DNA of 47,963 nt. It comes from an uncultured Muribaculaceae bacterium (lineage in GTDB: Bacteria; Bacteroidota; Bacteroidia; Bacteroidales; Muribaculaceae). Numbering within the stretch: the stretch's first letter is position 1; each line of letters begins with the position of its first letter. The position numbers and the translations under genes are program-made. The notes below the pieces were generated by a model. That model saw only the letters and a list, made by a program, of their open reading frames with translations. It ran no database searches and had not been told where the DNA came from. Shown here one piece after another: positions 1-47,963 of the stretch. The stretch is taken from the NCBI GenBank assembly GCA_947625935.1, contig CANQQE010000026.1, positions 1 through 47,963 on the forward strand, written 5' to 3'.

Positions 1-28
1 TGCCAATAATGCGGAGAGAATGCTCCCG
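1..28. repeat. Terminal direct repeat (circular contig overlap)
   Basis: The first 28 bases are identical to the last 28 (47936-47963). This is what a circular or circularly permuted genome looks like when a contig is closed on itself. The unit genome is therefore about 47,935 bp, and features at the two ends are contiguous. Confidence 0.93.
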
Positions 29-62
29 ATAGTTGTCTACCCGACTGTCGGGAGTTTATTTT
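23..62 (+). terminator. Hairpin 2 and U-tail of junction RNA A (terminator)
   Basis: CTCCCGA (23-29) pairs perfectly with TCGGGAG (48-54) and is followed by a T-rich tail (55-62), a Rho-independent terminator shape. The 18-nt loop contains GTCTACC (35-41), the exact reverse complement of GGTAGAC in the loop of the preceding hairpin (47915-47921). It probably ends RNA A, which starts near 47887. Confidence 0.7.
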
Positions 63-92
63 ATAATAATATATATAAATATGGGAGTATGT

Positions 93-620
93 ATGGAATT
101 AAAGATTGAATATATAGATGTAGACAAATTGACGCCATACGACAAGAATACACGCAAGCACGAAAAATTCGACGTTGACGTGATTGCAAAGTCAATCGAG
201 AAATACGGCTTCGACGACCCGATAGGAATTTGGGGCGACAAAAATACCGTTGTCGAGGGGCACGGTCGTCTTTTAGCCGCAAAACAACTCGGCATGGACA
301 AAGTGCCGTGCATACGGCTTGACCACCTCACGGACGAACAGCGGCGTGAATATGCGATAATGCACAATAAGAGCGCGGAGCAAAGCGCATGGGATTTTGA
401 CCTACTTTCCGAAGAGTTGTCAGACCTCGACCTTGAAGATTTTGGGCTGGATTGGGGACTTCCCCAAGATGAGGGAACGCCGCAAGTCGAAAGAAAACCC
501 GTTGAAATCGACGGCAATCAATATCAAATTATTATCGATTGCGCAGATGAAATCGAACAAAAAGAAATGTATAATAAATTGCAAGATATGGGGATAGAAT
601 GCAGAACTTCGACATTATAA
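93..620 (+). CDS. ParB/sulfiredoxin-fold domain protein
   Basis: 175 aa. The ATG at 93 is chosen because GGGAG lies about 7 nt upstream; an upstream in-frame ATG at 33 falls inside the terminator hairpin. Residues 10-75 match the ParB N-terminal fold: a 'DKLTPYDKNTRKH' opening, then a VEGHGRLLAA box at 54-63 corresponding to the ParB GxxR nucleotide-binding loop. A second small alpha/beta segment (about 140-175) ends in CRTSTL. In phages such proteins are DNA-binding or nuclease-like and often sit beside a P-loop protein, as here: the next gene overlaps its end. There is no ParA or plasmid partition context, so chromosome-style partitioning is not implied. The family fold is well supported; the role is not. 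Confidence 0.82.
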   Translation: MELKIEYIDVDKLTPYDKNTRKHEKFDVDVIAKSIEKYGFDDPIGIWGDKNTVVEGHGRLLAAKQLGMDKVPCIRLDHLTDEQRREYAIMHNKSAEQSAWDFDLLSEELSDLDLEDFGLDWGLPQDEGTPQVERKPVEIDGNQYQIIIDCADEIEQKEMYNKLQDMGIECRTSTL

Positions 621-1054
621 AAAAATCAGATATAAAACAAACATATCGTGTCGCTCGTATTATGAGCGATTTTGACGTGAAAACGGAACATACAAACGAA
701 CGTTTCACGGGACAATTAGATTTGCCCGAAAAATGGAGTATCGGCGTTATAGTCGGCGCAAGCGGCACAGGAAAAACGACTATTGCGAAAGAATTGTTTT
801 CGGATTGTTACGTCAAAGATTTGATTTATACAGCGTCAAGTGTCATTGACGATATGCCGAAAAACGTTGCTGTTGTGCAAAGGGCTATCGCAGAACTTGA
901 AAAGTACAAAAAAGCGTTTGAGTTGGCGTGCAGAGAGGTTGCCTCGTACACAGTTTGTATTTGGTGCGATGATAATTCGGGGTGTGACAACTGCAAAATA
1001 TTGCAATCAATTAAAGCAAAGTTTTTAGGGTGGACGGAGGCGGACGATGAGTGA
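599..1054 (+). CDS. Chimeric P-loop protein: truncated ABC-type ATPase (COG2401-like) joined to a Cys-containing tail
   Basis: 151 aa, overlapping the ParB-fold gene by 22 nt. Residues 10-88 resemble the N-terminus of the phage ABC ATPase/acetyltransferase family (COG2401), including a Walker A GASGTGKTT at 53-61, and reach an 'SVIDDMPK' point. There the ATPase stops. No signature motif, Walker B or acetyltransferase domain follows. From 'MPKN' onward the sequence instead matches the gene at 9324 (residues 26-50 of that protein) and ends in a Cys cluster (C120, C123, C129, C132). The junction falls on a stretch both parents could share (about ATGCC-AAAAACGTTG). It reads as a deletion or recombination fusion. 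ATPase activity is unlikely without Walker B. Confidence 0.75.
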   Translation: MQNFDIIKKSDIKQTYRVARIMSDFDVKTEHTNERFTGQLDLPEKWSIGVIVGASGTGKTTIAKELFSDCYVKDLIYTASSVIDDMPKNVAVVQRAIAELEKYKKAFELACREVASYTVCIWCDDNSGCDNCKILQSIKAKFLGWTEADDE

Positions 1055-1361
1055 CAAAGAAATACAACTATTGCAAGAGAAATTGGAGTTTGCGGAAAAA
1101 TCTTCACAACAGTTGATAGAGCGGTATTTTGAGCAAGAGCGTAAAATTCGAGACTTGAACAAACAGATTGCCAACGCAGATGTAGAGCGTGACAAGGCAG
1201 TGGAGCGAGCCGTCAAAGATACAAAGTTTACGGTTGAGAAAGACACTGTGCAAAAGGTGTGCGACATTATCGACGATTGCATAGGGCAGGCGGTGTTTGA
1301 GTACACGGACAAGGTGCGCAAAAGTTACAAGATACCGACAAAGTACGGTTACGAAGAGTGA
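1047..1361 (+). CDS. Coiled-coil protein of unknown function
   Basis: 104 aa, with a GGAGG ribosome site about 9 nt upstream and a short overlap with the preceding gene. Residues 1-70 are highly charged with heptad-like spacing (MSDKEIQLLQEKLEF...), predicting a long coiled coil. The C-terminus is short and aromatic (KYGYEE). No family is recognised. It is cotranscribed with the ParB/P-loop genes and the AbrB-like gene 11 nt downstream. Confidence 0.7.
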   Translation: MSDKEIQLLQEKLEFAEKSSQQLIERYFEQERKIRDLNKQIANADVERDKAVERAVKDTKFTVEKDTVQKVCDIIDDCIGQAVFEYTDKVRKSYKIPTKYGYEE

Positions 1362-1371
1362 GGTGTAGATA

Positions 1372-1641
1372 ATGAGCAATAAAGTAGGCAGTGCGTGTGA
1401 GCGGTGTATGCACTATGTAGATTTTGGACACGGCGGTATTTGCGCCTATAACGGGCAATGTTACGGAACGCAAACACGGCGTACAGGGCGAATTTGGAGC
1501 GTAGACGGCAAAGTAGACGGACAAGGCAGAGTACATTTACCGAGGAAACTTGCAAAGCAGATCGGGGTTGACTTTGGAGACACGGTGCAGTTTGAGAAAC
1601 GCGACGGCGAAAAGTTTATACGGATTTACAAGGGGGAATAA
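1372..1641 (+). CDS. AbrB/SpoVT-like regulator with Cys-rich N-terminus
   Basis: 89 aa. Residues 47-87 (GKVDGQGRVHLPRKLAKQIG..GDTVQFEKRDG) match the SpoVT/AbrB swapped-hairpin DNA-binding fold, whose usual start is 'vd.kGRv.iPk.lR..lgi..Gd.v.i'. Residues 9-30 hold four Cys and two His (CERC..H...HGGIC..C) that could bind zinc, an unusual addition to an AbrB domain. AbrB proteins are dimeric or tetrameric transcription regulators. The target here is unknown; self-regulation of this early cluster is a guess. Confidence 0.7.
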   Translation: MSNKVGSACERCMHYVDFGHGGICAYNGQCYGTQTRRTGRIWSVDGKVDGQGRVHLPRKLAKQIGVDFGDTVQFEKRDGEKFIRIYKGE

Positions 1642-1645
1642 AAAA

Positions 1646-1996
1646 ATGACAGTAGTTGATAACGATTGGAACAAGTTTTTTGAAGAAGAATTCCGCAAAG
1701 GCTTTGCGCCCGATATGAACGCAAAAATGAGCATAAAAGATTTTTGCACGCCTGACGGCAGACGGAGTTATGCAACGGTAGAAATTGACGGCGTTATATA
1801 CGAGGTACACTATTGGTACGCACAAGCCTATATGCCCGTCAAAGACCCGAATTACATAATGGATTATTCTTTTATGACTAAAGTAAACTCTCCCGATTAT
1901 CCGAATTTGTCAAAATGGGGTGTTCGTTTTGAAACTACAAAAGACAATTTGATTACTGTAAAACGGTTTAACAGTTATTTTGGGAGCAAAAAATGA
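1646..1996 (+). CDS. Hypothetical protein
   Basis: 116 aa. The ATG at 1646 is chosen over an upstream in-frame ATG at 1550 because AAGGGGGAA lies just upstream and the earlier start would run through the AbrB-like gene. The sequence is acidic and aromatic, soluble, with no recognised domain (contains GVIYEVHYWYAQAYMPV). Its end overlaps the next start (ATGAC). Confidence 0.65.
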   Translation: MTVVDNDWNKFFEEEFRKGFAPDMNAKMSIKDFCTPDGRRSYATVEIDGVIYEVHYWYAQAYMPVKDPNYIMDYSFMTKVNSPDYPNLSKWGVRFETTKDNLITVKRFNSYFGSKK

Positions 1997-2349
1997 CAGA
2001 AAAAGAAAAATTATATGAAGAGATAAAAAACGAAAGTTTGTTTACGACGGAGTATGTAGATTTGAATTTCAGCGGAGAGCGGCGAATGCTTGAAATGTTA
2101 GGTGCGTTAAACAGAGTTATAGAGAGTATGCAGACGTTCCACAATCTATACGACGGTAGCGGATTAGAACATCAGCACCGTGATTATGACCTACAAGAAG
2201 TTGAAAATCTACTAAGTCAACTGGAAGTTATGAGAGAGGACTTGTTTTCAAATTCGGTAAATTGGAATAGGATTTGTGAGTTGGGATTTGAGCATTGCGA
2301 CAATATTGAGAATTTACTAAGAAACTTACAAAAAAGTGTTGACAAATAA
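1993..2349 (+). CDS. Paralogous small protein, copy B (paired with RNA B)
   Basis: 118 aa, predicted all-helical. It is clearly homologous over its length to the protein at 47503: both share GERRMLEMLGALNR and a run ending NWNRICELGF. A 47-nt stretch (2224-2270) is base-for-base identical to 47737-47783, which implies recent duplication or gene conversion. Its 3' end overlaps a TTGACA promoter that drives a structured RNA. The same arrangement follows the other copy. No family is recognised. The constant pairing with an adjacent RNA suggests an RNA-linked role, which is inference. Confidence 0.75.
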   Translation: MTEKEKLYEEIKNESLFTTEYVDLNFSGERRMLEMLGALNRVIESMQTFHNLYDGSGLEHQHRDYDLQEVENLLSQLEVMREDLFSNSVNWNRICELGFEHCDNIENLLRNLQKSVDK

Positions 2350-2367
2350 TTTACTTTGTAGTAAGAT
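2339..2367 (+). promoter_or_regulatory. Sigma-70-type promoter for RNA B
   Basis: TTGACA (2339-2344), 17-nt spacer, TAAGAT (2362-2367). It lies across the stop codon of the 1993 gene and points into the structured RNA, with a start expected near 2374. Confidence 0.75.
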
Positions 2368-2373
2368 AGTATA

Positions 2374-2533
2374 GGTGAGTAACGGAAACTAACCGTAATA
2401 TATGGCAAGTCCGTGATACGCTAAACTCCGTATTTGGGCAGCACACCAAAACGGGAAAAGCAACTGAATACGGGGTATAACGAACTCATAACCGAAAGTC
2501 GTGCTGGGCGAGTAGGTTATGGGTTTTGTTTTA
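2374..2533 (+). ncRNA. Structured RNA B: two hairpins with complementary loops, terminator-ended
   Basis: About 160 nt between the promoter and a T-rich tail, with no convincing ORF. Hairpin 1 pairs ACTCCGTATTT (2425-2435) with GAATACGGGGT (2466-2476), 11 bp with G-U wobbles and a 30-nt loop. Hairpin 2 pairs AACTCATAACC (2483-2493) with GGTTATGGGTT (2515-2525), 11 bp with a 21-nt loop, then TTTTGTTTTA. Loop 1 contains CAGCAC (2439-2444) and loop 2 contains GTGCTG (2501-2506), exact complements able to kiss in cis or between molecules. The layout repeats with different bases in junction RNA A. No named RNA family is recognised. Confidence 0.68.
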
Positions 2534-2557
2534 TATAATTATACACATAAATAGGAT

Positions 2558-2725
2558 ATGACAGATAATAATAGACAAAGAGCTGAACGTGGTAGTAAGA
2601 CAAACGAAGAGTTTGCTAAACGAGTGAAAAGAGAGTGGATGCGCTATTGGGGTAAGTACGACAAGCCGTTTGAGTTCAATATAGCAGTGACGGATTTGCA
2701 TGAGCAAGAGGAAACAAAGAAATGA
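2558..2725 (+). CDS. Small basic hypothetical protein
   Basis: 55 aa, starting TDNNRQRAERGSKTNEEFAKRVKREWMRYW. Charged N-terminal helix, soluble. The start is preceded by 'aatagg', a moderate ribosome site. The stop overlaps the methyltransferase start (ATGA), so translation is probably coupled. Function unknown; it may be a methyltransferase accessory by position only. Confidence 0.6.
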   Translation: MTDNNRQRAERGSKTNEEFAKRVKREWMRYWGKYDKPFEFNIAVTDLHEQEETKK

Positions 2726-3957
2726 ACAATCAACAAGTTTCTATTTGGGACGGGCAAACACCATTAAAAATCAATAAACCGATACGGCTTGTGGAGTTAT
2801 TCGCGGGTATTGGAGCGCAGGCGAAAGCACTTGAACGGCTCGGCGTGGAGTTTGAACATTATCGTATATGCGAGTTTGACAAATACGCTGTTACAAGTTA
2901 CAACGCGATACACGGCACAAACTTTTGCACAAGCGATATTCGGAACATCACGGGTGCAGACTTGGGAATAGTCGATACAGATAAATACTGCTACATAATG
3001 ACATATTCTTTTCCTTGCACCGATTTGTCGCTTGCCGGCAAGCAACAAGGTATGAAACGCGGGAGTGGGACACGTAGTGGGCTACTTTGGGAAGTGGAAT
3101 GGCTACTCAAAGATATGAGCGGATATATACCGCATCGCCACAAGCCTAACGGAAAAATCTTTTCTATGACACCGTGGGAAGATTGGTACAACCCACCAGA
3201 CCAAACAAAGTTGCCACAAATATTGCTTATGGAAAACGTACCGCAAGTGATAGGGCAAAAGAACATAGCGGACTTTGCGGAGTGGATAGCGTTTTTGGAC
3301 ACTCTCGGCTACACAAGTAAATGGGCGGTGCTGAACGCAAAAGACTTTAATGTTCCGCAGAATCGCGAACGGTGCTATATGGTGAGTTGGCTCGGCGATC
3401 ACAGCTTTTTCTTTCCACAAGGCACGGGGTGCAAACGAGTACTCAAAGATGTATTAGAAAAGAACGTGGACGAAAAGTACTACCTATCCGACAAAGGTGT
3501 GAAGTACATACAATCGCCTAAACGTCGTGGAGATACAGTGGTATGCGATGAAAACAGTCATATCGCGCCGACTGCTATAACGGCGAAAGGCAACAGCAAC
3601 TGGACGGGTAATTTTATAGCAAGTAGGACTGCCCCCCCCCGATACAGTAAGGCAATTAGAACAGGCGGGAGAGGAAGTCTTGACAGACACAGTTGGGATA
3701 TTGTTGTCGAACTGCGGCAGGACGATAAAGAAAGAAATAGCGATTGCACCGACTTTGATGGCGAGGGACTACAAAGGCTTCAACACTTATGGGCGACCGG
3801 GAGTGATAGAAGTGTGGCGCAAGAAGTGATCGAGAATGCGGACGGAGTACTGTTAGGCAAATCACCCGATTTTCAACGGAAACCTTTGCCAAACATAAGC
3901 AGAACGATTGACACATTAGGAATGAATGGGGTTGTAATATGGCAGAAAAAATCATAG
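2722..3957 (+). CDS. C5-cytosine DNA methyltransferase, N-terminal part; frame disturbed after a C9 tract
   Basis: 411 aa as read. C5-MTase motifs are clear: motif I LFAGIGAQ (26-33), motif IV SFPCTDLS with catalytic Cys at 99, motif VI ENV (171-173), motif VIII QNRER (213-217). A tract of nine C (3632-3640) follows at residue ~305. In the frame read here the next ~60 residues look non-coding, whereas the +1 frame gives IAPTLMARDYKGF..GVIEVWRKK, a typical target-recognition segment. Motifs IX-X are absent from this ORF and lie in the next one. The enzyme would methylate cytosine in host or phage DNA if the frames were reconciled. As written it lacks the C-terminal helix of the catalytic domain. 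Confidence 0.82.
   Translation: MNNQQVSIWDGQTPLKINKPIRLVELFAGIGAQAKALERLGVEFEHYRICEFDKYAVTSYNAIHGTNFCTSDIRNITGADLGIVDTDKYCYIMTYSFPCTDLSLAGKQQGMKRGSGTRSGLLWEVEWLLKDMSGYIPHRHKPNGKIFSMTPWEDWYNPPDQTKLPQILLMENVPQVIGQKNIADFAEWIAFLDTLGYTSKWAVLNAKDFNVPQNRERCYMVSWLGDHSFFFPQGTGCKRVLKDVLEKNVDEKYYLSDKGVKYIQSPKRRGDTVVCDENSHIAPTAITAKGNSNWTGNFIASRTAPPRYSKAIRTGGRGSLDRHSWDIVVELRQDDKERNSDCTDFDGEGLQRLQHLWATGSDRSVAQEVIENADGVLLGKSPDFQRKPLPNISRTIDTLGMNGVVIWQKKS
3632..3640 (+). repeat. C9 homopolymer tract inside the methyltransferase
   Basis: Nine consecutive C. Loss of one C would move translation into the frame that encodes a target-recognition-like segment (to a stop near 3829). With the G9 tract at 4056-4064 these are the only such long G/C runs noticed in the genome, and both lie in the same gene. 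This suggests phase variation or assembly error. Confidence 0.75.
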
Positions 3958-4488
3958 TGGCAGGAACGTTGAATGGTGGAGTATATGCGAAAATGCACGA
4001 GCAGAGCAGACGCGTATATGATACAGATGGACTTGCGCCGACACAAAATACGTGTGGGGGGGGGCAACTTGGAAACGAAGATAATTGAGCCGATAGCATA
4101 CGATGAGCAAAACGGCTATTTTAGGCAAGACGGAACTGTCGGAACATTGACAACGGACGGCAATAGTCCAAAACATAATAATCGTATTGTTGAAAATTGT
4201 CGAATACGCAAATTAACTCCGCGTGAATGTTTTCGTCTAATGGACTTCGACGATAAGGACTTTCTAAGGGCGAAGTGCAAACTCATCAACGACGATGAAA
4301 CAGCTCAATGGTTTTTGGAGCAAGAGAGCAAAGTAAATGCACGGACGATGACAAGGCAAGAGTGGAAAATATTTAGTGTGTATTTGCGCAAGAGATATGA
4401 GCGGACAAGCGACAGCCAGTGTTACAAACAGGCAGGTAACAGCATTGTGGTATCGGTGCTTGAAGCGATATTCAAACAAATGTTATAA
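3939..4488 (+). pseudogene. C5-cytosine methyltransferase C-terminal part, frame-broken at a G9 tract
   Basis: The reading frame opens at ATG 3939, overlapping the end of the N-terminal ORF, and reads AEKIIVAGTLNGGVYAKMHEQ..APTQNTCGGG into a run of nine G (4056-4064). Continuing in that frame stops at 4086-4088. With one G fewer it joins the frame ending at 4488, which carries the conserved C-terminal motifs: RKLTPRECFRLMDF (motif IX region) and QAGNSIVVSVLEAIF (motif X). A plausible-looking ATG at 3973 is only a shadow of this frame. Either a phase-variable gene caught off, a decayed gene, or a homopolymer sequencing error. Confidence 0.75.
4056..4064 (+). repeat. G9 homopolymer tract inside the methyltransferase
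   Basis: Nine consecutive G. A single-base deletion restores continuity between the target-recognition segment upstream and motifs IX-X downstream. Confidence 0.8.
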
Positions 4489-4496
4489 GGTGAGCA

Positions 4497-4682
4497 ATGA
4501 CACGGACGATCGAGCAGGTGCAAGCCGAAATAGATAGAGTAGAAACGGCTTTGAGACAGACAAAATCAAAGTATTTGCGGAGTGATTACCACAAATACCT
4601 AAAACGACTTTACAACGAGCGCAGACGGCTGAAACGATTTGCATTGATTGATGAGTTGATAGCGGTGCTAAACGGACAATAA
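4497..4682 (+). CDS. Small coiled-coil hypothetical protein
   Basis: 61 aa, with a GGTGA ribosome site 5 nt upstream. Strongly helical and basic: TIEQVQAEIDRVETALRQTK, then an Arg/Lys-rich stretch around NERRRLKRF. It follows the methyltransferase by 8 nt. No family is recognised. Confidence 0.6.
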   Translation: MTRTIEQVQAEIDRVETALRQTKSKYLRSDYHKYLKRLYNERRRLKRFALIDELIAVLNGQ

Positions 4683-4704
4683 AATATATATAGTAAGGTA
4701 AATA

Positions 4705-5073
4705 ATGATTACAAAAGGTTTATTTTCATCTAATACAGATATGTGGGCTACACCACAGTGGCTTTTTGACGAATTGGATAAAGAGTTCCATTTTACGATC
4801 GATGTTTGCGCAATAGCAGAAAATGCAAAATGTAAGAACTATTTTTCACCCGAAATGGACGGACTTTCAAAAAATTGGGATAGGGGGGTATATTGGTGTA
4901 ACCCGCCTTCAAGTGCAAGTTGGCAGGGCAGGGCAAAATACCGTTCGGCAAGTACTACAAGGAAAGCAGGGAAACGTTTGTTGAAAATAAAGGAGAATAA
5001 AAATGGCAAAATCATTACAACAGAACGAAAATGGCGAATGGGTAGAAGTAGATTATTTAGAAATAAGAAATAA
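4705..5073 (+). pseudogene. Truncated phage N6-adenine methyltransferase (Dam-like)
   Basis: Residues 10-68 match the phage Dam family: TDMWATPQWLFDELDKEF, DVCA, then the catalytic motif region YWCNPP (63-68). Instead of the usual NPPY/F and the C-terminal half, the frame runs into Ser/Arg-rich residues without resemblance to the family. The alternative frame from about 4914 reads FKCKLAGQGKIPFGKYYKES and ends at TAA 5000-5002, just before the next start, so it looks like the tail of a lost gene. The sequence is best explained by a deletion joining the dam 5' half out of frame to that tail. Catalytic activity is not expected. Confidence 0.72.
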
Positions 5074-5653
5074 AGAAATAATAGAAAAATTAGAACCTAC
5101 ATTAAAAGAATTTATTAAAGAAAAGAATTTGTCTTATTCTATGAAAAAGCCTGTAAAATTGGGGTACAGATTTACTACTCAATTGTACTTGGCATTATCG
5201 AAATACGGACAAATGTCGCCTGACAATGTGGCAAAATTAGATTATGATACAATCAACGATTTTTGGCTGAAATTTCTTGAATTGACAGCATATTACAATC
5301 GGTATTTTGAGATCGTATCTAATAGGCAACTGTTTTGTGCATTTATGGGAATCAACAATCGCATATACTTGAACTTGGAAAAAAGTCAGGACGAGGATAT
5401 AGCCAATCTTATGCGGGCGATCAATGACAGTTTTATCGGACTTGGATTTACAGCCGGGGAGAGTGGCGAGGCAAATCACATAGCAGTAAAGGCTCGACTT
5501 GGCGCAAAAGATGTCGGACACAATGTGGTGAGCGCGTCGGAAGAACTTGTCGCAAACGCTCTTACCGGTCAAAAATCACCGCAAGAGCTTGACCGCCAAT
5601 TGGCACGAATTTTGGGTGAGGAACTGCCTAAAAGCAAGAGATTAAAGCCGTAA
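5003..5653 (+). CDS. Conserved phage protein of unknown function
   Basis: 216 aa, with AAAGGAG 8-10 nt upstream of ATG 5003. Predicted largely helical and soluble. The N-terminus (MAKSLQQNENGEWVEVDY) and the centre (ELTAYYNRYFEIVSNRQLFCAF) have the look of a conserved gut-phage protein, and the C-terminus is Lys-rich. I do not recognise a function. A small-terminase-like DNA-binding role cannot be excluded, since no TerS was found next to TerL, but nothing in the sequence shows it. Confidence 0.7.
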   Translation: MAKSLQQNENGEWVEVDYLEIRNKEIIEKLEPTLKEFIKEKNLSYSMKKPVKLGYRFTTQLYLALSKYGQMSPDNVAKLDYDTINDFWLKFLELTAYYNRYFEIVSNRQLFCAFMGINNRIYLNLEKSQDEDIANLMRAINDSFIGLGFTAGESGEANHIAVKARLGAKDVGHNVVSASEELVANALTGQKSPQELDRQLARILGEELPKSKRLKP

Positions 5654-5684
5654 ACTAAAATTTACAAAAAGCTTTCAAAAAGTG

Positions 5685-5713
5685 TTGACAAGTTGGAGTG
5701 CTTGGTATATAAT
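5685..5713 (+). promoter_or_regulatory. Perfect consensus sigma-70 promoter for the 5.7-10.5 kb operon
   Basis: TTGACA (5685-5690), exactly 17 nt, TATAAT (5708-5713). It is followed 33 nt later by the serine recombinase start with its own AAGGAG site. It is the only clear promoter before the dense run of small genes, so it probably drives all of them as an early operon. Confidence 0.88.
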
Positions 5714-5745
5714 ATACTTGAAAAATGACAATAAAGGAGATTGTT

Positions 5746-6348
5746 ATGTGTAAAGTATTTGCATATATGAGAGTAAGCACATCTGACAAGGCGGCCAAAC
5801 AAGACTACGAACGGCAAAAATATCTGCTTTCTCACAGCGGTTTGGAATTTGACGCGGTATTCGAGGAACACATAAGCGGTGGCGTGCGTGGCGATCAACG
5901 GCAAGAGTTCAACAAAATGGTTGGCTTGTTGTCGGAAAAAGATGTTGTTTGTTTTACGGAGACATCGCGGTTCGGCAGAAATTATATTGATTGTTTTGAC
6001 ATGCTTGATATTATAACACAGGGCAAAAAAGCAACAGTAAAGTTTTTGAGCAACGGCATAACCTTAGAGGGTGGCGAAAAAATGAACCCATACACTTGGA
6101 TGACTGTTTCACAATTCTTTATTCAGGACGAATTTTTGAAACGGCAGATAGGTTACAACACCTCGATCGCTCTCCAACGCAAAAAGGAACAAGGTGTAAA
6201 ACTTGGTGCGCCGAACAAGTACGGTGAAGATGTAATTGCACAAATAGTCGAAATGAGAGAGCAAGGACAGACGTGTCAACAAATAGCAGACAAATTGGGA
6301 ATACCAAAGTCAACTATTGCAAGATTAGCAAGAGGAGGAAATAAATAA
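5746..6348 (+). CDS. Serine recombinase, resolvase/invertase type
   Basis: 200 aa. The ATG at 5746 is selected for AAAGGAG at 5-11 nt upstream. The N-terminal catalytic domain has YMRVSTSDK with the nucleophilic Ser at residue 11, then TETSRFGRN (the DRLGR-type conserved Arg block). The C-terminal ~45 residues form a helix-turn-helix (QTCQQIADKLGIPKSTIARL) as in Hin/Gin/Tn3-resolvase proteins. The size fits small invertases/resolvases, not large integrases. It could invert a segment, resolve genome multimers or act on a plasmid-like prophage. No target site pair was identified. Confidence 0.9.
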   Translation: MCKVFAYMRVSTSDKAAKQDYERQKYLLSHSGLEFDAVFEEHISGGVRGDQRQEFNKMVGLLSEKDVVCFTETSRFGRNYIDCFDMLDIITQGKKATVKFLSNGITLEGGEKMNPYTWMTVSQFFIQDEFLKRQIGYNTSIALQRKKEQGVKLGAPNKYGEDVIAQIVEMREQGQTCQQIADKLGIPKSTIARLARGGNK

Positions 6349-6638
6349 TGGATAAGGAAAAAGCAATACAACAGTGGAAAGCTCCGATAGAGTGGTTTAT
6401 CGCAAATGTAAAATGTTGTCATAATTGCGATCATTGGTGCGAAGATATGTGTGCGACAGAGCGTGCATACGCTAAAAGATTTGGCTGGAATATGTGTCCA
6501 CACAAAGATTTATTGACAGCGTTTGATGGTTATTGCGCTGATTATGAGGGGAACGCCTCGGAAGAAAATCTTATTGTCACATTGACGATAGAAGAGCGCA
6601 AGGCTTTGCTTACAGAAAGAAAAGAGGTGGGCGAATGA
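6348..6638 (+). CDS. Cys-rich small protein
   Basis: 96 aa, start overlapping the recombinase stop (AATAATGG). Residues 23-38 hold CCHNCDHWCEDMC, with two more Cys later, suggesting a zinc-binding fold. The C-terminal third is charged and helical. Function unknown. Confidence 0.65.
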   Translation: MDKEKAIQQWKAPIEWFIANVKCCHNCDHWCEDMCATERAYAKRFGWNMCPHKDLLTAFDGYCADYEGNASEENLIVTLTIEERKALLTERKEVGE

Positions 6639-6832
6639 AACAGGTAGATTTGATAGACAAAGTAAAGAAAGAAACAGCGCAGGATATATGCGGTACAATA
6701 ATTGCACGGTGTAATTTGGCGCGACAGGCTGAAATGAAAATGAAAAGAGCAACTGCGGTAGAGGCATACCAATATGTAATCGAGTTGGCAAAAACGGCAA
6801 TGGCTTTATATGGAGTAGAAGAGGAAGAATAA
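6635..6832 (+). CDS. Small helical hypothetical protein
   Basis: 65 aa, overlapping both neighbours by 1-4 nt (ATGA and ATAATGG junctions). Predicted all-helical and Ala-rich (AVEAYQYVIELAKTAMALYG) with an acidic end. No recognised domain. Confidence 0.6.
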   Translation: MKQVDLIDKVKKETAQDICGTIIARCNLARQAEMKMKRATAVEAYQYVIELAKTAMALYGVEEEE

Positions 6833-7155
6833 TGGAATTTATTGTTAAAAAATTCACAGTTGAAACAGTCAATTTTATCGTCGACGGGCATCGCGTAGGT
6901 GGAGCGGATGTGGAGAAAAATGGCGATGATATATGGGTGGAGAATTTTACGATTACGCCTGAGTATAGAGGGAAAGGATATGCTCAACAGGCTATTAAAA
7001 TGCTCATAGACAGCTTTGGCATAAACACATTGACTTGCGCCGTTGATAAGAAAGTGGCAATACATATTTACGAAAAGTTTGGGTTTGAGATTGTAGACGA
7101 AGGAATGCACGATTACGACGGACGATCTTATCTTATGAAGAGGGGCGAAAAATGA
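6832..7155 (+). CDS. GNAT-family N-acetyltransferase
   Basis: 107 aa. The GNAT core is clear: beta strand IWVENFTITPEYRGKGYAQQAIKML (two pieces, residues 34-58), with the acetyl-CoA pyrophosphate loop R46-G-K-G-Y-A51, followed by the motif B region 'IYEKFGFEIVDEGM'. It is a short, single-domain version. The substrate is unknown; phage GNATs can modify host proteins or nucleic acids. Encoded within an operon of small early genes. Confidence 0.85.
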   Translation: MEFIVKKFTVETVNFIVDGHRVGGADVEKNGDDIWVENFTITPEYRGKGYAQQAIKMLIDSFGINTLTCAVDKKVAIHIYEKFGFEIVDEGMHDYDGRSYLMKRGEK

Positions 7156-7415
7156 AAGATATGCAACTCGACATCTTTGGCGGTGCAACACCTATTGAAG
7201 AGTTGCCCAAGCCGACGAGCGGAAGAAAGTATAAAACAATGCAACGGATATATGGAACGACCGAGGGTAAGACCTGCAAGACGTGTAGACACTTGTTGAG
7301 GCAACATTGGAACAAGCGAAACTATTACAAGTGCGAGTTGTGGTATATAAGCAGTAGCGAGGCAACGGACATCAGGTTGAAAAATCAAGCGTGTGGGAGA
7401 TACGAAAAAAAATGA
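7152..7415 (+). CDS. Cys-containing protein with N-terminal clamp-binding-like motif
   Basis: 87 aa. Residues 5-9 are QLDIF, close to the bacterial sliding-clamp binding pentapeptide (QLxLF). Downstream, TCKTCRH, YYKCELW and ACGRYE give four Cys in a pattern typical of small zinc-binding phage proteins. It could dock onto the host DnaN clamp; this is inference from five residues. It overlaps its neighbours by 4 nt each. Confidence 0.65.
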   Translation: MKDMQLDIFGGATPIEELPKPTSGRKYKTMQRIYGTTEGKTCKTCRHLLRQHWNKRNYYKCELWYISSSEATDIRLKNQACGRYEKK

Positions 7416-7759
7416 AAGATTACAGGTTGAGCGAGATGCAAGCGATTTGCGAGAAAATGCATAATGAATTTGGCAAAAATGCTTGCAACCTATGCGACAG
7501 AGAAGTAAGCGAATTTTGCATAAAGGAATTTGAAAATTGTCCTTCTCATTGGGACGACATCGAGCCGCGCGATATGATTGAGTTGCCGTATAAGGACTAT
7601 GTGTTTGACGAAGAAGAACAGACCGACAATTGGTTTGTGTATTATCGGAGCACAGAGTTCAAATGTGTTGATTGCAGTTATTTTGATACCGAAGCAGATG
7701 CGGACGCATTTGTAAACGAGTTATTGCAAAAAGCGCAACAACTGAAAGGGGGCAAGTAA
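7412..7759 (+). CDS. Cys-rich acidic hypothetical protein
   Basis: 115 aa from ATG 7412, chosen because it overlaps the previous stop (ATGA). Acidic, with CNLCDREVSEFC and KCVDCSYF Cys pairs, likely zinc-binding. The C-terminal helix is Gln/Ala-rich. Function unknown. Confidence 0.6.
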   Translation: MKDYRLSEMQAICEKMHNEFGKNACNLCDREVSEFCIKEFENCPSHWDDIEPRDMIELPYKDYVFDEEEQTDNWFVYYRSTEFKCVDCSYFDTEADADAFVNELLQKAQQLKGGK

Positions 7760-7944
7760 TGGAACGGACAGTAACGAAAAAGCAAGTGCTTGACAGCATA
7801 GCCGTGATACAGCGATTTTGCAAAGAGCAGAAATTTTGTCAAAGTTGCATATTGCGTGAGTACGCTCCCGACCATTGGGAATGCAAGGTAAATGCGTATG
7901 ATTTGAGCGAATTGTACGATAAGATTAAAAGGGGCAAACAATGA
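7759..7944 (+). CDS. Small Cys-containing hypothetical protein
   Basis: 61 aa, preceded by GGGGG and overlapping its neighbours by 1-4 nt. Contains FCQSCILREYAPDHWEC, a three-Cys cluster with His, plausibly metal-binding. No family is recognised. Confidence 0.58.
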   Translation: MERTVTKKQVLDSIAVIQRFCKEQKFCQSCILREYAPDHWECKVNAYDLSELYDKIKRGKQ

Positions 7945-8102
7945 CAGTAGACATCAGAATAAACGGCACAGAAAAGGACGCAAAACTGCTGAAAAAGATA
8001 ATCAAGCAGTATATGGCAAAGACAAAGTCGATAGTGGAAAAAGACAACTGCGAGTGCTACATAAGGTTGATAGAAAAGGCAGTAGGAAAGTCAAAAGAGT
8101 AA
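7941..8102 (+). CDS. Small basic hypothetical protein
   Basis: 53 aa, ATG 7941 overlapping the previous stop (ATGA), with AAAAGGGGC upstream. Starts TVDIRINGTEKDAKLLKKI. Lys-rich and helical with a CEC motif. No family is recognised. Confidence 0.55.
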   Translation: MTVDIRINGTEKDAKLLKKIIKQYMAKTKSIVEKDNCECYIRLIEKAVGKSKE

Positions 8103-8127
8103 CAAATTGGTGCTATGTGGAGGAAAT

Positions 8128-8403
8128 ATGAAACAAGCAAGCGAAGAGACAAAAAGAGTATTGCAAGACATAATGTGCGAGATTGAGATTGACGCCGCCG
8201 ATATGTTACAGAAAATCGGCAATGACGAGCGAAATCGGAACTGCTATGTGCGTGACCTTTACGGGCACAAGGGCATATATCGAGGGCTGAAAAATGCCAA
8301 AGGCTTGATTATTGAGTATTGCAGAGAATTCTTGCACATCAGCGACGAAGAAACAATGCAAATGGCGAGAGGCGAGAGATACAAGGACGAGGTGAAAGAA
8401 TGA
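8128..8403 (+). CDS. Helical hypothetical protein
   Basis: 91 aa from ATG 8128, chosen for GGAGGAAAT immediately upstream. Charged and helical (QASEETKRVLQDIMCEIEIDAADM). No domain is recognised. The stop overlaps the next start (ATGA). Confidence 0.62.
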   Translation: MKQASEETKRVLQDIMCEIEIDAADMLQKIGNDERNRNCYVRDLYGHKGIYRGLKNAKGLIIEYCREFLHISDEETMQMARGERYKDEVKE

Positions 8404-8567
8404 CAGACAAAGAATTTGGAATAGAGCTTGTACGCAGGTTGCAGAAAGTGGTCGATACCTGCTCCACCTGCATCCATTGTTGCTTCGAGGTTGGCGACTT
8501 GGAAACCTGCTACGAAGGTATGAAAGCGTTTGCGGAAAAGGAGTTGGAAAATGATAACAGCGATTAA
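8400..8567 (+). CDS. Small Cys-rich protein
   Basis: 55 aa from ATG 8400, overlapping the upstream stop. Contains TCSTCIHCC, a dense Cys cluster, and one later Cys. Probably metal-binding. Function unknown. Confidence 0.55.
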   Translation: MTDKEFGIELVRRLQKVVDTCSTCIHCCFEVGDLETCYEGMKAFAEKELENDNSD

Positions 8568-8754
8568 GATAATTTTTTGGCTTGTCTCACCATTATGTTT
8601 GATTGCTGGTTTGATTGCCTGTTTATGTGGTGCATATTTCTTTTTCGAGGGGCTATTTAGCAAAAAAAACATAATATTAACAGTGTTGACAGGTTTGGTG
8701 TTGTTAGCGGTTGGTATTGTAGGGATAATGTTTTTGGCAGGGGTGATAAAATGA
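8551..8754 (+). CDS. Small two-helix membrane protein
   Basis: 67 aa from ATG 8551, chosen for AAAGGAG 7-13 nt upstream. Two hydrophobic segments (about residues 5-30 and 40-62) separated by FSKKN, so two membrane spans with a short loop. It overlaps the previous coding end by 17 nt. It might be an early membrane-acting protein; no homologue is recognised. Confidence 0.62.
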   Translation: MITAIKIIFWLVSPLCLIAGLIACLCGAYFFFEGLFSKKNIILTVLTGLVLLAVGIVGIMFLAGVIK

Positions 8755-8930
8755 CAAACAGGGAATGGCTCGAAAGTTTGAGCGACAAGGAATTGGCAGG
8801 TATAGTAACAGGATTTGTGGCAGGAAAAGTGATAGTAAATATAGGTTTGACCAATATGTATTATTGGGTAATGAAAGATTTTGAAGAGTGGTTACAAGCC
8901 GAACACGAGGAGAGCGGCAATGACAAATAG
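8751..8930 (+). CDS. 'NREWLESLSD' family protein, copy 1 (Cys-less)
   Basis: 59 aa. It begins TNREWLESLSDKELA and ends EEWLQAEHEES, the same ends as the next gene. The middle has lost the Cys pairs of the second copy and is instead hydrophobic (AGIVTGFVAGKVIV). A diverged tandem duplicate. Family members are common in clostridial phages as small zinc-binding proteins of unknown role. Confidence 0.6.
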   Translation: MTNREWLESLSDKELAGIVTGFVAGKVIVNIGLTNMYYWVMKDFEEWLQAEHEESGNDK

Positions 8931-9117
8931 GGAATGGCTTGAAAGTTTGAGCGATGAGGAATTGGCGCACACGCTCATAAAAATTTATAACATAAAATAC
9001 GGCATATGTAAAATGTGCAGTTATTGCGACCAAGATTGTGATGAAATAAGCTTGTCTTGTATGGACGGTATTGAAGAGTGGCTACAAGCCGAACACGAGG
9101 AGACAGACAATGGCTAA
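8920..9117 (+). CDS. 'NREWLESLSD' family small zinc-binding-like protein, copy 2
   Basis: 65 aa from ATG 8920, overlapping copy 1 by 11 nt. N-terminus TNREWLESLSDEELA, centre CKMCSYCDQDCDEISLSC (five Cys), C-terminus EEWLQAEHEE. The Cys pattern fits a small zinc knuckle between two conserved end motifs. Nucleotide identity with copy 1 at both ends shows tandem duplication. Confidence 0.65.
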   Translation: MTNREWLESLSDEELAHTLIKIYNIKYGICKMCSYCDQDCDEISLSCMDGIEEWLQAEHEETDNG

Positions 9118-9319
9118 GCGTGAATGTGAGTTTTGCAGAATGTATAAAAGGTTGCAAGAATTTGAAAAAAATCATTACGAAGCAGACTATCAGCCGAGAT
9201 ATTATGCATGTTTATATCATACATATTACGATAAAGAATATAAACAGGAGCGCGGTTTTAGTAGATACGGACGGGTACGATTGCATTACTGCCCGTACTG
9301 TGGAAAGAAATTAAGGTGA
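9110..9319 (+). CDS. Zinc-ribbon small protein
   Basis: 69 aa from ATG 9110. CEFC near the N-terminus and CPYCGKKL near the C-terminus form a classic two-knuckle zinc ribbon bracketing a Tyr-rich middle. Likely structural zinc; possible nucleic-acid contact. It overlaps the previous gene by 8 nt. Confidence 0.66.
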   Translation: MAKRECEFCRMYKRLQEFEKNHYEADYQPRYYACLYHTYYDKEYKQERGFSRYGRVRLHYCPYCGKKLR

Positions 9320-9323
9320 AAAT

Positions 9324-9590
9324 ATGGACGATATTATTAAAGAACTAAATGAAGTTGCGTTGGAATTAAGTTGGGGGTCGGTAGACAGAATTGACGGTAT
9401 GCCAAAAAACGTTGTTGTTGTGCAAAGGGCTATCGCAGAACTTCAAAAGTACAAAAAGGCATTGGCGTTGGCAAGCGAGGTTGCGGCAAGGGGCGATTGT
9501 GTAGGCCGAGAATGGAAGTGCAACAGCAAAGGTTGCGCCATATGTTGGCAGGAATTCTTTTTGAAACAAGCGGAGAGCGAGACGGATTGA
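9324..9590 (+). CDS. Cys-containing protein; parent of the 599 chimera's tail
   Basis: 88 aa. From residue 24 (DGMPKNVVVVQRAIAELQK and on to residue ~50) it matches residues 85-110 of the chimeric P-loop gene at 599, and both continue into a Cys cluster (C59, C66, C71, C74 here). It therefore appears to be the intact form of the module that was fused to the broken ATPase. Function unknown; the helix plus Cys cluster could be a small zinc fold. Confidence 0.62.
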   Translation: MDDIIKELNEVALELSWGSVDRIDGMPKNVVVVQRAIAELQKYKKALALASEVAARGDCVGREWKCNSKGCAICWQEFFLKQAESETD

Positions 9591-9592
9591 TT

Positions 9593-10060
9593 ATGACAGA
9601 ACAAGACAGAGAACTAATAATAAGATTATGGAATAGTAGAATGTCACTTAATAGTATTGCGCGTATGTTGCCATATCCGACAATGATCGCGAAACAGTAT
9701 GTGAACGAGGTAAAAGCAAGCGGTGCGCTAAAAGCAGAAAACCGTGTGATGACACATAAGCAGTTGATATTGACCGCCTATGCAAATGGAATGGTGAACC
9801 CACATCAGATTGCAAGTGAATTTGAATTACCGCTTAACAGTGTCCGCGCCGTGTTGAGTGCAGCAAAACTTAATCGAAAAAGACCTCCGCACAATTATGT
9901 GAAACGTTTACAAGCGAAACTATCGGACAAGACACAACAGATTCTTACAGATGTGCAACAGGGTTTGTCTAATGTGGAAGTGGCAAAAAAACACAACGTA
10001 ACGCGGCAATATGTTTACAAAATCAAAAAGAATTACACACAAATAATAGATAATCAATAA
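9593..10060 (+). CDS. Multi-helix-turn-helix DNA-binding protein
   Basis: 155 aa from ATG 9593. Three HTH-like segments are visible: MSLNSIARMLPYPTMIAKQYV (two parts, 16-36), NPHQIASEFELPLNSVRAVL (~65-85) and SNVEVAKKHNVTRQYVYKI (~125-143). This suits a transcription regulator, for example a late-gene or sigma-like activator. A small-terminase role is also conceivable because no TerS adjoins TerL. The spacing and triple HTH favour a regulator, with modest certainty. Confidence 0.65.
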   Translation: MTEQDRELIIRLWNSRMSLNSIARMLPYPTMIAKQYVNEVKASGALKAENRVMTHKQLILTAYANGMVNPHQIASEFELPLNSVRAVLSAAKLNRKRPPHNYVKRLQAKLSDKTQQILTDVQQGLSNVEVAKKHNVTRQYVYKIKKNYTQIIDNQ

Positions 10061-10078
10061 AGGGGGAAATATATATCT

Positions 10079-10246
10079 ATGGTAACACAAAGTGATCTAT
10101 TTAAGAAATTAGACAAGATATCTGAACAGTTGCGGGAAATATGCGAAGAAATGCAAGCAATGAATAAGGTAATAAAGACGAAACTATCTACCGCCCTACA
10201 ACAGTTCGCGACTAAGGCTAAGGAGAACGACGATGACGAAAATTGA
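10079..10246 (+). CDS. Small coiled-coil protein
   Basis: 55 aa from ATG 10079, with AGGGGG upstream. Helical heptad-like sequence (LFKKLDKISEQLREICEEMQ) with an acidic tail DDDEN. Its codons 39-43 (10195-10209) contain the 15-base unit CCTACAACAGTTCGC that recurs in the non-coding array 10567-10714. The stop lies inside the next gene's start region. Confidence 0.58.
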   Translation: MVTQSDLFKKLDKISEQLREICEEMQAMNKVIKTKLSTALQQFATKAKENDDDEN

Positions 10247-10541
10247 GAAACCGACATCAACAGAAGAAAACGGGGTGCGCGTACATATCGAATCGGACGC
10301 GGAAGATTATGGCACATTGTGCACTGACTATTTTTTCATAATCGGAGCGATGACAAAGGTTATCAAGGCAAAATTCGGCACAAAAGCGACAGCGGTGTTT
10401 GTAAATATCTTGCAGTCATTGCCACTTATATGCGCGAGCACAACAGATTGCATAACATTCAACGGCGAAGTGATCAATTCCGACACACAAGACGCACAAG
10501 ATATTCCTATTAGTACATATACAGAAAAGGGTGATAATTAA
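10233..10541 (+). CDS. Hypothetical protein
   Basis: 102 aa from ATG 10233, preceded by AAGGAGAACG and overlapping the previous gene by 14 nt. Predicted alpha/beta; central hydrophobic helix FFIIGAMTKVIKAKFG, acidic C-terminus. It is the last gene of the rightward early operon. No family is recognised. Confidence 0.62.
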   Translation: MTKIEKPTSTEENGVRVHIESDAEDYGTLCTDYFFIIGAMTKVIKAKFGTKATAVFVNILQSLPLICASTTDCITFNGEVINSDTQDAQDIPISTYTEKGDN

Positions 10542-10566
10542 ATATTTAGATATAAATTAGAAATAT

Positions 10567-10714
10567 CTACAACAGTTTTGCCGAAATAGTTTTTAATGGC
10601 TACAACAGTTTCCTTGCAACAGTTCGCCTAAACAGATTGCCTACAACAGTTTTTCCACCTGCAACAGATTTTGCCTACAACAGTTCGCATTGAAAAGCCT
10701 ACAACAGTTTTGCG
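10567..10714. repeat. Eight-copy irregular repeat array, consensus CTACAACAGTTTTGCC
   Basis: Copies have their AACAG cores at 10571, 10604, 10618, 10631, 10645, 10663, 10679 and 10703, at spacings of 33, 14, 13, 14, 18, 16 and 24 nt. Variants end in TTTTGCC, TTCGCC or GATTGCC. One more exact unit lies in the upstream small gene (10195-10209). The arrangement resembles iterons or protein-binding operators rather than CRISPR. It sits just beyond the rightward operon. Confidence 0.75.
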
Positions 10715-10985
10715 CCGATTTGAAAAAATAGCGCAAATATGAGCAAAAATCGAAGTCGCGCGGATCGCATATTCGGACGCGGGCGGCGGTCACGTTTGGC
10801 GGGCTGTGTGCGTGTCTCCGCGGCGTTTATGCCGGGCGCGTGTGTTTGTCGGTGCGGCGTTGCTTTGCCGTTTGTGGGCTTGTAGCGCGTTGATTTTTTG
10901 CGTTATATATTGCAATTTCAATTGTGACGGCTTGCAATGCGGTTTGTTGCCGTGTTTGTGTGCGGTTCGATAGGTTAAAAGCCAA
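10715..10985. other. GC-rich non-coding stretch
   Basis: No ORF here has a credible ribosome site. Base composition is clearly richer in G+C than the flanks (runs such as CGCGGCGTTTATGCCGGGCG). It lies beyond the terminators of the minus-strand island and is probably the decayed or transferred edge of that island. Confidence 0.5.
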
Positions 10986-11017
10986 AACAAAAAACCGCTT
11001 AAAATCAAAATAAACGG
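10986..11017 (-). terminator. Distal terminator of the minus-strand island
   Basis: Read on the minus strand: CCGTTT, 11-nt A/T loop, AAGCGG (one wobble), then TTTTTTGTTTT. Second of two tandem terminators closing the leftward operon. Confidence 0.6.
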
Positions 11018-11054
11018 CTTGCAAGCGTTCGGCGCGTCTTCGGTGTCGGAGCAA

Positions 11055-11087
11055 GAAAAAGCCCGCGGCGCGTTTGCGTTGCGGGCT
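11055..11087 (-). terminator. Proximal terminator of the minus-strand island
   Basis: On the minus strand AGCCCGC (11081-11087) pairs with GCGGGCT (11060-11066), with inner GC pairing, followed directly by TTTTTC. A strong intrinsic terminator about 70 nt past the last leftward gene. Confidence 0.8.
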
Positions 11088-11160
11088 GTTGTTCGTTTTT
11101 AATCGGCGATTTTTTCAATCTGTTTCATAGTATTTATTTGTCATTGTTTCCGATCTCCTT

Positions 11161-11349
11161 TTATTTTAGTATTATATTTATTATGTGTATTCTGTTTAAT
11201 ATGTCGCCGGTGGTGTAATTATATTCGCCCGTTCTGGCGTTGCGGATTAAATAGCCACCTTCCCCCGCGCGGAATATTTCCACCGTTGCGCCGTTGTGAT
11301 CCGTTGCAATTATCTTGTAAAATTTTTGCGTTGCTGATGCTTGTGTCAT
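11161..11349 (-). CDS. Small hypothetical protein, last gene of the minus-strand island
   Basis: 62 aa. The start at 11349 has AGGGGG 5-10 nt upstream on the minus strand. Predicted beta-rich core (KFYKIIATDHNGATVEIF, then GGYLIRNARTGEYNY) and a hydrophobic tail. Such short proteins travel with gut Bacillota mobile elements; the role is unknown. Confidence 0.65.
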   Translation of the reverse strand: MTQASATQKFYKIIATDHNGATVEIFRAGEGGYLIRNARTGEYNYTTGDILNRIHIINIILK

Positions 11350-11364
11350 TTTGTCCCCCTTTTT

Positions 11365-11436
11365 TTATTTATTTCTTTTTGCGATTTCTATTATAAACAT
11401 AATAAACGCGATCGGAATAATTAAAAGCCACATCAT
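11365..11436 (-). CDS. Tiny membrane peptide (23 aa)
   Basis: MMWLLIIPIAFIMFIIEIAKRNK: one hydrophobic span followed by a basic tail. It starts 6 nt after the stop of the upstream gene, with GGGAAG about 9 nt before the ATG. It could be a real single-span peptide or a chance ORF; spacing and composition favour real, weakly. Confidence 0.4.
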   Translation of the reverse strand: MMWLLIIPIAFIMFIIEIAKRNK

Positions 11437-11441
11437 AAATT

Positions 11442-12011
11442 TTATCTTCCCGCCGTGATGGCATAATATAGCGATGTTTCGCCAATTTCGTCCGTTTCTC
11501 TTGCCGTGTTGCAAATTTCGCGCAATTCCTTTTCGGCTTTTGCAATTGCTGCGCGGTAATTGGTAAAAGCCTTTTCGGCGATTTCTAATTGTTTTTTCAA
11601 AGTTTCAACGCGATTTTTATATATTTCAATTCTGTTTGCGATTGCAGCGCGGATTTCTTCGGCGTTCATTGGTGACGTTTTGCGCTGCCATATTCCGCCA
11701 TCGAAAACCGTTTCACGGCTTGCGCCTTTGTCTGGCAGCTGGTCGCAATAAAAATATATGTCTAATGTGTCGGAGTTGTAACCGTGTTTATTTTTATATG
11801 TAATTTCGATTGCCGGATGTGCTGCATCGTTTGGGCAACTTGTAGAAATGTGCGCACCCTCCAACGCGCGGCCGATCTGCGCAAATTCCGAATTGTCTTT
11901 CTTTTTGTGGATTGTGACCGCTTGCCAAGCAGCGAGCGCGGATTTGTAGTTGTCTAATTGTGTTTGTAATTCCGTTTTTACTTCTTCAATGTTTTGATTT
12001 CTGAAATACAT
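11442..12011 (-). CDS. Coiled-coil hypothetical protein of the island
   Basis: 189 aa, with AAAGGAGG about 8 nt before the ATG at 12011. Helical N-terminus (NIEEVKTELQTQLDNYKSAL), a small alpha/beta centre (EGAHISTSCPNDAAHPAIEI), and a long coiled coil at 115-175. No family is recognised. Cotranscribed with the genes on both sides. Confidence 0.68.
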   Translation of the reverse strand: MYFRNQNIEEVKTELQTQLDNYKSALAAWQAVTIHKKKDNSEFAQIGRALEGAHISTSCPNDAAHPAIEITYKNKHGYNSDTLDIYFYCDQLPDKGASRETVFDGGIWQRKTSPMNAEEIRAAIANRIEIYKNRVETLKKQLEIAEKAFTNYRAAIAKAEKELREICNTARETDEIGETSLYYAITAGR

Positions 12012-12032
12012 TTCTTTTTGCCTCCTTTTATA

Positions 12033-12668
12033 TTATTCTGCAAGTTTATATTTTGCTATTTTTGTAAATCCATCAAATAAATATAATTCTATATCTTCCA
12101 GAGCAACGCCGAACGCCTCCGCAATTTCGGCGCGGGGCTCGTTATGTGTGTAGATGCTTGTTGTTTCTTCTTCGTCGTCGTCCGGATGTATGATCCATTC
12201 TTCGCCCATGTTAAAATATTCGATTGTAAATAGTTCTATGTCGTTTTTGCTGTATTCTTTGGTATTATAGTAAATGTCTTGCCAGTCTCCCTGACAATAT
12301 CCGCGTATTGTGTGACATTCCCAGTTGCCCGCGGTTAGTAGGTTTAACGCGTTTGTGATAGTGTTTTCTTCGCTATATTCGCCTGAAAATATTAGCTTCC
12401 ACATATGCAGCTCTGACGGGCTCCAACGTTTCCCGCTCCTTTTTTCAAAACCGTATTGTTGTAATATTTCGGTGATCGTGTTTGTTAATTTGTTTTGATA
12501 GTCATAACAAGCATCATCAATATATTTTGTTATTATATCATATGTGCGTGTGGTTCTGCTCATATAGTCCCGGTTGCCGTCGCAAATTATATTTTCGAAA
12601 AATTCGTCACCATAAAATAGCGGGCTTTCCTGATATTCGGGCGGCACTTGTTTAGCAATAAATTTCAT
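12033..12668 (-). CDS. Hypothetical acidic protein of the island
   Basis: 211 aa. Acidic, aromatic and soluble. Contains HTIRGYCQGDWQDIYY (about 119-134), a 'GYxQGDWQ'-like box I have seen only in uncharacterised mobile-element proteins, and a DDDEEETT acidic patch. An AAAGGAG-type ribosome site precedes ATG 12668. Function not assignable; an accessory or anti-defence role is speculative. Confidence 0.65.
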   Translation of the reverse strand: MKFIAKQVPPEYQESPLFYGDEFFENIICDGNRDYMSRTTRTYDIITKYIDDACYDYQNKLTNTITEILQQYGFEKRSGKRWSPSELHMWKLIFSGEYSEENTITNALNLLTAGNWECHTIRGYCQGDWQDIYYNTKEYSKNDIELFTIEYFNMGEEWIIHPDDDEEETTSIYTHNEPRAEIAEAFGVALEDIELYLFDGFTKIAKYKLAE

Positions 12669-12673
12669 TTTTT

Positions 12674-13354
12674 TTATTCTCCTTTTAATAGTTTATATAT
12701 AATTTGTTCATCTTCTGCGGGTATTGATAAGTATTTCCATTCCGTGCCATAACGATAACCGCAAACCGGGCAAGGCTTGCATAAAATGCCTTCGGGGTGT
12801 TCTGTTTCTTCGATCCAACCACATATTTTTTCTTCTGTTTTGTCCGGCATATAAAACTGTGTCATATCCGCGGGCGGGCAATTTTCCGGTATAGTAATAG
12901 AATATTTCAACGCGAGTATTTGCCGCTCCGCCTCCGTTGGTATATAGGTCGATCCATTCCGGGCGGCGTTTAGTACTTTGTCTTTTACTTCTCTTTGCGC
13001 CGATATTGCCGCCGATGTCATTTTGAAAGTATATAATATAACTTTTTTCTTTGCTTGCTCATCCCAACCCGCGGCGCGTTGGTGTTCACATTCCGGGCGC
13101 ATGTCGTTTAAGTGGTACAAACGCCACAAGCGCAAAATTTCGCAAAATGTCGGATCGGTTATATATTTCGCGATTTCGTCAAGGCATTGTCCGCCCGTGA
13201 GTATGTTGGTATGCTTTGCGTTCCAAATGTTCCCGCTTGCTGTAAATGCTTTTTGTTCGTTCTTTTCGGTGTATTCGATTTCAACCGTTACGGCGTTACT
13301 CTTCCGCCCAATTCCGTAGTAGTCAATTTTTCCGAAGTCAAATATTTTTTTCAC
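12674..13354 (-). CDS. Mobile-element protein with LHLNDMRPECEHQ-type motif and zinc ribbon
   Basis: 226 aa using a GTG start at 13354 (GAGGAGG 11 nt upstream), overlapping the previous stop (GTGA). Residues 80-92 read YHLNDMRPECEHQ and the C-terminal region has CKPCPVCGYRYGTEWKY, a zinc-ribbon-like CxxCxxC followed by aromatic residues. This combination recurs in uncharacterised proteins of gut Bacillota plasmids, ICEs and phages (recollection of family look, not a search). Role unknown. Confidence 0.68.
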   Translation of the reverse strand: MKKIFDFGKIDYYGIGRKSNAVTVEIEYTEKNEQKAFTASGNIWNAKHTNILTGGQCLDEIAKYITDPTFCEILRLWRLYHLNDMRPECEHQRAAGWDEQAKKKVILYTFKMTSAAISAQREVKDKVLNAARNGSTYIPTEAERQILALKYSITIPENCPPADMTQFYMPDKTEEKICGWIEETEHPEGILCKPCPVCGYRYGTEWKYLSIPAEDEQIIYKLLKGE

Positions 13355-13497
13355 TGTTTGTTGTCCTCCTCTTTTATTCTATCAACTATATTTTCTATTT
13401 GTATAATATAGTAATATTGTTGTTTTGTTAAATTTTTATTGTGAAATTTGAAATAGTCTATAATTTCTTTTAATTCATCTATAATTTTTTGGCTCAT
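13351..13497 (-). CDS. Small helical protein (48 aa)
   Basis: MSQKIIDELKEIIDYFKFHN, then KQQYYYIIQIENIVDRIKEE. The ATG at 13497 has GGAGG 10 nt upstream. Its start overlaps the previous stop (ATGA) and its stop overlaps the next GTG (GTGA), strong evidence of real operonic translation despite the small size. Confidence 0.62.
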   Translation of the reverse strand: MSQKIIDELKEIIDYFKFHNKNLTKQQYYYIIQIENIVDRIKEEDNKQ

Positions 13498-13778
13498 TGT
13501 TTTTTTACCTCCAAATTTCTCCACCATGCCAAACCGCCGCCCGGCAAGCCGTAAAAGGACAAAAAGCTGTTTATATGTCTAATTGTGGTAGCGCTTTCAC
13601 CGTCCCACAGTCGGACAAATTCCCCCGCCGGGGTGATCTTGCATACCTCCGTGTTGTACGAGGTTAAAACCTTTTCACCGTTTGCGTACTCTGTCACTTG
13701 CGCCCGGCCGTAAAAACTTTTTCGAGAATCAAGGCAAGGTAAGTTAAATTTTTTCATTGTGTTTGTTGCTGTTGTCAT
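13494..13778 (-). CDS. First gene of the minus-strand island, hypothetical
   Basis: 94 aa. ATG 13778 with GGAGG 8-12 nt upstream and a consensus promoter 32-59 bp away. Begins TTATNTMKKFNLPCLDSRKSFYGRA. The middle (ANGEKVLTSYNTEVCKIT) is beta-rich, suggesting a small beta fold. Recurrent in gut mobile elements by appearance. Function unknown. Confidence 0.68.
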   Translation of the reverse strand: MTTATNTMKKFNLPCLDSRKSFYGRAQVTEYANGEKVLTSYNTEVCKITPAGEFVRLWDGESATTIRHINSFLSFYGLPGGGLAWWRNLEVKKQ

Positions 13779-13809
13779 TGTTAATACCTCCGTATTTTAT
13801 GATACTTAT

Positions 13810-13837
13810 ATTATACCACATTAAATATACTTGTCAA
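13810..13837 (-). promoter_or_regulatory. Promoter of the minus-strand island
   Basis: On the minus strand TTGACA (13837-13832), 16-nt spacer, TATAAT (13815-13810). Consensus hexamers; the only promoter needed for the seven overlapping leftward genes. Confidence 0.85.
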
Positions 13838-13839
13838 CT

Positions 13840-14660
13840 ACTTTTTGAAAACTTGTATATATTTTTTGTTGACGGAGCAAAAATGTATTTCTATGCAATT
13901 TTTTGTATATTTATGCACAAATAGAGCCGTTTTTTATTAAATTTTGTATATTTATTCATTCGGATATAATAATATATAAATATTTGCTATATTAAATAAG
14001 TATAATTATTTATTATGTTGCGCCTTGTCCACCGTCCACCTTTGCCCGCGTTCGTCCTCTGATATTCGGCGATCTATTCGCAAGCCGCTTATTATATGGT
14101 ATTGTATATCTTGTATATTGTATATTCTGATATCACTTTATATATACCATATATTGATATGTTCGCATATTATATTACTTGTACTGTATATAATGTGATT
14201 TTATATTGTGTCTATTCTATATGTTGTATTTATATGTATTTTAATATTATGGTATGTATATATATATATTGGAGTATGGTGTATAACTGCATATTTATAC
14301 ATTATTTTGCATAAATATGCAATTATATTATGCATAAATAAGGATTTTGTGCATAATTATGCATTTTGTATATGCGCGTGATAGATGATTTTTGTATTAT
14401 AATCGTTCGATTATGGTACAAATAGAATATTATAAGGTATTGCCGCAATTGCTTTTATATACGCTGTAAGCCGTTTATTTGCGTTGTGTGCCGTGTTTAT
14501 ATGCACCGTGTGTGTATGTGCATATATTTACTATTTATTTAATATGATTGATTTACCGGCTTTATATGGGGTTTTGCTGCTCCGTCGGTGTGTGCCCTGA
14601 ATACCCGCCCGCCCCCTATTTTTTCAGGGATCGGATTTTCGCGCGGTTACCCCTCTCCGG
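13840..14660. other. AT-rich non-coding region with TGCATAA palindromes
   Basis: About 800 nt between divergent promoters. It holds long TATA-type runs (14095-14290), a repeated TTTGTATATTTAT element (about 13899 and 13945), and a cluster TTGCATAAATATGCAA (14307-14322), TATGCATA (14329-14336) and the perfect palindrome TGCATAATTATGCA (14350-14363). Near 14595 CCCTGA pairs with TCAGGG across a C-rich loop. A 72-aa plus-strand ORF here is almost all Tyr/Ile/Cys and is not credible. Possible operator or auxiliary origin region. Confidence 0.6.
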
Positions 14661-14676
14661 CAAATAAATTTAATTA

Positions 14677-14705
14677 TTGACAAGGGATTAAGGAAGTGGT
14701 ACACT
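14677..14705 (+). promoter_or_regulatory. Late promoter before the packaging genes
   Basis: TTGACA (14677-14682), 17 nt, TACACT (14700-14705). The transcript would start near 14712, which rules out a GTG start at 14708 for the next gene. Confidence 0.78.
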
Positions 14706-14737
14706 AAGTGCGGTGGAAAATGACGGGTAGGGAGAAA

Positions 14738-15082
14738 ATGCTTGATAAGTGGCTGAAAAGGCTGGGTTTACAAGATTGGACGGTGGCGTTGCAAAGTGAC
14801 TGCCGTCTTGATGAGATAGTGTCAGGTGGCTGCGGTGAGACGGAGTACACGGAAGAGATAAAGTGCGCTTATGTGCGAATCTTGGACGAGCAATATTATG
14901 GTAAGAGAATAAAGCCGTATTGTTATGAGCAAACGCTTATACACGAATTGTTGCACCTGAAATTTGCGTTGCTTGATAACAGTGGCAACGACATACACGA
15001 CAGGCTTTTGCACCAATGTATTGACGATTTGGCAACGGCTTTATATTTAGCGGAGAGTAGTGATGACGGAAAAAGTGAATGA
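14738..15082 (+). CDS. HExxH metalloprotease-like protein
   Basis: 114 aa. ATG 14738 is chosen because AGGGAG lies 5-6 nt upstream and the promoter start is near 14712. The helix TLIHELLHLKF carries H69-E70-x-x-H73, the zincin zinc-binding and catalytic motif; H92 or a nearby acidic residue could be the third ligand. Small zincins of this type sit next to terminase genes in several Bacillota phages. A role in processing structural proteins is possible but unproven. It overlaps TerL by 20 nt. Confidence 0.7.
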   Translation: MLDKWLKRLGLQDWTVALQSDCRLDEIVSGGCGETEYTEEIKCAYVRILDEQYYGKRIKPYCYEQTLIHELLHLKFALLDNSGNDIHDRLLHQCIDDLATALYLAESSDDGKSE

Positions 15083-16949
15083 TTACACAAAAGTGATTGA
15101 AAGTTGTGCAAAACACATAGACAAAATAATAGGCAGTAGTGCGTGGAAAGAAGATAACCGTGTAATAGAGTTATTCGGGGTATATTATCAAGCGATATAC
15201 AATCAAGTGCATAATGTATTAGTGCCTATGCGGACTGCGGAAGCGGAGCGGCAAGTGCGTGAAATAATAGCAAAATATGTAATTGGCTATACGGACAGCA
15301 AGGCGCGGAAAGCGTGGATTGGCAGCTTGAAACCTCTACGTGCGAAAATACAGCAGGTGATAAAGTTAGGCAACGTGCGAATGGAGTACAAGGCGCAATA
15401 TGCGGAATTGTACGATAATTTCATGGCATTGGCTGCGTTTAGATCATTTAAGTATTATTGTCTATATATGCAAGATTGTTTTAATTTTACATTATGGGAA
15501 GATACGCAGAATTGCTTTGAGGGATATATGCACTATGCCGGGAAAATGGTGCTTGACGGCGATGTGCGATTTATTGAGAAACAATGTCCTACCGGCTATG
15601 GCAAAAGCATTTCTGACGCGTTTATGCAATCATGGATTTTCGGCATAGACGTAGACCACGATATACTAAAAGTGTGCGGTAATGACAAGTTCACAGAGGA
15701 TTGTTTCCAAAACGTTGTCGATAAACTAATGCTAACTCCGCAATATGCAAAAGTGTTTCCGTACTATGCGCAATTCAATTGTGAGCGAAATAGTATGTTT
15801 TCGTACTGCTCTGCGCAAAATTTGAAGTTTGCCATTACAGGCAGTAATAAATCAACAAATTTACGCATAGTGACAAAATTAAGCGATGTCAACGGAGTAC
15901 GTGCGAAATTCTTGTTTTTGGACGATATAACGCAACGTCGAGATATGGCGAATTTGGCAATGCACAACAAGGACATACACGCCTTTGAAAACGAATGGTT
16001 CGAGCGGAACTATGGGCGCGATAAATTCTTTATTGTTGCAAGTGGCACAACTTATTCGCAATTCGATCTTCTTTCGCACGTGAAACGCAAATTCGGCGGT
16101 GATAATGCAGTACAAAGTAAAATAAATAAATATACAAGTATAGCTTATTCTGATAGTATAGTACAACATGGCTTGTCCGTATTTGTGTGTGTGCCATTAC
16201 TTGACCCAGACACGGACGAAAGTACCTATCCTAAGAAGATTAGCACGTTTAATGCGCGTAAAAAGCGTGAGGAAAACCCCGTTGAATTTTGGGCTATGGA
16301 TATGCAGCAGCCATTGCCACCCGATAATTCGCCGTTCTACTTTACAAGATTAAGGCAATATTCCGTGCGGCCACAAATAGGTGAAAATGGACGTGACGAA
16401 AGCTGTCTTGCCTCACTCGATACTAAACGTCGCGGCAAAGACTTTCTTTCAATGCCGATACTTTTTGAGGCAAACGATCCTGAACGACCCACCGACAAAG
16501 TATTCTACCTGCACGATTGGCTGTACGATGACAGACCAATGAAAGACTGTATACCACTAATTGTAGATAAAATAATATCCAATCATATTGTAAGATTATA
16601 TGTAGAAAGAAATACAGAGGAATGTATACAAACTATTCTATTAGACAAATTGAAAGAACGTGGCTATACGGCGTGCGTGATTGACGAGGTTTACTCCACC
16701 GAGATAAAAGATATGCGCATAATGATGGCAGAGGGCGACATAAAATCAAAGATAATATTCCCCGAATATGGAATGTACGCGCAGAGCCACGATATTGGAA
16801 AAGCGTTGATGAATGTTTATGGCTATAACTACGGAATGTCAAGCAGAACGGCTCACGACGACGCTCCCGATAGTTTGGCACTATTCGCAAAACGCTTTAT
16901 TATGAATAATTACTTGCAATATGGATCTATTAGTAGTTTTAAGAGATGA
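15063..16949 (+). CDS. terL: Terminase large subunit
   Basis: 628 aa from ATG 15063 (GGAGAG 6-11 nt upstream; the GTG at 15060 is less favoured). The ATPase domain has Walker A QCPTGYGKS (174-182) and Walker B FLFLDD (283-288), then 'IVASGTT' (~324-330), the probable motif III. The C-terminal RNase H-like nuclease has SLDTKRRGKD (D453), YVERN (E515) and HDDAPDS (598-604), supplying the acidic metal ligands. The protein forms the packaging motor on the portal and cuts concatemers. No small subunit is recognisable immediately upstream. Confidence 0.9.
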   Translation: MTEKVNDYTKVIESCAKHIDKIIGSSAWKEDNRVIELFGVYYQAIYNQVHNVLVPMRTAEAERQVREIIAKYVIGYTDSKARKAWIGSLKPLRAKIQQVIKLGNVRMEYKAQYAELYDNFMALAAFRSFKYYCLYMQDCFNFTLWEDTQNCFEGYMHYAGKMVLDGDVRFIEKQCPTGYGKSISDAFMQSWIFGIDVDHDILKVCGNDKFTEDCFQNVVDKLMLTPQYAKVFPYYAQFNCERNSMFSYCSAQNLKFAITGSNKSTNLRIVTKLSDVNGVRAKFLFLDDITQRRDMANLAMHNKDIHAFENEWFERNYGRDKFFIVASGTTYSQFDLLSHVKRKFGGDNAVQSKINKYTSIAYSDSIVQHGLSVFVCVPLLDPDTDESTYPKKISTFNARKKREENPVEFWAMDMQQPLPPDNSPFYFTRLRQYSVRPQIGENGRDESCLASLDTKRRGKDFLSMPILFEANDPERPTDKVFYLHDWLYDDRPMKDCIPLIVDKIISNHIVRLYVERNTEECIQTILLDKLKERGYTACVIDEVYSTEIKDMRIMMAEGDIKSKIIFPEYGMYAQSHDIGKALMNVYGYNYGMSSRTAHDDAPDSLALFAKRFIMNNYLQYGSISSFKR

Positions 16950-16952
16950 AAA

Positions 16953-16994
16953 ATAGACTTTTATGGACATTTCGGCGACACAATAAAAGTCTAT
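16953..16994 (+). other. Perfect 12-bp inverted repeat after terL
   Basis: ATAGACTTTTAT (16953-16964) and ATAAAAGTCTAT (16983-16994) are perfect complements around an 18-nt loop. There is no T-run, so it is not a simple terminator. It is followed by an orphan AAGGAGG at 17000-17006 with no start codon after it, and by two mutually exclusive short helices (CGGGT/ACCCG or GTAAC/GTTAC) at 17007-17028. Confidence 0.6.
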
Positions 16995-17080
16995 CAACTA
17001 AGGAGGCGGGTAACAAGACACCCGTTACGATAATATTAGCACAATAAATATAAATTGTCAACAAAAAAATAAAAAAAGAC

Positions 17081-17109
17081 TTGATTTTTTTTAATCAATG
17101 CAATATAAT
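17081..17109 (+). promoter_or_regulatory. Promoter upstream of the 59-aa zinc protein
   Basis: TTGATT (17081-17086), 17 nt, TATAAT (17104-17109). Start expected near 17116. Confidence 0.68.
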
Positions 17110-17134
17110 AAGTTTGGTAAGGTGAAAAATTGTA

Positions 17135-17314
17135 ATGATAAGGCATATAGAATGTCCGGCTTGTCATAACAAGGGACTAAAAATAGACATTAACAGTGGT
17201 TACAAGGTTATTACAACGGGCAGACCAATGAAAGATTACCCTTGTATCACTACTTGCGCTGTGTGTAAACGCAAGATAAAATATGATGTAGTCAAAGAAG
17301 AAAAAGAAATATAA
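17135..17314 (+). CDS. Small zinc-ribbon protein (59 aa)
   Basis: Begins IRHIECPACHNKGLKIDI and later has CAVCKRKIKYDV: two CxxC knuckles about 36 residues apart, a zinc ribbon. AAGGTG lies about 11 nt before ATG 17135. It has its own promoter between terL and the portal gene and is followed by a strong terminator. A transcription or packaging accessory is possible. Confidence 0.68.
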   Translation: MIRHIECPACHNKGLKIDINSGYKVITTGRPMKDYPCITTCAVCKRKIKYDVVKEEKEI

Positions 17315-17387
17315 TCGCCGTTCATAGAAACATACTGGCGATTTTGAGGTGCGTAGTGCCTACTATAAAGGCATTATGCACTTTTTT
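17314..17387 (+). terminator. Tandem hairpins ending in a strong intrinsic terminator before the portal gene
   Basis: Hairpin 1: ATCGCC (17314-17319) with GGCGAT (17337-17342). Hairpin 2: GTGCGTAGTGCC (17349-17360) with GGCATTATGCAC (17370-17381), 12 bp with two wobbles, followed by TTTTTT (17382-17387). The portal start codon is only 13 nt beyond, with no new promoter, so the head genes need read-through, antitermination or processing. Confidence 0.82.
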
Positions 17388-17399
17388 AAGAGATGAATT

Positions 17400-18863
17400 A
17401 TGGCAAGAAAAGGTATTCCACAAATTAAAATTCCCCTAAAACCCCAGAACTTGACGATAGAAGCAATCGAGCCGTATTTAGACAGCGTTATTTATCCGCA
17501 ATTTGTACAAAATGCGCAACAAATAAAAAAGTACTACGATAAATATTGTCTTGATTTGCCGATATTGAACAAGCAGCGCGAACATGACGATAGCGATGTA
17601 AACAACAAAGTGATCGTCCCCACATTAAAAGCCTGTATAGATTGGAAAGTCGGATATGAAGTGGGTAATCCGATAAAATATGCGCAAGGTAAATCGAGCG
17701 AAACGGACGATATGCACTATTTGAACAAATATGTGCGTAATAGTTGCAAACGCACTGTTGACAAAGAGGTCACAACGTGGGCGTTCGCTACGGGCGTGGG
17801 ATATTACTTCATAGAGCCGAAAAGTGAAGATTTTGACATAAACGACGAGGCTCCGTTCGAACTTTATTGCCGTGAAGCCGACACTTGCACCAAAGTATAT
17901 TCTTCTTATGGTGGTAATAAACCTCTATTTGATATACTATATACCAAAATTCAAGAAATAGATCAAGTAGGGCAAAAACGCACATACGATATTTTCGACA
18001 TATATTTGCCGAACGCGCTTTATACCTACAAGCGGCCTACGTTCGAAACATCACGCTTTGTACGTGCGCAAGTACAGCCACGTGGACTTTATACTCGGTT
18101 GCCCTTAGTGGAAAAACGTCCCAACGCAGAGGGTATCGGTATAGTCGCTTTGGCAGAAGATTTGCAAGATAGCCTTGATAAGACAACAAGCAACGGACTT
18201 GACAATATAGAGGCTTTCGTAAATGAGGTTATTGTATACGAGAACGTCATTTTGGGTGAAACTGCCGACGAACAGGCAAACGCACACCGACAAATGATGA
18301 AAAACGGCGCAATACAAGTCATAACGAAAGACCCACAACTCCCGGCAAAAGTCGATAAAATCAAAAAAGAGTTGGGACTGTCCGATATGATGAAGTTGTT
18401 GGAAGTTTTGAACTCGTTTTTCCACGCAGTAGTTGGTGTACCTATGGAAATGAGCGGTACAAACAGCGGCGGTACTACCAAACAGGGCAGCGAAGTGGCA
18501 AACGGCTATGACAACGCATATAACCGTGCTTTGGACGACATAAACTACTTCATAAAAGCCGACACGGAGTTGTTGGATCGCATTATGTGGATATGTAAGC
18601 AAACGCCTAACAATAGACTCAACGAAATTGCCACAAGCGATATTGAGATAATGTACTGCATAAACTTGTCCGACAATATCTTGACAAAAGCGCAAGCATA
18701 TAGCACGTTGGCACAATTTATACCGCCCGATATGCTGTTGCGTATGTGCAGAATGTCAAACGACCCCGAGACGGACGGACAGTCGATTTTGATGTATATG
18801 CGAGAAAACGAACAACGTCAACAAGCAGAAAAGACAGAAACAATAGATGTAAAGGAGAATTAA
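17400..18863 (+). CDS. Portal protein, SPP1 gp6-like
   Basis: 487 aa. Matches the SPP1-type portal family in length and in the N-terminal pattern YYDKYCLDLPILNKQ..., 'VNNKVIVPTLKACIDWKVGY', then GNPIKY, a long helical middle ('DLQDSLDKTTSNGLDNIEAF') and a 'VPMEMSGTNSGG' loop near residue 350. It forms the dodecameric ring through which DNA is packaged and to which the connectors bind. The ribosome site is weak (AAGAG within the terminator tail), consistent with regulated expression. Confidence 0.9.
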   Translation: MARKGIPQIKIPLKPQNLTIEAIEPYLDSVIYPQFVQNAQQIKKYYDKYCLDLPILNKQREHDDSDVNNKVIVPTLKACIDWKVGYEVGNPIKYAQGKSSETDDMHYLNKYVRNSCKRTVDKEVTTWAFATGVGYYFIEPKSEDFDINDEAPFELYCREADTCTKVYSSYGGNKPLFDILYTKIQEIDQVGQKRTYDIFDIYLPNALYTYKRPTFETSRFVRAQVQPRGLYTRLPLVEKRPNAEGIGIVALAEDLQDSLDKTTSNGLDNIEAFVNEVIVYENVILGETADEQANAHRQMMKNGAIQVITKDPQLPAKVDKIKKELGLSDMMKLLEVLNSFFHAVVGVPMEMSGTNSGGTTKQGSEVANGYDNAYNRALDDINYFIKADTELLDRIMWICKQTPNNRLNEIATSDIEIMYCINLSDNILTKAQAYSTLAQFIPPDMLLRMCRMSNDPETDGQSILMYMRENEQRQQAEKTETIDVKEN

Positions 18864-18865
18864 AT

Positions 18866-19507
18866 ATGTTTATTATAGAAAAAGGCTTGCCCTATTATGT
18901 AAGTGGTGATTTTAAGAAGAAATACCCTTGCACTATTGATGCGGAAACTTACAAAGTAGACTTCAAAAAGGGCACGGCGGTTACAAGCGTAGAGTGTGTT
19001 ATGACCGAAAACGAAGTACGCCAAAGATTGGGTATAACTTGGAATAATTTGCCAGATACGTCAAGTACTGAAAAGACCACAATTAAGGACGATGTAGCTA
19101 CTTGGACTTTGATAGAAACCGAACAATTTTATGGTGAAATTGACGGCGTAGATTTTTCGAAAAGCGGTGCATATATAAGTAGAGAAAATCGTGATGATTA
19201 TGTTGTTACGGGTAATCTACTGACATATTCTGCTGCCGACGTTAAAAAATTCGGTTATCCCGAATCTGTACGCACAATGTTTGCAATGAAGTTGACTGTA
19301 CCCAACGTCACGGACACCGTAACATTGGAAGTGGCAGGAGACAGCAAACCCGCCAATAAGTATACTAAAAAGAATTTTGACGGTAAAGATTTTATTTATA
19401 TTGTATTTAGAGGGGACAGAAAGACATTTACTATCACTGTAAAGGCAAGCGAAACCTCTACCGCAAGAGTAATTACCGTTACCAATAATGCTACAAATGT
19501 AGAATAA
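18866..19507 (+). CDS. Head-region protein with shared 57-aa N-terminal module, long form
   Basis: 213 aa from ATG 18866 (AAAGGAG 9 nt upstream); an in-frame ATG at 18746 lies deep in the portal gene and is rejected. Residues 1-57 (FIIEKGLPYYVSGDFKKKYP...TENEVRQRLGI) are strongly similar to the whole N-terminus of the 76-aa protein at 21260, which lies on the other side of the capsid gene. Residues 60-213 are beta-rich and Ig-like, with Thr/Val strands (TVTLEVAGDSKP, TITVKASETSTARVITV). Perhaps a capsid decoration or head-tail protein; inference from position. Confidence 0.7.
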   Translation: MFIIEKGLPYYVSGDFKKKYPCTIDAETYKVDFKKGTAVTSVECVMTENEVRQRLGITWNNLPDTSSTEKTTIKDDVATWTLIETEQFYGEIDGVDFSKSGAYISRENRDDYVVTGNLLTYSAADVKKFGYPESVRTMFAMKLTVPNVTDTVTLEVAGDSKPANKYTKKNFDGKDFIYIVFRGDRKTFTITVKASETSTARVITVTNNATNVE

Positions 19508-19513
19508 CATAAG

Positions 19514-19555
19514 GTTGAGAGAACAACACAAAAAACACAAAGTTGAGAGAACAAC
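19514..19555 (+). repeat. Tandem identical 14-nt hairpin motif GTTGAGAGAACAAC
   Basis: Exact copies at 19514-19527 and 19542-19555, 28 nt apart, each able to fold as GUUG-AGAGAA-CAAC. They lie in the 114-nt gap between the 18866 gene and the scaffold gene. Possibly translational operators or processing sites. Confidence 0.65.
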
Positions 19556-19621
19556 TAAAAACGCAAAAATTTTCCGCTACAAAGTGGACGGTAGAGAAAC
19601 CGCAAATCGCAGGAGAAAAAT

Positions 19622-20218
19622 ATGAAACTTATATGGCACAATGATTATCTTGACAAGGTTATGTTTGCACCAGACGGTGGCGTGTCCATAGCGGACATTA
19701 ACGGCACAAGCGGTGAAGACACTACCGATTACAAGGCTTTGTATGAGCAATCGCAAGCGGATTATGCAAAACTGAAATCAAGTTTTGATAAAACGTCAAG
19801 TGAAATATCGGCACTCAAAAAAGAAAGACAAGAAAGAATGTCCGATGAAGAAAAGCGTAATCAAGAATTGGCAGACAGAGAAGAACACTATAAAGCCATT
19901 GAACGTGAAAACGCAGTCTACAAGTACAAGGCAAGTTTGAGCGGACAAATTACGGACCCCAAAGTGTTGCAAGATGTAGCGGAACTTTACGCAAACGGCG
20001 AAATTTCAAAGGCGATCGAAAAGCAAAATGCGTATTTGGAACAGGCGCACAAAGAGCTTGAAAAGCGCATTAAAGCCGACCTTTTGAAAGAAAACCCGCA
20101 ACCTACACCCGCAAACGGAGACCCGCAAAAGTCTTTTGGTGAAATGACTTTGGATGAGAGAATATCATTAAAACAAAAAGACCCACAACTATATGAAAAA
20201 TTAAAAAATACAAAATAA
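19622..20218 (+). CDS. Capsid scaffolding protein
   Basis: 198 aa, with CAGGAG about 8 nt upstream of ATG 19622. A highly charged, coiled-coil protein (residues 45-160) rich in Lys/Glu/Ala/Gln, directly before the major capsid gene: the standard profile of a DUF4355/GP20-type scaffold. The C-terminus is basic and short (PQLYEKLKNTK), as expected for capsid-interacting ends. It should guide procapsid assembly and leave before DNA fills the head. Confidence 0.85.
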   Translation: MKLIWHNDYLDKVMFAPDGGVSIADINGTSGEDTTDYKALYEQSQADYAKLKSSFDKTSSEISALKKERQERMSDEEKRNQELADREEHYKAIERENAVYKYKASLSGQITDPKVLQDVAELYANGEISKAIEKQNAYLEQAHKELEKRIKADLLKENPQPTPANGDPQKSFGEMTLDERISLKQKDPQLYEKLKNTK

Positions 20219-20230
20219 AGGAGAATTAAA

Positions 20231-21244
20231 ATGGCACATACAGGAACTGTAAACGGTTTTTACTTTGACCCCGATGTATTTTCGGAATATATGCAAGAAA
20301 AGCCGTATGTAAAAGACGCAATTATCGCAAGTGGCATTATCGTTGATGACCCCACTATTAAAGATTTGCTTGGAGCAAAAGGCAATATCGGCACAATGCC
20401 TATTTTCAACAACATTGACGGTACGGATGATGCTTTGAACTTTGACGGCGCGACCGCAAACACTCCGCAAGATTTGACCGGTAAGAAACAAAAGTTTATG
20501 AAAATCGGCAGAATGAGAGCTTGGAAAGACAAGGACTTTACCCGCTATCTTACGGGCGTTTCTCCCCTCCAAAACTTGGCTGACAATCTTGTAGGTAAGT
20601 ATTGGACAAATCAATGGCAAAAAGTGTTGCTTGCCGAACTGAAAGGCGCAATGGGCGTTACCGCTCTTGCAGGACATAAGACCAATATTTCCGTAACGGA
20701 AGGCAGCATTGCCGACACCAACAAGGTAAGCGAAACAAGCCTTATCGAACTTGGCGCAAAGGCACTTGGGGATATGGCAGAGCAATTCGCACTTGTGCTT
20801 ATGCACTCCGCGGTTTATGCGCGCTATCAAGCACTCGGACTTGTAAATTATGACAAATACACTATTCCCGGCGCAATCACGAGGGAAATCACCCTATCCA
20901 CGATTCACGGATATATTGTAGTTGTTGACGACAGCCTTGTTGATACTACTGTTGATTCTTTCCCCGTTTATACTACATACCTTGTCGGCAGAGGCGCGTT
21001 CCTCGGAGCATCTTGCGACATTCCCAATCCCTATGCGGTTGAGTATGACCCCGAAACCGATGGCGGCGTAAACAAACTGTATACTAAACAGGCAAGAGTT
21101 CTGCACCCCAACGGCTTGTCAATTGACGATGCTAAAGTTGCAAAGGAAAGTCCTACAAATACGGAACTTGCAGCGGCTACTACTTGGAGTTTGGTGTTCA
21201 ATCACAAGAATGTTGCAATCGCAGAGCTGAAATCCAACGGCTAA
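20231..21244 (+). CDS. Major capsid protein
   Basis: 337 aa, HK97-fold family by context and sequence. It begins AHTGTVNGFYFDPDVFSEYM and has a typical P-domain spine helix region (LADNLVGKYWTNQWQKVLLAEL). Strong AAAGGAG ribosome site, and codon use richer in GC-ending codons than its neighbours, as usual for a highly expressed coat gene. Placed after the scaffold and before the connectors. Confidence 0.9.
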   Translation: MAHTGTVNGFYFDPDVFSEYMQEKPYVKDAIIASGIIVDDPTIKDLLGAKGNIGTMPIFNNIDGTDDALNFDGATANTPQDLTGKKQKFMKIGRMRAWKDKDFTRYLTGVSPLQNLADNLVGKYWTNQWQKVLLAELKGAMGVTALAGHKTNISVTEGSIADTNKVSETSLIELGAKALGDMAEQFALVLMHSAVYARYQALGLVNYDKYTIPGAITREITLSTIHGYIVVVDDSLVDTTVDSFPVYTTYLVGRGAFLGASCDIPNPYAVEYDPETDGGVNKLYTKQARVLHPNGLSIDDAKVAKESPTNTELAAATTWSLVFNHKNVAIAELKSNG

Positions 21245-21259
21245 TAATGAGGTGGCAAT

Positions 21260-21490
21260 ATGTTTATAATTAAAGACAAGTTGCCATATTATTTGAGCAG
21301 TGATTATAAGAAAATATACCCTTGCAAAATCGACGCCTTTTCCTACACGGTTGACTTTGCTACTGGTGAAGCAGCAACAAGCATTGACGCGGCTTTGACG
21401 GAAAATGAAGTAAGGCAGCGTTTAGGCATATATGTTGTAAAAGGTGAAAAGACGACAAATAAGAGTGTAACAAGCGAAAGCACGGAATAA
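21260..21490 (+). CDS. Short form of the shared 57-aa head module
   Basis: 76 aa. Residues 1-57 (FIIKDKLPYYLSSDYKKIYP...TENEVRQRLGI) repeat the N-terminus of the 18866 protein; the remainder is a Ser/Thr-rich tail. GAGGTGG precedes the ATG. Two copies flanking the scaffold/capsid pair suggest duplication, with the other copy gaining an Ig-like tail. Confidence 0.68.
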   Translation: MFIIKDKLPYYLSSDYKKIYPCKIDAFSYTVDFATGEAATSIDAALTENEVRQRLGIYVVKGEKTTNKSVTSESTE

Positions 21491-21527
21491 AATATCAAAT
21501 ATAGTAAAAATATAGGAATAACAAACA

Positions 21528-21857
21528 ATGGCAGAGATGGATTTTGTAGAAGTAATAAAGGAACGCTATCCTCACATAAGTGATACCAAAGTAAAGGCAA
21601 TTGTGGACAAGGCAAAAATGTTTTACTATTCACTTCGCTATCCGTCTTTGCCGTTGATTGATGAGGAAACTAAGCCTATCAATGACTTTATAGGACAGCA
21701 ATTTGTTTTGGGCGCATGTGACGAGCAAATACAGCGTTTTGGCTTTGGTTCAATGAAAACATACCGTGAAAACGGCATTACAATGGAGTTTGAGTGTGCG
21801 GAATTAAGCGAAACGCTCCGCAGAATGATAACTCCGATTGCAGGTGTAATATCTTAG
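21528..21857 (+). CDS. Head-tail connector (adaptor)
   Basis: 109 aa, helical, in the first position after the capsid genes. 'FVEVIKERYPHISDTKVKAIVDKAKMFYYSLRYP' resembles the gp6/gp15-type connector helical bundles. The adaptor ring attaches beneath the portal. Assigned mainly by synteny plus helical profile. Confidence 0.7.
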   Translation: MAEMDFVEVIKERYPHISDTKVKAIVDKAKMFYYSLRYPSLPLIDEETKPINDFIGQQFVLGACDEQIQRFGFGSMKTYRENGITMEFECAELSETLRRMITPIAGVIS

Positions 21858-21864
21858 GTGAAAA

Positions 21865-22251
21865 ATGAAAGTCGGGAAAAAGGTTTGGTATGCTAAACGC
21901 AAAGAAATATTGAACGCCGAAATTGCCGAATACGAAGAACCTATTGAAATTACCACTGCGTTTATGTATTTTACGGTCATGAAAGGTGTATCGAGAGGTT
22001 ACTTTTTTACCATACAACCTTATGGTGAAGCTCTCGAAAACATTTGGACTGCAATAGCTTATGACAATGTGTTTGAATATGAAGTCAAAGAGGGCGATCT
22101 GTTTTGGATAGACGGCGAAGAACCTATTGCCGAATTGGAAGAAAAATACGGCAATGGCGCGACGGCTACGGCGGTGGTAAAAAACGTTGCACAAGTCAAT
22201 TTTACAACGGGCATAATACTTGAAAGAAATCAAAATCAAGTACGGCAATGA
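21865..22251 (+). CDS. Head closure (stopper) protein
   Basis: 128 aa, beta-rich, the second connector gene. 'EEPIEITTAFMYFTVMKGVSRGYF' followed by 'DLFWIDGEEP' fits the small beta-barrel stoppers that close the connector channel in siphophages. The stop overlaps the next start. Assigned by gene order and predicted fold. Confidence 0.68.
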   Translation: MKVGKKVWYAKRKEILNAEIAEYEEPIEITTAFMYFTVMKGVSRGYFFTIQPYGEALENIWTAIAYDNVFEYEVKEGDLFWIDGEEPIAELEEKYGNGATATAVVKNVAQVNFTTGIILERNQNQVRQ

Positions 22252-22835
22252 CAATAGATATTTCGCTAAACACAAAGTCAATAAATGACGCCGTTAAACG
22301 GCTCAAAAACGTGCGAAAGCAATTGACAGGGCAAATGATTGACGAACTGCTTTTCAAGTGTTGTGAGCGCATTAGAGAGCTTGCAAACGCTAATCTTGAA
22401 TTGAGTGGACTAAACGCAGGGTTTATCGCCGAATTAGAGGACGGTTGGCAACCGATTGCAAAACAAGCTGACGGCTCGTACCTACTTACCAATTATGGTA
22501 GGGCATACTCGGTTGAGTTCGGTATCGGCATAAAGGGCAAAGGTAGTTACTTGGGTGAAGTACCACCACAATATGAGTACAATATACAAACAAAGTATAA
22601 AAAACCGGACGGCTCTTGGATATTCAACATAGAAGATATTGATACGCTCGATATTACCAAAGAGAACGTTTTGCCGAATAAGGTTACGGGCGAAATAAAC
22701 TACGAAGAAAATCGCTCAATTCGCACCGACGGACAACGTGCAGTTATGTTTTGCTACAACGCCATAATGGACTTTATAGACAGACACCACGCCGAACAAA
22801 TATGGGAACAAATTACAGCAAAATATTGGGGTTAG
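22248..22835 (+). CDS. HK97 gp10-like neck/tail-completion protein
   Basis: 195 aa. It starts with a helix (SINDAVKRLKNVRKQLTGQM) and continues with the mixed alpha/beta pattern and 'NYGRAYSVEFGIGIKG' strand typical of HK97 gp10-like tail-completion proteins, slightly longer than usual. Located between stopper and tail terminator as in other siphophages. Confidence 0.72.
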   Translation: MTIDISLNTKSINDAVKRLKNVRKQLTGQMIDELLFKCCERIRELANANLELSGLNAGFIAELEDGWQPIAKQADGSYLLTNYGRAYSVEFGIGIKGKGSYLGEVPPQYEYNIQTKYKKPDGSWIFNIEDIDTLDITKENVLPNKVTGEINYEENRSIRTDGQRAVMFCYNAIMDFIDRHHAEQIWEQITAKYWG

Positions 22836-22836
22836 T

Positions 22837-23247
22837 ATGGATATACAAGTATACGAAGATATTTATAACGGATTAAAAGAGTATAACGACGGCTTAGATA
22901 ACAACTATGGCAATGTTGTACTCAAAGTAGCGCAATCGACACCGACATACCCCTATACGCTAATTGACGAAATACGAAATACGGCAAGAGAAGAATACAA
23001 CACAACCTTTGACAAAGTCTCACGAATAGGTTACAAAGTTGACATCTACGCAAAGACCAAAGGTAATGTGTTGAAACAAACTATTGCACGTCAATTGGTG
23101 AAAGAAATGGACTACTTTTTAACAAGAGTTGTGGGATTAACACAAATATCTTGGAACATTAGCGAACAAGAAAATGACAGCAGTATTTATCATATAATAA
23201 TAACTTATACTGCTTCACTACTTGAAAATAGAAGAAAAATAATATAA
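22837..23247 (+). CDS. Tail terminator protein
   Basis: 136 aa, 1 nt after the gp10-like gene. The order, the size and a ferredoxin-like alternation (TLIDEIRNTAREEY..., 'RIGYKVDIYAKTKGNVLKQ') support a tail terminator ring that caps the tube and joins it to the stopper. Confidence 0.72.
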   Translation: MDIQVYEDIYNGLKEYNDGLDNNYGNVVLKVAQSTPTYPYTLIDEIRNTAREEYNTTFDKVSRIGYKVDIYAKTKGNVLKQTIARQLVKEMDYFLTRVVGLTQISWNISEQENDSSIYHIIITYTASLLENRRKII

Positions 23248-23259
23248 AGGAGAATTAAA

Positions 23260-23988
23260 ATGGCAGATAATCTTGATAGATTTTATAAGTATCAAGAACG
23301 CAGAGCGCAGTCGGGATATAAAGCTGCAATCTTGGTAAAAGAACAAAATGCAGAAAAATATTCTTTGCTTATCGCAAGTGAAACTGTTCCCTCTGTTTTT
23401 GGTACGCAAGATAGTTTCGACTTTGACTTGCTGAACTCGCCCGTCAAAGGCAAAGTTGCAGGCAAGGAGAGTTTGGACGACAAGGAAGTAGAGTTCTTGC
23501 TTCACCGTGATAACATATGGCGTTTGCACCAACTCAAAGACAAAGTGCTCGACTTTTTGTACTTCACACCCGATTGTATGGGTTGGAAATTTACAGGCAC
23601 AATCAAGTACAGACCGAATGACGCGGAAGCAGACATTTTGCGCGGAACATATACGATCACACCGATGTCGGCAGACCCCACAGAGATTTTTGATTGCCGT
23701 GATTTGGTAGAAGAAACTCTTTGCTTTGCGGACGTAATACCCGATGTTGTTGAAAAGACGGACAAACTCGATCTTACACTTGTACAAGGCACTGTCGTGT
23801 CTCCCACATACAAGTGGTTTAAGATAAAGGCGGACGGCACGAAAGACAGCGAAACCGCGTTGACTGAAAAGGACGAAAGCAATCTCTATTCTATTCCGGA
23901 AGGCGCAGAGGGACTTATTGGCATTACTGCTTCGGCAGACGGATATGCACCGTGGACAACAACAATTTACGTCAATAAGGCAGCATAA
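23260..23988 (+). CDS. Major tail tube protein with C-terminal Ig-like extension
   Basis: 242 aa, strong AAAGGAG site. Residues 1-160 form a beta-rich tube domain (LFTPD..., 'GTIKYRPNDAEADILRGTYTITPMSAD'). Residues ~170-242 ('LDLTLVQGTVVSPTYKWFKI' to 'GITASADGYAPWTTTIYV') look like an Ig-like surface domain as on many tail tubes. It should be the most abundant tail protein. Confidence 0.82.
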   Translation: MADNLDRFYKYQERRAQSGYKAAILVKEQNAEKYSLLIASETVPSVFGTQDSFDFDLLNSPVKGKVAGKESLDDKEVEFLLHRDNIWRLHQLKDKVLDFLYFTPDCMGWKFTGTIKYRPNDAEADILRGTYTITPMSADPTEIFDCRDLVEETLCFADVIPDVVEKTDKLDLTLVQGTVVSPTYKWFKIKADGTKDSETALTEKDESNLYSIPEGAEGLIGITASADGYAPWTTTIYVNKAA

Positions 23989-24027
23989 CTATAAAATAAT
24001 ATATACCCGTAGAGGAGAATAAAATAT

Positions 24028-24612
24028 ATGGATATAAAAGAAAAAATCGTTCCTTTCTTTGTAGTAGACGGTAAGACATACGAGATTAAGCGTACACGCT
24101 ATTTGTTGGCTGAATATCAAAAACTACAAGAAAAAGTAAACATCTCAAAAGATGACAAAGAAAATGCCGTTTTAGCGCAAAATATCGTTTCCGATATGCA
24201 AAGATATGCGCAAATGGCAGACAAGTGTTGGGAAACATTTTGTCAAACTGCTGACGACGAGGACGAACGCAAGTACTTGAAATTTAAGGGACTATATGAC
24301 GAGGCTTTTGCTAAATTGGCAAAACTCGAAGTAGAAACCGGCAGTACAAATAAGGTACAAAAAGCAAGCATTGATCTGTTGGAAAGAATTGTCATTTTGG
24401 GAATAGCCGAGCAGTATCACTACACGCAGGAACAAGCACAGGATATTTGGTGCAGTTATGTTGATAGTATCGGCAAAGACAAGGCAGTTGAATGGCTGAC
24501 TGCAATGGCTGAATGTCTGTTTGTTGCAGAGGAGGACGAGGACGGCGATTTTTTGTCTCAAATGCGGAAACGCAGGGAAATAAAGGCACAAGCGCGAAAG
24601 AGCAAAAAGTAA
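24028..24612 (+). CDS. Tail assembly chaperone (gpG-like)
   Basis: 194 aa, helical, between the tail tube and the tape measure. It ends in a basic tail (RKRREIKAQARKSKK). Near its 3' end lies T TTT TTG (24549-24555), a canonical -1 slippery heptamer in the correct phase. Slippage extends translation into the overlapping frame to 24995, giving a gpGT-like fusion. This is the standard siphophage organisation for chaperones that coat the tape measure. Confidence 0.85.
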   Translation: MDIKEKIVPFFVVDGKTYEIKRTRYLLAEYQKLQEKVNISKDDKENAVLAQNIVSDMQRYAQMADKCWETFCQTADDEDERKYLKFKGLYDEAFAKLAKLEVETGSTNKVQKASIDLLERIVILGIAEQYHYTQEQAQDIWCSYVDSIGKDKAVEWLTAMAECLFVAEEDEDGDFLSQMRKRREIKAQARKSKK

Positions 24613-24995
24613 ACCTTTACGATTACTTTTATGAGGAAGTTTTGCCGTTAGCCTTGCAATATGGAATGTCGCTTGACGACTTTTGGCATGGCGATATGCG
24701 GCTTTTAAGTGCATACCAAAATGCTTACTTGCGAAACGTTGAATATACCGCGTGGAAACAAGGCAATTATAACTCAATAGCTTTTTCTGTGGCTATGGGT
24801 AATGCCTTTAAGAAAAAGGGTGCAGCGTCAATCGAATATCCAAAGTGGCAAGACCCGATTGAGAAAATCGAAAGACAAAAAGCGTTTTCACAAGTTACAA
24901 AAGACAACATCGAGCAAGTGTTCAGAAATGAACAAATAAAAAAGCAAACTTGGTTGCATAATATTCTACATAATAAAAAAGTGAGGAAAGACTGA
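24549..24995 (+). CDS. Frameshift extension of the tail chaperone (gpT-like part of GT)
   Basis: Reached by -1 frameshifting at UUUUUUG (24549-24555), after which the frame reads VSNAETQGNKGTSAKEQ into the domain NLYDYFYEEVLPLALQYGM and on to TGA 24993-24995. The fusion would be about 322 aa. An ATG at 24513 in this frame has no ribosome site, so independent initiation is unlikely. The C-terminal part contacts the tape measure in homologous systems. Confidence 0.82.
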   Translation, partial: FFVSNAETQGNKGTSAKEQKVNLYDYFYEEVLPLALQYGMSLDDFWHGDMRLLSAYQNAYLRNVEYTAWKQGNYNSIAFSVAMGNAFKKKGAASIEYPKWQDPIEKIERQKAFSQVTKDNIEQVFRNEQIKKQTWLHNILHNKKVRKD

Positions 24996-27464
24996 ATGAG
25001 CAATTATCAAGCAGGAAATTTGGAGATTAGACTTTCGGCATTAAGTGGAGAAGCTGTAAATTCGCTTGATACAGTGATTGGACGGCTTTCCTCGCTTTCT
25101 ACTGTGTTGAAGTCGATAACTACCGACGATATGAAGTGGATATCTTCTTTCGGAACTCGAATGAAAAATCTTGCGAGAAATCTTAATGAACTTGATGGGA
25201 CTTCGCTCAATACAATTACAAGCGGACTTTCATCACTTGCCATTGTATTAAAATCAATAGCGGGTTCTGATATAAAATGGGTATCATCTTTTGGTACTCG
25301 AATGAAGAACCTCGCCCAAAAACTTAACGAAATTGATTGGGAAAAAGCACAAGCGGGATTTAATAATCTTACGACCGCAATTACTCCATTTATAGACAAA
25401 ATAGTTACTGCCAATGAAAGTCTGAAATCACTGAATGAGATTTTAACAAAGGTTGGTGGCAAAAAATTATCTAATCTAAGCAGTATAGGAGTCGGAGCAA
25501 ATACAAGTACAGCTGTACGCAATTTTAATTTAGGATTTATCGTAAGTAAATTTGCAGTAGCAGTAAGATTCGCACGTCGCTTTGTTGGATTTGTATCGGA
25601 CATTGTACAAGCAGGTACTGACTATACAGAAACACTAAATATGTGGCAAGTCGCAATGCGCGGAAATATTGATCTCGCAGATGAATTTGTCAAGAAAATG
25701 AATAAAGCATACGGAATTGCTGAACAAGCAACTATGAACGCGCAAGCCGTTTTCAAAAATATGCTTAGTGGCTTAGGCAATATTTCAGACGATGTAGCGT
25801 ATCAAATTTCAGAGGCTGTTACGCAAATGGCACTCGACTATGCTTCTTTGTATAACGTATCATTTGACGAGGCATTTACTAAATTTCAAGCAGCACTTGC
25901 CGGGCAGGTTAGACCTATTCGTAGTGTTTCGGGTTACGACATTACGCAAAATACATTACAGCAAATATATGAGCAATTGGGCGGCACAAAATCTGTACGC
26001 TCACTTTCACAAACCGAAAAAAGATTACTATCAATTTACGCTATTTTCCAACAAATGGGCGAAAGCGGAGCATTGGGCGACTTGACTAAAACTCTTGACC
26101 AATTTGCAAATCAATCGCGTATGATAGTAGGCAATTGGCAAACATTTACCACTTGGGTTGGTATTTCAATGCAATATCTGTTGCAACAAAGTGGCATACT
26201 AATAAAGATAAACGCCGCGCTAATTGTCGCGGGCAAACTCGCACAAGCATTTGCATACAGTTTGGGCTATGTCGATCCCGACTTTGCACTTGATTGGGCG
26301 GACAATGTAAACGAGACAAGCGACGCATTAGAAAATCTAACGGGCAAGTTACTTGATTTTGATAAATTCCGCGCATTGAATAATAATGAGACTGGCGCAC
26401 TTGGACTTGGTATAGACCAAAAACTTTTGGACGCGCTTTCGGGATATAGTAATTTTATCGATAAAGCAAATAATAGAGCACAGGAATTGGCAGACAAATG
26501 GCTATCCATTCTTGGACTTGTCGATGAAAACAATGACGGCGTATTGGATATTACATACAGCGTAGAACAATTGAAATCTGCGTTGAGTTCTGTTGTGCAA
26601 TTCGTATTCGTAGTGATTGGTTTAGCAATTGTCAATAGGATATGGAAAGCCGTTTCTGCAATAGAGGGTGCGACATTGGCAATGAAAGCCTTTAATGTAG
26701 TTACAAATATTGCATTATATGCAGGTATTTTTCTTGTAATATACGCGTTGAACGATCTAATCAAAAATTGGGACAAAATGACAAGCTCTCAAAAAATTGC
26801 AAGAATAAGCTTGCTTGCGTTAGGTGTAGCATTGACAACATTTGCAGTTCTAACTAAGATTGCAATAGCATCGACAACGGCTTTTACAACCGCATTAAAA
26901 TTACAAAGGATAGCGGCTGCTGGGCTTGCTATTGGTGGCATTGGCTTATTAGTTGCTCAAATCGCATTGCTTGCAGGAAATTGGGACAAAATGTCCGCGT
27001 GGGAAAAAGTTGTCGGTATTTTTGGTGCAGTAGGTGCGGCGGCATTAGCAGCAGCGGCGGCAATAGCGGCGTTTCACGGTTCTTGGACTTTGGGTTTAGG
27101 TGCAGTTGCCATTGTGGGCGCATTGGCTGCAATAACGGCGGCCTTTACATCATTTAAGGCAAGCACTCGTGATTTGGCTGTTACAGACCACGCAACAGGC
27201 ACAGGTGACTTGATTAGACCTGATACGGGCACGCTATTTAGGGCAGGCGAAGCAGGTGCGGAAGTGGTTTACACGGCGGCAGGTGGCAATACGGGCGTTG
27301 CAACAGTAAATCAATTAAAAGCGGCGGTCTATCAAGCGTTAGTAGAATGGGATAAATCAAGAGGCACAGACAGTACCCCGATTGAAGTATATCTTGACGG
27401 CGAAATGGTATACAGGAACACAACGGCTCACGCTAAACGTCGCGGTGAAAAATGGGCGCATTAA
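24996..27464 (+). CDS. Tape measure protein
   Basis: 822 aa, the start abutting the chaperone stop. N-terminal tandem repeats with a 47-residue period (KWISSFGTRMKNLA at 47-60 and KWVSSFGTRMKNLA at 94-107), long helices, and Ala/Leu-rich hydrophobic segments between about 520 and 720 that are probably membrane-active during DNA ejection. The C-terminus (GTLFRAGEAGAEVVYTAAGG) matches the typical 'GE.GaE.v...' end of tape measures. By the usual proportion its length predicts a tail of roughly 120 nm. Confidence 0.9.
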   Translation: MSNYQAGNLEIRLSALSGEAVNSLDTVIGRLSSLSTVLKSITTDDMKWISSFGTRMKNLARNLNELDGTSLNTITSGLSSLAIVLKSIAGSDIKWVSSFGTRMKNLAQKLNEIDWEKAQAGFNNLTTAITPFIDKIVTANESLKSLNEILTKVGGKKLSNLSSIGVGANTSTAVRNFNLGFIVSKFAVAVRFARRFVGFVSDIVQAGTDYTETLNMWQVAMRGNIDLADEFVKKMNKAYGIAEQATMNAQAVFKNMLSGLGNISDDVAYQISEAVTQMALDYASLYNVSFDEAFTKFQAALAGQVRPIRSVSGYDITQNTLQQIYEQLGGTKSVRSLSQTEKRLLSIYAIFQQMGESGALGDLTKTLDQFANQSRMIVGNWQTFTTWVGISMQYLLQQSGILIKINAALIVAGKLAQAFAYSLGYVDPDFALDWADNVNETSDALENLTGKLLDFDKFRALNNNETGALGLGIDQKLLDALSGYSNFIDKANNRAQELADKWLSILGLVDENNDGVLDITYSVEQLKSALSSVVQFVFVVIGLAIVNRIWKAVSAIEGATLAMKAFNVVTNIALYAGIFLVIYALNDLIKNWDKMTSSQKIARISLLALGVALTTFAVLTKIAIASTTAFTTALKLQRIAAAGLAIGGIGLLVAQIALLAGNWDKMSAWEKVVGIFGAVGAAALAAAAAIAAFHGSWTLGLGAVAIVGALAAITAAFTSFKASTRDLAVTDHATGTGDLIRPDTGTLFRAGEAGAEVVYTAAGGNTGVATVNQLKAAVYQALVEWDKSRGTDSTPIEVYLDGEMVYRNTTAHAKRRGEKWAH

Positions 27465-27473
27465 AGGTATAAT

Positions 27474-28256
27474 ATGAGAACAATACAAGATATATTAAGA
27501 TTGTCTCCCAAAGAAAGAGCAAGTGAGTATAAGGCAGTAGATATTGACAAAGTATGGATCGACGATGTGTGTTATGATAACTATGGCACATACTCTTTTA
27601 TATGGGAAAAATCTTATGTTAAAAGTCCGGAACGTGCCAATAACGGGTCAATAGGTAATTTGAATAGTTACTCCACGTTTTTAACTCCACATCTGAAAAT
27701 AGACTTTTCTTTAATGTCAATCGACTACTATCGTAGACTTATGCAACAAATATACGGTAGGAATGAATTTATAGTAAAGTGCTATGATGTAATATATAAT
27801 AAAAAGATAACTGTAAAAATGTACTTTGCGACAGAGGAAATGGCAAAATTGTGGACAATTGTCGAAAAAGTACAGCAAGGTGCAGATGCATGGGAAGAAT
27901 ATATCGAATTGGTCGGTGTACAAGGCTATACGGTGGAACTGATTGGAACAAATAACGATATTGACCTTGTAAGTGTTATGTACTATCCGAATTATCCGTC
28001 CGATGTATCACAAAGACCATATCCGGAATTTGAAGCGGAAAATGATGTTTATTTCGGTGAAGATATAATTGTTGGGGGAAATTCTACATATCCCGATAAT
28101 CCACCAAATGGCTATGAGTTTGCATATTGGTGTACAGAAACAAGCCCGAACAGTGCAAGTGCCATACGATATACTAACAAAACGACACTTACAGTAAATC
28201 CATACGGTTTAACTTTATATGCAATTTGGCAGAAAAGACAAAGCACAAGGGATTAA
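27474..28256 (+). CDS. Distal tail protein (Dit-like) with C-terminal repeat-like domain
   Basis: 260 aa, first gene after the tape measure, the normal Dit position. Residues 1-180 are beta-rich with 'VDIDKVWIDDVCYDNYGTYSF'. Residues ~195-255 (NPPNGYEFAYWCTETSP.. to LTLYAIWQ) resemble a Listeria-Bacteroides type beta-grasp repeat, which binds surfaces in other proteins. A hub protein with an added adhesive module is likely. Confidence 0.7.
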   Translation: MRTIQDILRLSPKERASEYKAVDIDKVWIDDVCYDNYGTYSFIWEKSYVKSPERANNGSIGNLNSYSTFLTPHLKIDFSLMSIDYYRRLMQQIYGRNEFIVKCYDVIYNKKITVKMYFATEEMAKLWTIVEKVQQGADAWEEYIELVGVQGYTVELIGTNNDIDLVSVMYYPNYPSDVSQRPYPEFEAENDVYFGEDIIVGGNSTYPDNPPNGYEFAYWCTETSPNSASAIRYTNKTTLTVNPYGLTLYAIWQKRQSTRD

Positions 28257-28259
28257 AGA

Positions 28260-29324
28260 ATGATTACATTAACAGCAAGAATTGAATTATTGTCAACTGA
28301 CAACGCGGGCGTGATTTCAAGGGCGCAAAGCAGTGCGGGCAAAAATAACATATCCGCTGACATTCAAAACGTTGTCGGTACAAAAAAGGTTGGCAGACGC
28401 CCATTTATTATAGGCGGTAGTAAAATAGGCGACGGCTGTATTTTTTCGACCGGCGAAGATTATTATATGGGTAACATTGTTTCACGTGAAACTAATGGCG
28501 AATATAAATTTTCTACACCATATACTATTACTATTTATGGTAAAGATATATCTACAATAAATATTATATTTGATACCCAAAACAAACAATTTCCGACAAG
28601 TATTGAAGTTGACGGTCAAACATATAGTGATGACGATCCTGCGTTTCTTGTGTTTGTAGAAAAGGCAGATACTCACACGATTGTGATTGACAATTGGAAC
28701 GCGCCTAATTTTCCTTTACGCATACAAGGCTTGTTTGTTGATGTGGCAATAACGCTTGATAAATCAAATCTAATGGATATTTCACGAACTATTTCCGACC
28801 GCAGTGATTTTACATTGCCGTCGTGGGGAATTATATCAAATACGGGCGATATTCAATTTGTGGATTTAGATAGCGAAATAGCCGATTATGCGCAAATGCA
28901 ACTGCTAAAAAGCGGGTTGAAAGTTATAATAAGCGTAAATAATACTTTAACACACGAAAGTGAACACGTTGGCACTTTTTTAACAAAGGATTGGAATTAC
29001 GACAATTACAATCGTGTTGTACAAGTATCGCTTGAAGATGACTTGTTGGCTTGGCAAGATATAACTATTGAGGGATATAAATATACGGGACAAGAGGCGA
29101 CAGCAAAAGACATATATTTATATTTACAATCGCGAACGCCGTCTAAATACGAATTTGAGCCGTTAAACGACACAACAAATGACAAGTTACTCTCAACTAA
29201 GTTGCAATATCCCTATTTTTCGTCTTGCTCTTTGTGGGAGGGGTATCAAAAATTGTGCGAATTAGTTGGATTACATATATACAAAAATAATAATAATAAA
29301 GTAGTATGTATATATAATGTATAG
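28260..29324 (+). CDS. Tail tip/baseplate protein, possibly N-terminal half of Tal
   Basis: 354 aa, beta-rich throughout, directly after the Dit-like gene. It contains 'ISRTISDRSDFTLPSWGIISNTGDIQFVD' (two segments near 175-205) and a helical end. Position and size suggest the tail-associated or baseplate hub protein. The next gene continues the same functional group. Confidence 0.65.
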   Translation: MITLTARIELLSTDNAGVISRAQSSAGKNNISADIQNVVGTKKVGRRPFIIGGSKIGDGCIFSTGEDYYMGNIVSRETNGEYKFSTPYTITIYGKDISTINIIFDTQNKQFPTSIEVDGQTYSDDDPAFLVFVEKADTHTIVIDNWNAPNFPLRIQGLFVDVAITLDKSNLMDISRTISDRSDFTLPSWGIISNTGDIQFVDLDSEIADYAQMQLLKSGLKVIISVNNTLTHESEHVGTFLTKDWNYDNYNRVVQVSLEDDLLAWQDITIEGYKYTGQEATAKDIYLYLQSRTPSKYEFEPLNDTTNDKLLSTKLQYPYFSSCSLWEGYQKLCELVGLHIYKNNNNKVVCIYNV

Positions 29325-29333
29325 GTGCTTATT

Positions 29334-30893
29334 ATGATAATTATTCCGAGCAAAAATATATATGGGACACTTGACAATAACAAGGTCGTAAATAATCAAA
29401 TACGCAACGTTTCGGCGAACGTGAGGCAGTATGGTATTGATGTAGAGGCTCTTTGGGAGGACGAAACGAGAAGCTGTCCGACCGATGATTTAATTAACAG
29501 AGGCATAAAAAATACAACAATATTTATAGTTGGTTCAAGTAATTCTACTCCGCAAATGGACTCAGGATGGGGATATAGGGTAGAAACCTTTTATACCTTT
29601 TTTTATATCAAAATAAATAAAGACAATACTCTTAATAATCCAAGATATTTCAAAATAACGTTACAGGGTAAAAAGAAAACAGGTACAGTCACGTTAGATG
29701 TTCCGAGCAAAGACAAGGGCATAGATCGGAATGAAATACTAATGGATACGTGGAGTGATAAACAAAAACCCTTTTCAAATTATAATATTTCGTCGCAAGA
29801 AGATTTTACGTCTAATCCCGACGAAAATAACGGCCAATTAACAATACCAATAATTAAGGAATATCACGGAGAAGTAACTGCGCTTGCGCCGACAGACCCC
29901 GATGTGTACTTTCCGCAAAATATTGACGGCATGCCAATATTCAGAGAATTTAGAATTATGGAAATAGCGGATAATTTTGTGTGGGTCGGTGGATATTGTT
30001 TAATAAAAACAGCAAAATTTATAAAACAAGAAAGTGGTGGTTTGTTTCCGTCTGCAAAAAATGAGGTAGAGATTTTTCTTGCGGAAAAACTTACCGTGTC
30101 CCTATATGGCGAGAAATTAGAAGAGGTTGGGAGTGTGGTAATAAATGTAGGCGAGAATGGAACGTCTAACTTTTCTTTGCCCGAAAATGAGCTTACACAA
30201 AACACAGAAAATTCACAATCACTTGCCAATAGCGTTATAAGTTCATACAAAGACGGCAAGGAAACAGCACTAATACGTTGCTCTATAAGTAAATATTACG
30301 ATACTTTTGGTAATCTTGTAATTTCTGACGGCTCTTTATATTCAAAATATCCTACCACAGGGGAGACGACTTGGGGTTTAAGCGGTTATACTTTGTCTAC
30401 TCCAACCGTAATAGATGGAGTGACTTTATATCCCACCGTAAAGCAAAGATTAAATATGATGGATTGGCCATCTTCTTTACCTTTTCCGATTATGGGACGT
30501 GTATTAAAGATTTTGGACTATAAAATAGTTCCTGATGGTGCAACTCCAACTATATATCCATATTATGATATAAAAATTACGGACGCTCCCGATCCGCAGT
30601 TTGTGGATACGGGGCTTGCCAATTACGCAATTTTTGACTATATATTATACGGTACAATGCCTGAAACCGAGGTTGGGGCTTTTATGTATGCAACATTAGG
30701 AATGTTTGATACCGAGAAAATGACATTCCATTTGCACGATGAAGTTATACCATACATAATGGGTGCAGACGGAAAAGACAAGCCGATGTCGGTTTACGCA
30801 GACGGAAGTCCAAAAGTATTTCAAGTCCTAAGCTCAAAGATATTCTATGACGGCGCAGTATGGCAAGAATTAGAAATACAAGAGAAAAAATAA
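29334..30893 (+). CDS. Tail tip/baseplate protein 2
   Basis: 519 aa from ATG 29334 (AGGTG 7 nt upstream); a GTG at 29325 is in frame but lacks spacing. Predicted beta-rich with a central 'EFRIMEIADNFVWVGGYCLIK' strand pair. No enzymatic motif (no lysozyme or peptidase signature) was seen. Likely a structural part of the tip. Confidence 0.62.
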   Translation: MIIIPSKNIYGTLDNNKVVNNQIRNVSANVRQYGIDVEALWEDETRSCPTDDLINRGIKNTTIFIVGSSNSTPQMDSGWGYRVETFYTFFYIKINKDNTLNNPRYFKITLQGKKKTGTVTLDVPSKDKGIDRNEILMDTWSDKQKPFSNYNISSQEDFTSNPDENNGQLTIPIIKEYHGEVTALAPTDPDVYFPQNIDGMPIFREFRIMEIADNFVWVGGYCLIKTAKFIKQESGGLFPSAKNEVEIFLAEKLTVSLYGEKLEEVGSVVINVGENGTSNFSLPENELTQNTENSQSLANSVISSYKDGKETALIRCSISKYYDTFGNLVISDGSLYSKYPTTGETTWGLSGYTLSTPTVIDGVTLYPTVKQRLNMMDWPSSLPFPIMGRVLKILDYKIVPDGATPTIYPYYDIKITDAPDPQFVDTGLANYAIFDYILYGTMPETEVGAFMYATLGMFDTEKMTFHLHDEVIPYIMGADGKDKPMSVYADGSPKVFQVLSSKIFYDGAVWQELEIQEKK

Positions 30894-30895
30894 TA

Positions 30896-30924
30896 TTGAC
30901 ATATAGATAATATAATGGTATTAT
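30896..30924 (+). promoter_or_regulatory. Promoter before the large tail fibre gene
   Basis: TTGACA (30896-30901), 17 nt, TATTAT (30919-30924); the fibre ATG follows at 30943 with GAGGTG. Confidence 0.7.
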
Positions 30925-30942
30925 TAGATATAGAGGTGAATT

Positions 30943-33900
30943 ATGGCAGATTTCAAACCGAGTAAGAAAAGTACACGTGATTTTAATGGTGGTGTAAAAG
31001 TTGTAGACGGAGACGGAATAACTCCCGATTTTTTGAATAATGTTGTCGAAAGTCAATTGTTTACGCAAGGGTTAGCAGTAAATTCTCCCGATGTGAGTGA
31101 AATGGGCAATTCGGGCACACCCAACGTTGAAATAATCGAAACCGCTGACGGAAGTGCAAGATTCAAGTTCAAAAATTTGAAAGGAAAGGACGGACTAAAT
31201 GGTGAGGACGGGAAATCACCTATTCCATTTTTATCCCCAAGTTCAAACATTGTACCCACAGTGGCGCAAAGAGGACAGTTTTCCGTGGACGTTTCTCAAT
31301 CGGATATATATTATGTTGGCGGTCAATTTTTTTCAATTGTTAAGGGGAGCGAAGCTTTACTTGGAAGAAGTTGGTTATGTATCAATGAAATAACAGCCCA
31401 ACAAGAATCATTCCCATATACTCAAATAGATTATCAAATAAAGGGTGTAATTGAAATAACGGGACAAACGGGCGTTGGCATAACAGATGTGGAGATTAGT
31501 CCGGCAACGTCAAGTGACGACGGCATTACTTATGAATTGACTGTATCTTTGACTAACGGACAACAAGTATCCGCGGGTGATTTTCTTGTACCTATTACTG
31601 ATTTGTCTAATTATGTTGATAAAACAAGTAATCAAGAAATAAGCGGTGAAAAAAAGTTCACATCTTCCGTAAAAGTTGAGCGCACAAGTGGTACGGCAGA
31701 CTTAGGTTCAACCCGTTTAGAAATTACAGACAATGAAAGCGGTGGTAATAATGTTCGGTATAACGCAGGATCAATTGATTATACCGCGGGTGAATCACAC
31801 ACACATCTTGATTTCCCATTAGATAAAGTAGGCGCGCTTGTAGTTGATAGTGACTTGAAAAATTATGTAACTACTGATACCGCGCAAGAAATAACGGAGA
31901 AAAAAACTTTTAGCGGTGGAGCAGAAATTTCCGACCAAGACGGCACGTTGTCACTTTTGAGTAGTGGGTTTGTACGTACTTCCGACCAAGACGGCGAACC
32001 GCATTATATAGATTTGCCCGCTGAAAGTGGCGAATTAGCACTCAAAGAGAATGTAGTGAGTAAGAGTGGCGATGATACCATAACAGGTCATAAACGTTTT
32101 GAGGGCGGAGTCGAACTTGCGGGTGGTACTTCGGTTTACAATGGTCTTTCTGTTTCAGGCGGTTTTAAACTTGAAACTGCTGAAATTGAGTTCCCGAGCA
32201 GTGAAACTTTCTCACCCGAAGCTGTACAACTGCCCGGACATAGTGGTACGCTTGCATTAACAGAGGACATTCCCGATATAGAGCTAAGTGAAAGTGGTGA
32301 GGGAAATGCTGTAACAAAAGTTGAAGCTAACGGACACAAGATTACTGTCACTAAGGGTGAAAAGTTTGCGACATTAGACGACACAGGCAGAGTACCGAGT
32401 TCACAGTTGCCGAGCTATGTGGACGATGTTATGGAATTTGATACAAGAGAGACATTCCCCGAACAAGGTGAGGACGGGAAAATTTACATTGCAATTGACA
32501 CAAACTTGCAATATCGTTGGAGTGGCACAGGGTATGTCGAAATAAGCTCCTCTCTTGCATTAGGTGAGACGCCACAGACCGCATACGCAGGTGATAAGGG
32601 CAAGAAAAATGCGGACGATATAGCGGAGTTAAATCAACGCTTATACACCTATGAGTTACATTATGATTATACGGCTGGTGAAGTTGCTGATTTAATCGAA
32701 CGCATGGACGCGGTTGAAGAAAAAAACACAACACAAGACGAAGAACTTAATAAAAAGGTCAACTCCACAGGTGGTGAACTCAAAGACACGGTTGTCACAT
32801 TTAGTGATACCGAAGTTACCACTGACGCAAATGTTGCAAGTGGAGAAAAGACAAGCACACTTTGGGCGAAAGTCAAGCGGTGGTTCGAACGTTTGAAAAA
32901 GCTCGCTTTCAAAGACACTGTAGGTACAGCTGATATTGATAATAAAGCGGTTACAAGTGCAAAATTAGATGACAGTATAAACAGCGCGTTAAGTGCCGCA
33001 AATTCGGCGTTACAATCGAGCGATGTGTCTACATTGGGTAAGACAGGCAATTTAGCAGACGGCAATCAGGACGCCACTCACAGGCTCGTTACGGACGAGG
33101 ACAAGAAAAAGTGGAACGGCAAGCAAGACGCTTTGAACTTTGACGACATTCCCATTGCGGAGAGCGCAAACCCTGTAAAGTCGGGCGGTGTTAAAACCGA
33201 ACTCGACAAAAAGGCGAACGACGCAGACCTCGCGGAAATAGCAAAGTCGGGTAAACTCGCGGACGCGACAGACGACACAACACACCGCACCGTAACTGAC
33301 GCGGAAAAAGAAAAATGGGATGCAGGTGCTGAGTCCGCTGCTTCTGCCGTACAGCCCGAAGATTTGAGCGATTATGTGACTACAAATACAGATCAACGTA
33401 TAATAGGTCAAAAAACATTTGAACAAATTATAAAAACAGAGGGCTGTACAGCCGAAAATGATTATGGAACGACAACATTTGATGCCAATGGTTTACAACT
33501 CATTTTAACAAATGGGGGAGAGCAAACAAACTATGTTGCGGGACAAATAATATATATAAAAGGTGACAAAAATCTTTCGTTACTTTTTCCCGAACCTACT
33601 TCAAATGTTCAAACGGAACATATTGCTACTCTTTCAGATCTTTTAGACTTTATTTCAAGTACTAAAAAAGAAAAACAAACGATCGCAAGTGCTCTTACCG
33701 TCAATAATTCTGTAGAAATTATAACAGCTGCAGGATATAGAATAATGTTATATCAAGATCGACTGGGGGTAGGCACTACAAAAGGAAGTACTATATATAG
33801 TGGTAAATCTATAATCGTATCTGGTGATTATGTCGAAGAAGTTGGGGCAAGTACCCTTGACATGGTATTAAATTTCCCAATTGATGAGCAAACTTCGAGC

Positions 33901-34107
33901 ACACCACAATTGACTTTGGCGACACGTGAATGGGTAAACGAACATGCTGGGGGTGGTGAAACGGCATTACCCGACCCGACAGGACATGACGGAAAGATAT
34001 TGGGTGTTGTGGAAGGGCAGTATGCTCTTATAGATAGGACATCATTAGTCACAGTCACAGAGACAGAAAACGAAGCGAATGGAATAACATATACGATAGA
34101 AATTTAG
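30943..34107 (+). CDS. Large tail fibre protein
   Basis: 1054 aa. Repeated fibre motifs of the form NYVxxxTxQxIxGxKxF occur near residues 222, 306 and 809, separated by beta-rich Gly/Thr/Ser segments. A collagen-like GKDGLNGEDGKSP lies at ~85-97, and 'SGKLADATDDTTHRTVTDAEKEKWDAG' type trimeric fibre units (two related copies around 705 and 765). This is the architecture of receptor-binding fibres. The extensive internal repetition allows recombination-driven host-range change. Confidence 0.85.
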   Translation: MADFKPSKKSTRDFNGGVKVVDGDGITPDFLNNVVESQLFTQGLAVNSPDVSEMGNSGTPNVEIIETADGSARFKFKNLKGKDGLNGEDGKSPIPFLSPSSNIVPTVAQRGQFSVDVSQSDIYYVGGQFFSIVKGSEALLGRSWLCINEITAQQESFPYTQIDYQIKGVIEITGQTGVGITDVEISPATSSDDGITYELTVSLTNGQQVSAGDFLVPITDLSNYVDKTSNQEISGEKKFTSSVKVERTSGTADLGSTRLEITDNESGGNNVRYNAGSIDYTAGESHTHLDFPLDKVGALVVDSDLKNYVTTDTAQEITEKKTFSGGAEISDQDGTLSLLSSGFVRTSDQDGEPHYIDLPAESGELALKENVVSKSGDDTITGHKRFEGGVELAGGTSVYNGLSVSGGFKLETAEIEFPSSETFSPEAVQLPGHSGTLALTEDIPDIELSESGEGNAVTKVEANGHKITVTKGEKFATLDDTGRVPSSQLPSYVDDVMEFDTRETFPEQGEDGKIYIAIDTNLQYRWSGTGYVEISSSLALGETPQTAYAGDKGKKNADDIAELNQRLYTYELHYDYTAGEVADLIERMDAVEEKNTTQDEELNKKVNSTGGELKDTVVTFSDTEVTTDANVASGEKTSTLWAKVKRWFERLKKLAFKDTVGTADIDNKAVTSAKLDDSINSALSAANSALQSSDVSTLGKTGNLADGNQDATHRLVTDEDKKKWNGKQDALNFDDIPIAESANPVKSGGVKTELDKKANDADLAEIAKSGKLADATDDTTHRTVTDAEKEKWDAGAESAASAVQPEDLSDYVTTNTDQRIIGQKTFEQIIKTEGCTAENDYGTTTFDANGLQLILTNGGEQTNYVAGQIIYIKGDKNLSLLFPEPTSNVQTEHIATLSDLLDFISSTKKEKQTIASALTVNNSVEIITAAGYRIMLYQDRLGVGTTKGSTIYSGKSIIVSGDYVEEVGASTLDMVLNFPIDEQTSSTPQLTLATREWVNEHAGGGETALPDPTGHDGKILGVVEGQYALIDRTSLVTVTETENEANGITYTIEI

Positions 34108-34119
34108 TTGGAGGGCGTT

Positions 34120-35265
34120 ATGGCTAAAAAGGGCGATATAGTAAAAATATCTGAAACTATTACGGCAAAAAAAAGAGGTACTTTGACTTTAATAAACGGC
34201 GTAAAATTCAGGATTACTGGTACATATCAAAGTAATAGTGCAGATACGATTTATAACAAATTAACTATTCGTGTTTCCGCGGGTGGTGGCGGCGGTAATT
34301 TGCCCATTGAGGATAACGAATATTCTGCTGAGGATTATGATATATTGGCATACGCTAATGATGTTTCACCGATAACAGAAGAAACGCCTAAAACAATAAC
34401 ATATACAATTCAGAAATTGAATGGAACAGTCACGATGACAATCGGGGACATTATATTGGAAGAGGACGGCGATGTTGAATCCACTTTACAAAGTCCATTA
34501 GATTCCACGTATTTGGAATATACATACGAAATAAAGCCCGGAAAAGCCATAAACAAGGTTGTATTCAATGGTGAAACGCTGATAGACTTGACAAGTGATA
34601 CCGCAACCGCAGCAGATGTCGCAGAGGGCAAAACATTCCACAATGCCGCAGGTGTACAGGAAGTTGGGACAAGTGCACAGTCAGGTGGGGGTGGCGGCTT
34701 ACCGCAAATTCTTTGGGCTACGTTGGGTTTAATCAAATATAATATAACCAATATAAGTTCTTACGCGATTAGGTACAAATTGACTGTTGCCATAGCAAAT
34801 GCAAGTCAACTGCCCGATAACGCGTTTGTACGATTTCGCAGATTAGTACGTAACAAACGAGTTATCAATGATGAGCGCAAAACCTACAAGCCACGATTAA
34901 AAGGAACTTTTGACGTTTTTTCTTTGTCTCAAGCAATTGACGTAAGCCCATTAGATTCCGCGTCAGATACAGTAAGATATACTTTTGATATTGACTTGAA
35001 CGAGGGTAATGATGAACGCGAATTATGGGGAATGACAAGTATGCGCCCCTATGTGCCCGTAACAGGCTTAGATAGTGGTTATACAGACAGATATCTATCT
35101 ATTGGTATGAAACAAAAACAAACAATATTGTCTTTGGGATATCCGTATGACTACAATGATAATAGCAATATATATATATCAAATATTGTGCTTACTTGCT
35201 TTGGTGCTTATGAAACAACAGACGCGGTTTTGGGTAATATAAAATATATAATGTATCATAGTTAA
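34120..35265 (+). CDS. Second tail fibre/adhesin protein
   Basis: 381 aa from ATG 34120 (GGAGGG 5-10 nt upstream); an upstream TTG at 34108 is disfavoured. Contains the phage-fibre segment 'VAEGKTFHNAAGVQEVGT' (around 168-185), two Gly-rich hinges (SAGGGGGN and SGGGGGLP), and a C-terminal beta domain. Probably an accessory fibre or tip protein that follows the large fibre. Confidence 0.75.
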   Translation: MAKKGDIVKISETITAKKRGTLTLINGVKFRITGTYQSNSADTIYNKLTIRVSAGGGGGNLPIEDNEYSAEDYDILAYANDVSPITEETPKTITYTIQKLNGTVTMTIGDIILEEDGDVESTLQSPLDSTYLEYTYEIKPGKAINKVVFNGETLIDLTSDTATAADVAEGKTFHNAAGVQEVGTSAQSGGGGGLPQILWATLGLIKYNITNISSYAIRYKLTVAIANASQLPDNAFVRFRRLVRNKRVINDERKTYKPRLKGTFDVFSLSQAIDVSPLDSASDTVRYTFDIDLNEGNDERELWGMTSMRPYVPVTGLDSGYTDRYLSIGMKQKQTILSLGYPYDYNDNSNIYISNIVLTCFGAYETTDAVLGNIKYIMYHS

Positions 35266-35269
35266 GGTA

Positions 35270-35298
35270 TTGACAATCACAAAGATATATAATATAAT
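35270..35298 (+). promoter_or_regulatory. Perfect consensus promoter of the structured leader
   Basis: TTGACA (35270-35275), exactly 17 nt, TATAAT (35293-35298). Start near 35305, so the GC-rich structured segment is the 5' end of the transcript. Confidence 0.88.
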
Positions 35299-35304
35299 AA
35301 TGGT

Positions 35305-35408
35305 GTTTTGGGGGTGGTTTGCTGGATTTAGGGCGCCCTCGGGCGCGCTGGCTGGATTTTTCGCAGATTCGTCTGCGATTGCAGGATTTCTCCTCCCCCT
35401 CTTTTTTT
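35305..35408 (+). ncRNA. Structured leader RNA with two tetraloop hairpins and a 30-nt repeat
   Basis: Outer helix GGGGG-U-GG (35310-35317) with CC-U-CCCCC (35392-35399). Inner hairpin GCGCC-CUCG-GGCGC (35333-35346). Inner hairpin UCGCAGA-UUCG-UCUGCGA (35361-35378). Then seven T (35402-35408). GCTGGATTT recurs at exactly 30-nt intervals (35321, 35351, and GCAGGATTT at 35381), one before each element. Much richer in GC than its surroundings. It may act as attenuator, regulatory RNA or terminator ahead of the 35440 gene. Confidence 0.7.
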
Positions 35409-35439
35409 GATAAAAACCTTATAAAGGAGAATATAGATT

Positions 35440-36135
35440 GTGCCAAAAAAAATTATAGACGGTATTCTGTACGGGAATGAACATTGTTCAATTTCGCTGC
35501 CGACGTGGATAGTTCAAGATAAAATTACATCGTCGAACGTTTATGCCCATAGTGACAAATATTATGACCTTGTGAATCCAGTTGACGGACAAGCTATTTT
35601 TTTGCGCTTAGACGGCGGTGCAGATTTTACAGGGGAAGTTAATCTCACTTTAGAAAGTTCTTTTGGTGAGCCAGCTACTGAAGGTTTTTTTATTCGAAAC
35701 GTAACGGATTGGCACTATGACGCGGGCACTCACTTATTGCTGATATTCGATGGGAGCCGTCTCTATTGGCATTTGGTAGAACAATCGTCAGGCGGCGGTT
35801 CCTCTGCTACGAAACTATATAGGCACGATTACAACCTATATCTAACAGAGCATCAAGCTAACCTCTTTTTTAGTTTGTATTTGCCAACAGGAGATCCATC
35901 TACAGTAGATGATTTACTACAAATGTACTTACCAATATACAGACAACAAGAAACGCCGATTATGCAACCTGTAATCTCGAGTAATTCATATATTCTTGGT
36001 ATTGCTGTATTGGACAGAGACGGACAACTTATGGTGATATTTGCGAGGGGTGATGCTCCCGGCGATATAATATCAAGCAGCGCATTACTTAAAGAAATTC
36101 AGTTAGTAAATGAATTTATACAAGAAGTAAGGTAA
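35440..36135 (+). CDS. Hypothetical tail-fibre-adjacent protein
   Basis: 231 aa from GTG 35440 (AAAGGAG 11 nt upstream). Beta-rich N-terminal half ('DGQAIFLRLDGGADFTGEVNLTLE'), a short SGGGSS hinge near 116-121, then a helical/beta C-terminal half. Composition suggests an extracellular or virion protein. The order implies a fibre accessory. No family is recognised. Confidence 0.62.
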   Translation: MPKKIIDGILYGNEHCSISLPTWIVQDKITSSNVYAHSDKYYDLVNPVDGQAIFLRLDGGADFTGEVNLTLESSFGEPATEGFFIRNVTDWHYDAGTHLLLIFDGSRLYWHLVEQSSGGGSSATKLYRHDYNLYLTEHQANLFFSLYLPTGDPSTVDDLLQMYLPIYRQQETPIMQPVISSNSYILGIAVLDRDGQLMVIFARGDAPGDIISSSALLKEIQLVNEFIQEVR

Positions 36136-36148
36136 CATTATAATTAAA

Positions 36149-36163
36149 ATGGCATAATGCCAT
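36149..36163. promoter_or_regulatory. ATGGCAT-A-ATGCCAT palindrome
   Basis: Perfect 7-bp inverted repeat around one base, between the 35440 gene and the next promoter. Possible operator. Confidence 0.45.
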
Positions 36164-36198
36164 TATTCACAGAAATATTGCAGTAATTTGTTTATAAA

Positions 36199-36221
36199 AG
36201 GGGCGGGATCTTCTCGTCCCT
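36199..36221 (+). terminator. Hairpin with weak terminator character
   Basis: AGGGGCGGGA (36199-36208) pairs with TCTCGTCCCT (36212-36221), 10 bp with two wobbles and a 3-nt loop. The following tail (ATAAATATTTTAAT) is T-rich only after several bases, so termination would be partial. Confidence 0.5.
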
Positions 36222-36261
36222 ATAAATATTTTAATACCAACATTAAATTTTGCTAAAAGTA

Positions 36262-36289
36262 TTGACAAAAAAGAAATATTATGTATAAT
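36262..36289 (+). promoter_or_regulatory. Promoter before the lysis/membrane cluster
   Basis: TTGACA (36262-36267), 16 nt, TATAAT (36284-36289). It precedes the 36358 gene by about 70 nt of AT-rich leader. Confidence 0.8.
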
Positions 36290-36357
36290 TAAATTGATAG
36301 AATATATGATATTATTATCGGTATATCTATTTAAGTAATTATTTATGAGGTGTATTT

Positions 36358-36714
36358 ATGGGTACGACCGAAATAATTGCATTGATTGTGTCTTTAATAT
36401 CGGGCTTTGTTGGTATAACTACACTTGTGACATTTTGTACTAACAGGAAACGCGCACAACAAGATGCAGGAGCAAAAGAAGCCATATGGAAAACAAGTTT
36501 GGAAACAATCGAAAGACAAAACGAAAACTTGTTAAATGGCAACAAGAACATTGAAAACAAAATAAATGAGCAAAATATTCGAATATCGCGATTAGAGCAA
36601 ACTATCGATAATTCGCAATTAACTACGATACCTCTAAAAATTGCAAAGCTCGAAGCGACTATGCAATCTACGCAAAAACGATTTGAAGATTTGAGGAAAA
36701 GTGAAAGGAGATAA
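36358..36714 (+). CDS. Membrane-anchored coiled-coil protein (holin-associated?)
   Basis: 118 aa with GAGGTG upstream. One N-terminal transmembrane segment (about residues 5-28) followed by a long coiled coil ('LETIERQNENLLNGNKNIENK' onward). This topology suits a phage membrane accessory such as a hemolysin/XhlA-like or holin partner. It directly precedes the holin-like gene. Confidence 0.62.
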   Translation: MGTTEIIALIVSLISGFVGITTLVTFCTNRKRAQQDAGAKEAIWKTSLETIERQNENLLNGNKNIENKINEQNIRISRLEQTIDNSQLTTIPLKIAKLEATMQSTQKRFEDLRKSERR

Positions 36715-36720
36715 GAGGTT

Positions 36721-37797
36721 ATGCTAACGGCATTATTATCGTCGGAATGGATTACTACTACTCAACAAGTCATTGCCTTGATTACAGGTTTGGGTGGACT
36801 TATAGTTACTGCTATTAGTACGTTCTTTGCAATTAAGAATTGGGTTAAAGCTCTAAAAGGGAAGAAAGCCTCCGAAATTTGGGCGATGATAATGGAGTTC
36901 GCCGACGCAGCAATGAAAGAGGCGGAAAAAAGCGACTTGTCGGGTGCAGACAAAAAACAGACAGTTATTAACGCCGTAAAAGCCGCTTGTAAATCTGCTG
37001 GGCTAAACATCGACGCTTTTCTCGACCAACTAAGTGCATACATAGACCAAACAATATCCTTTGTCAATGATATGAAAAAAAAGGGGCACGACTGTGAGGG
37101 CACGTGGGAAGTAACGCAAGAACCTACTTGTACGACAGACGGCAAAAAGCAAATGAAATGCACGATCTGCGGTGTGGTTAGTTCGGAAACAATCCCTGCA
37201 AAAGGACATACCCTTGCATATCGTGACGGAGTAGAGCCTACTTGCACAGAACCGGGAAAAACAAAAGAAACGTATTGCAAAGAGTGCGGTGAAATACTGA
37301 CTGCTTCCGAACCGATACCTGCACGCGGACATAATTATTTGTACATTCCCGAAAGAGAAACGACTTGTGAATATCCGGGTGAAAAATCTCACTATATATG
37401 CGAAGTTTGCAAGGCTGATTTTGCAGATACGGACGAAAAAGAACCCATAGAAGAAGCGCAACTTGAAATTCCGAAGAAAGAGCATACAAAGGTGCTTGTG
37501 CCGGGATATGACGCGGACTGCGAAAAAGACGGACTGACTGACGGATATAGATGTGAAGTCTGTGGTGTTACTTTGGAAGAGCAAAAGCGTATACCGCGCT
37601 ATCACGTTTTCAAGGGTAAAAAATACGCACACGAAACGGGACTTGAAATTTACGAAGATCGCGAAGATTTTACTCATCTCGGACAGTGGGATTATAGCAA
37701 GCAAACGCAAGACGACATCGGTGAAGCTGTGTTTAATTGTGAAAAATGCGGCAAACTAATTCTTATAAAAATACACGGAGTAAATAAAAATGAATAG
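36721..37797 (+). CDS. LL-H-type holin domain fused to a four-unit Cys repeat domain
   Basis: 358 aa. Residues 14-38 form a transmembrane helix and 45-118 resemble the cytoplasmic part of LL-H-family holins ('ALKGKKASEIWAMIMEFADAAM', 'AVKAACKSAGLN'). Residues ~122-295 hold four ~40-residue units of the pattern GH..PTC..G.....CxxCG...IPA (Cys pairs at 147/150, 186/189, 227/230, 278/281), then CEKC at 340-343. Such repeats occur in clostridial surface proteins and may bind zinc. A holin of normal size would be ~120-150 aa; the long Cys-rich extension is odd. Which side of the membrane it faces is unknown. Confidence 0.68.
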   Translation: MLTALLSSEWITTTQQVIALITGLGGLIVTAISTFFAIKNWVKALKGKKASEIWAMIMEFADAAMKEAEKSDLSGADKKQTVINAVKAACKSAGLNIDAFLDQLSAYIDQTISFVNDMKKKGHDCEGTWEVTQEPTCTTDGKKQMKCTICGVVSSETIPAKGHTLAYRDGVEPTCTEPGKTKETYCKECGEILTASEPIPARGHNYLYIPERETTCEYPGEKSHYICEVCKADFADTDEKEPIEEAQLEIPKKEHTKVLVPGYDADCEKDGLTDGYRCEVCGVTLEEQKRIPRYHVFKGKKYAHETGLEIYEDREDFTHLGQWDYSKQTQDDIGEAVFNCEKCGKLILIKIHGVNKNE

Positions 37798-38206
37798 TAA
37801 ATTAAAGATAGCATTATTTTGGTTACTTTCTTGTACTTGGGGAATTATAATGACGCTTATCGGTGCGATTGCAGCATTGGCACTGATTATTACAAAACAT
37901 AAGCCGAAAATCTTTCACGGATTGGTTTATTTTGAAGTAGGATATAATTGGGGCGGTGTAAACTTAGGTGCTTTCTTTATCGTAAGCAACGGACAACCTC
38001 TCCAAACGAAACAGCACGAGGCCGGACACGGATTGCAGAATATTATGCTCGGTATATTTATGCCGATTATTGGTATAATGTCTGCGACCAGATATTGGTA
38101 TCGTGAATGGAAAATCAATCACGGAAAAGGTTCGGAACTTCGTCCATATGACGCTGCGTGGTATGAGGGTTGGGCGACAAAATTAGGCAAAAAATATTTC
38201 GCTTAG
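37790..38206 (+). CDS. Membrane protein with HExxH motif
   Basis: 138 aa, overlapping the holin-like gene by 8 nt. An N-terminal transmembrane segment (about 7-35), then KQHEAGHGLQN with H76-E77-x-x-H80, a second hydrophobic segment (86-100), and 'DAAWYEGWATKLG' whose E126 could be a third zinc ligand. It looks like a small membrane-anchored zincin family seen in gut bacteria and phages. Since no ordinary endolysin was found nearby, a lysis-related peptidase role is conceivable but unproven. Confidence 0.62.
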   Translation: MNSKLKIALFWLLSCTWGIIMTLIGAIAALALIITKHKPKIFHGLVYFEVGYNWGGVNLGAFFIVSNGQPLQTKQHEAGHGLQNIMLGIFMPIIGIMSATRYWYREWKINHGKGSELRPYDAAWYEGWATKLGKKYFA

Positions 38207-38210
38207 GTTA

Positions 38211-38237
38211 TTGACAATTAAAAAACAATGGTATAAA
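38211..38237 (+). promoter_or_regulatory. Candidate promoter before the 434-aa membrane gene
   Basis: TTGACA (38211-38216), 15 nt, TATAAA (38232-38237). The spacing is short, so activity is uncertain. Confidence 0.5.
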
Positions 38238-38274
38238 CTAAAAACATAAACTACGGAGCGGTGAATAAGGCAAA

Positions 38275-39579
38275 ATGAATAGAAAAGTCCTGCGGACTAT
38301 GTTGACGTTATGCGTAATTTATCTGTGTGCATTTTATGTATTAAAGTTTTTCATTCCCGATCAATTAGTATTATCGATTGAAAATGAAAGACTGATACTA
38401 ATAGGGAATTACATTGACAGTCACTTGTGGGTGAAATACTTATTTGGCACCTTAACATCATTCGTTATATATTGGCTTTATCTGTGCGCAGTATGTAAGC
38501 GTTGGTATCTTAACATTGTACAAAGCATTATTGTTTTAATAATAATCGGGCTAAGCAACGTTTTTTCACAAATTGACGCAAATTTATACTCCGCATTGAG
38601 TTACACCTCATTTATCATTTTGCCCTTATTATTCGGTGCAAAGTTAAAAGAAGTGGCGATTGTTTATACCGTACATATTTTTAGCCAAACTTTAACACTT
38701 TCTATAAGAAATTTGCCAATATATATGACAAATATCAACGTCTTAACAATCTTCATCGTTGGTATTGAAAGTTATATATGGCTAATTTTATTTTATATCT
38801 ATTATAATTATAAGGAGAAAAGATTATGGGATGGATGTTCCCGCCTGTCTACGGAAAAGGAACAGGCAGAATTAAAAGAAACATCGAAAGAATCGACAGA
38901 AAAATCGTCAAACTCTACGCAAAGATTGACCTTTTGCGAGAGGATAAGACTTTTTATCAAGAGAAACTTCGCGCGGCAAACAATCAAGAAACGTCTGCAT
39001 AAATTAAAGTTAGTAATACTTGACTTTATAGTTGGCGAACTGTGGATATATGCTATTATAATTGGAGCAATATCCCTTGTTTCTTGGCTATTTAATCGTT
39101 GGGTACAGGGCTTGATGTTATGTATAGCACACATAGCGATACGTAGAGTTTTTGACAAGCAATACCATTGCAATACTACTGCCGGGTGCTTGTCATTAAC
39201 TTTAGGTATTATTTGGTTTTCTATACCAATTACACTGCCTATTGTAACAAGTTTATTGTCAAGTATTCCGATAGCTTTTCTTATTTGCTTTTTTGGCTTT
39301 GTGGCGCAAGATCGCGTTGACCTGATTGTAGCTGTGAAGAAGTTGCAAAATCATGTCAATGAACTTATGCAAAAACTATCGCATAAGGACATTTACGCAA
39401 TGACGGAGCAAGAACTCTATGAGCATTGCCGTAATTGTGGATTGAGTGAAGAAGATTGTCAAATTGCAAAGTTAGTAGTAATTGATCGTCTAAAAGGTCA
39501 AGAATTGTACAGGGCAATGGGTTATAGCGAAAGAAACAGTAAGAGAAAGAGGAAATACATTTTAGAGACAATAAAATAG
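38275..39579 (+). CDS. Polytopic membrane fusion: N-terminal 6-TM domain, AgrB-like domain, C-terminal sigma4-like HTH
   Basis: 434 aa. Residues 1-178: about six predicted transmembrane helices. Residues 180-245: a Lys/Glu/Ser-rich linker. Residues 246-350: a second set of helices containing RRVFDKQYHCNTTAGCLSLT, in which H298 and C305 are seven residues apart, the same spacing as the catalytic His/Cys of the AgrB peptidase family. Residues 370-434: MTEQELYEHCRNCGLSEEDC then LKGQELYRAMGYSERNSKRKRK, a region-4-like helix-turn-helix, presumably cytoplasmic. I infer a membrane-bound sensor or peptide-processing protein with its own DNA-binding tail. Alternatives: a structural membrane protein without enzymatic activity. 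It is followed by a strong terminator. Confidence 0.6.
   Translation: MNRKVLRTMLTLCVIYLCAFYVLKFFIPDQLVLSIENERLILIGNYIDSHLWVKYLFGTLTSFVIYWLYLCAVCKRWYLNIVQSIIVLIIIGLSNVFSQIDANLYSALSYTSFIILPLLFGAKLKEVAIVYTVHIFSQTLTLSIRNLPIYMTNINVLTIFIVGIESYIWLILFYIYYNYKEKRLWDGCSRLSTEKEQAELKETSKESTEKSSNSTQRLTFCERIRLFIKRNFARQTIKKRLHKLKLVILDFIVGELWIYAIIIGAISLVSWLFNRWVQGLMLCIAHIAIRRVFDKQYHCNTTAGCLSLTLGIIWFSIPITLPIVTSLLSSIPIAFLICFFGFVAQDRVDLIVAVKKLQNHVNELMQKLSHKDIYAMTEQELYEHCRNCGLSEEDCQIAKLVVIDRLKGQELYRAMGYSERNSKRKRKYILETIK
38826..39002 (+). CDS. Nested 58-aa ORF inside the linker of the membrane fusion
   Basis: In a different frame from the surrounding gene: AAGGAG lies 8 nt before ATG 38826, and the product (MGWMFPPVYGKGTG, then a basic coiled coil, ending NNQETSA) looks like a normal protein, while the host frame here is a low-complexity K/E/S linker. 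It may be a genuine overlapping gene (a small peptide next to an AgrB-like domain would be of interest) or chance. Confidence 0.42.
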   Translation: MGWMFPPVYGKGTGRIKRNIERIDRKIVKLYAKIDLLREDKTFYQEKLRAANNQETSA

Positions 39580-39597
39580 TGAATATGGCACGTTTTT

Positions 39598-39630
39598 GGC
39601 ACTTGCAGTATCTTGCAAGTGTCTTTTTTT
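39598..39630 (+). terminator. Strong intrinsic terminator
   Basis: GGCACTTGCA (39598-39607) pairs with TGCAAGTGTC (39614-39623), 10 bp with one wobble, followed by seven T. Confidence 0.9.
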
Positions 39631-39662
39631 GTTGCTAAAATACAGCCAAAAGGAGACAAAAT

Positions 39663-40124
39663 ATGAACGATTATTTGAACAACCTCTACGGTGCATATAC
39701 ACCGCCAACAGCAACTCAACCCTATGGCTACCCCATGCCTATGTTTGGTGCGTATAGACCGCCCATGCAATATGCGCAACCGCAAGCACCAGCGCAGCCG
39801 CAACAACAGCCGGCACCGCAAACTACTACTAATATAATTTATGTCAATGGTATAGAAGATGTACGTAATAGATTATTGCCGAACAATAGTATTACGTTCT
39901 TTATGGATAACGACAGACCTTTGGCATATATCAAGACAGTAGATGAAAAGGGACAATTTGTTGTCAAGGCAATAAGCCTTTCCGATTATGAAGAACCCAA
40001 ACCCGAACCCGTCAGTGTCGGAGTAACAAAAGAAGAATTTGATAAAAAAATAAAAGACATTGAGGATAATATTGCTAAACTTTCTAAAAGCAGCGAAAGA
40101 ACGTCAAAGCAAAGTGCGCTTTAA
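39663..40124 (+). CDS. Pro/Gln-rich N-terminal protein of the gut-phage accessory cassette
   Basis: 153 aa, AAAGGAG upstream. N-terminal ~55 residues are Tyr/Pro/Gln-rich and disordered (QPYGYPMPMFGAYRPPMQ). Then a compact domain 'VNGIEDVRNRLLPNNSITFF', and a C-terminal coiled coil. It has the look of a recurrent protein of clostridial phages located after the tail genes. Virion or host-interaction role unknown. Confidence 0.65.
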   Translation: MNDYLNNLYGAYTPPTATQPYGYPMPMFGAYRPPMQYAQPQAPAQPQQQPAPQTTTNIIYVNGIEDVRNRLLPNNSITFFMDNDRPLAYIKTVDEKGQFVVKAISLSDYEEPKPEPVSVGVTKEEFDKKIKDIEDNIAKLSKSSERTSKQSAL

Positions 40125-40154
40125 GGCGGTAATTTGACTTGTGAGAGGTGAAAT

Positions 40155-40451
40155 ATGAATCCGTATAGTCAACAGAATTTGATGAAACAGGTGGGAATGA
40201 ACCCCCAACAGGCGGCTCAAAATGCACAAGTAAGCAATGGACTTCCACCGCAACTCATGCAAAACATACAAAACGTGAAAAATGTAATGCAACTTATGCG
40301 TGGCAATCCGGCGGCACTTATGCAACAATGTCCGCAATTAGGACAAGTAATGCAAATGGCGCGCGGACAGAATTTACAGCAAATGTTTATGGGTATGTGC
40401 CAACAACGCGGCGTTGATCCAAATGCAATATTAAATGCCTTACAAAGCTAA
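40155..40451 (+). CDS. Gln/Met-rich small protein
   Basis: 98 aa with GAGAGGTG upstream. Low-complexity Gln/Met/Asn composition ('PQLMQNIQNVKNVMQLM', 'PQLGQVMQMARGQNLQQMF'). Likely helical; possibly a structural or membrane-proximal accessory. Same cassette as the neighbours. Confidence 0.6.
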   Translation: MNPYSQQNLMKQVGMNPQQAAQNAQVSNGLPPQLMQNIQNVKNVMQLMRGNPAALMQQCPQLGQVMQMARGQNLQQMFMGMCQQRGVDPNAILNALQS

Positions 40452-40525
40452 GTAATCACTTGATTTAGAGTGCGCATATAAAGAGAGTGTTTATTTATAA
40501 AAAATATTAAAAGGAGAAAATAACT

Positions 40526-41146
40526 ATGGACGGAACTTTGACAGCGGCTGACGTAGCGGCGGTTACTCACCCCAATTATGGTTATGGTGGATACGGTTAC
40601 GGTGGCGATTGTTTCGGTGGCAGTGGAATTTGGCTGTTTGCTATTCTTGCCTTGATGTGGGGCGGCAATGGTCTTTGGGGCAACAGAGATGGACGTGCGG
40701 CAACAGTAGAGGATTTGGCAAATCAATCCAACTTTACACGGCTTGAAGATCAAGTCAGAATGAACGGTCAGGCAATTCAATCCACCGCAAGCAATCTTTA
40801 CAACGGTATCTGCAATCTTGGATATGAACTTGCTCAACAGTTCGGTGCTACAAACACGCAAATTGCAGAATGTTGCTGCAACATAAACCGCAACATTGAC
40901 GCGGTAAGATACGAGGGTGCGCTTAACACGGCTTCTATCAACGCAACGACTACGGCAAGTGTTCAGAAGATACTTGACAAACTTTGCGAAGATAAGGCAG
41001 CAGCACAGGCAGCTCGTATTAGCCAACTTGAACTGCAACAGGCTCTTTGCGGTGTCGTAAGATACCCCCTTACCACAACCTATACAGCAGGCTACCCGTT
41101 TGCTTTCACAGGCTATGGCTATAACGGCTCTTGCGGCAATATTTAA
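40526..41146 (+). CDS. Gly/Tyr-rich N-terminus, coiled-coil protein with Cys cluster
   Basis: 206 aa, AAAAGGAG upstream. Residues 17-33 are a YGYGGYGYGG repeat followed by a transmembrane-like segment (IWLFAILALMWGGNGLW). Then a long helix with ECCCNINRN, and a conserved-looking end CGVVRYPLTTTYTAGYPF. Highly expressed-looking codons. Recurrent in gut Bacillota phages as an uncharacterised late protein. Confidence 0.68.
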   Translation: MDGTLTAADVAAVTHPNYGYGGYGYGGDCFGGSGIWLFAILALMWGGNGLWGNRDGRAATVEDLANQSNFTRLEDQVRMNGQAIQSTASNLYNGICNLGYELAQQFGATNTQIAECCCNINRNIDAVRYEGALNTASINATTTASVQKILDKLCEDKAAAQAARISQLELQQALCGVVRYPLTTTYTAGYPFAFTGYGYNGSCGNI

Positions 41147-41182
41147 TTAAACACTACTTTTCGGCTCTGTTAGCCAATTTGA

Positions 41183-41210
41183 GAGAATAGAGCGATCTAT
41201 TCTCTTTTTT
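41183..41210 (+). terminator. Intrinsic terminator
   Basis: GAGAATAG (41183-41190), loop AGCGAT, CTATTCTC (41197-41204), then six T. Perfect 8-bp stem. Confidence 0.9.
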
Positions 41211-41237
41211 AATAACATTAAAATAAGGAGAAAAATT

Positions 41238-41651
41238 ATGTCTTGTAAACCTTTGATTTATGTAGCCTTGACTACTCCGACTGCCGTCACTACAAACAAC
41301 GTTGTGCCTTTTGCCACCATTGTACGTAGGAGAGGTTGCGGAATAAATTTGAGCGGCAATACTGTTGCAATAACCGATACAGGCAGCAATTATTATGACG
41401 TTGACGTAAGCGTGACGTTTACCGCACCCGCTGCTGGTGATGTCACGTTTGTTTTGCAACAAAATGGCACGGCTGTAACCGGTGCAACTGCCACTGAAAC
41501 AATAACAACTCCGACCACGGAAGTTCGCAGCATTTCTTTCCCGGCTACAATTAGAACATTTAACAACATCGGATTTGACAGCCTGACTTTGGTTGCGACC
41601 GGAGTAGGTGTCACTATTTCCAATGCGACAATGCGCGTAGTTCAGGATTAG
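41238..41651 (+). CDS. Beta-sandwich (jelly-roll-like) small protein
   Basis: 137 aa, ATAAGGAG upstream. Almost entirely beta with Thr/Val alternation ('YYDVDVSVTFTAPAAGDVTFV', 'TSLTLVATGVGVTISNATM' type strands), similar in pattern to the C1q/BclA-like C-terminal trimer domains of phage decorations and spore coats. Probably an exposed virion protein; inference. Confidence 0.62.
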   Translation: MSCKPLIYVALTTPTAVTTNNVVPFATIVRRRGCGINLSGNTVAITDTGSNYYDVDVSVTFTAPAAGDVTFVLQQNGTAVTGATATETITTPTTEVRSISFPATIRTFNNIGFDSLTLVATGVGVTISNATMRVVQD

Positions 41652-41659
41652 GAATAATT

Positions 41660-41878
41660 ATGAGTAATTTTGGTGGTTTGGAATTTTTAGACTTAATAAA
41701 TATTTTGTCTTTTTTAATTGGGTTGGAAAATTTAGACTTGAATCAAAAGCAAGTCAACAATTTAATGTCTGAAATGACCGACCACCAAAATTCATTGCTC
41801 GATACAATAATTAAGCAAAATGACTTATTGATTGAACAAAATAAACAAATTATAAATATAATAAAGGAGATAAAATAA
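41660..41878 (+). CDS. Small membrane-associated coiled-coil protein
   Basis: 72 aa. N-terminal hydrophobic segment (LEFLDLINILSFLIGLEN), then a coiled coil. It overlaps the next gene by 1 nt (TAATG). Recurrent companion of the flanking genes in this kind of cassette. Confidence 0.6.
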   Translation: MSNFGGLEFLDLINILSFLIGLENLDLNQKQVNNLMSEMTDHQNSLLDTIIKQNDLLIEQNKQIINIIKEIK

Positions 41879-42315
41879 TGCACAGAACTTTAATGCGCAA
41901 AATTATATCCGATGGCAAAAGTGAAAACATGCAAAAATTGGAGTGCGTAATGGTCGAAGCTCTTGACTACTTGAAGATGTTCGATGAAGATGTTTACGAA
42001 CAAGCCGAATATAAGCTATATAAAATGGCATACGGCGATCACTTGAGCCGTGAACTTGCGGAAAAGTGGGTTGGCTCTATGAAGAACGAGGATGGCACAA
42101 CCGGTGGACATTGGAGTTATGAGCAAACAAGCCAATATGCCGGCAGTCATGATAAAAACGATTGGTACGCCGTTTTGAATATGATGTATTCCGACAATTA
42201 TTTGCCGAAGTTTGAAACAAGTACTTATATTGACTTGGCAAAAAAATGGTTTGAGGACAAAGACGCTCCTGCTGACAAAACACTCCGGTACTATTGGTAT
42301 ATTTCAAAAGATTAG
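41878..42315 (+). CDS. Hypothetical acidic/aromatic protein ending the cassette
   Basis: 145 aa, AAAGGAG upstream. Soluble, mixed alpha/beta with aromatic residues ('GGHWSYEQTSQYAGSHDKND', 'TLRYYWYISKD'). No catalytic motif seen. Followed directly by a terminator, so it is the last gene of the late region. Confidence 0.65.
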   Translation: MHRTLMRKIISDGKSENMQKLECVMVEALDYLKMFDEDVYEQAEYKLYKMAYGDHLSRELAEKWVGSMKNEDGTTGGHWSYEQTSQYAGSHDKNDWYAVLNMMYSDNYLPKFETSTYIDLAKKWFEDKDAPADKTLRYYWYISKD

Positions 42316-42331
42316 TTTAATTTTATGGCAA

Positions 42332-42360
42332 GGCAAGGTGAAATATCCTTGTCTTTTTTT
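42332..42360 (+). terminator. Intrinsic terminator closing the late region
   Basis: GGCAAGG (42332-42338) with CCTTGTC (42347-42353), one wobble, followed by seven T. Confidence 0.85.
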
Positions 42361-42407
42361 ATCGAAAATAATTATCAAAAAATTTTCAAAAAATTATCTA
42401 AAAATTG

Positions 42408-42436
42408 TTGACAACGCAAATTAAGTGTGGTAAAAT
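42408..42436 (+). promoter_or_regulatory. Promoter of the 58-aa gene before the origin
   Basis: TTGACA (42408-42413), 17 nt, TAAAAT (42431-42436). Confidence 0.78.
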
Positions 42437-42464
42437 GTTTACAGAAAGTGAAACGGAGACAAAA

Positions 42465-42641
42465 ATGCTATATAACGATAGAGAAGAAAGAGAGAACATA
42501 ATAGAAAAAATTAACAATTATGTGGCAAAGTTGACTTCATTTTCAGAAATGGAAAATATGGACAGGATCGAAATTGCAAAACTGTTAAAGAAGTTGATTA
42601 TTGCAATCGAAAATGAGCAGCGAGACGCGGACAACGCCTAA
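42465..42641 (+). CDS. Small helical protein next to the origin
   Basis: 58 aa from ATG 42465, which follows the promoter and CGGAG; an upstream ATG at 42405 lies before the promoter start. Charged, helical (ENIIEKINNYVAKLTSFSEM). It adjoins the DnaA-box cluster, so an origin-associated role is possible but only by position. Confidence 0.6.
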   Translation: MLYNDREERENIIEKINNYVAKLTSFSEMENMDRIEIAKLLKKLIIAIENEQRDADNA

Positions 42642-42644
42642 AAG

Positions 42645-42791
42645 TTATCCACATAAATTTTTGCGTGTTGTGGATAAGTGGGTGAGTTATCCACAAGTTA
42701 TCCACATAAATTATGACAGACATACCACAATATGTTGTGTTTATTTATAACACGACCACAATATGTTGTGTTTTGGGGTGAGTTATCCACA
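42645..42791. other. Probable replication origin: five DnaA boxes
   Basis: Five exact TTATCCACA boxes: plus strand at 42645-42653, 42687-42695, 42698-42706 and 42783-42791; minus strand at 42669-42677. This matches the bacterial DnaA consensus without mismatch, and all lie in a 147-nt intergenic stretch. Two copies of ACCACAATATGTTGTGTTT (42724-42742 and 42755-42773) sit between boxes four and five. AT-rich DNA with CTACTACTACTATTATTAG follows and could be the unwinding element. No phage initiator, helicase or primase was recognised, consistent with host DnaA use. Confidence 0.82.
42724..42773. repeat. Direct repeat ACCACAATATGTTGTGTTT x2 inside the origin
   Basis: Two exact 19-nt copies 31 nt apart, each containing an inverted repeat CACAA-TATG-TTGTG. 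Three helical turns apart, so a protein would meet both on the same face. Confidence 0.8.
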
Positions 42792-42868
42792 TTTCCACCG
42801 CGCCTACTACTACTATTATTAGTAGAAATATATATATAGTATGTGCGTACTGCACAAAGGAGTTATAA

Positions 42869-43060
42869 GTGAAATCTGCAAAATATAGAGTGACTGTAAA
42901 GGGAAAACCCGACTTTGAAACTATGTGCTACTATCAAGCAAAGTTTATTTCTTTAATGGAAAACGGTATTGTAATGGAGATCAACGGCGATGATTGCGTT
43001 GTTATAATAGATAATTCGGAGGGAAAATATGAGAAAACTAAACGTCAAAAAGCTAAGTGA
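42869..43060 (+). CDS. Small hypothetical protein
   Basis: 63 aa from GTG 42869 with AAAGGAG upstream. Beta-rich N-terminus (YRVTVKGKPDFETM) and a basic Lys-rich tail. First gene after the origin. Function unknown. Confidence 0.6.
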   Translation: MKSAKYRVTVKGKPDFETMCYYQAKFISLMENGIVMEINGDDCVVIIDNSEGKYEKTKRQKAK

Positions 43061-43184
43061 GTACAACAGTATACCCGAGGGACTTCCTATGCTCGAAGAG
43101 ATTTGGGCGAAGCTGACAGGCTCTGACAAGGAATTTACGCTTGCAGAATTTCAGGCGGCAATTAACAAGGCGGTTGCACAATGA
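43029..43184 (+). CDS. Small helical protein (51 aa)
   Basis: ATG 43029, overlapping the previous gene by 32 nt and the next by 4 (ATGA); GGAGGG lies 7-12 nt upstream. Sequence begins RKLNVKKLSEYNSIPEGLPM and is helical. Translational coupling supports it. No family is recognised. Confidence 0.55.
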   Translation: MRKLNVKKLSEYNSIPEGLPMLEEIWAKLTGSDKEFTLAEFQAAINKAVAQ

Positions 43185-43486
43185 GAGACAAAGATTACAA
43201 GATAGAAATTGACGGCAAGTTGGTAACACTTGTAGAATTAAAAACGGCGTATAGGTTTTGGCGCGAGTATCATTTGGATGCGGGTGACAGGGAATGTCCT
43301 ATTTGTGGCAGTGACCTTTGGGGACAGGGTTTATTTGTCTGCGAGGATTGCGGCAAGTTGAAATGTGCTGACGAAGAAAGCCCGTTTACAAATTTGGTTT
43401 GCAAAGACTGCGACGAAACTTATCAAGACCAAAAGAACTACGAGGAAGCGGTGAACGCGAAATTGGACGATATGCGGGGGAAATAA
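43181..43486 (+). CDS. Zinc-ribbon protein
   Basis: 101 aa. Three CxxC knuckles: CPICGSD, CEDCGK and CKDCDE, spaced as a double zinc-ribbon, plus acidic ends. Probably nucleic-acid or protein binding. Start overlaps the previous stop. Confidence 0.68.
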   Translation: MRDKDYKIEIDGKLVTLVELKTAYRFWREYHLDAGDRECPICGSDLWGQGLFVCEDCGKLKCADEESPFTNLVCKDCDETYQDQKNYEEAVNAKLDDMRGK

Positions 43487-43487
43487 A

Positions 43488-43886
43488 ATGGAGATATATT
43501 TTAAGAATCCTACGCGGGAACACCGAATTTTGGGATTTGGCTGTTACAAGGATCATAAGTGGACAATATTGTCGCTCGGTTCATATCCGACAGCTTATGT
43601 TGAGAACAAAATGGACATTAAAGAATATGACGACCCAAAATTAGATCAAATTGAAACACGCGCATATTTTAACTATTGTGATACTGCCAATTGGGAAACC
43701 GACGACGATGATACACAATATTTCGGTTGGGACTACGGACATATTGACGACTACGCTTTATATCCAGATTTTTGTTGGAAAGGGCGTGAATGGACATACG
43801 AAGAAATACTTGCAGAAGTTTACAGTGTCATAGACCAACTTGTGGAATTGGAAAAAAACATTAAAGAGGGCGAAAATGACAATTAA
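43488..43886 (+). CDS. Hypothetical acidic/aromatic protein
   Basis: 132 aa, preceded by GGGGG. Contains a DDDDT acidic patch and a Trp/Tyr-rich centre (YFGWDYGHIDDYALYP). No family is recognised. It overlaps the next gene by 11 nt. Confidence 0.6.
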   Translation: MEIYFKNPTREHRILGFGCYKDHKWTILSLGSYPTAYVENKMDIKEYDDPKLDQIETRAYFNYCDTANWETDDDDTQYFGWDYGHIDDYALYPDFCWKGREWTYEEILAEVYSVIDQLVELEKNIKEGENDN

Positions 43887-44052
43887 AGAAATCGCGGAAA
43901 TGGCGAATGTGCCAAAATGGAAAGTCTACTATATATGCAAGCGGCTTGGGCGAGTTCCGACTGTTGAGGAAGTGCGCGATTATAAGGCAGACAAAAGCGT
44001 TGGCAGACCGATAAAATATCAATTAGAGGATAGTGAAGATGTCAAAAAGTAA
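43876..44052 (+). CDS. Small helix-turn-helix protein
   Basis: 58 aa from ATG 43876. Residues 2-24 (TIKEIAEMANVPKWKVYYIC) are a MerR/XRE-like HTH, followed by 'GRVPTVEEVRDYKADKSVGRP'. A minimal DNA-binding protein, perhaps regulating the recombination operon. It overlaps both neighbours. Confidence 0.66.
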   Translation: MTIKEIAEMANVPKWKVYYICKRLGRVPTVEEVRDYKADKSVGRPIKYQLEDSEDVKK

Positions 44053-44890
44053 GAAGAATAAACAAGGACTTATTACAGAAAGCAACAGTGCATATCACGG
44101 TTATACGGACGCGATCTCAAAGTCACGGCTTGCGAAGATGTCAGTTTGTCCGGCATATTTCAAGTGGTGCGAAGATAATCCACAAGAGCCTACGGAAGAT
44201 TTGATTATCGGCAGTGCGTGGCACAAGTTAGTCTTAGAGCCGAAAACATTCGACAAGGAATTTGCAGTATTGCCCGTGAATATAGATCGGCGTACAAAGC
44301 AAGGCAAAGCGGACTATGACGCATTTATGCAGAGTGCAGACGGAAAGCAAGTGTTGACACAAGAGCAATTCGATACCATTTCTGCAATGAAAAGTGTCGT
44401 AATGTCAAACAAATATGCGGTGGCATTACTACAAGGCAAGCACGAAAAGTCAATGTATGGTATGGACGAACTCACGGCAGAAAATATCAAGACACGACCG
44501 GACTGTTACAGAATGGTTGGGGACAGACTTGTCATAACCGATTTGAAAAGTTGTCGCTCCGCAGTCTATGAAGATTTTTGCCGAGACGTCACAAAGTACG
44601 CATACGATCTGCAAGCATATATGTACTGCTATAATGCAAGTAAAGTATTAAATATCCCATTTGAGAATATAGACTTTATATTTATAGCAGTAGAAAAGAA
44701 AGAACCGTATCTTATCAACATATTGCAAGCAGACAAATATGTATTGCAGCGCGGCGAGGCATTATTCCGCAAATACATAGGCGAATATCACGAGTGCAAA
44801 GAAACAGGCGAATGGTGGGGACTTAACGGTCGTACAGGAATAATAAATAACTTGTCATTGCCGGCATATTTGCTAAAAGATATTGAGTAA
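44039..44890 (+). CDS. RecE-like PD-(D/E)XK exonuclease
   Basis: 283 aa from ATG 44039. The motifs of phage RecE-type exonucleases (DUF3799 group) are present: GSAWHKLVLEP with H62, RPDCYR with D155, VITDLKS with D168-x-K170, and YDLQAYMYCY with Q192 and Y196. The enzyme would resect 5' strands of double-stranded DNA ends to expose 3' tails for the RecT partner encoded 823 nt downstream. The HNH gene and a small RHH gene have been inserted between them. Confidence 0.85.
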   Translation: MSKSKKNKQGLITESNSAYHGYTDAISKSRLAKMSVCPAYFKWCEDNPQEPTEDLIIGSAWHKLVLEPKTFDKEFAVLPVNIDRRTKQGKADYDAFMQSADGKQVLTQEQFDTISAMKSVVMSNKYAVALLQGKHEKSMYGMDELTAENIKTRPDCYRMVGDRLVITDLKSCRSAVYEDFCRDVTKYAYDLQAYMYCYNASKVLNIPFENIDFIFIAVEKKEPYLINILQADKYVLQRGEALFRKYIGEYHECKETGEWWGLNGRTGIINNLSLPAYLLKDIE

Positions 44891-44906
44891 AAACTTACAA
44901 AAAATA

Positions 44907-44935
44907 TTGACAAGTAGTCACAAATAGTGTAGAAT
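44907..44935 (+). promoter_or_regulatory. Promoter inside the recombination module
   Basis: TTGACA (44907-44912), 17 nt, TAGAAT (44930-44935), directly before the RHH gene and its AAAGGAGG site. It lets RecT be expressed separately from RecE. Confidence 0.75.
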
Positions 44936-44958
44936 ATAATCAAAGGAGGCTTTTTAGA

Positions 44959-45108
44959 ATGATTAAAAGTACTAATATCCAAAGAAGTGTGGTATTGCCG
45001 AAAGAAATTTACGACAAAGTTGTGAAAGAGGCAGAGCAGAATTATTCCACCTTTAATGGAACGATCAAAAAGATTTTAATCGAATATTACAAAGACAAAA
45101 AAGAATGA
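44959..45108 (+). CDS. Ribbon-helix-helix (Arc/CopG-like) protein, 49 aa
   Basis: IQRSVVLPKEIYDKVVKEAEQN then FNGTIKKILIEYYKD: a beta strand of alternating residues followed by two helices, the Arc/CopG pattern at its minimal length. AAAGGAGG precedes ATG 44959. The stop overlaps the next start (ATGA). Likely an autoregulator of its own promoter; the target is inferred. Confidence 0.7.
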   Translation: MIKSTNIQRSVVLPKEIYDKVVKEAEQNYSTFNGTIKKILIEYYKDKKE

Positions 45109-45740
45109 AATTCGAAGATTTGACGGGCAAAAGATTTGGCAGATTAGTTGTTATAGAGTATGTTGGCAAAAGCAAGAGCGAACACTCAATGTGGCTATGT
45201 AAATGTGATTGTGGCAATTTTATAACGGTATTGTCAAGTAGTCTAAAAAGAGAACATACAAGAAGTTGTGGCTGTTTGAGCATAGAAACACGGACGAAAC
45301 ATAATTTATCAAATACAAGACTGTATCAAATATATTGTACTATGAAACAAAGATGTTGTAATAGTAATGATATGGCCTATAAGGATTATGGCGGACGTGG
45401 TATAACGATATGCAAAGAGTGGCTTGATAGCTTTACTGCATTTTATGATTGGGCAATAGCAAATGGGTACAAAGAAGATTTGACTATTGATCGGATAGAT
45501 GTGAATGGGAACTATGAACCGTCAAATTGTCGCTGGCTATCACGAGGCGAGCAATCAAAAAATACAAGAAGAAATGTTTATGCAACTTTTTATGGCGAAA
45601 CGAAAACATTGTCCGAATGGGCGAGAATAGCAAATATACCACAAACAACGTTTTGTCGGAGAATAAAACAAAATAGACCAATAAATGAAATTTTTTATAA
45701 AGGAGATTTGAAATGTCGGAAATCGAAATGCAAGAGATAA
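45105..45740 (+). CDS. HNH homing-type endonuclease
   Basis: 211 aa. N-terminal zinc domain with CKCDCGN (32-37) and SCGC (54-57), then the HNH core IDRIDVNGNYEPSNCRW (128-144), and a C-terminal DNA-binding segment 'YGETKTLSEWARIANIPQTTF'. This is the usual layout of free-standing phage homing endonucleases. It sits between the RHH gene and RecT and overlaps the RecT start by 28 nt, consistent with insertion as a mobile gene that kept the operon intact. Confidence 0.85.
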   Translation: MKFEDLTGKRFGRLVVIEYVGKSKSEHSMWLCKCDCGNFITVLSSSLKREHTRSCGCLSIETRTKHNLSNTRLYQIYCTMKQRCCNSNDMAYKDYGGRGITICKEWLDSFTAFYDWAIANGYKEDLTIDRIDVNGNYEPSNCRWLSRGEQSKNTRRNVYATFYGETKTLSEWARIANIPQTTFCRRIKQNRPINEIFYKGDLKCRKSKCKR

Positions 45741-46432
45741 TGAATTTTGAAGAACAAAACACAACTGCGGTAGTACCCGAAGAAACGATACAATTACCTA
45801 CCGCTATTAAAGAGCCGAAAGCTGAACAAGGTGCGATTACGATATGGAACAATGCACAGTTGTTTGAAACAGCACAGCGGACGGCAAAACTATTGGCGGC
45901 AAGTAATATTGTTCCGCAACAATATAGGGGCAAAGTCGCTGACTGCGTAGTAGCTATTGACATTGCTAATCGTATGGGATTGTCTCCGCTTGCAGTAATG
46001 CAAAATAGTCAAATTGTGCAAGGCAATTTTTCTTGGAAAGGCACTGCTTGCAAGGCTATGATCGACAGTTGCGGCAAGTATAAGTCCACGCGCTATGTAG
46101 AGGTAGGCACAAAGGGTACAGATAGTTGGGGATATTATCTTGAAGCAATAGACAAAAAAGGCGAGATAGTCAAGGGCGTAACCGTTACAATGCAAACCGC
46201 AAAAGACGAGGGTTGGTATCAAAAGAATGGTAGTAAATGGCGTACCTTGACGGAACTTATGTTAAAATATCGCGCAGCAGCGTTTTTTATGCGTACAGAA
46301 TGTGCAAGCCTTGCAATGGGATTTTTGACCGCAGAGGAAAACGAGGACATCTATGGAAGCAATGACGGCGGCAGCAAAAATTTGACTTCTGCACTTGACG
46401 AAGAAATCAACAAAAAAGGGGGTAAAAAATAA
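45713..46432 (+). CDS. recT: RecT-like single-strand annealing protein
   Basis: 239 aa with AAAGGAG 6-12 nt before ATG 45713. Residues 35-215 follow the RecT/Bet core: 'LLAASNIVPQQYRGKVADCVV', 'ANRMGLSPLAVMQNSQIVQGN', and 'LTELMLKYRAAAFFMRTECA' near 185. It anneals complementary single strands produced by the RecE-like nuclease and pairs them with the replication fork. The C-terminus is acidic, as expected for SSB-interacting tails. Confidence 0.88.
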   Translation: MSEIEMQEIMNFEEQNTTAVVPEETIQLPTAIKEPKAEQGAITIWNNAQLFETAQRTAKLLAASNIVPQQYRGKVADCVVAIDIANRMGLSPLAVMQNSQIVQGNFSWKGTACKAMIDSCGKYKSTRYVEVGTKGTDSWGYYLEAIDKKGEIVKGVTVTMQTAKDEGWYQKNGSKWRTLTELMLKYRAAAFFMRTECASLAMGFLTAEENEDIYGSNDGGSKNLTSALDEEINKKGGKK

Positions 46433-46788
46433 TGGGATTTCGTTCGGGAGCTTATGCAAAAATTTGGAAAGTAGACACGCACGAAAAGTGGAGTAAGTGC
46501 AGAATTAGTATATCGCACAAGAATAGGGCAACAGGTAAGTATGAAAAAGATTTTCAAGCCGATGTTATGTTTGTCGCAAATGCGCATTCTCAAAGACCAT
46601 TAGAGGGACAGCAAATTAAAATCACTGAATGTGACGTTACAAACACAAGATCGTATACTAATCCGTCAACCGGACAAACAACATATCCAGTGAACTATAC
46701 GGTATTTGCATATGAATTACAAGATGATCGCAAGGAACAGCCGGCAGCAATAAGCATTGATTCAATCGAATCCGATATGCCGTTCTGA
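46432..46788 (+). CDS. SSB-like single-stranded DNA-binding protein
   Basis: 118 aa directly after recT. An OB-fold-like strand pattern ('GAYAKIWKVDTHEKWSKCRI', 'DFQADVMFVANAHSQRP', 'YPVNYTVFAYELQDD') and an acidic tip ending SIESDMPF, resembling the SSB DDIPF protein-interaction tail. It would protect ssDNA during annealing. Divergent from bacterial SSB, so the assignment rests on the tail, the context and the strand pattern. Confidence 0.72.
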   Translation: MGFRSGAYAKIWKVDTHEKWSKCRISISHKNRATGKYEKDFQADVMFVANAHSQRPLEGQQIKITECDVTNTRSYTNPSTGQTTYPVNYTVFAYELQDDRKEQPAAISIDSIESDMPF

Positions 46789-47225
46789 TGAAACTTTTAG
46801 AAGATTGCAGACAGAAAAAGAATATGCACAATAATATACATAGGTATTGTCAAGAAAACAATATCGAGATAATACCTATGTATCTAAATGTGGGTGATTA
46901 TATGTTGCCGAACGGGAAAATATCCGTTGACACTAAACAGTCACTTGCGGAGTTGGCAAACGACCTTTACCGTGACAAATTGCAATTCAATAAAAAGTAC
47001 AAGAAATGTTTACAAGATAAGATAAAACTTATTGTACTTGTGGAAGAATATATTAAATCATTAAGTGAATTAGTATCGTGGCGATCTAAATACACGAAAA
47101 TCACGGGCAGGGAATTGTTGGATATGATAGAGACTGTAAGGGTGTCATACAATGTCGGTTTTTACTTTTGCGACAAAGAAAACACAGGGCAAGTCATAAT
47201 GCAGTTGCTACAAGCCGACAAATAG
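46788..47225 (+). CDS. ERCC4-type (Mus81/XPF-like) nuclease
   Basis: 145 aa. Residues 30-50 (MYLNVGDYMLPNGKISVDTK) carry the ERCC4 core GDY-x9-VDTK, with D37, D48 and K50 as probable metal and catalytic residues, followed by 'IKLIVLVEE'. A single nuclease domain without the HhH pair. It probably resolves branched recombination intermediates or flaps. It overlaps the SSB-like stop by 1 nt. Confidence 0.8.
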   Translation: MKLLEDCRQKKNMHNNIHRYCQENNIEIIPMYLNVGDYMLPNGKISVDTKQSLAELANDLYRDKLQFNKKYKKCLQDKIKLIVLVEEYIKSLSELVSWRSKYTKITGRELLDMIETVRVSYNVGFYFCDKENTGQVIMQLLQADK

Positions 47226-47308
47226 GGCAAAATTCGGCGAAACGATTTGACTTGACTAACTGGGCACAAAACAAAAACACGGCGCAGAGCCGAAATTAGG
47301 GGGATAAA

Positions 47309-47506
47309 ATGAAAGCAATAAAATGTGATAGGTGCGGAAAGTTTTACGAAACAAACAGTTGGTACGATGACGGGAAAGAGGGCAATTACAAAGTTGACAT
47401 TTACGAGAAATGTCTGCGCGGAAGCAGATTGTACGAACACAATCTTGATTTGTGCGACGATTGCCAAAAGGCGTTGCGTGAGTTTATGAAAGGGGGAAAA
47501 CAATGA
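47309..47506 (+). CDS. Small zinc-ribbon protein
   Basis: 65 aa, AGGGGG upstream. CDRCGKFYE at the start and CDDCQKAL at the end form a zinc ribbon around an acidic middle. The 83-nt gap upstream contains an ATTCGGC/GCCGAAAT pair only. It overlaps the next gene by 4 nt. Confidence 0.66.
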   Translation: MKAIKCDRCGKFYETNSWYDDGKEGNYKVDIYEKCLRGSRLYEHNLDLCDDCQKALREFMKGGKQ

Positions 47507-47877
47507 CAGAACAAGAGAAAAAAGCACGTCAAGAAATTAGAAATCTTTCGATGTTTGATAGTATCTACATAGATCAACAATTTGCCGGCGAGCGACGTAT
47601 GCTTGAAATGTTAGGTGCGTTGAATAGAACTATTGAGAGCATGCACACCTTTGTGTATTTATATGACGGCAGCGAGTTAGAACATCAGCACACTGATTAT
47701 ACGCTATCAGAAGTTGAGAGTTTACTTAGTGAATTAGAAGTTATGAGAGAGGACTTGTTTTCAAATTCGGTAAATTGGAATAGAATATGCGAATTGGGAT
47801 TTGACCACGTTGACAGAATAGAGGCGTTGGAAAAAAATTATCAAAAACCTATTGATAACAGCGAAAAAAAGGTTTAG
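47503..47877 (+). CDS. Paralogous small protein, copy A (paired with RNA A)
   Basis: 124 aa. Homologous along its length to the 1993 protein (shared GERRMLEMLGALNR and 'LEVMREDLFSNSVNWNRICE'), with a 47-nt identical block (47737-47783). Longer by six residues and diverged at the C-terminus. Its stop codon TAG is also the first three bases of the -10 element of the following RNA promoter. Function unknown; see the paired-RNA finding. Confidence 0.75.
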   Translation: MTEQEKKARQEIRNLSMFDSIYIDQQFAGERRMLEMLGALNRTIESMHTFVYLYDGSELEHQHTDYTLSEVESLLSELEVMREDLFSNSVNWNRICELGFDHVDRIEALEKNYQKPIDNSEKKV

Positions 47878-47880
47878 ACT
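47852..47880 (+). promoter_or_regulatory. Promoter of junction RNA A
   Basis: TTGATA (47852-47857), 17 nt, TAGACT (47875-47880), over the end of the 47503 gene. The position is equivalent to the RNA B promoter at the end of the 1993 gene. Confidence 0.65.
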
Positions 47881-47886
47881 AAAAAG

Positions 47887-47963
47887 CAGGCGAATGCCGC
47901 TCTCCGTTGTCGTTGGTAGACCGATAATGGAGTAATGCCAATAATGCGGAGAGAATGCTCCCG
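47887..47963 (+). ncRNA. Structured RNA A, 5' part (continues at base 29 of the window)
   Basis: Begins near 47887 and runs through the circular junction to about base 62, roughly 111 nt. Hairpin 1 pairs CTCTCCG (47900-47906) with CGGAGAG (47947-47953), with inner TTGG/CCAA. Its loop holds GGTAGAC (47915-47921). Hairpin 2, at bases 23-54, holds GTCTACC in its loop, an exact 7-nt complement. Hairpin-hairpin-T-tail order and kissing loops match RNA B although the primary sequence differs. Confidence 0.68.
47936..47963. repeat. Terminal direct repeat, second copy
   Basis: Exact copy of bases 1-28. It lies inside the structured RNA that follows the 47503 gene, so that RNA continues from here into base 29 of the window. 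Confidence 0.93.

Follow-up and report, generated by a model that had tools for sequence, protein, structure and literature searches.

A duplicated gene and RNA cassette with matching hairpin loops in a circular phage contig, read tentatively as a pair of promoter-proximal leaders

Phage HK022 encodes put RNAs, which fold into two hairpins directly downstream of a phage promoter and occur in two copies per genome that resemble each other and promote read-through, and in the packaging RNA (pRNA) of phi29-type phages loop pairing takes place between molecules. The phi29-type pRNA has two pairing, co-varying loops of 3-4 nt and a three-way junction and belongs to a phi29-type motor (PMC12670572), and the structured phage RNAs GOLLD and ROOL, of unknown function, show kissing loops in solved structures and form multimeric cages, GOLLD often exceeding 800 nt (PMC12286853). 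Small RNAs lie beside protein genes in AbiF/RNA modules, found also in prophages (PMC12373285), and in type III toxin-antitoxin systems, where the neighbouring gene encodes a toxin of a known family (PMC5772629, PMC5086642). Racr RNA-based anti-CRISPRs are small phage RNAs with their own promoter that mimic CRISPR repeats (PMC10651486).

We analysed the whole of contig CANQQE010000026.1 (47,963 nt; the window), in which two related genes, A and B, each overlap a putative promoter at their end and are followed by a structured RNA:

1993 to 2349, plus strand: gene A, encoding an acidic protein of 118 aa, predicted all-helical
47503 to 47877, plus strand: gene B, encoding a protein of 124 aa
2339 to 2367, plus strand: putative promoter of RNA A, TTGACA-N17-TAAGAT, its -35 box (2339) within gene A
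47852 to 47880, plus strand: putative RNA B promoter, TTGATA-N17-TAGACT, which overlaps the last bases of gene B
about 2374 to 2533, plus strand: predicted RNA A, its ends deduced from the promoter and the U-rich tail
47886 to 47963, plus strand: 5' part of predicted RNA B, start deduced likewise
1 to about 62, plus strand: 3' part of predicted RNA B, in which 1-28 repeat 47936-47963
2425 to 2476, plus strand: predicted hairpin 1 of RNA A, long form, 13 bp
2427 to 2455, plus strand: predicted hairpin 1 of RNA A, alternative short form, 8-nt loop GCAGCACA
2482 to 2534, plus strand: predicted hairpin 2 and U-rich tail of RNA A, terminator-like
47900 to 47953, plus strand: predicted hairpin 1 of RNA B, long form
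47902 to 47932, plus strand: predicted hairpin 1 of RNA B, alternative short form with 11 bp and loop UUGGUAGAC
22 to 62, plus strand: predicted hairpin 2 and U-rich tail of RNA B, terminator-like

Set beside these descriptions, RNAs A and B resemble phi29-type pRNA in being phage RNAs with two loops that can pair and that co-vary (here between two sequences), but they differ from it in a loop match of 6-7 nt, tandem hairpins, a terminator-like tail and an ordinary terminase in the same phage. They share with HK022 put the two hairpins past a promoter and the presence of two copies, whereas here hairpin 2 is terminator-like and the loops differ between copies. Like GOLLD and ROOL they are phage-encoded and structured, but they are well below the size that GOLLD often reaches and lack an Rfam match; their layout of RNA beside gene is that of AbiF and type III toxin-antitoxin modules, but proteins A and B match none of the known toxin families; and like Racr they are small phage RNAs behind a putative promoter of their own, repeat mimicry being a feature of Racr. 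No repeats were seen by eye in either RNA. The pRNA covariance model found no match in the window at the gathering threshold, nor around RNA A and the halves of RNA B at E up to 10, and the predicted folds of both RNAs consist of tandem hairpins with no three-way junction. Rfam as a whole returned chance-level lines only, with RNA B scanned as halves. Neither protein matched any type III toxin family, and no Abi_2 domain was found in either by Pfam at E ≤ 0.1. Among the literature matches listed, represented by titles and abstract openings, no such cassette was described, and the words kissing, cassette and packaging are absent from the main text of the review PMC12197685.

The first and last 28 nt of the contig were identical (1-28 = 47936-47963) and RNA A aligned with RNA B across the joined ends, which suggests a circular phage; we take the contig for a circle close to 47,935 bp in length, on which RNA B is complete only once the overlapping ends are joined. 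This 28-nt sequence occurred nowhere else in the assembly, and the 18 readable of 20 contig starts had no 28-mer in common. Local alignment of the whole RNAs scored 54, where shuffles averaged 25 and none of 1000 equalled the score. Piece by piece, the scores of hairpin 1, hairpin 2 and the AT tail were reached by 39, 50 and 6 of 1000 shuffles, respectively; the 5' part of RNA A (2368-2419) had no counterpart in RNA B (994/1000 shuffles as good), and a MAFFT alignment of the two RNAs was poor. Similarity between the copies was bounded by the gene start and by the end of the AT tail, and did not rise above shuffles in the 53 bases upstream of the genes or the 100 bases past the tails. Because these limits are sharp and the RNAs homologous, the sequences support duplication of gene, promoter, RNA and tail as one unit. 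Conservation between the two RNAs was no greater than neutral at d 0.8 (198/500). An initial annotation of this DNA had described the protein parts as conserved and the RNA loops as not; the proteins share 71% amino acid identity, and the RNAs, rather than being dissimilar, are alignable homologues.

The homologous genes of 118 and 124 aa named in that annotation are both present, and their identity makes them paralogues, in which a dN of 0.245 and a dS of 1.25 point to purifying selection on the protein. Differences fall at just 6 of 17 fourfold sites, and divergence between A and B may therefore be low. The 47-nt identical block that had been reported is exact (2224-2270 = 47737-47783) and contains 15 identical codons in a row (permutation P 0.00135). 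Synonymous changes were entirely lacking from it (P about 0.001), and gene conversion and extra constraint at the nucleotide level are candidate alternatives for its origin.

The proteins are strongly acidic (pI 4.6-4.7, charge -11 to -12) and gave no indication of RNA binding. The best match in family searches was phrog_26364, at an E value of 0.017; Pfam gave no match at E ≤ 0.1, a sequence search of solved structures gave only E ≥ 0.45, and a fold search with a modest model (mean pLDDT 73.6, pTM 0.48; the other four models had a mean pLDDT of 51-57) gave no match at E ≤ 0.001. No homologues were found in viral_contigs or genome_contigs (both pattern-based, with limited reach) or among phages and plasmids, and none was accepted in overlapping samples of 199, 395, 393 and 395 genomes. 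Two weak hits (E 3.1e-4 and 8.3e-4), the sole ones outside the phage, were rejected, the first lying within a 529-aa ORF that we take to be GldM-like and the other containing an internal stop and running across other frames. The sampled genomes are kin of the bin that holds the contig, so that their negatives weigh little because the bin may belong to the wrong phylum; genome_contigs is independent of the bin.

The phage capsid had relatives in 702 phage records, the best being Blautia phage Montmirail at 50%, with a partial match in one genome (G012) and none in viral_contigs; searches with the terminase brought up 12 phage records, all distant, and four genome matches, all weak, again with none in viral_contigs; and the 116-aa neighbour protein had no relatives in these searches. 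No near DNA match to the phage was found among 50,697 phage records. The contig may be mis-binned, as hinted by the nearest capsid being that of a Blautia phage and by ORFs, presumably GldL/GldM-like, in a genome of the same class. Shine-Dalgarno-like sites preceded 24 of 61 phage ORFs and 2 of 19 ORFs in six host loci, which are not a random sample. Another contig of the bin (C42) had a YvrJ match, and among 14 control genomes only Bacillus subtilis was positive for YvrJ.

The initial annotation had each gene ending inside the promoter of its RNA, and the -35 boxes do lie within genes A (2339) and B (47852), with 17-nt spacers, the stop codon of gene B overlapping the -10 box. Matches to the consensus alone were near chance around A (3 found, 2.3 expected). 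An A-rich motif upstream of the -35 box is common to A, B and the sites 5685, 42408 and 44907, and a model of these last three, picked by eye for their A-rich likeness, ranked A fourth and B fifth among 95,850 positions. A model of six plus-strand sites taken by a fixed rule (an exact TTGACA, a 17-nt spacer and 10/12 or better, A and B excluded) gave ranks 6 and 9 of 95,850, training sites included, five of the rule-based sites gave 6 and 8, and the three that had not been picked by eye gave 31 and 231. The case that the promoters of A and B look phage-class is good, chiefly through one subclass of sites. Downstream of the site at 44907 lies a 49-aa ORF (44960-45108) whose ribosome site is strong, presumably Arc/MetJ-like as judged by eye.

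Each RNA stands just before another gene or gene pair:

93 to 620, plus strand: ParB-like gene, first downstream of RNA B (phrog_620, E 8e-44); its ATG at 93 was chosen by ribosome site, the mechanical ORF being 33-620
2558 to 4488, plus strand: ORF of 55 aa and a C5 methyltransferase gene that is interrupted, both past RNA A

On the plus strand, 62-2338 and 2368-5684 contained none of the 20 best promoters of the three-site model and none of the 14 best of the six-site model, and with other top-scoring promoters of this class missing these operons would depend on read-through past hairpin 2; weaker sigma-70 matches lie inside them at 547, 4656 and 5220. The methyltransferase gene (2722-4488) is broken near a C run (about 3631) and a G run (about 4057), for which a frameshift, phase variation and an assembly error are candidate alternatives. 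The ParB-like gene had relatives in 335 phage records and on two further contigs, L003 and L004, where a conserved, structured-looking stretch precedes it (about 1-350 and about 7600-7960). Two repeats in this stretch change together between the two contigs, and it had no Rfam match at gathering. Elsewhere in the phage, the intergenic region 42640-42800 holds about five TTATCCACA-like boxes, counted by eye and presumably of DnaA-box consensus, and is a candidate replication origin, and a CTACAACAGTTTT-like motif, also seen by eye, is repeated in the intergenic region 10560-10710.

The double hairpin that had been claimed was recovered, followed by a U-rich tail, in both predicted RNAs, with fold z scores of -3.88 (A) and -6.45 (B). 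The RNA B window had the lowest z among 799 plus-strand windows, and no RNA A window was among the 25 lowest listed. A terminator scan, restricted to loops of 3-8 and so excluding hairpin 2 of RNA A, found 14 terminator-like sites in 1-15000 against 13.7 expected from shuffles. No plus-strand ORF of at least 50 aa lies within either RNA. Among the 13 pairs of hairpin 1, five are the same in A and B, two compatible, one lost on both sides, four broken and one lost on one side; among the 12 outer pairs of hairpin 2, five are the same, two lost on both sides and five face a one-sided gap.

A new point was that, in both RNAs, the sequence of loop 1 is complementary to that of the terminator loop:

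2439 to 2444, plus strand: RNA A loop 1, CAGCAC
2501 to 2506, plus strand: RNA A partner in loop 2, GUGCUG
47915 to 47921, plus strand: RNA B loop 1, GGUAGAC
35 to 41, plus strand: RNA B partner in loop 2, GUCUACC, one closing base included

This gives the proposal that each RNA recognises itself and not its sister a concrete basis, with 6-7 nt of complementarity within each RNA and uninterrupted matches of 2-3 nt from A to B. An interrupted duplex of B loop 1 with A loop 2 reached -9.5 kcal/mol, no better than shuffles (P 0.40). Against shuffles, the loop match had a P by length of 0.038 in A and of 0.015 in B (0.003 with closing bases), and by energy of 0.12 in A and of 0.026 or 0.004 in B. 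When the RNAs were aligned on sequence alone, four of the six kissing pairs were unchanged, one had changed on both sides and one was lost on both sides, with none broken; simulated neutral change kept a 6-nt loop match in 5% of cases and a 7-nt match in 1.2%. A tandem-hairpin descriptor, drafted with A and B already in view, picked up six tandem pairs with T tails on the plus strand, of which the two kissing ones were A and B, and two tandem pairs on the minus strand, one of them kissing. It found seven tandem pairs, none kissing, in both strands of 138 kb of other loci and no tandem pairs of this kind in Blautia phage Montmirail, and 1 of 100 shuffles contained at least two kissing pairs.

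In the predicted folds of both RNAs, the 5' strand of hairpin 1 can take a near or a far 3' partner, with z scores for the short and long forms of -3.02 and -3.84 in A and of -4.04 and -3.92 in B. The short form, whose 8-9-nt loop holds the kissing bases, was the first to appear as prefixes of growing length were folded, and the two forms alternated in RNA B. As rough sums that leave out opening and geometric costs, the short form plus loop duplex (-44.4 and -7.8 in A; -43.6 and -9.4 in B) came close to the long form (-52.2 and -49.4). In RNA B, freeing the loop sequences from the best fold takes 7.8, compared with 9.4 gained, and shorter loop pairings are unfavourable (+2.2, +3.6); in RNA A, forcing the short form leads the linker to pair with the U tail. 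Both 3' strands of hairpin 1 lie clear of hairpin 2, and the arrangement is therefore not that of a textbook antiterminator. Among the hallmarks of an attenuator, a promoter, alternative folds, an intrinsic terminator and an operon are present by prediction, and a fold that excludes the terminator hairpin was not found.

Considering these features together, we tentatively favour reading each RNA as a leader close to its promoter that carries a conditional terminator, short of an even chance and with a free small RNA close behind. The cassette of gene, promoter and structured RNA was duplicated in the circular phage, with RNA B as the putative leader of the ParB-like operon and RNA A as that of the 55-aa/methyltransferase operon. 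On the nascent RNA the short hairpin would form first, and its 8-9-nt loop could clasp that of the terminator; the long hairpin would compete with the short one, and the winning fold would set how often polymerase is halted at hairpin 2 rather than carrying on. Having co-changed in each copy, the loops should keep the two switches from cross-talk, and a ligand, protein A or B, or transcription speed are candidate triggers; the step from structure to switching is one that we infer. Consistent with such leaders, both RNAs follow promoter-like sites ranked high by the six-site model and end terminator-like close to the following gene, further top promoters of the same class are lacking from the downstream operons, the loop matches are uncommon by length among shuffles, the kissing pairs co-changed with none broken, the descriptor gives A and B as the only kissing pairs on the plus strand, and both forms of hairpin 1 recur at similar rough energies. 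Against them stand a sample of two paralogues, an A loop match that is ordinary by energy, ranks of 31 and 231 once the eye-picked sites are removed, the sigma-70 matches within the next operons, a post hoc descriptor that also finds a kissing pair on the minus strand, helices partly broken between the copies with RNA conservation no more than neutral, a divergence that may be low, loop matches that sometimes survive simulated neutral change, 3' strands of hairpin 1 that do not reach hairpin 2, and the opening cost in B and linker pairing in A. That the promoter rank hinges on the training sites shifted a little of our confidence from the leader to a free small RNA. The fuller proposal, of two insulated switch copies with the clasp re-coded in each and the adjacent protein as regulator, we consider improbable.

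A free small RNA of 112-160 nt, trans-acting from its own promoter and terminator on another RNA or protein, with the loop-loop contact as a tertiary core or a maker of homodimers, is a real possibility. The promoter-like starts, terminator-like ends and strong folds fit it, as does the lack of ORFs, and the hairpin-1 loop of RNA B (47931-47944) perfectly complements 14 nt on the plus strand at 23915-23928, within the gene 23260-23988. Only 1 of 300 RNA B shuffles did as well, the second ground for that slight shift from the leader to the small RNA. But this complement, the top result among searches of two strands with each of the two RNAs (four in all), lies far from any start codon, complements of RNA A reach at most 10 nt (297/300 and 299/300 shuffles as good), pairing with gene A/B mRNA is no better than in shuffles (20-78/100), and a free small RNA leaves unexplained why both copies sit directly ahead of another gene. 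The hairpins may instead be ordinary terminators, hairpin 2 ending the gene A/B mRNA, hairpin 1 being incidental 3' UTR and the loop match chance or inherited. The A loop match is modest by length and energy, a 6-nt match sometimes survives simulated neutral change, and terminator-like sites in 1-15000 are no more frequent than in shuffles, all of which suits this explanation; the resemblance of the upstream sites to other phage promoters, the loop changes that come in pairs, one substitution and one deletion, and the two-way hairpin 1 in both copies argue against it, and we judge it unlikely.

The partnership of protein and RNA that the initial annotation had envisaged, as a toxin-antitoxin, exclusion or scaffold system, draws on the joint duplication of gene and RNA within sharp limits, but the acidic protein, with its best family match at E 0.017 and no fold match at E ≤ 0.001 from a modest model, leaves it unsupported and in our view quite improbable. 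Its suggestion of a packaging RNA fits poorly: loops that pair and co-vary recall pRNA as described in PMC12670572, but a phi29-like ring built by intermolecular loop pairing is hard to reconcile with an ordinary large terminase (phrog_38, E 1e-22) and portal (phrog_64), tandem predicted hairpins in place of a three-way junction, two copies that do not match each other and no pRNA match in Rfam with RNA B scanned as halves, and we regard it as very unlikely.

If the favoured reading of conditional leaders is right, a clasp from loop to terminator would control transcription in this phage, and the two copies would offer a natural example of RNA switches that, once duplicated, stay insulated through loops changing in step. 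Were each a plain small RNA instead, it would still be one that Rfam does not match, next to a protein that no family matches.
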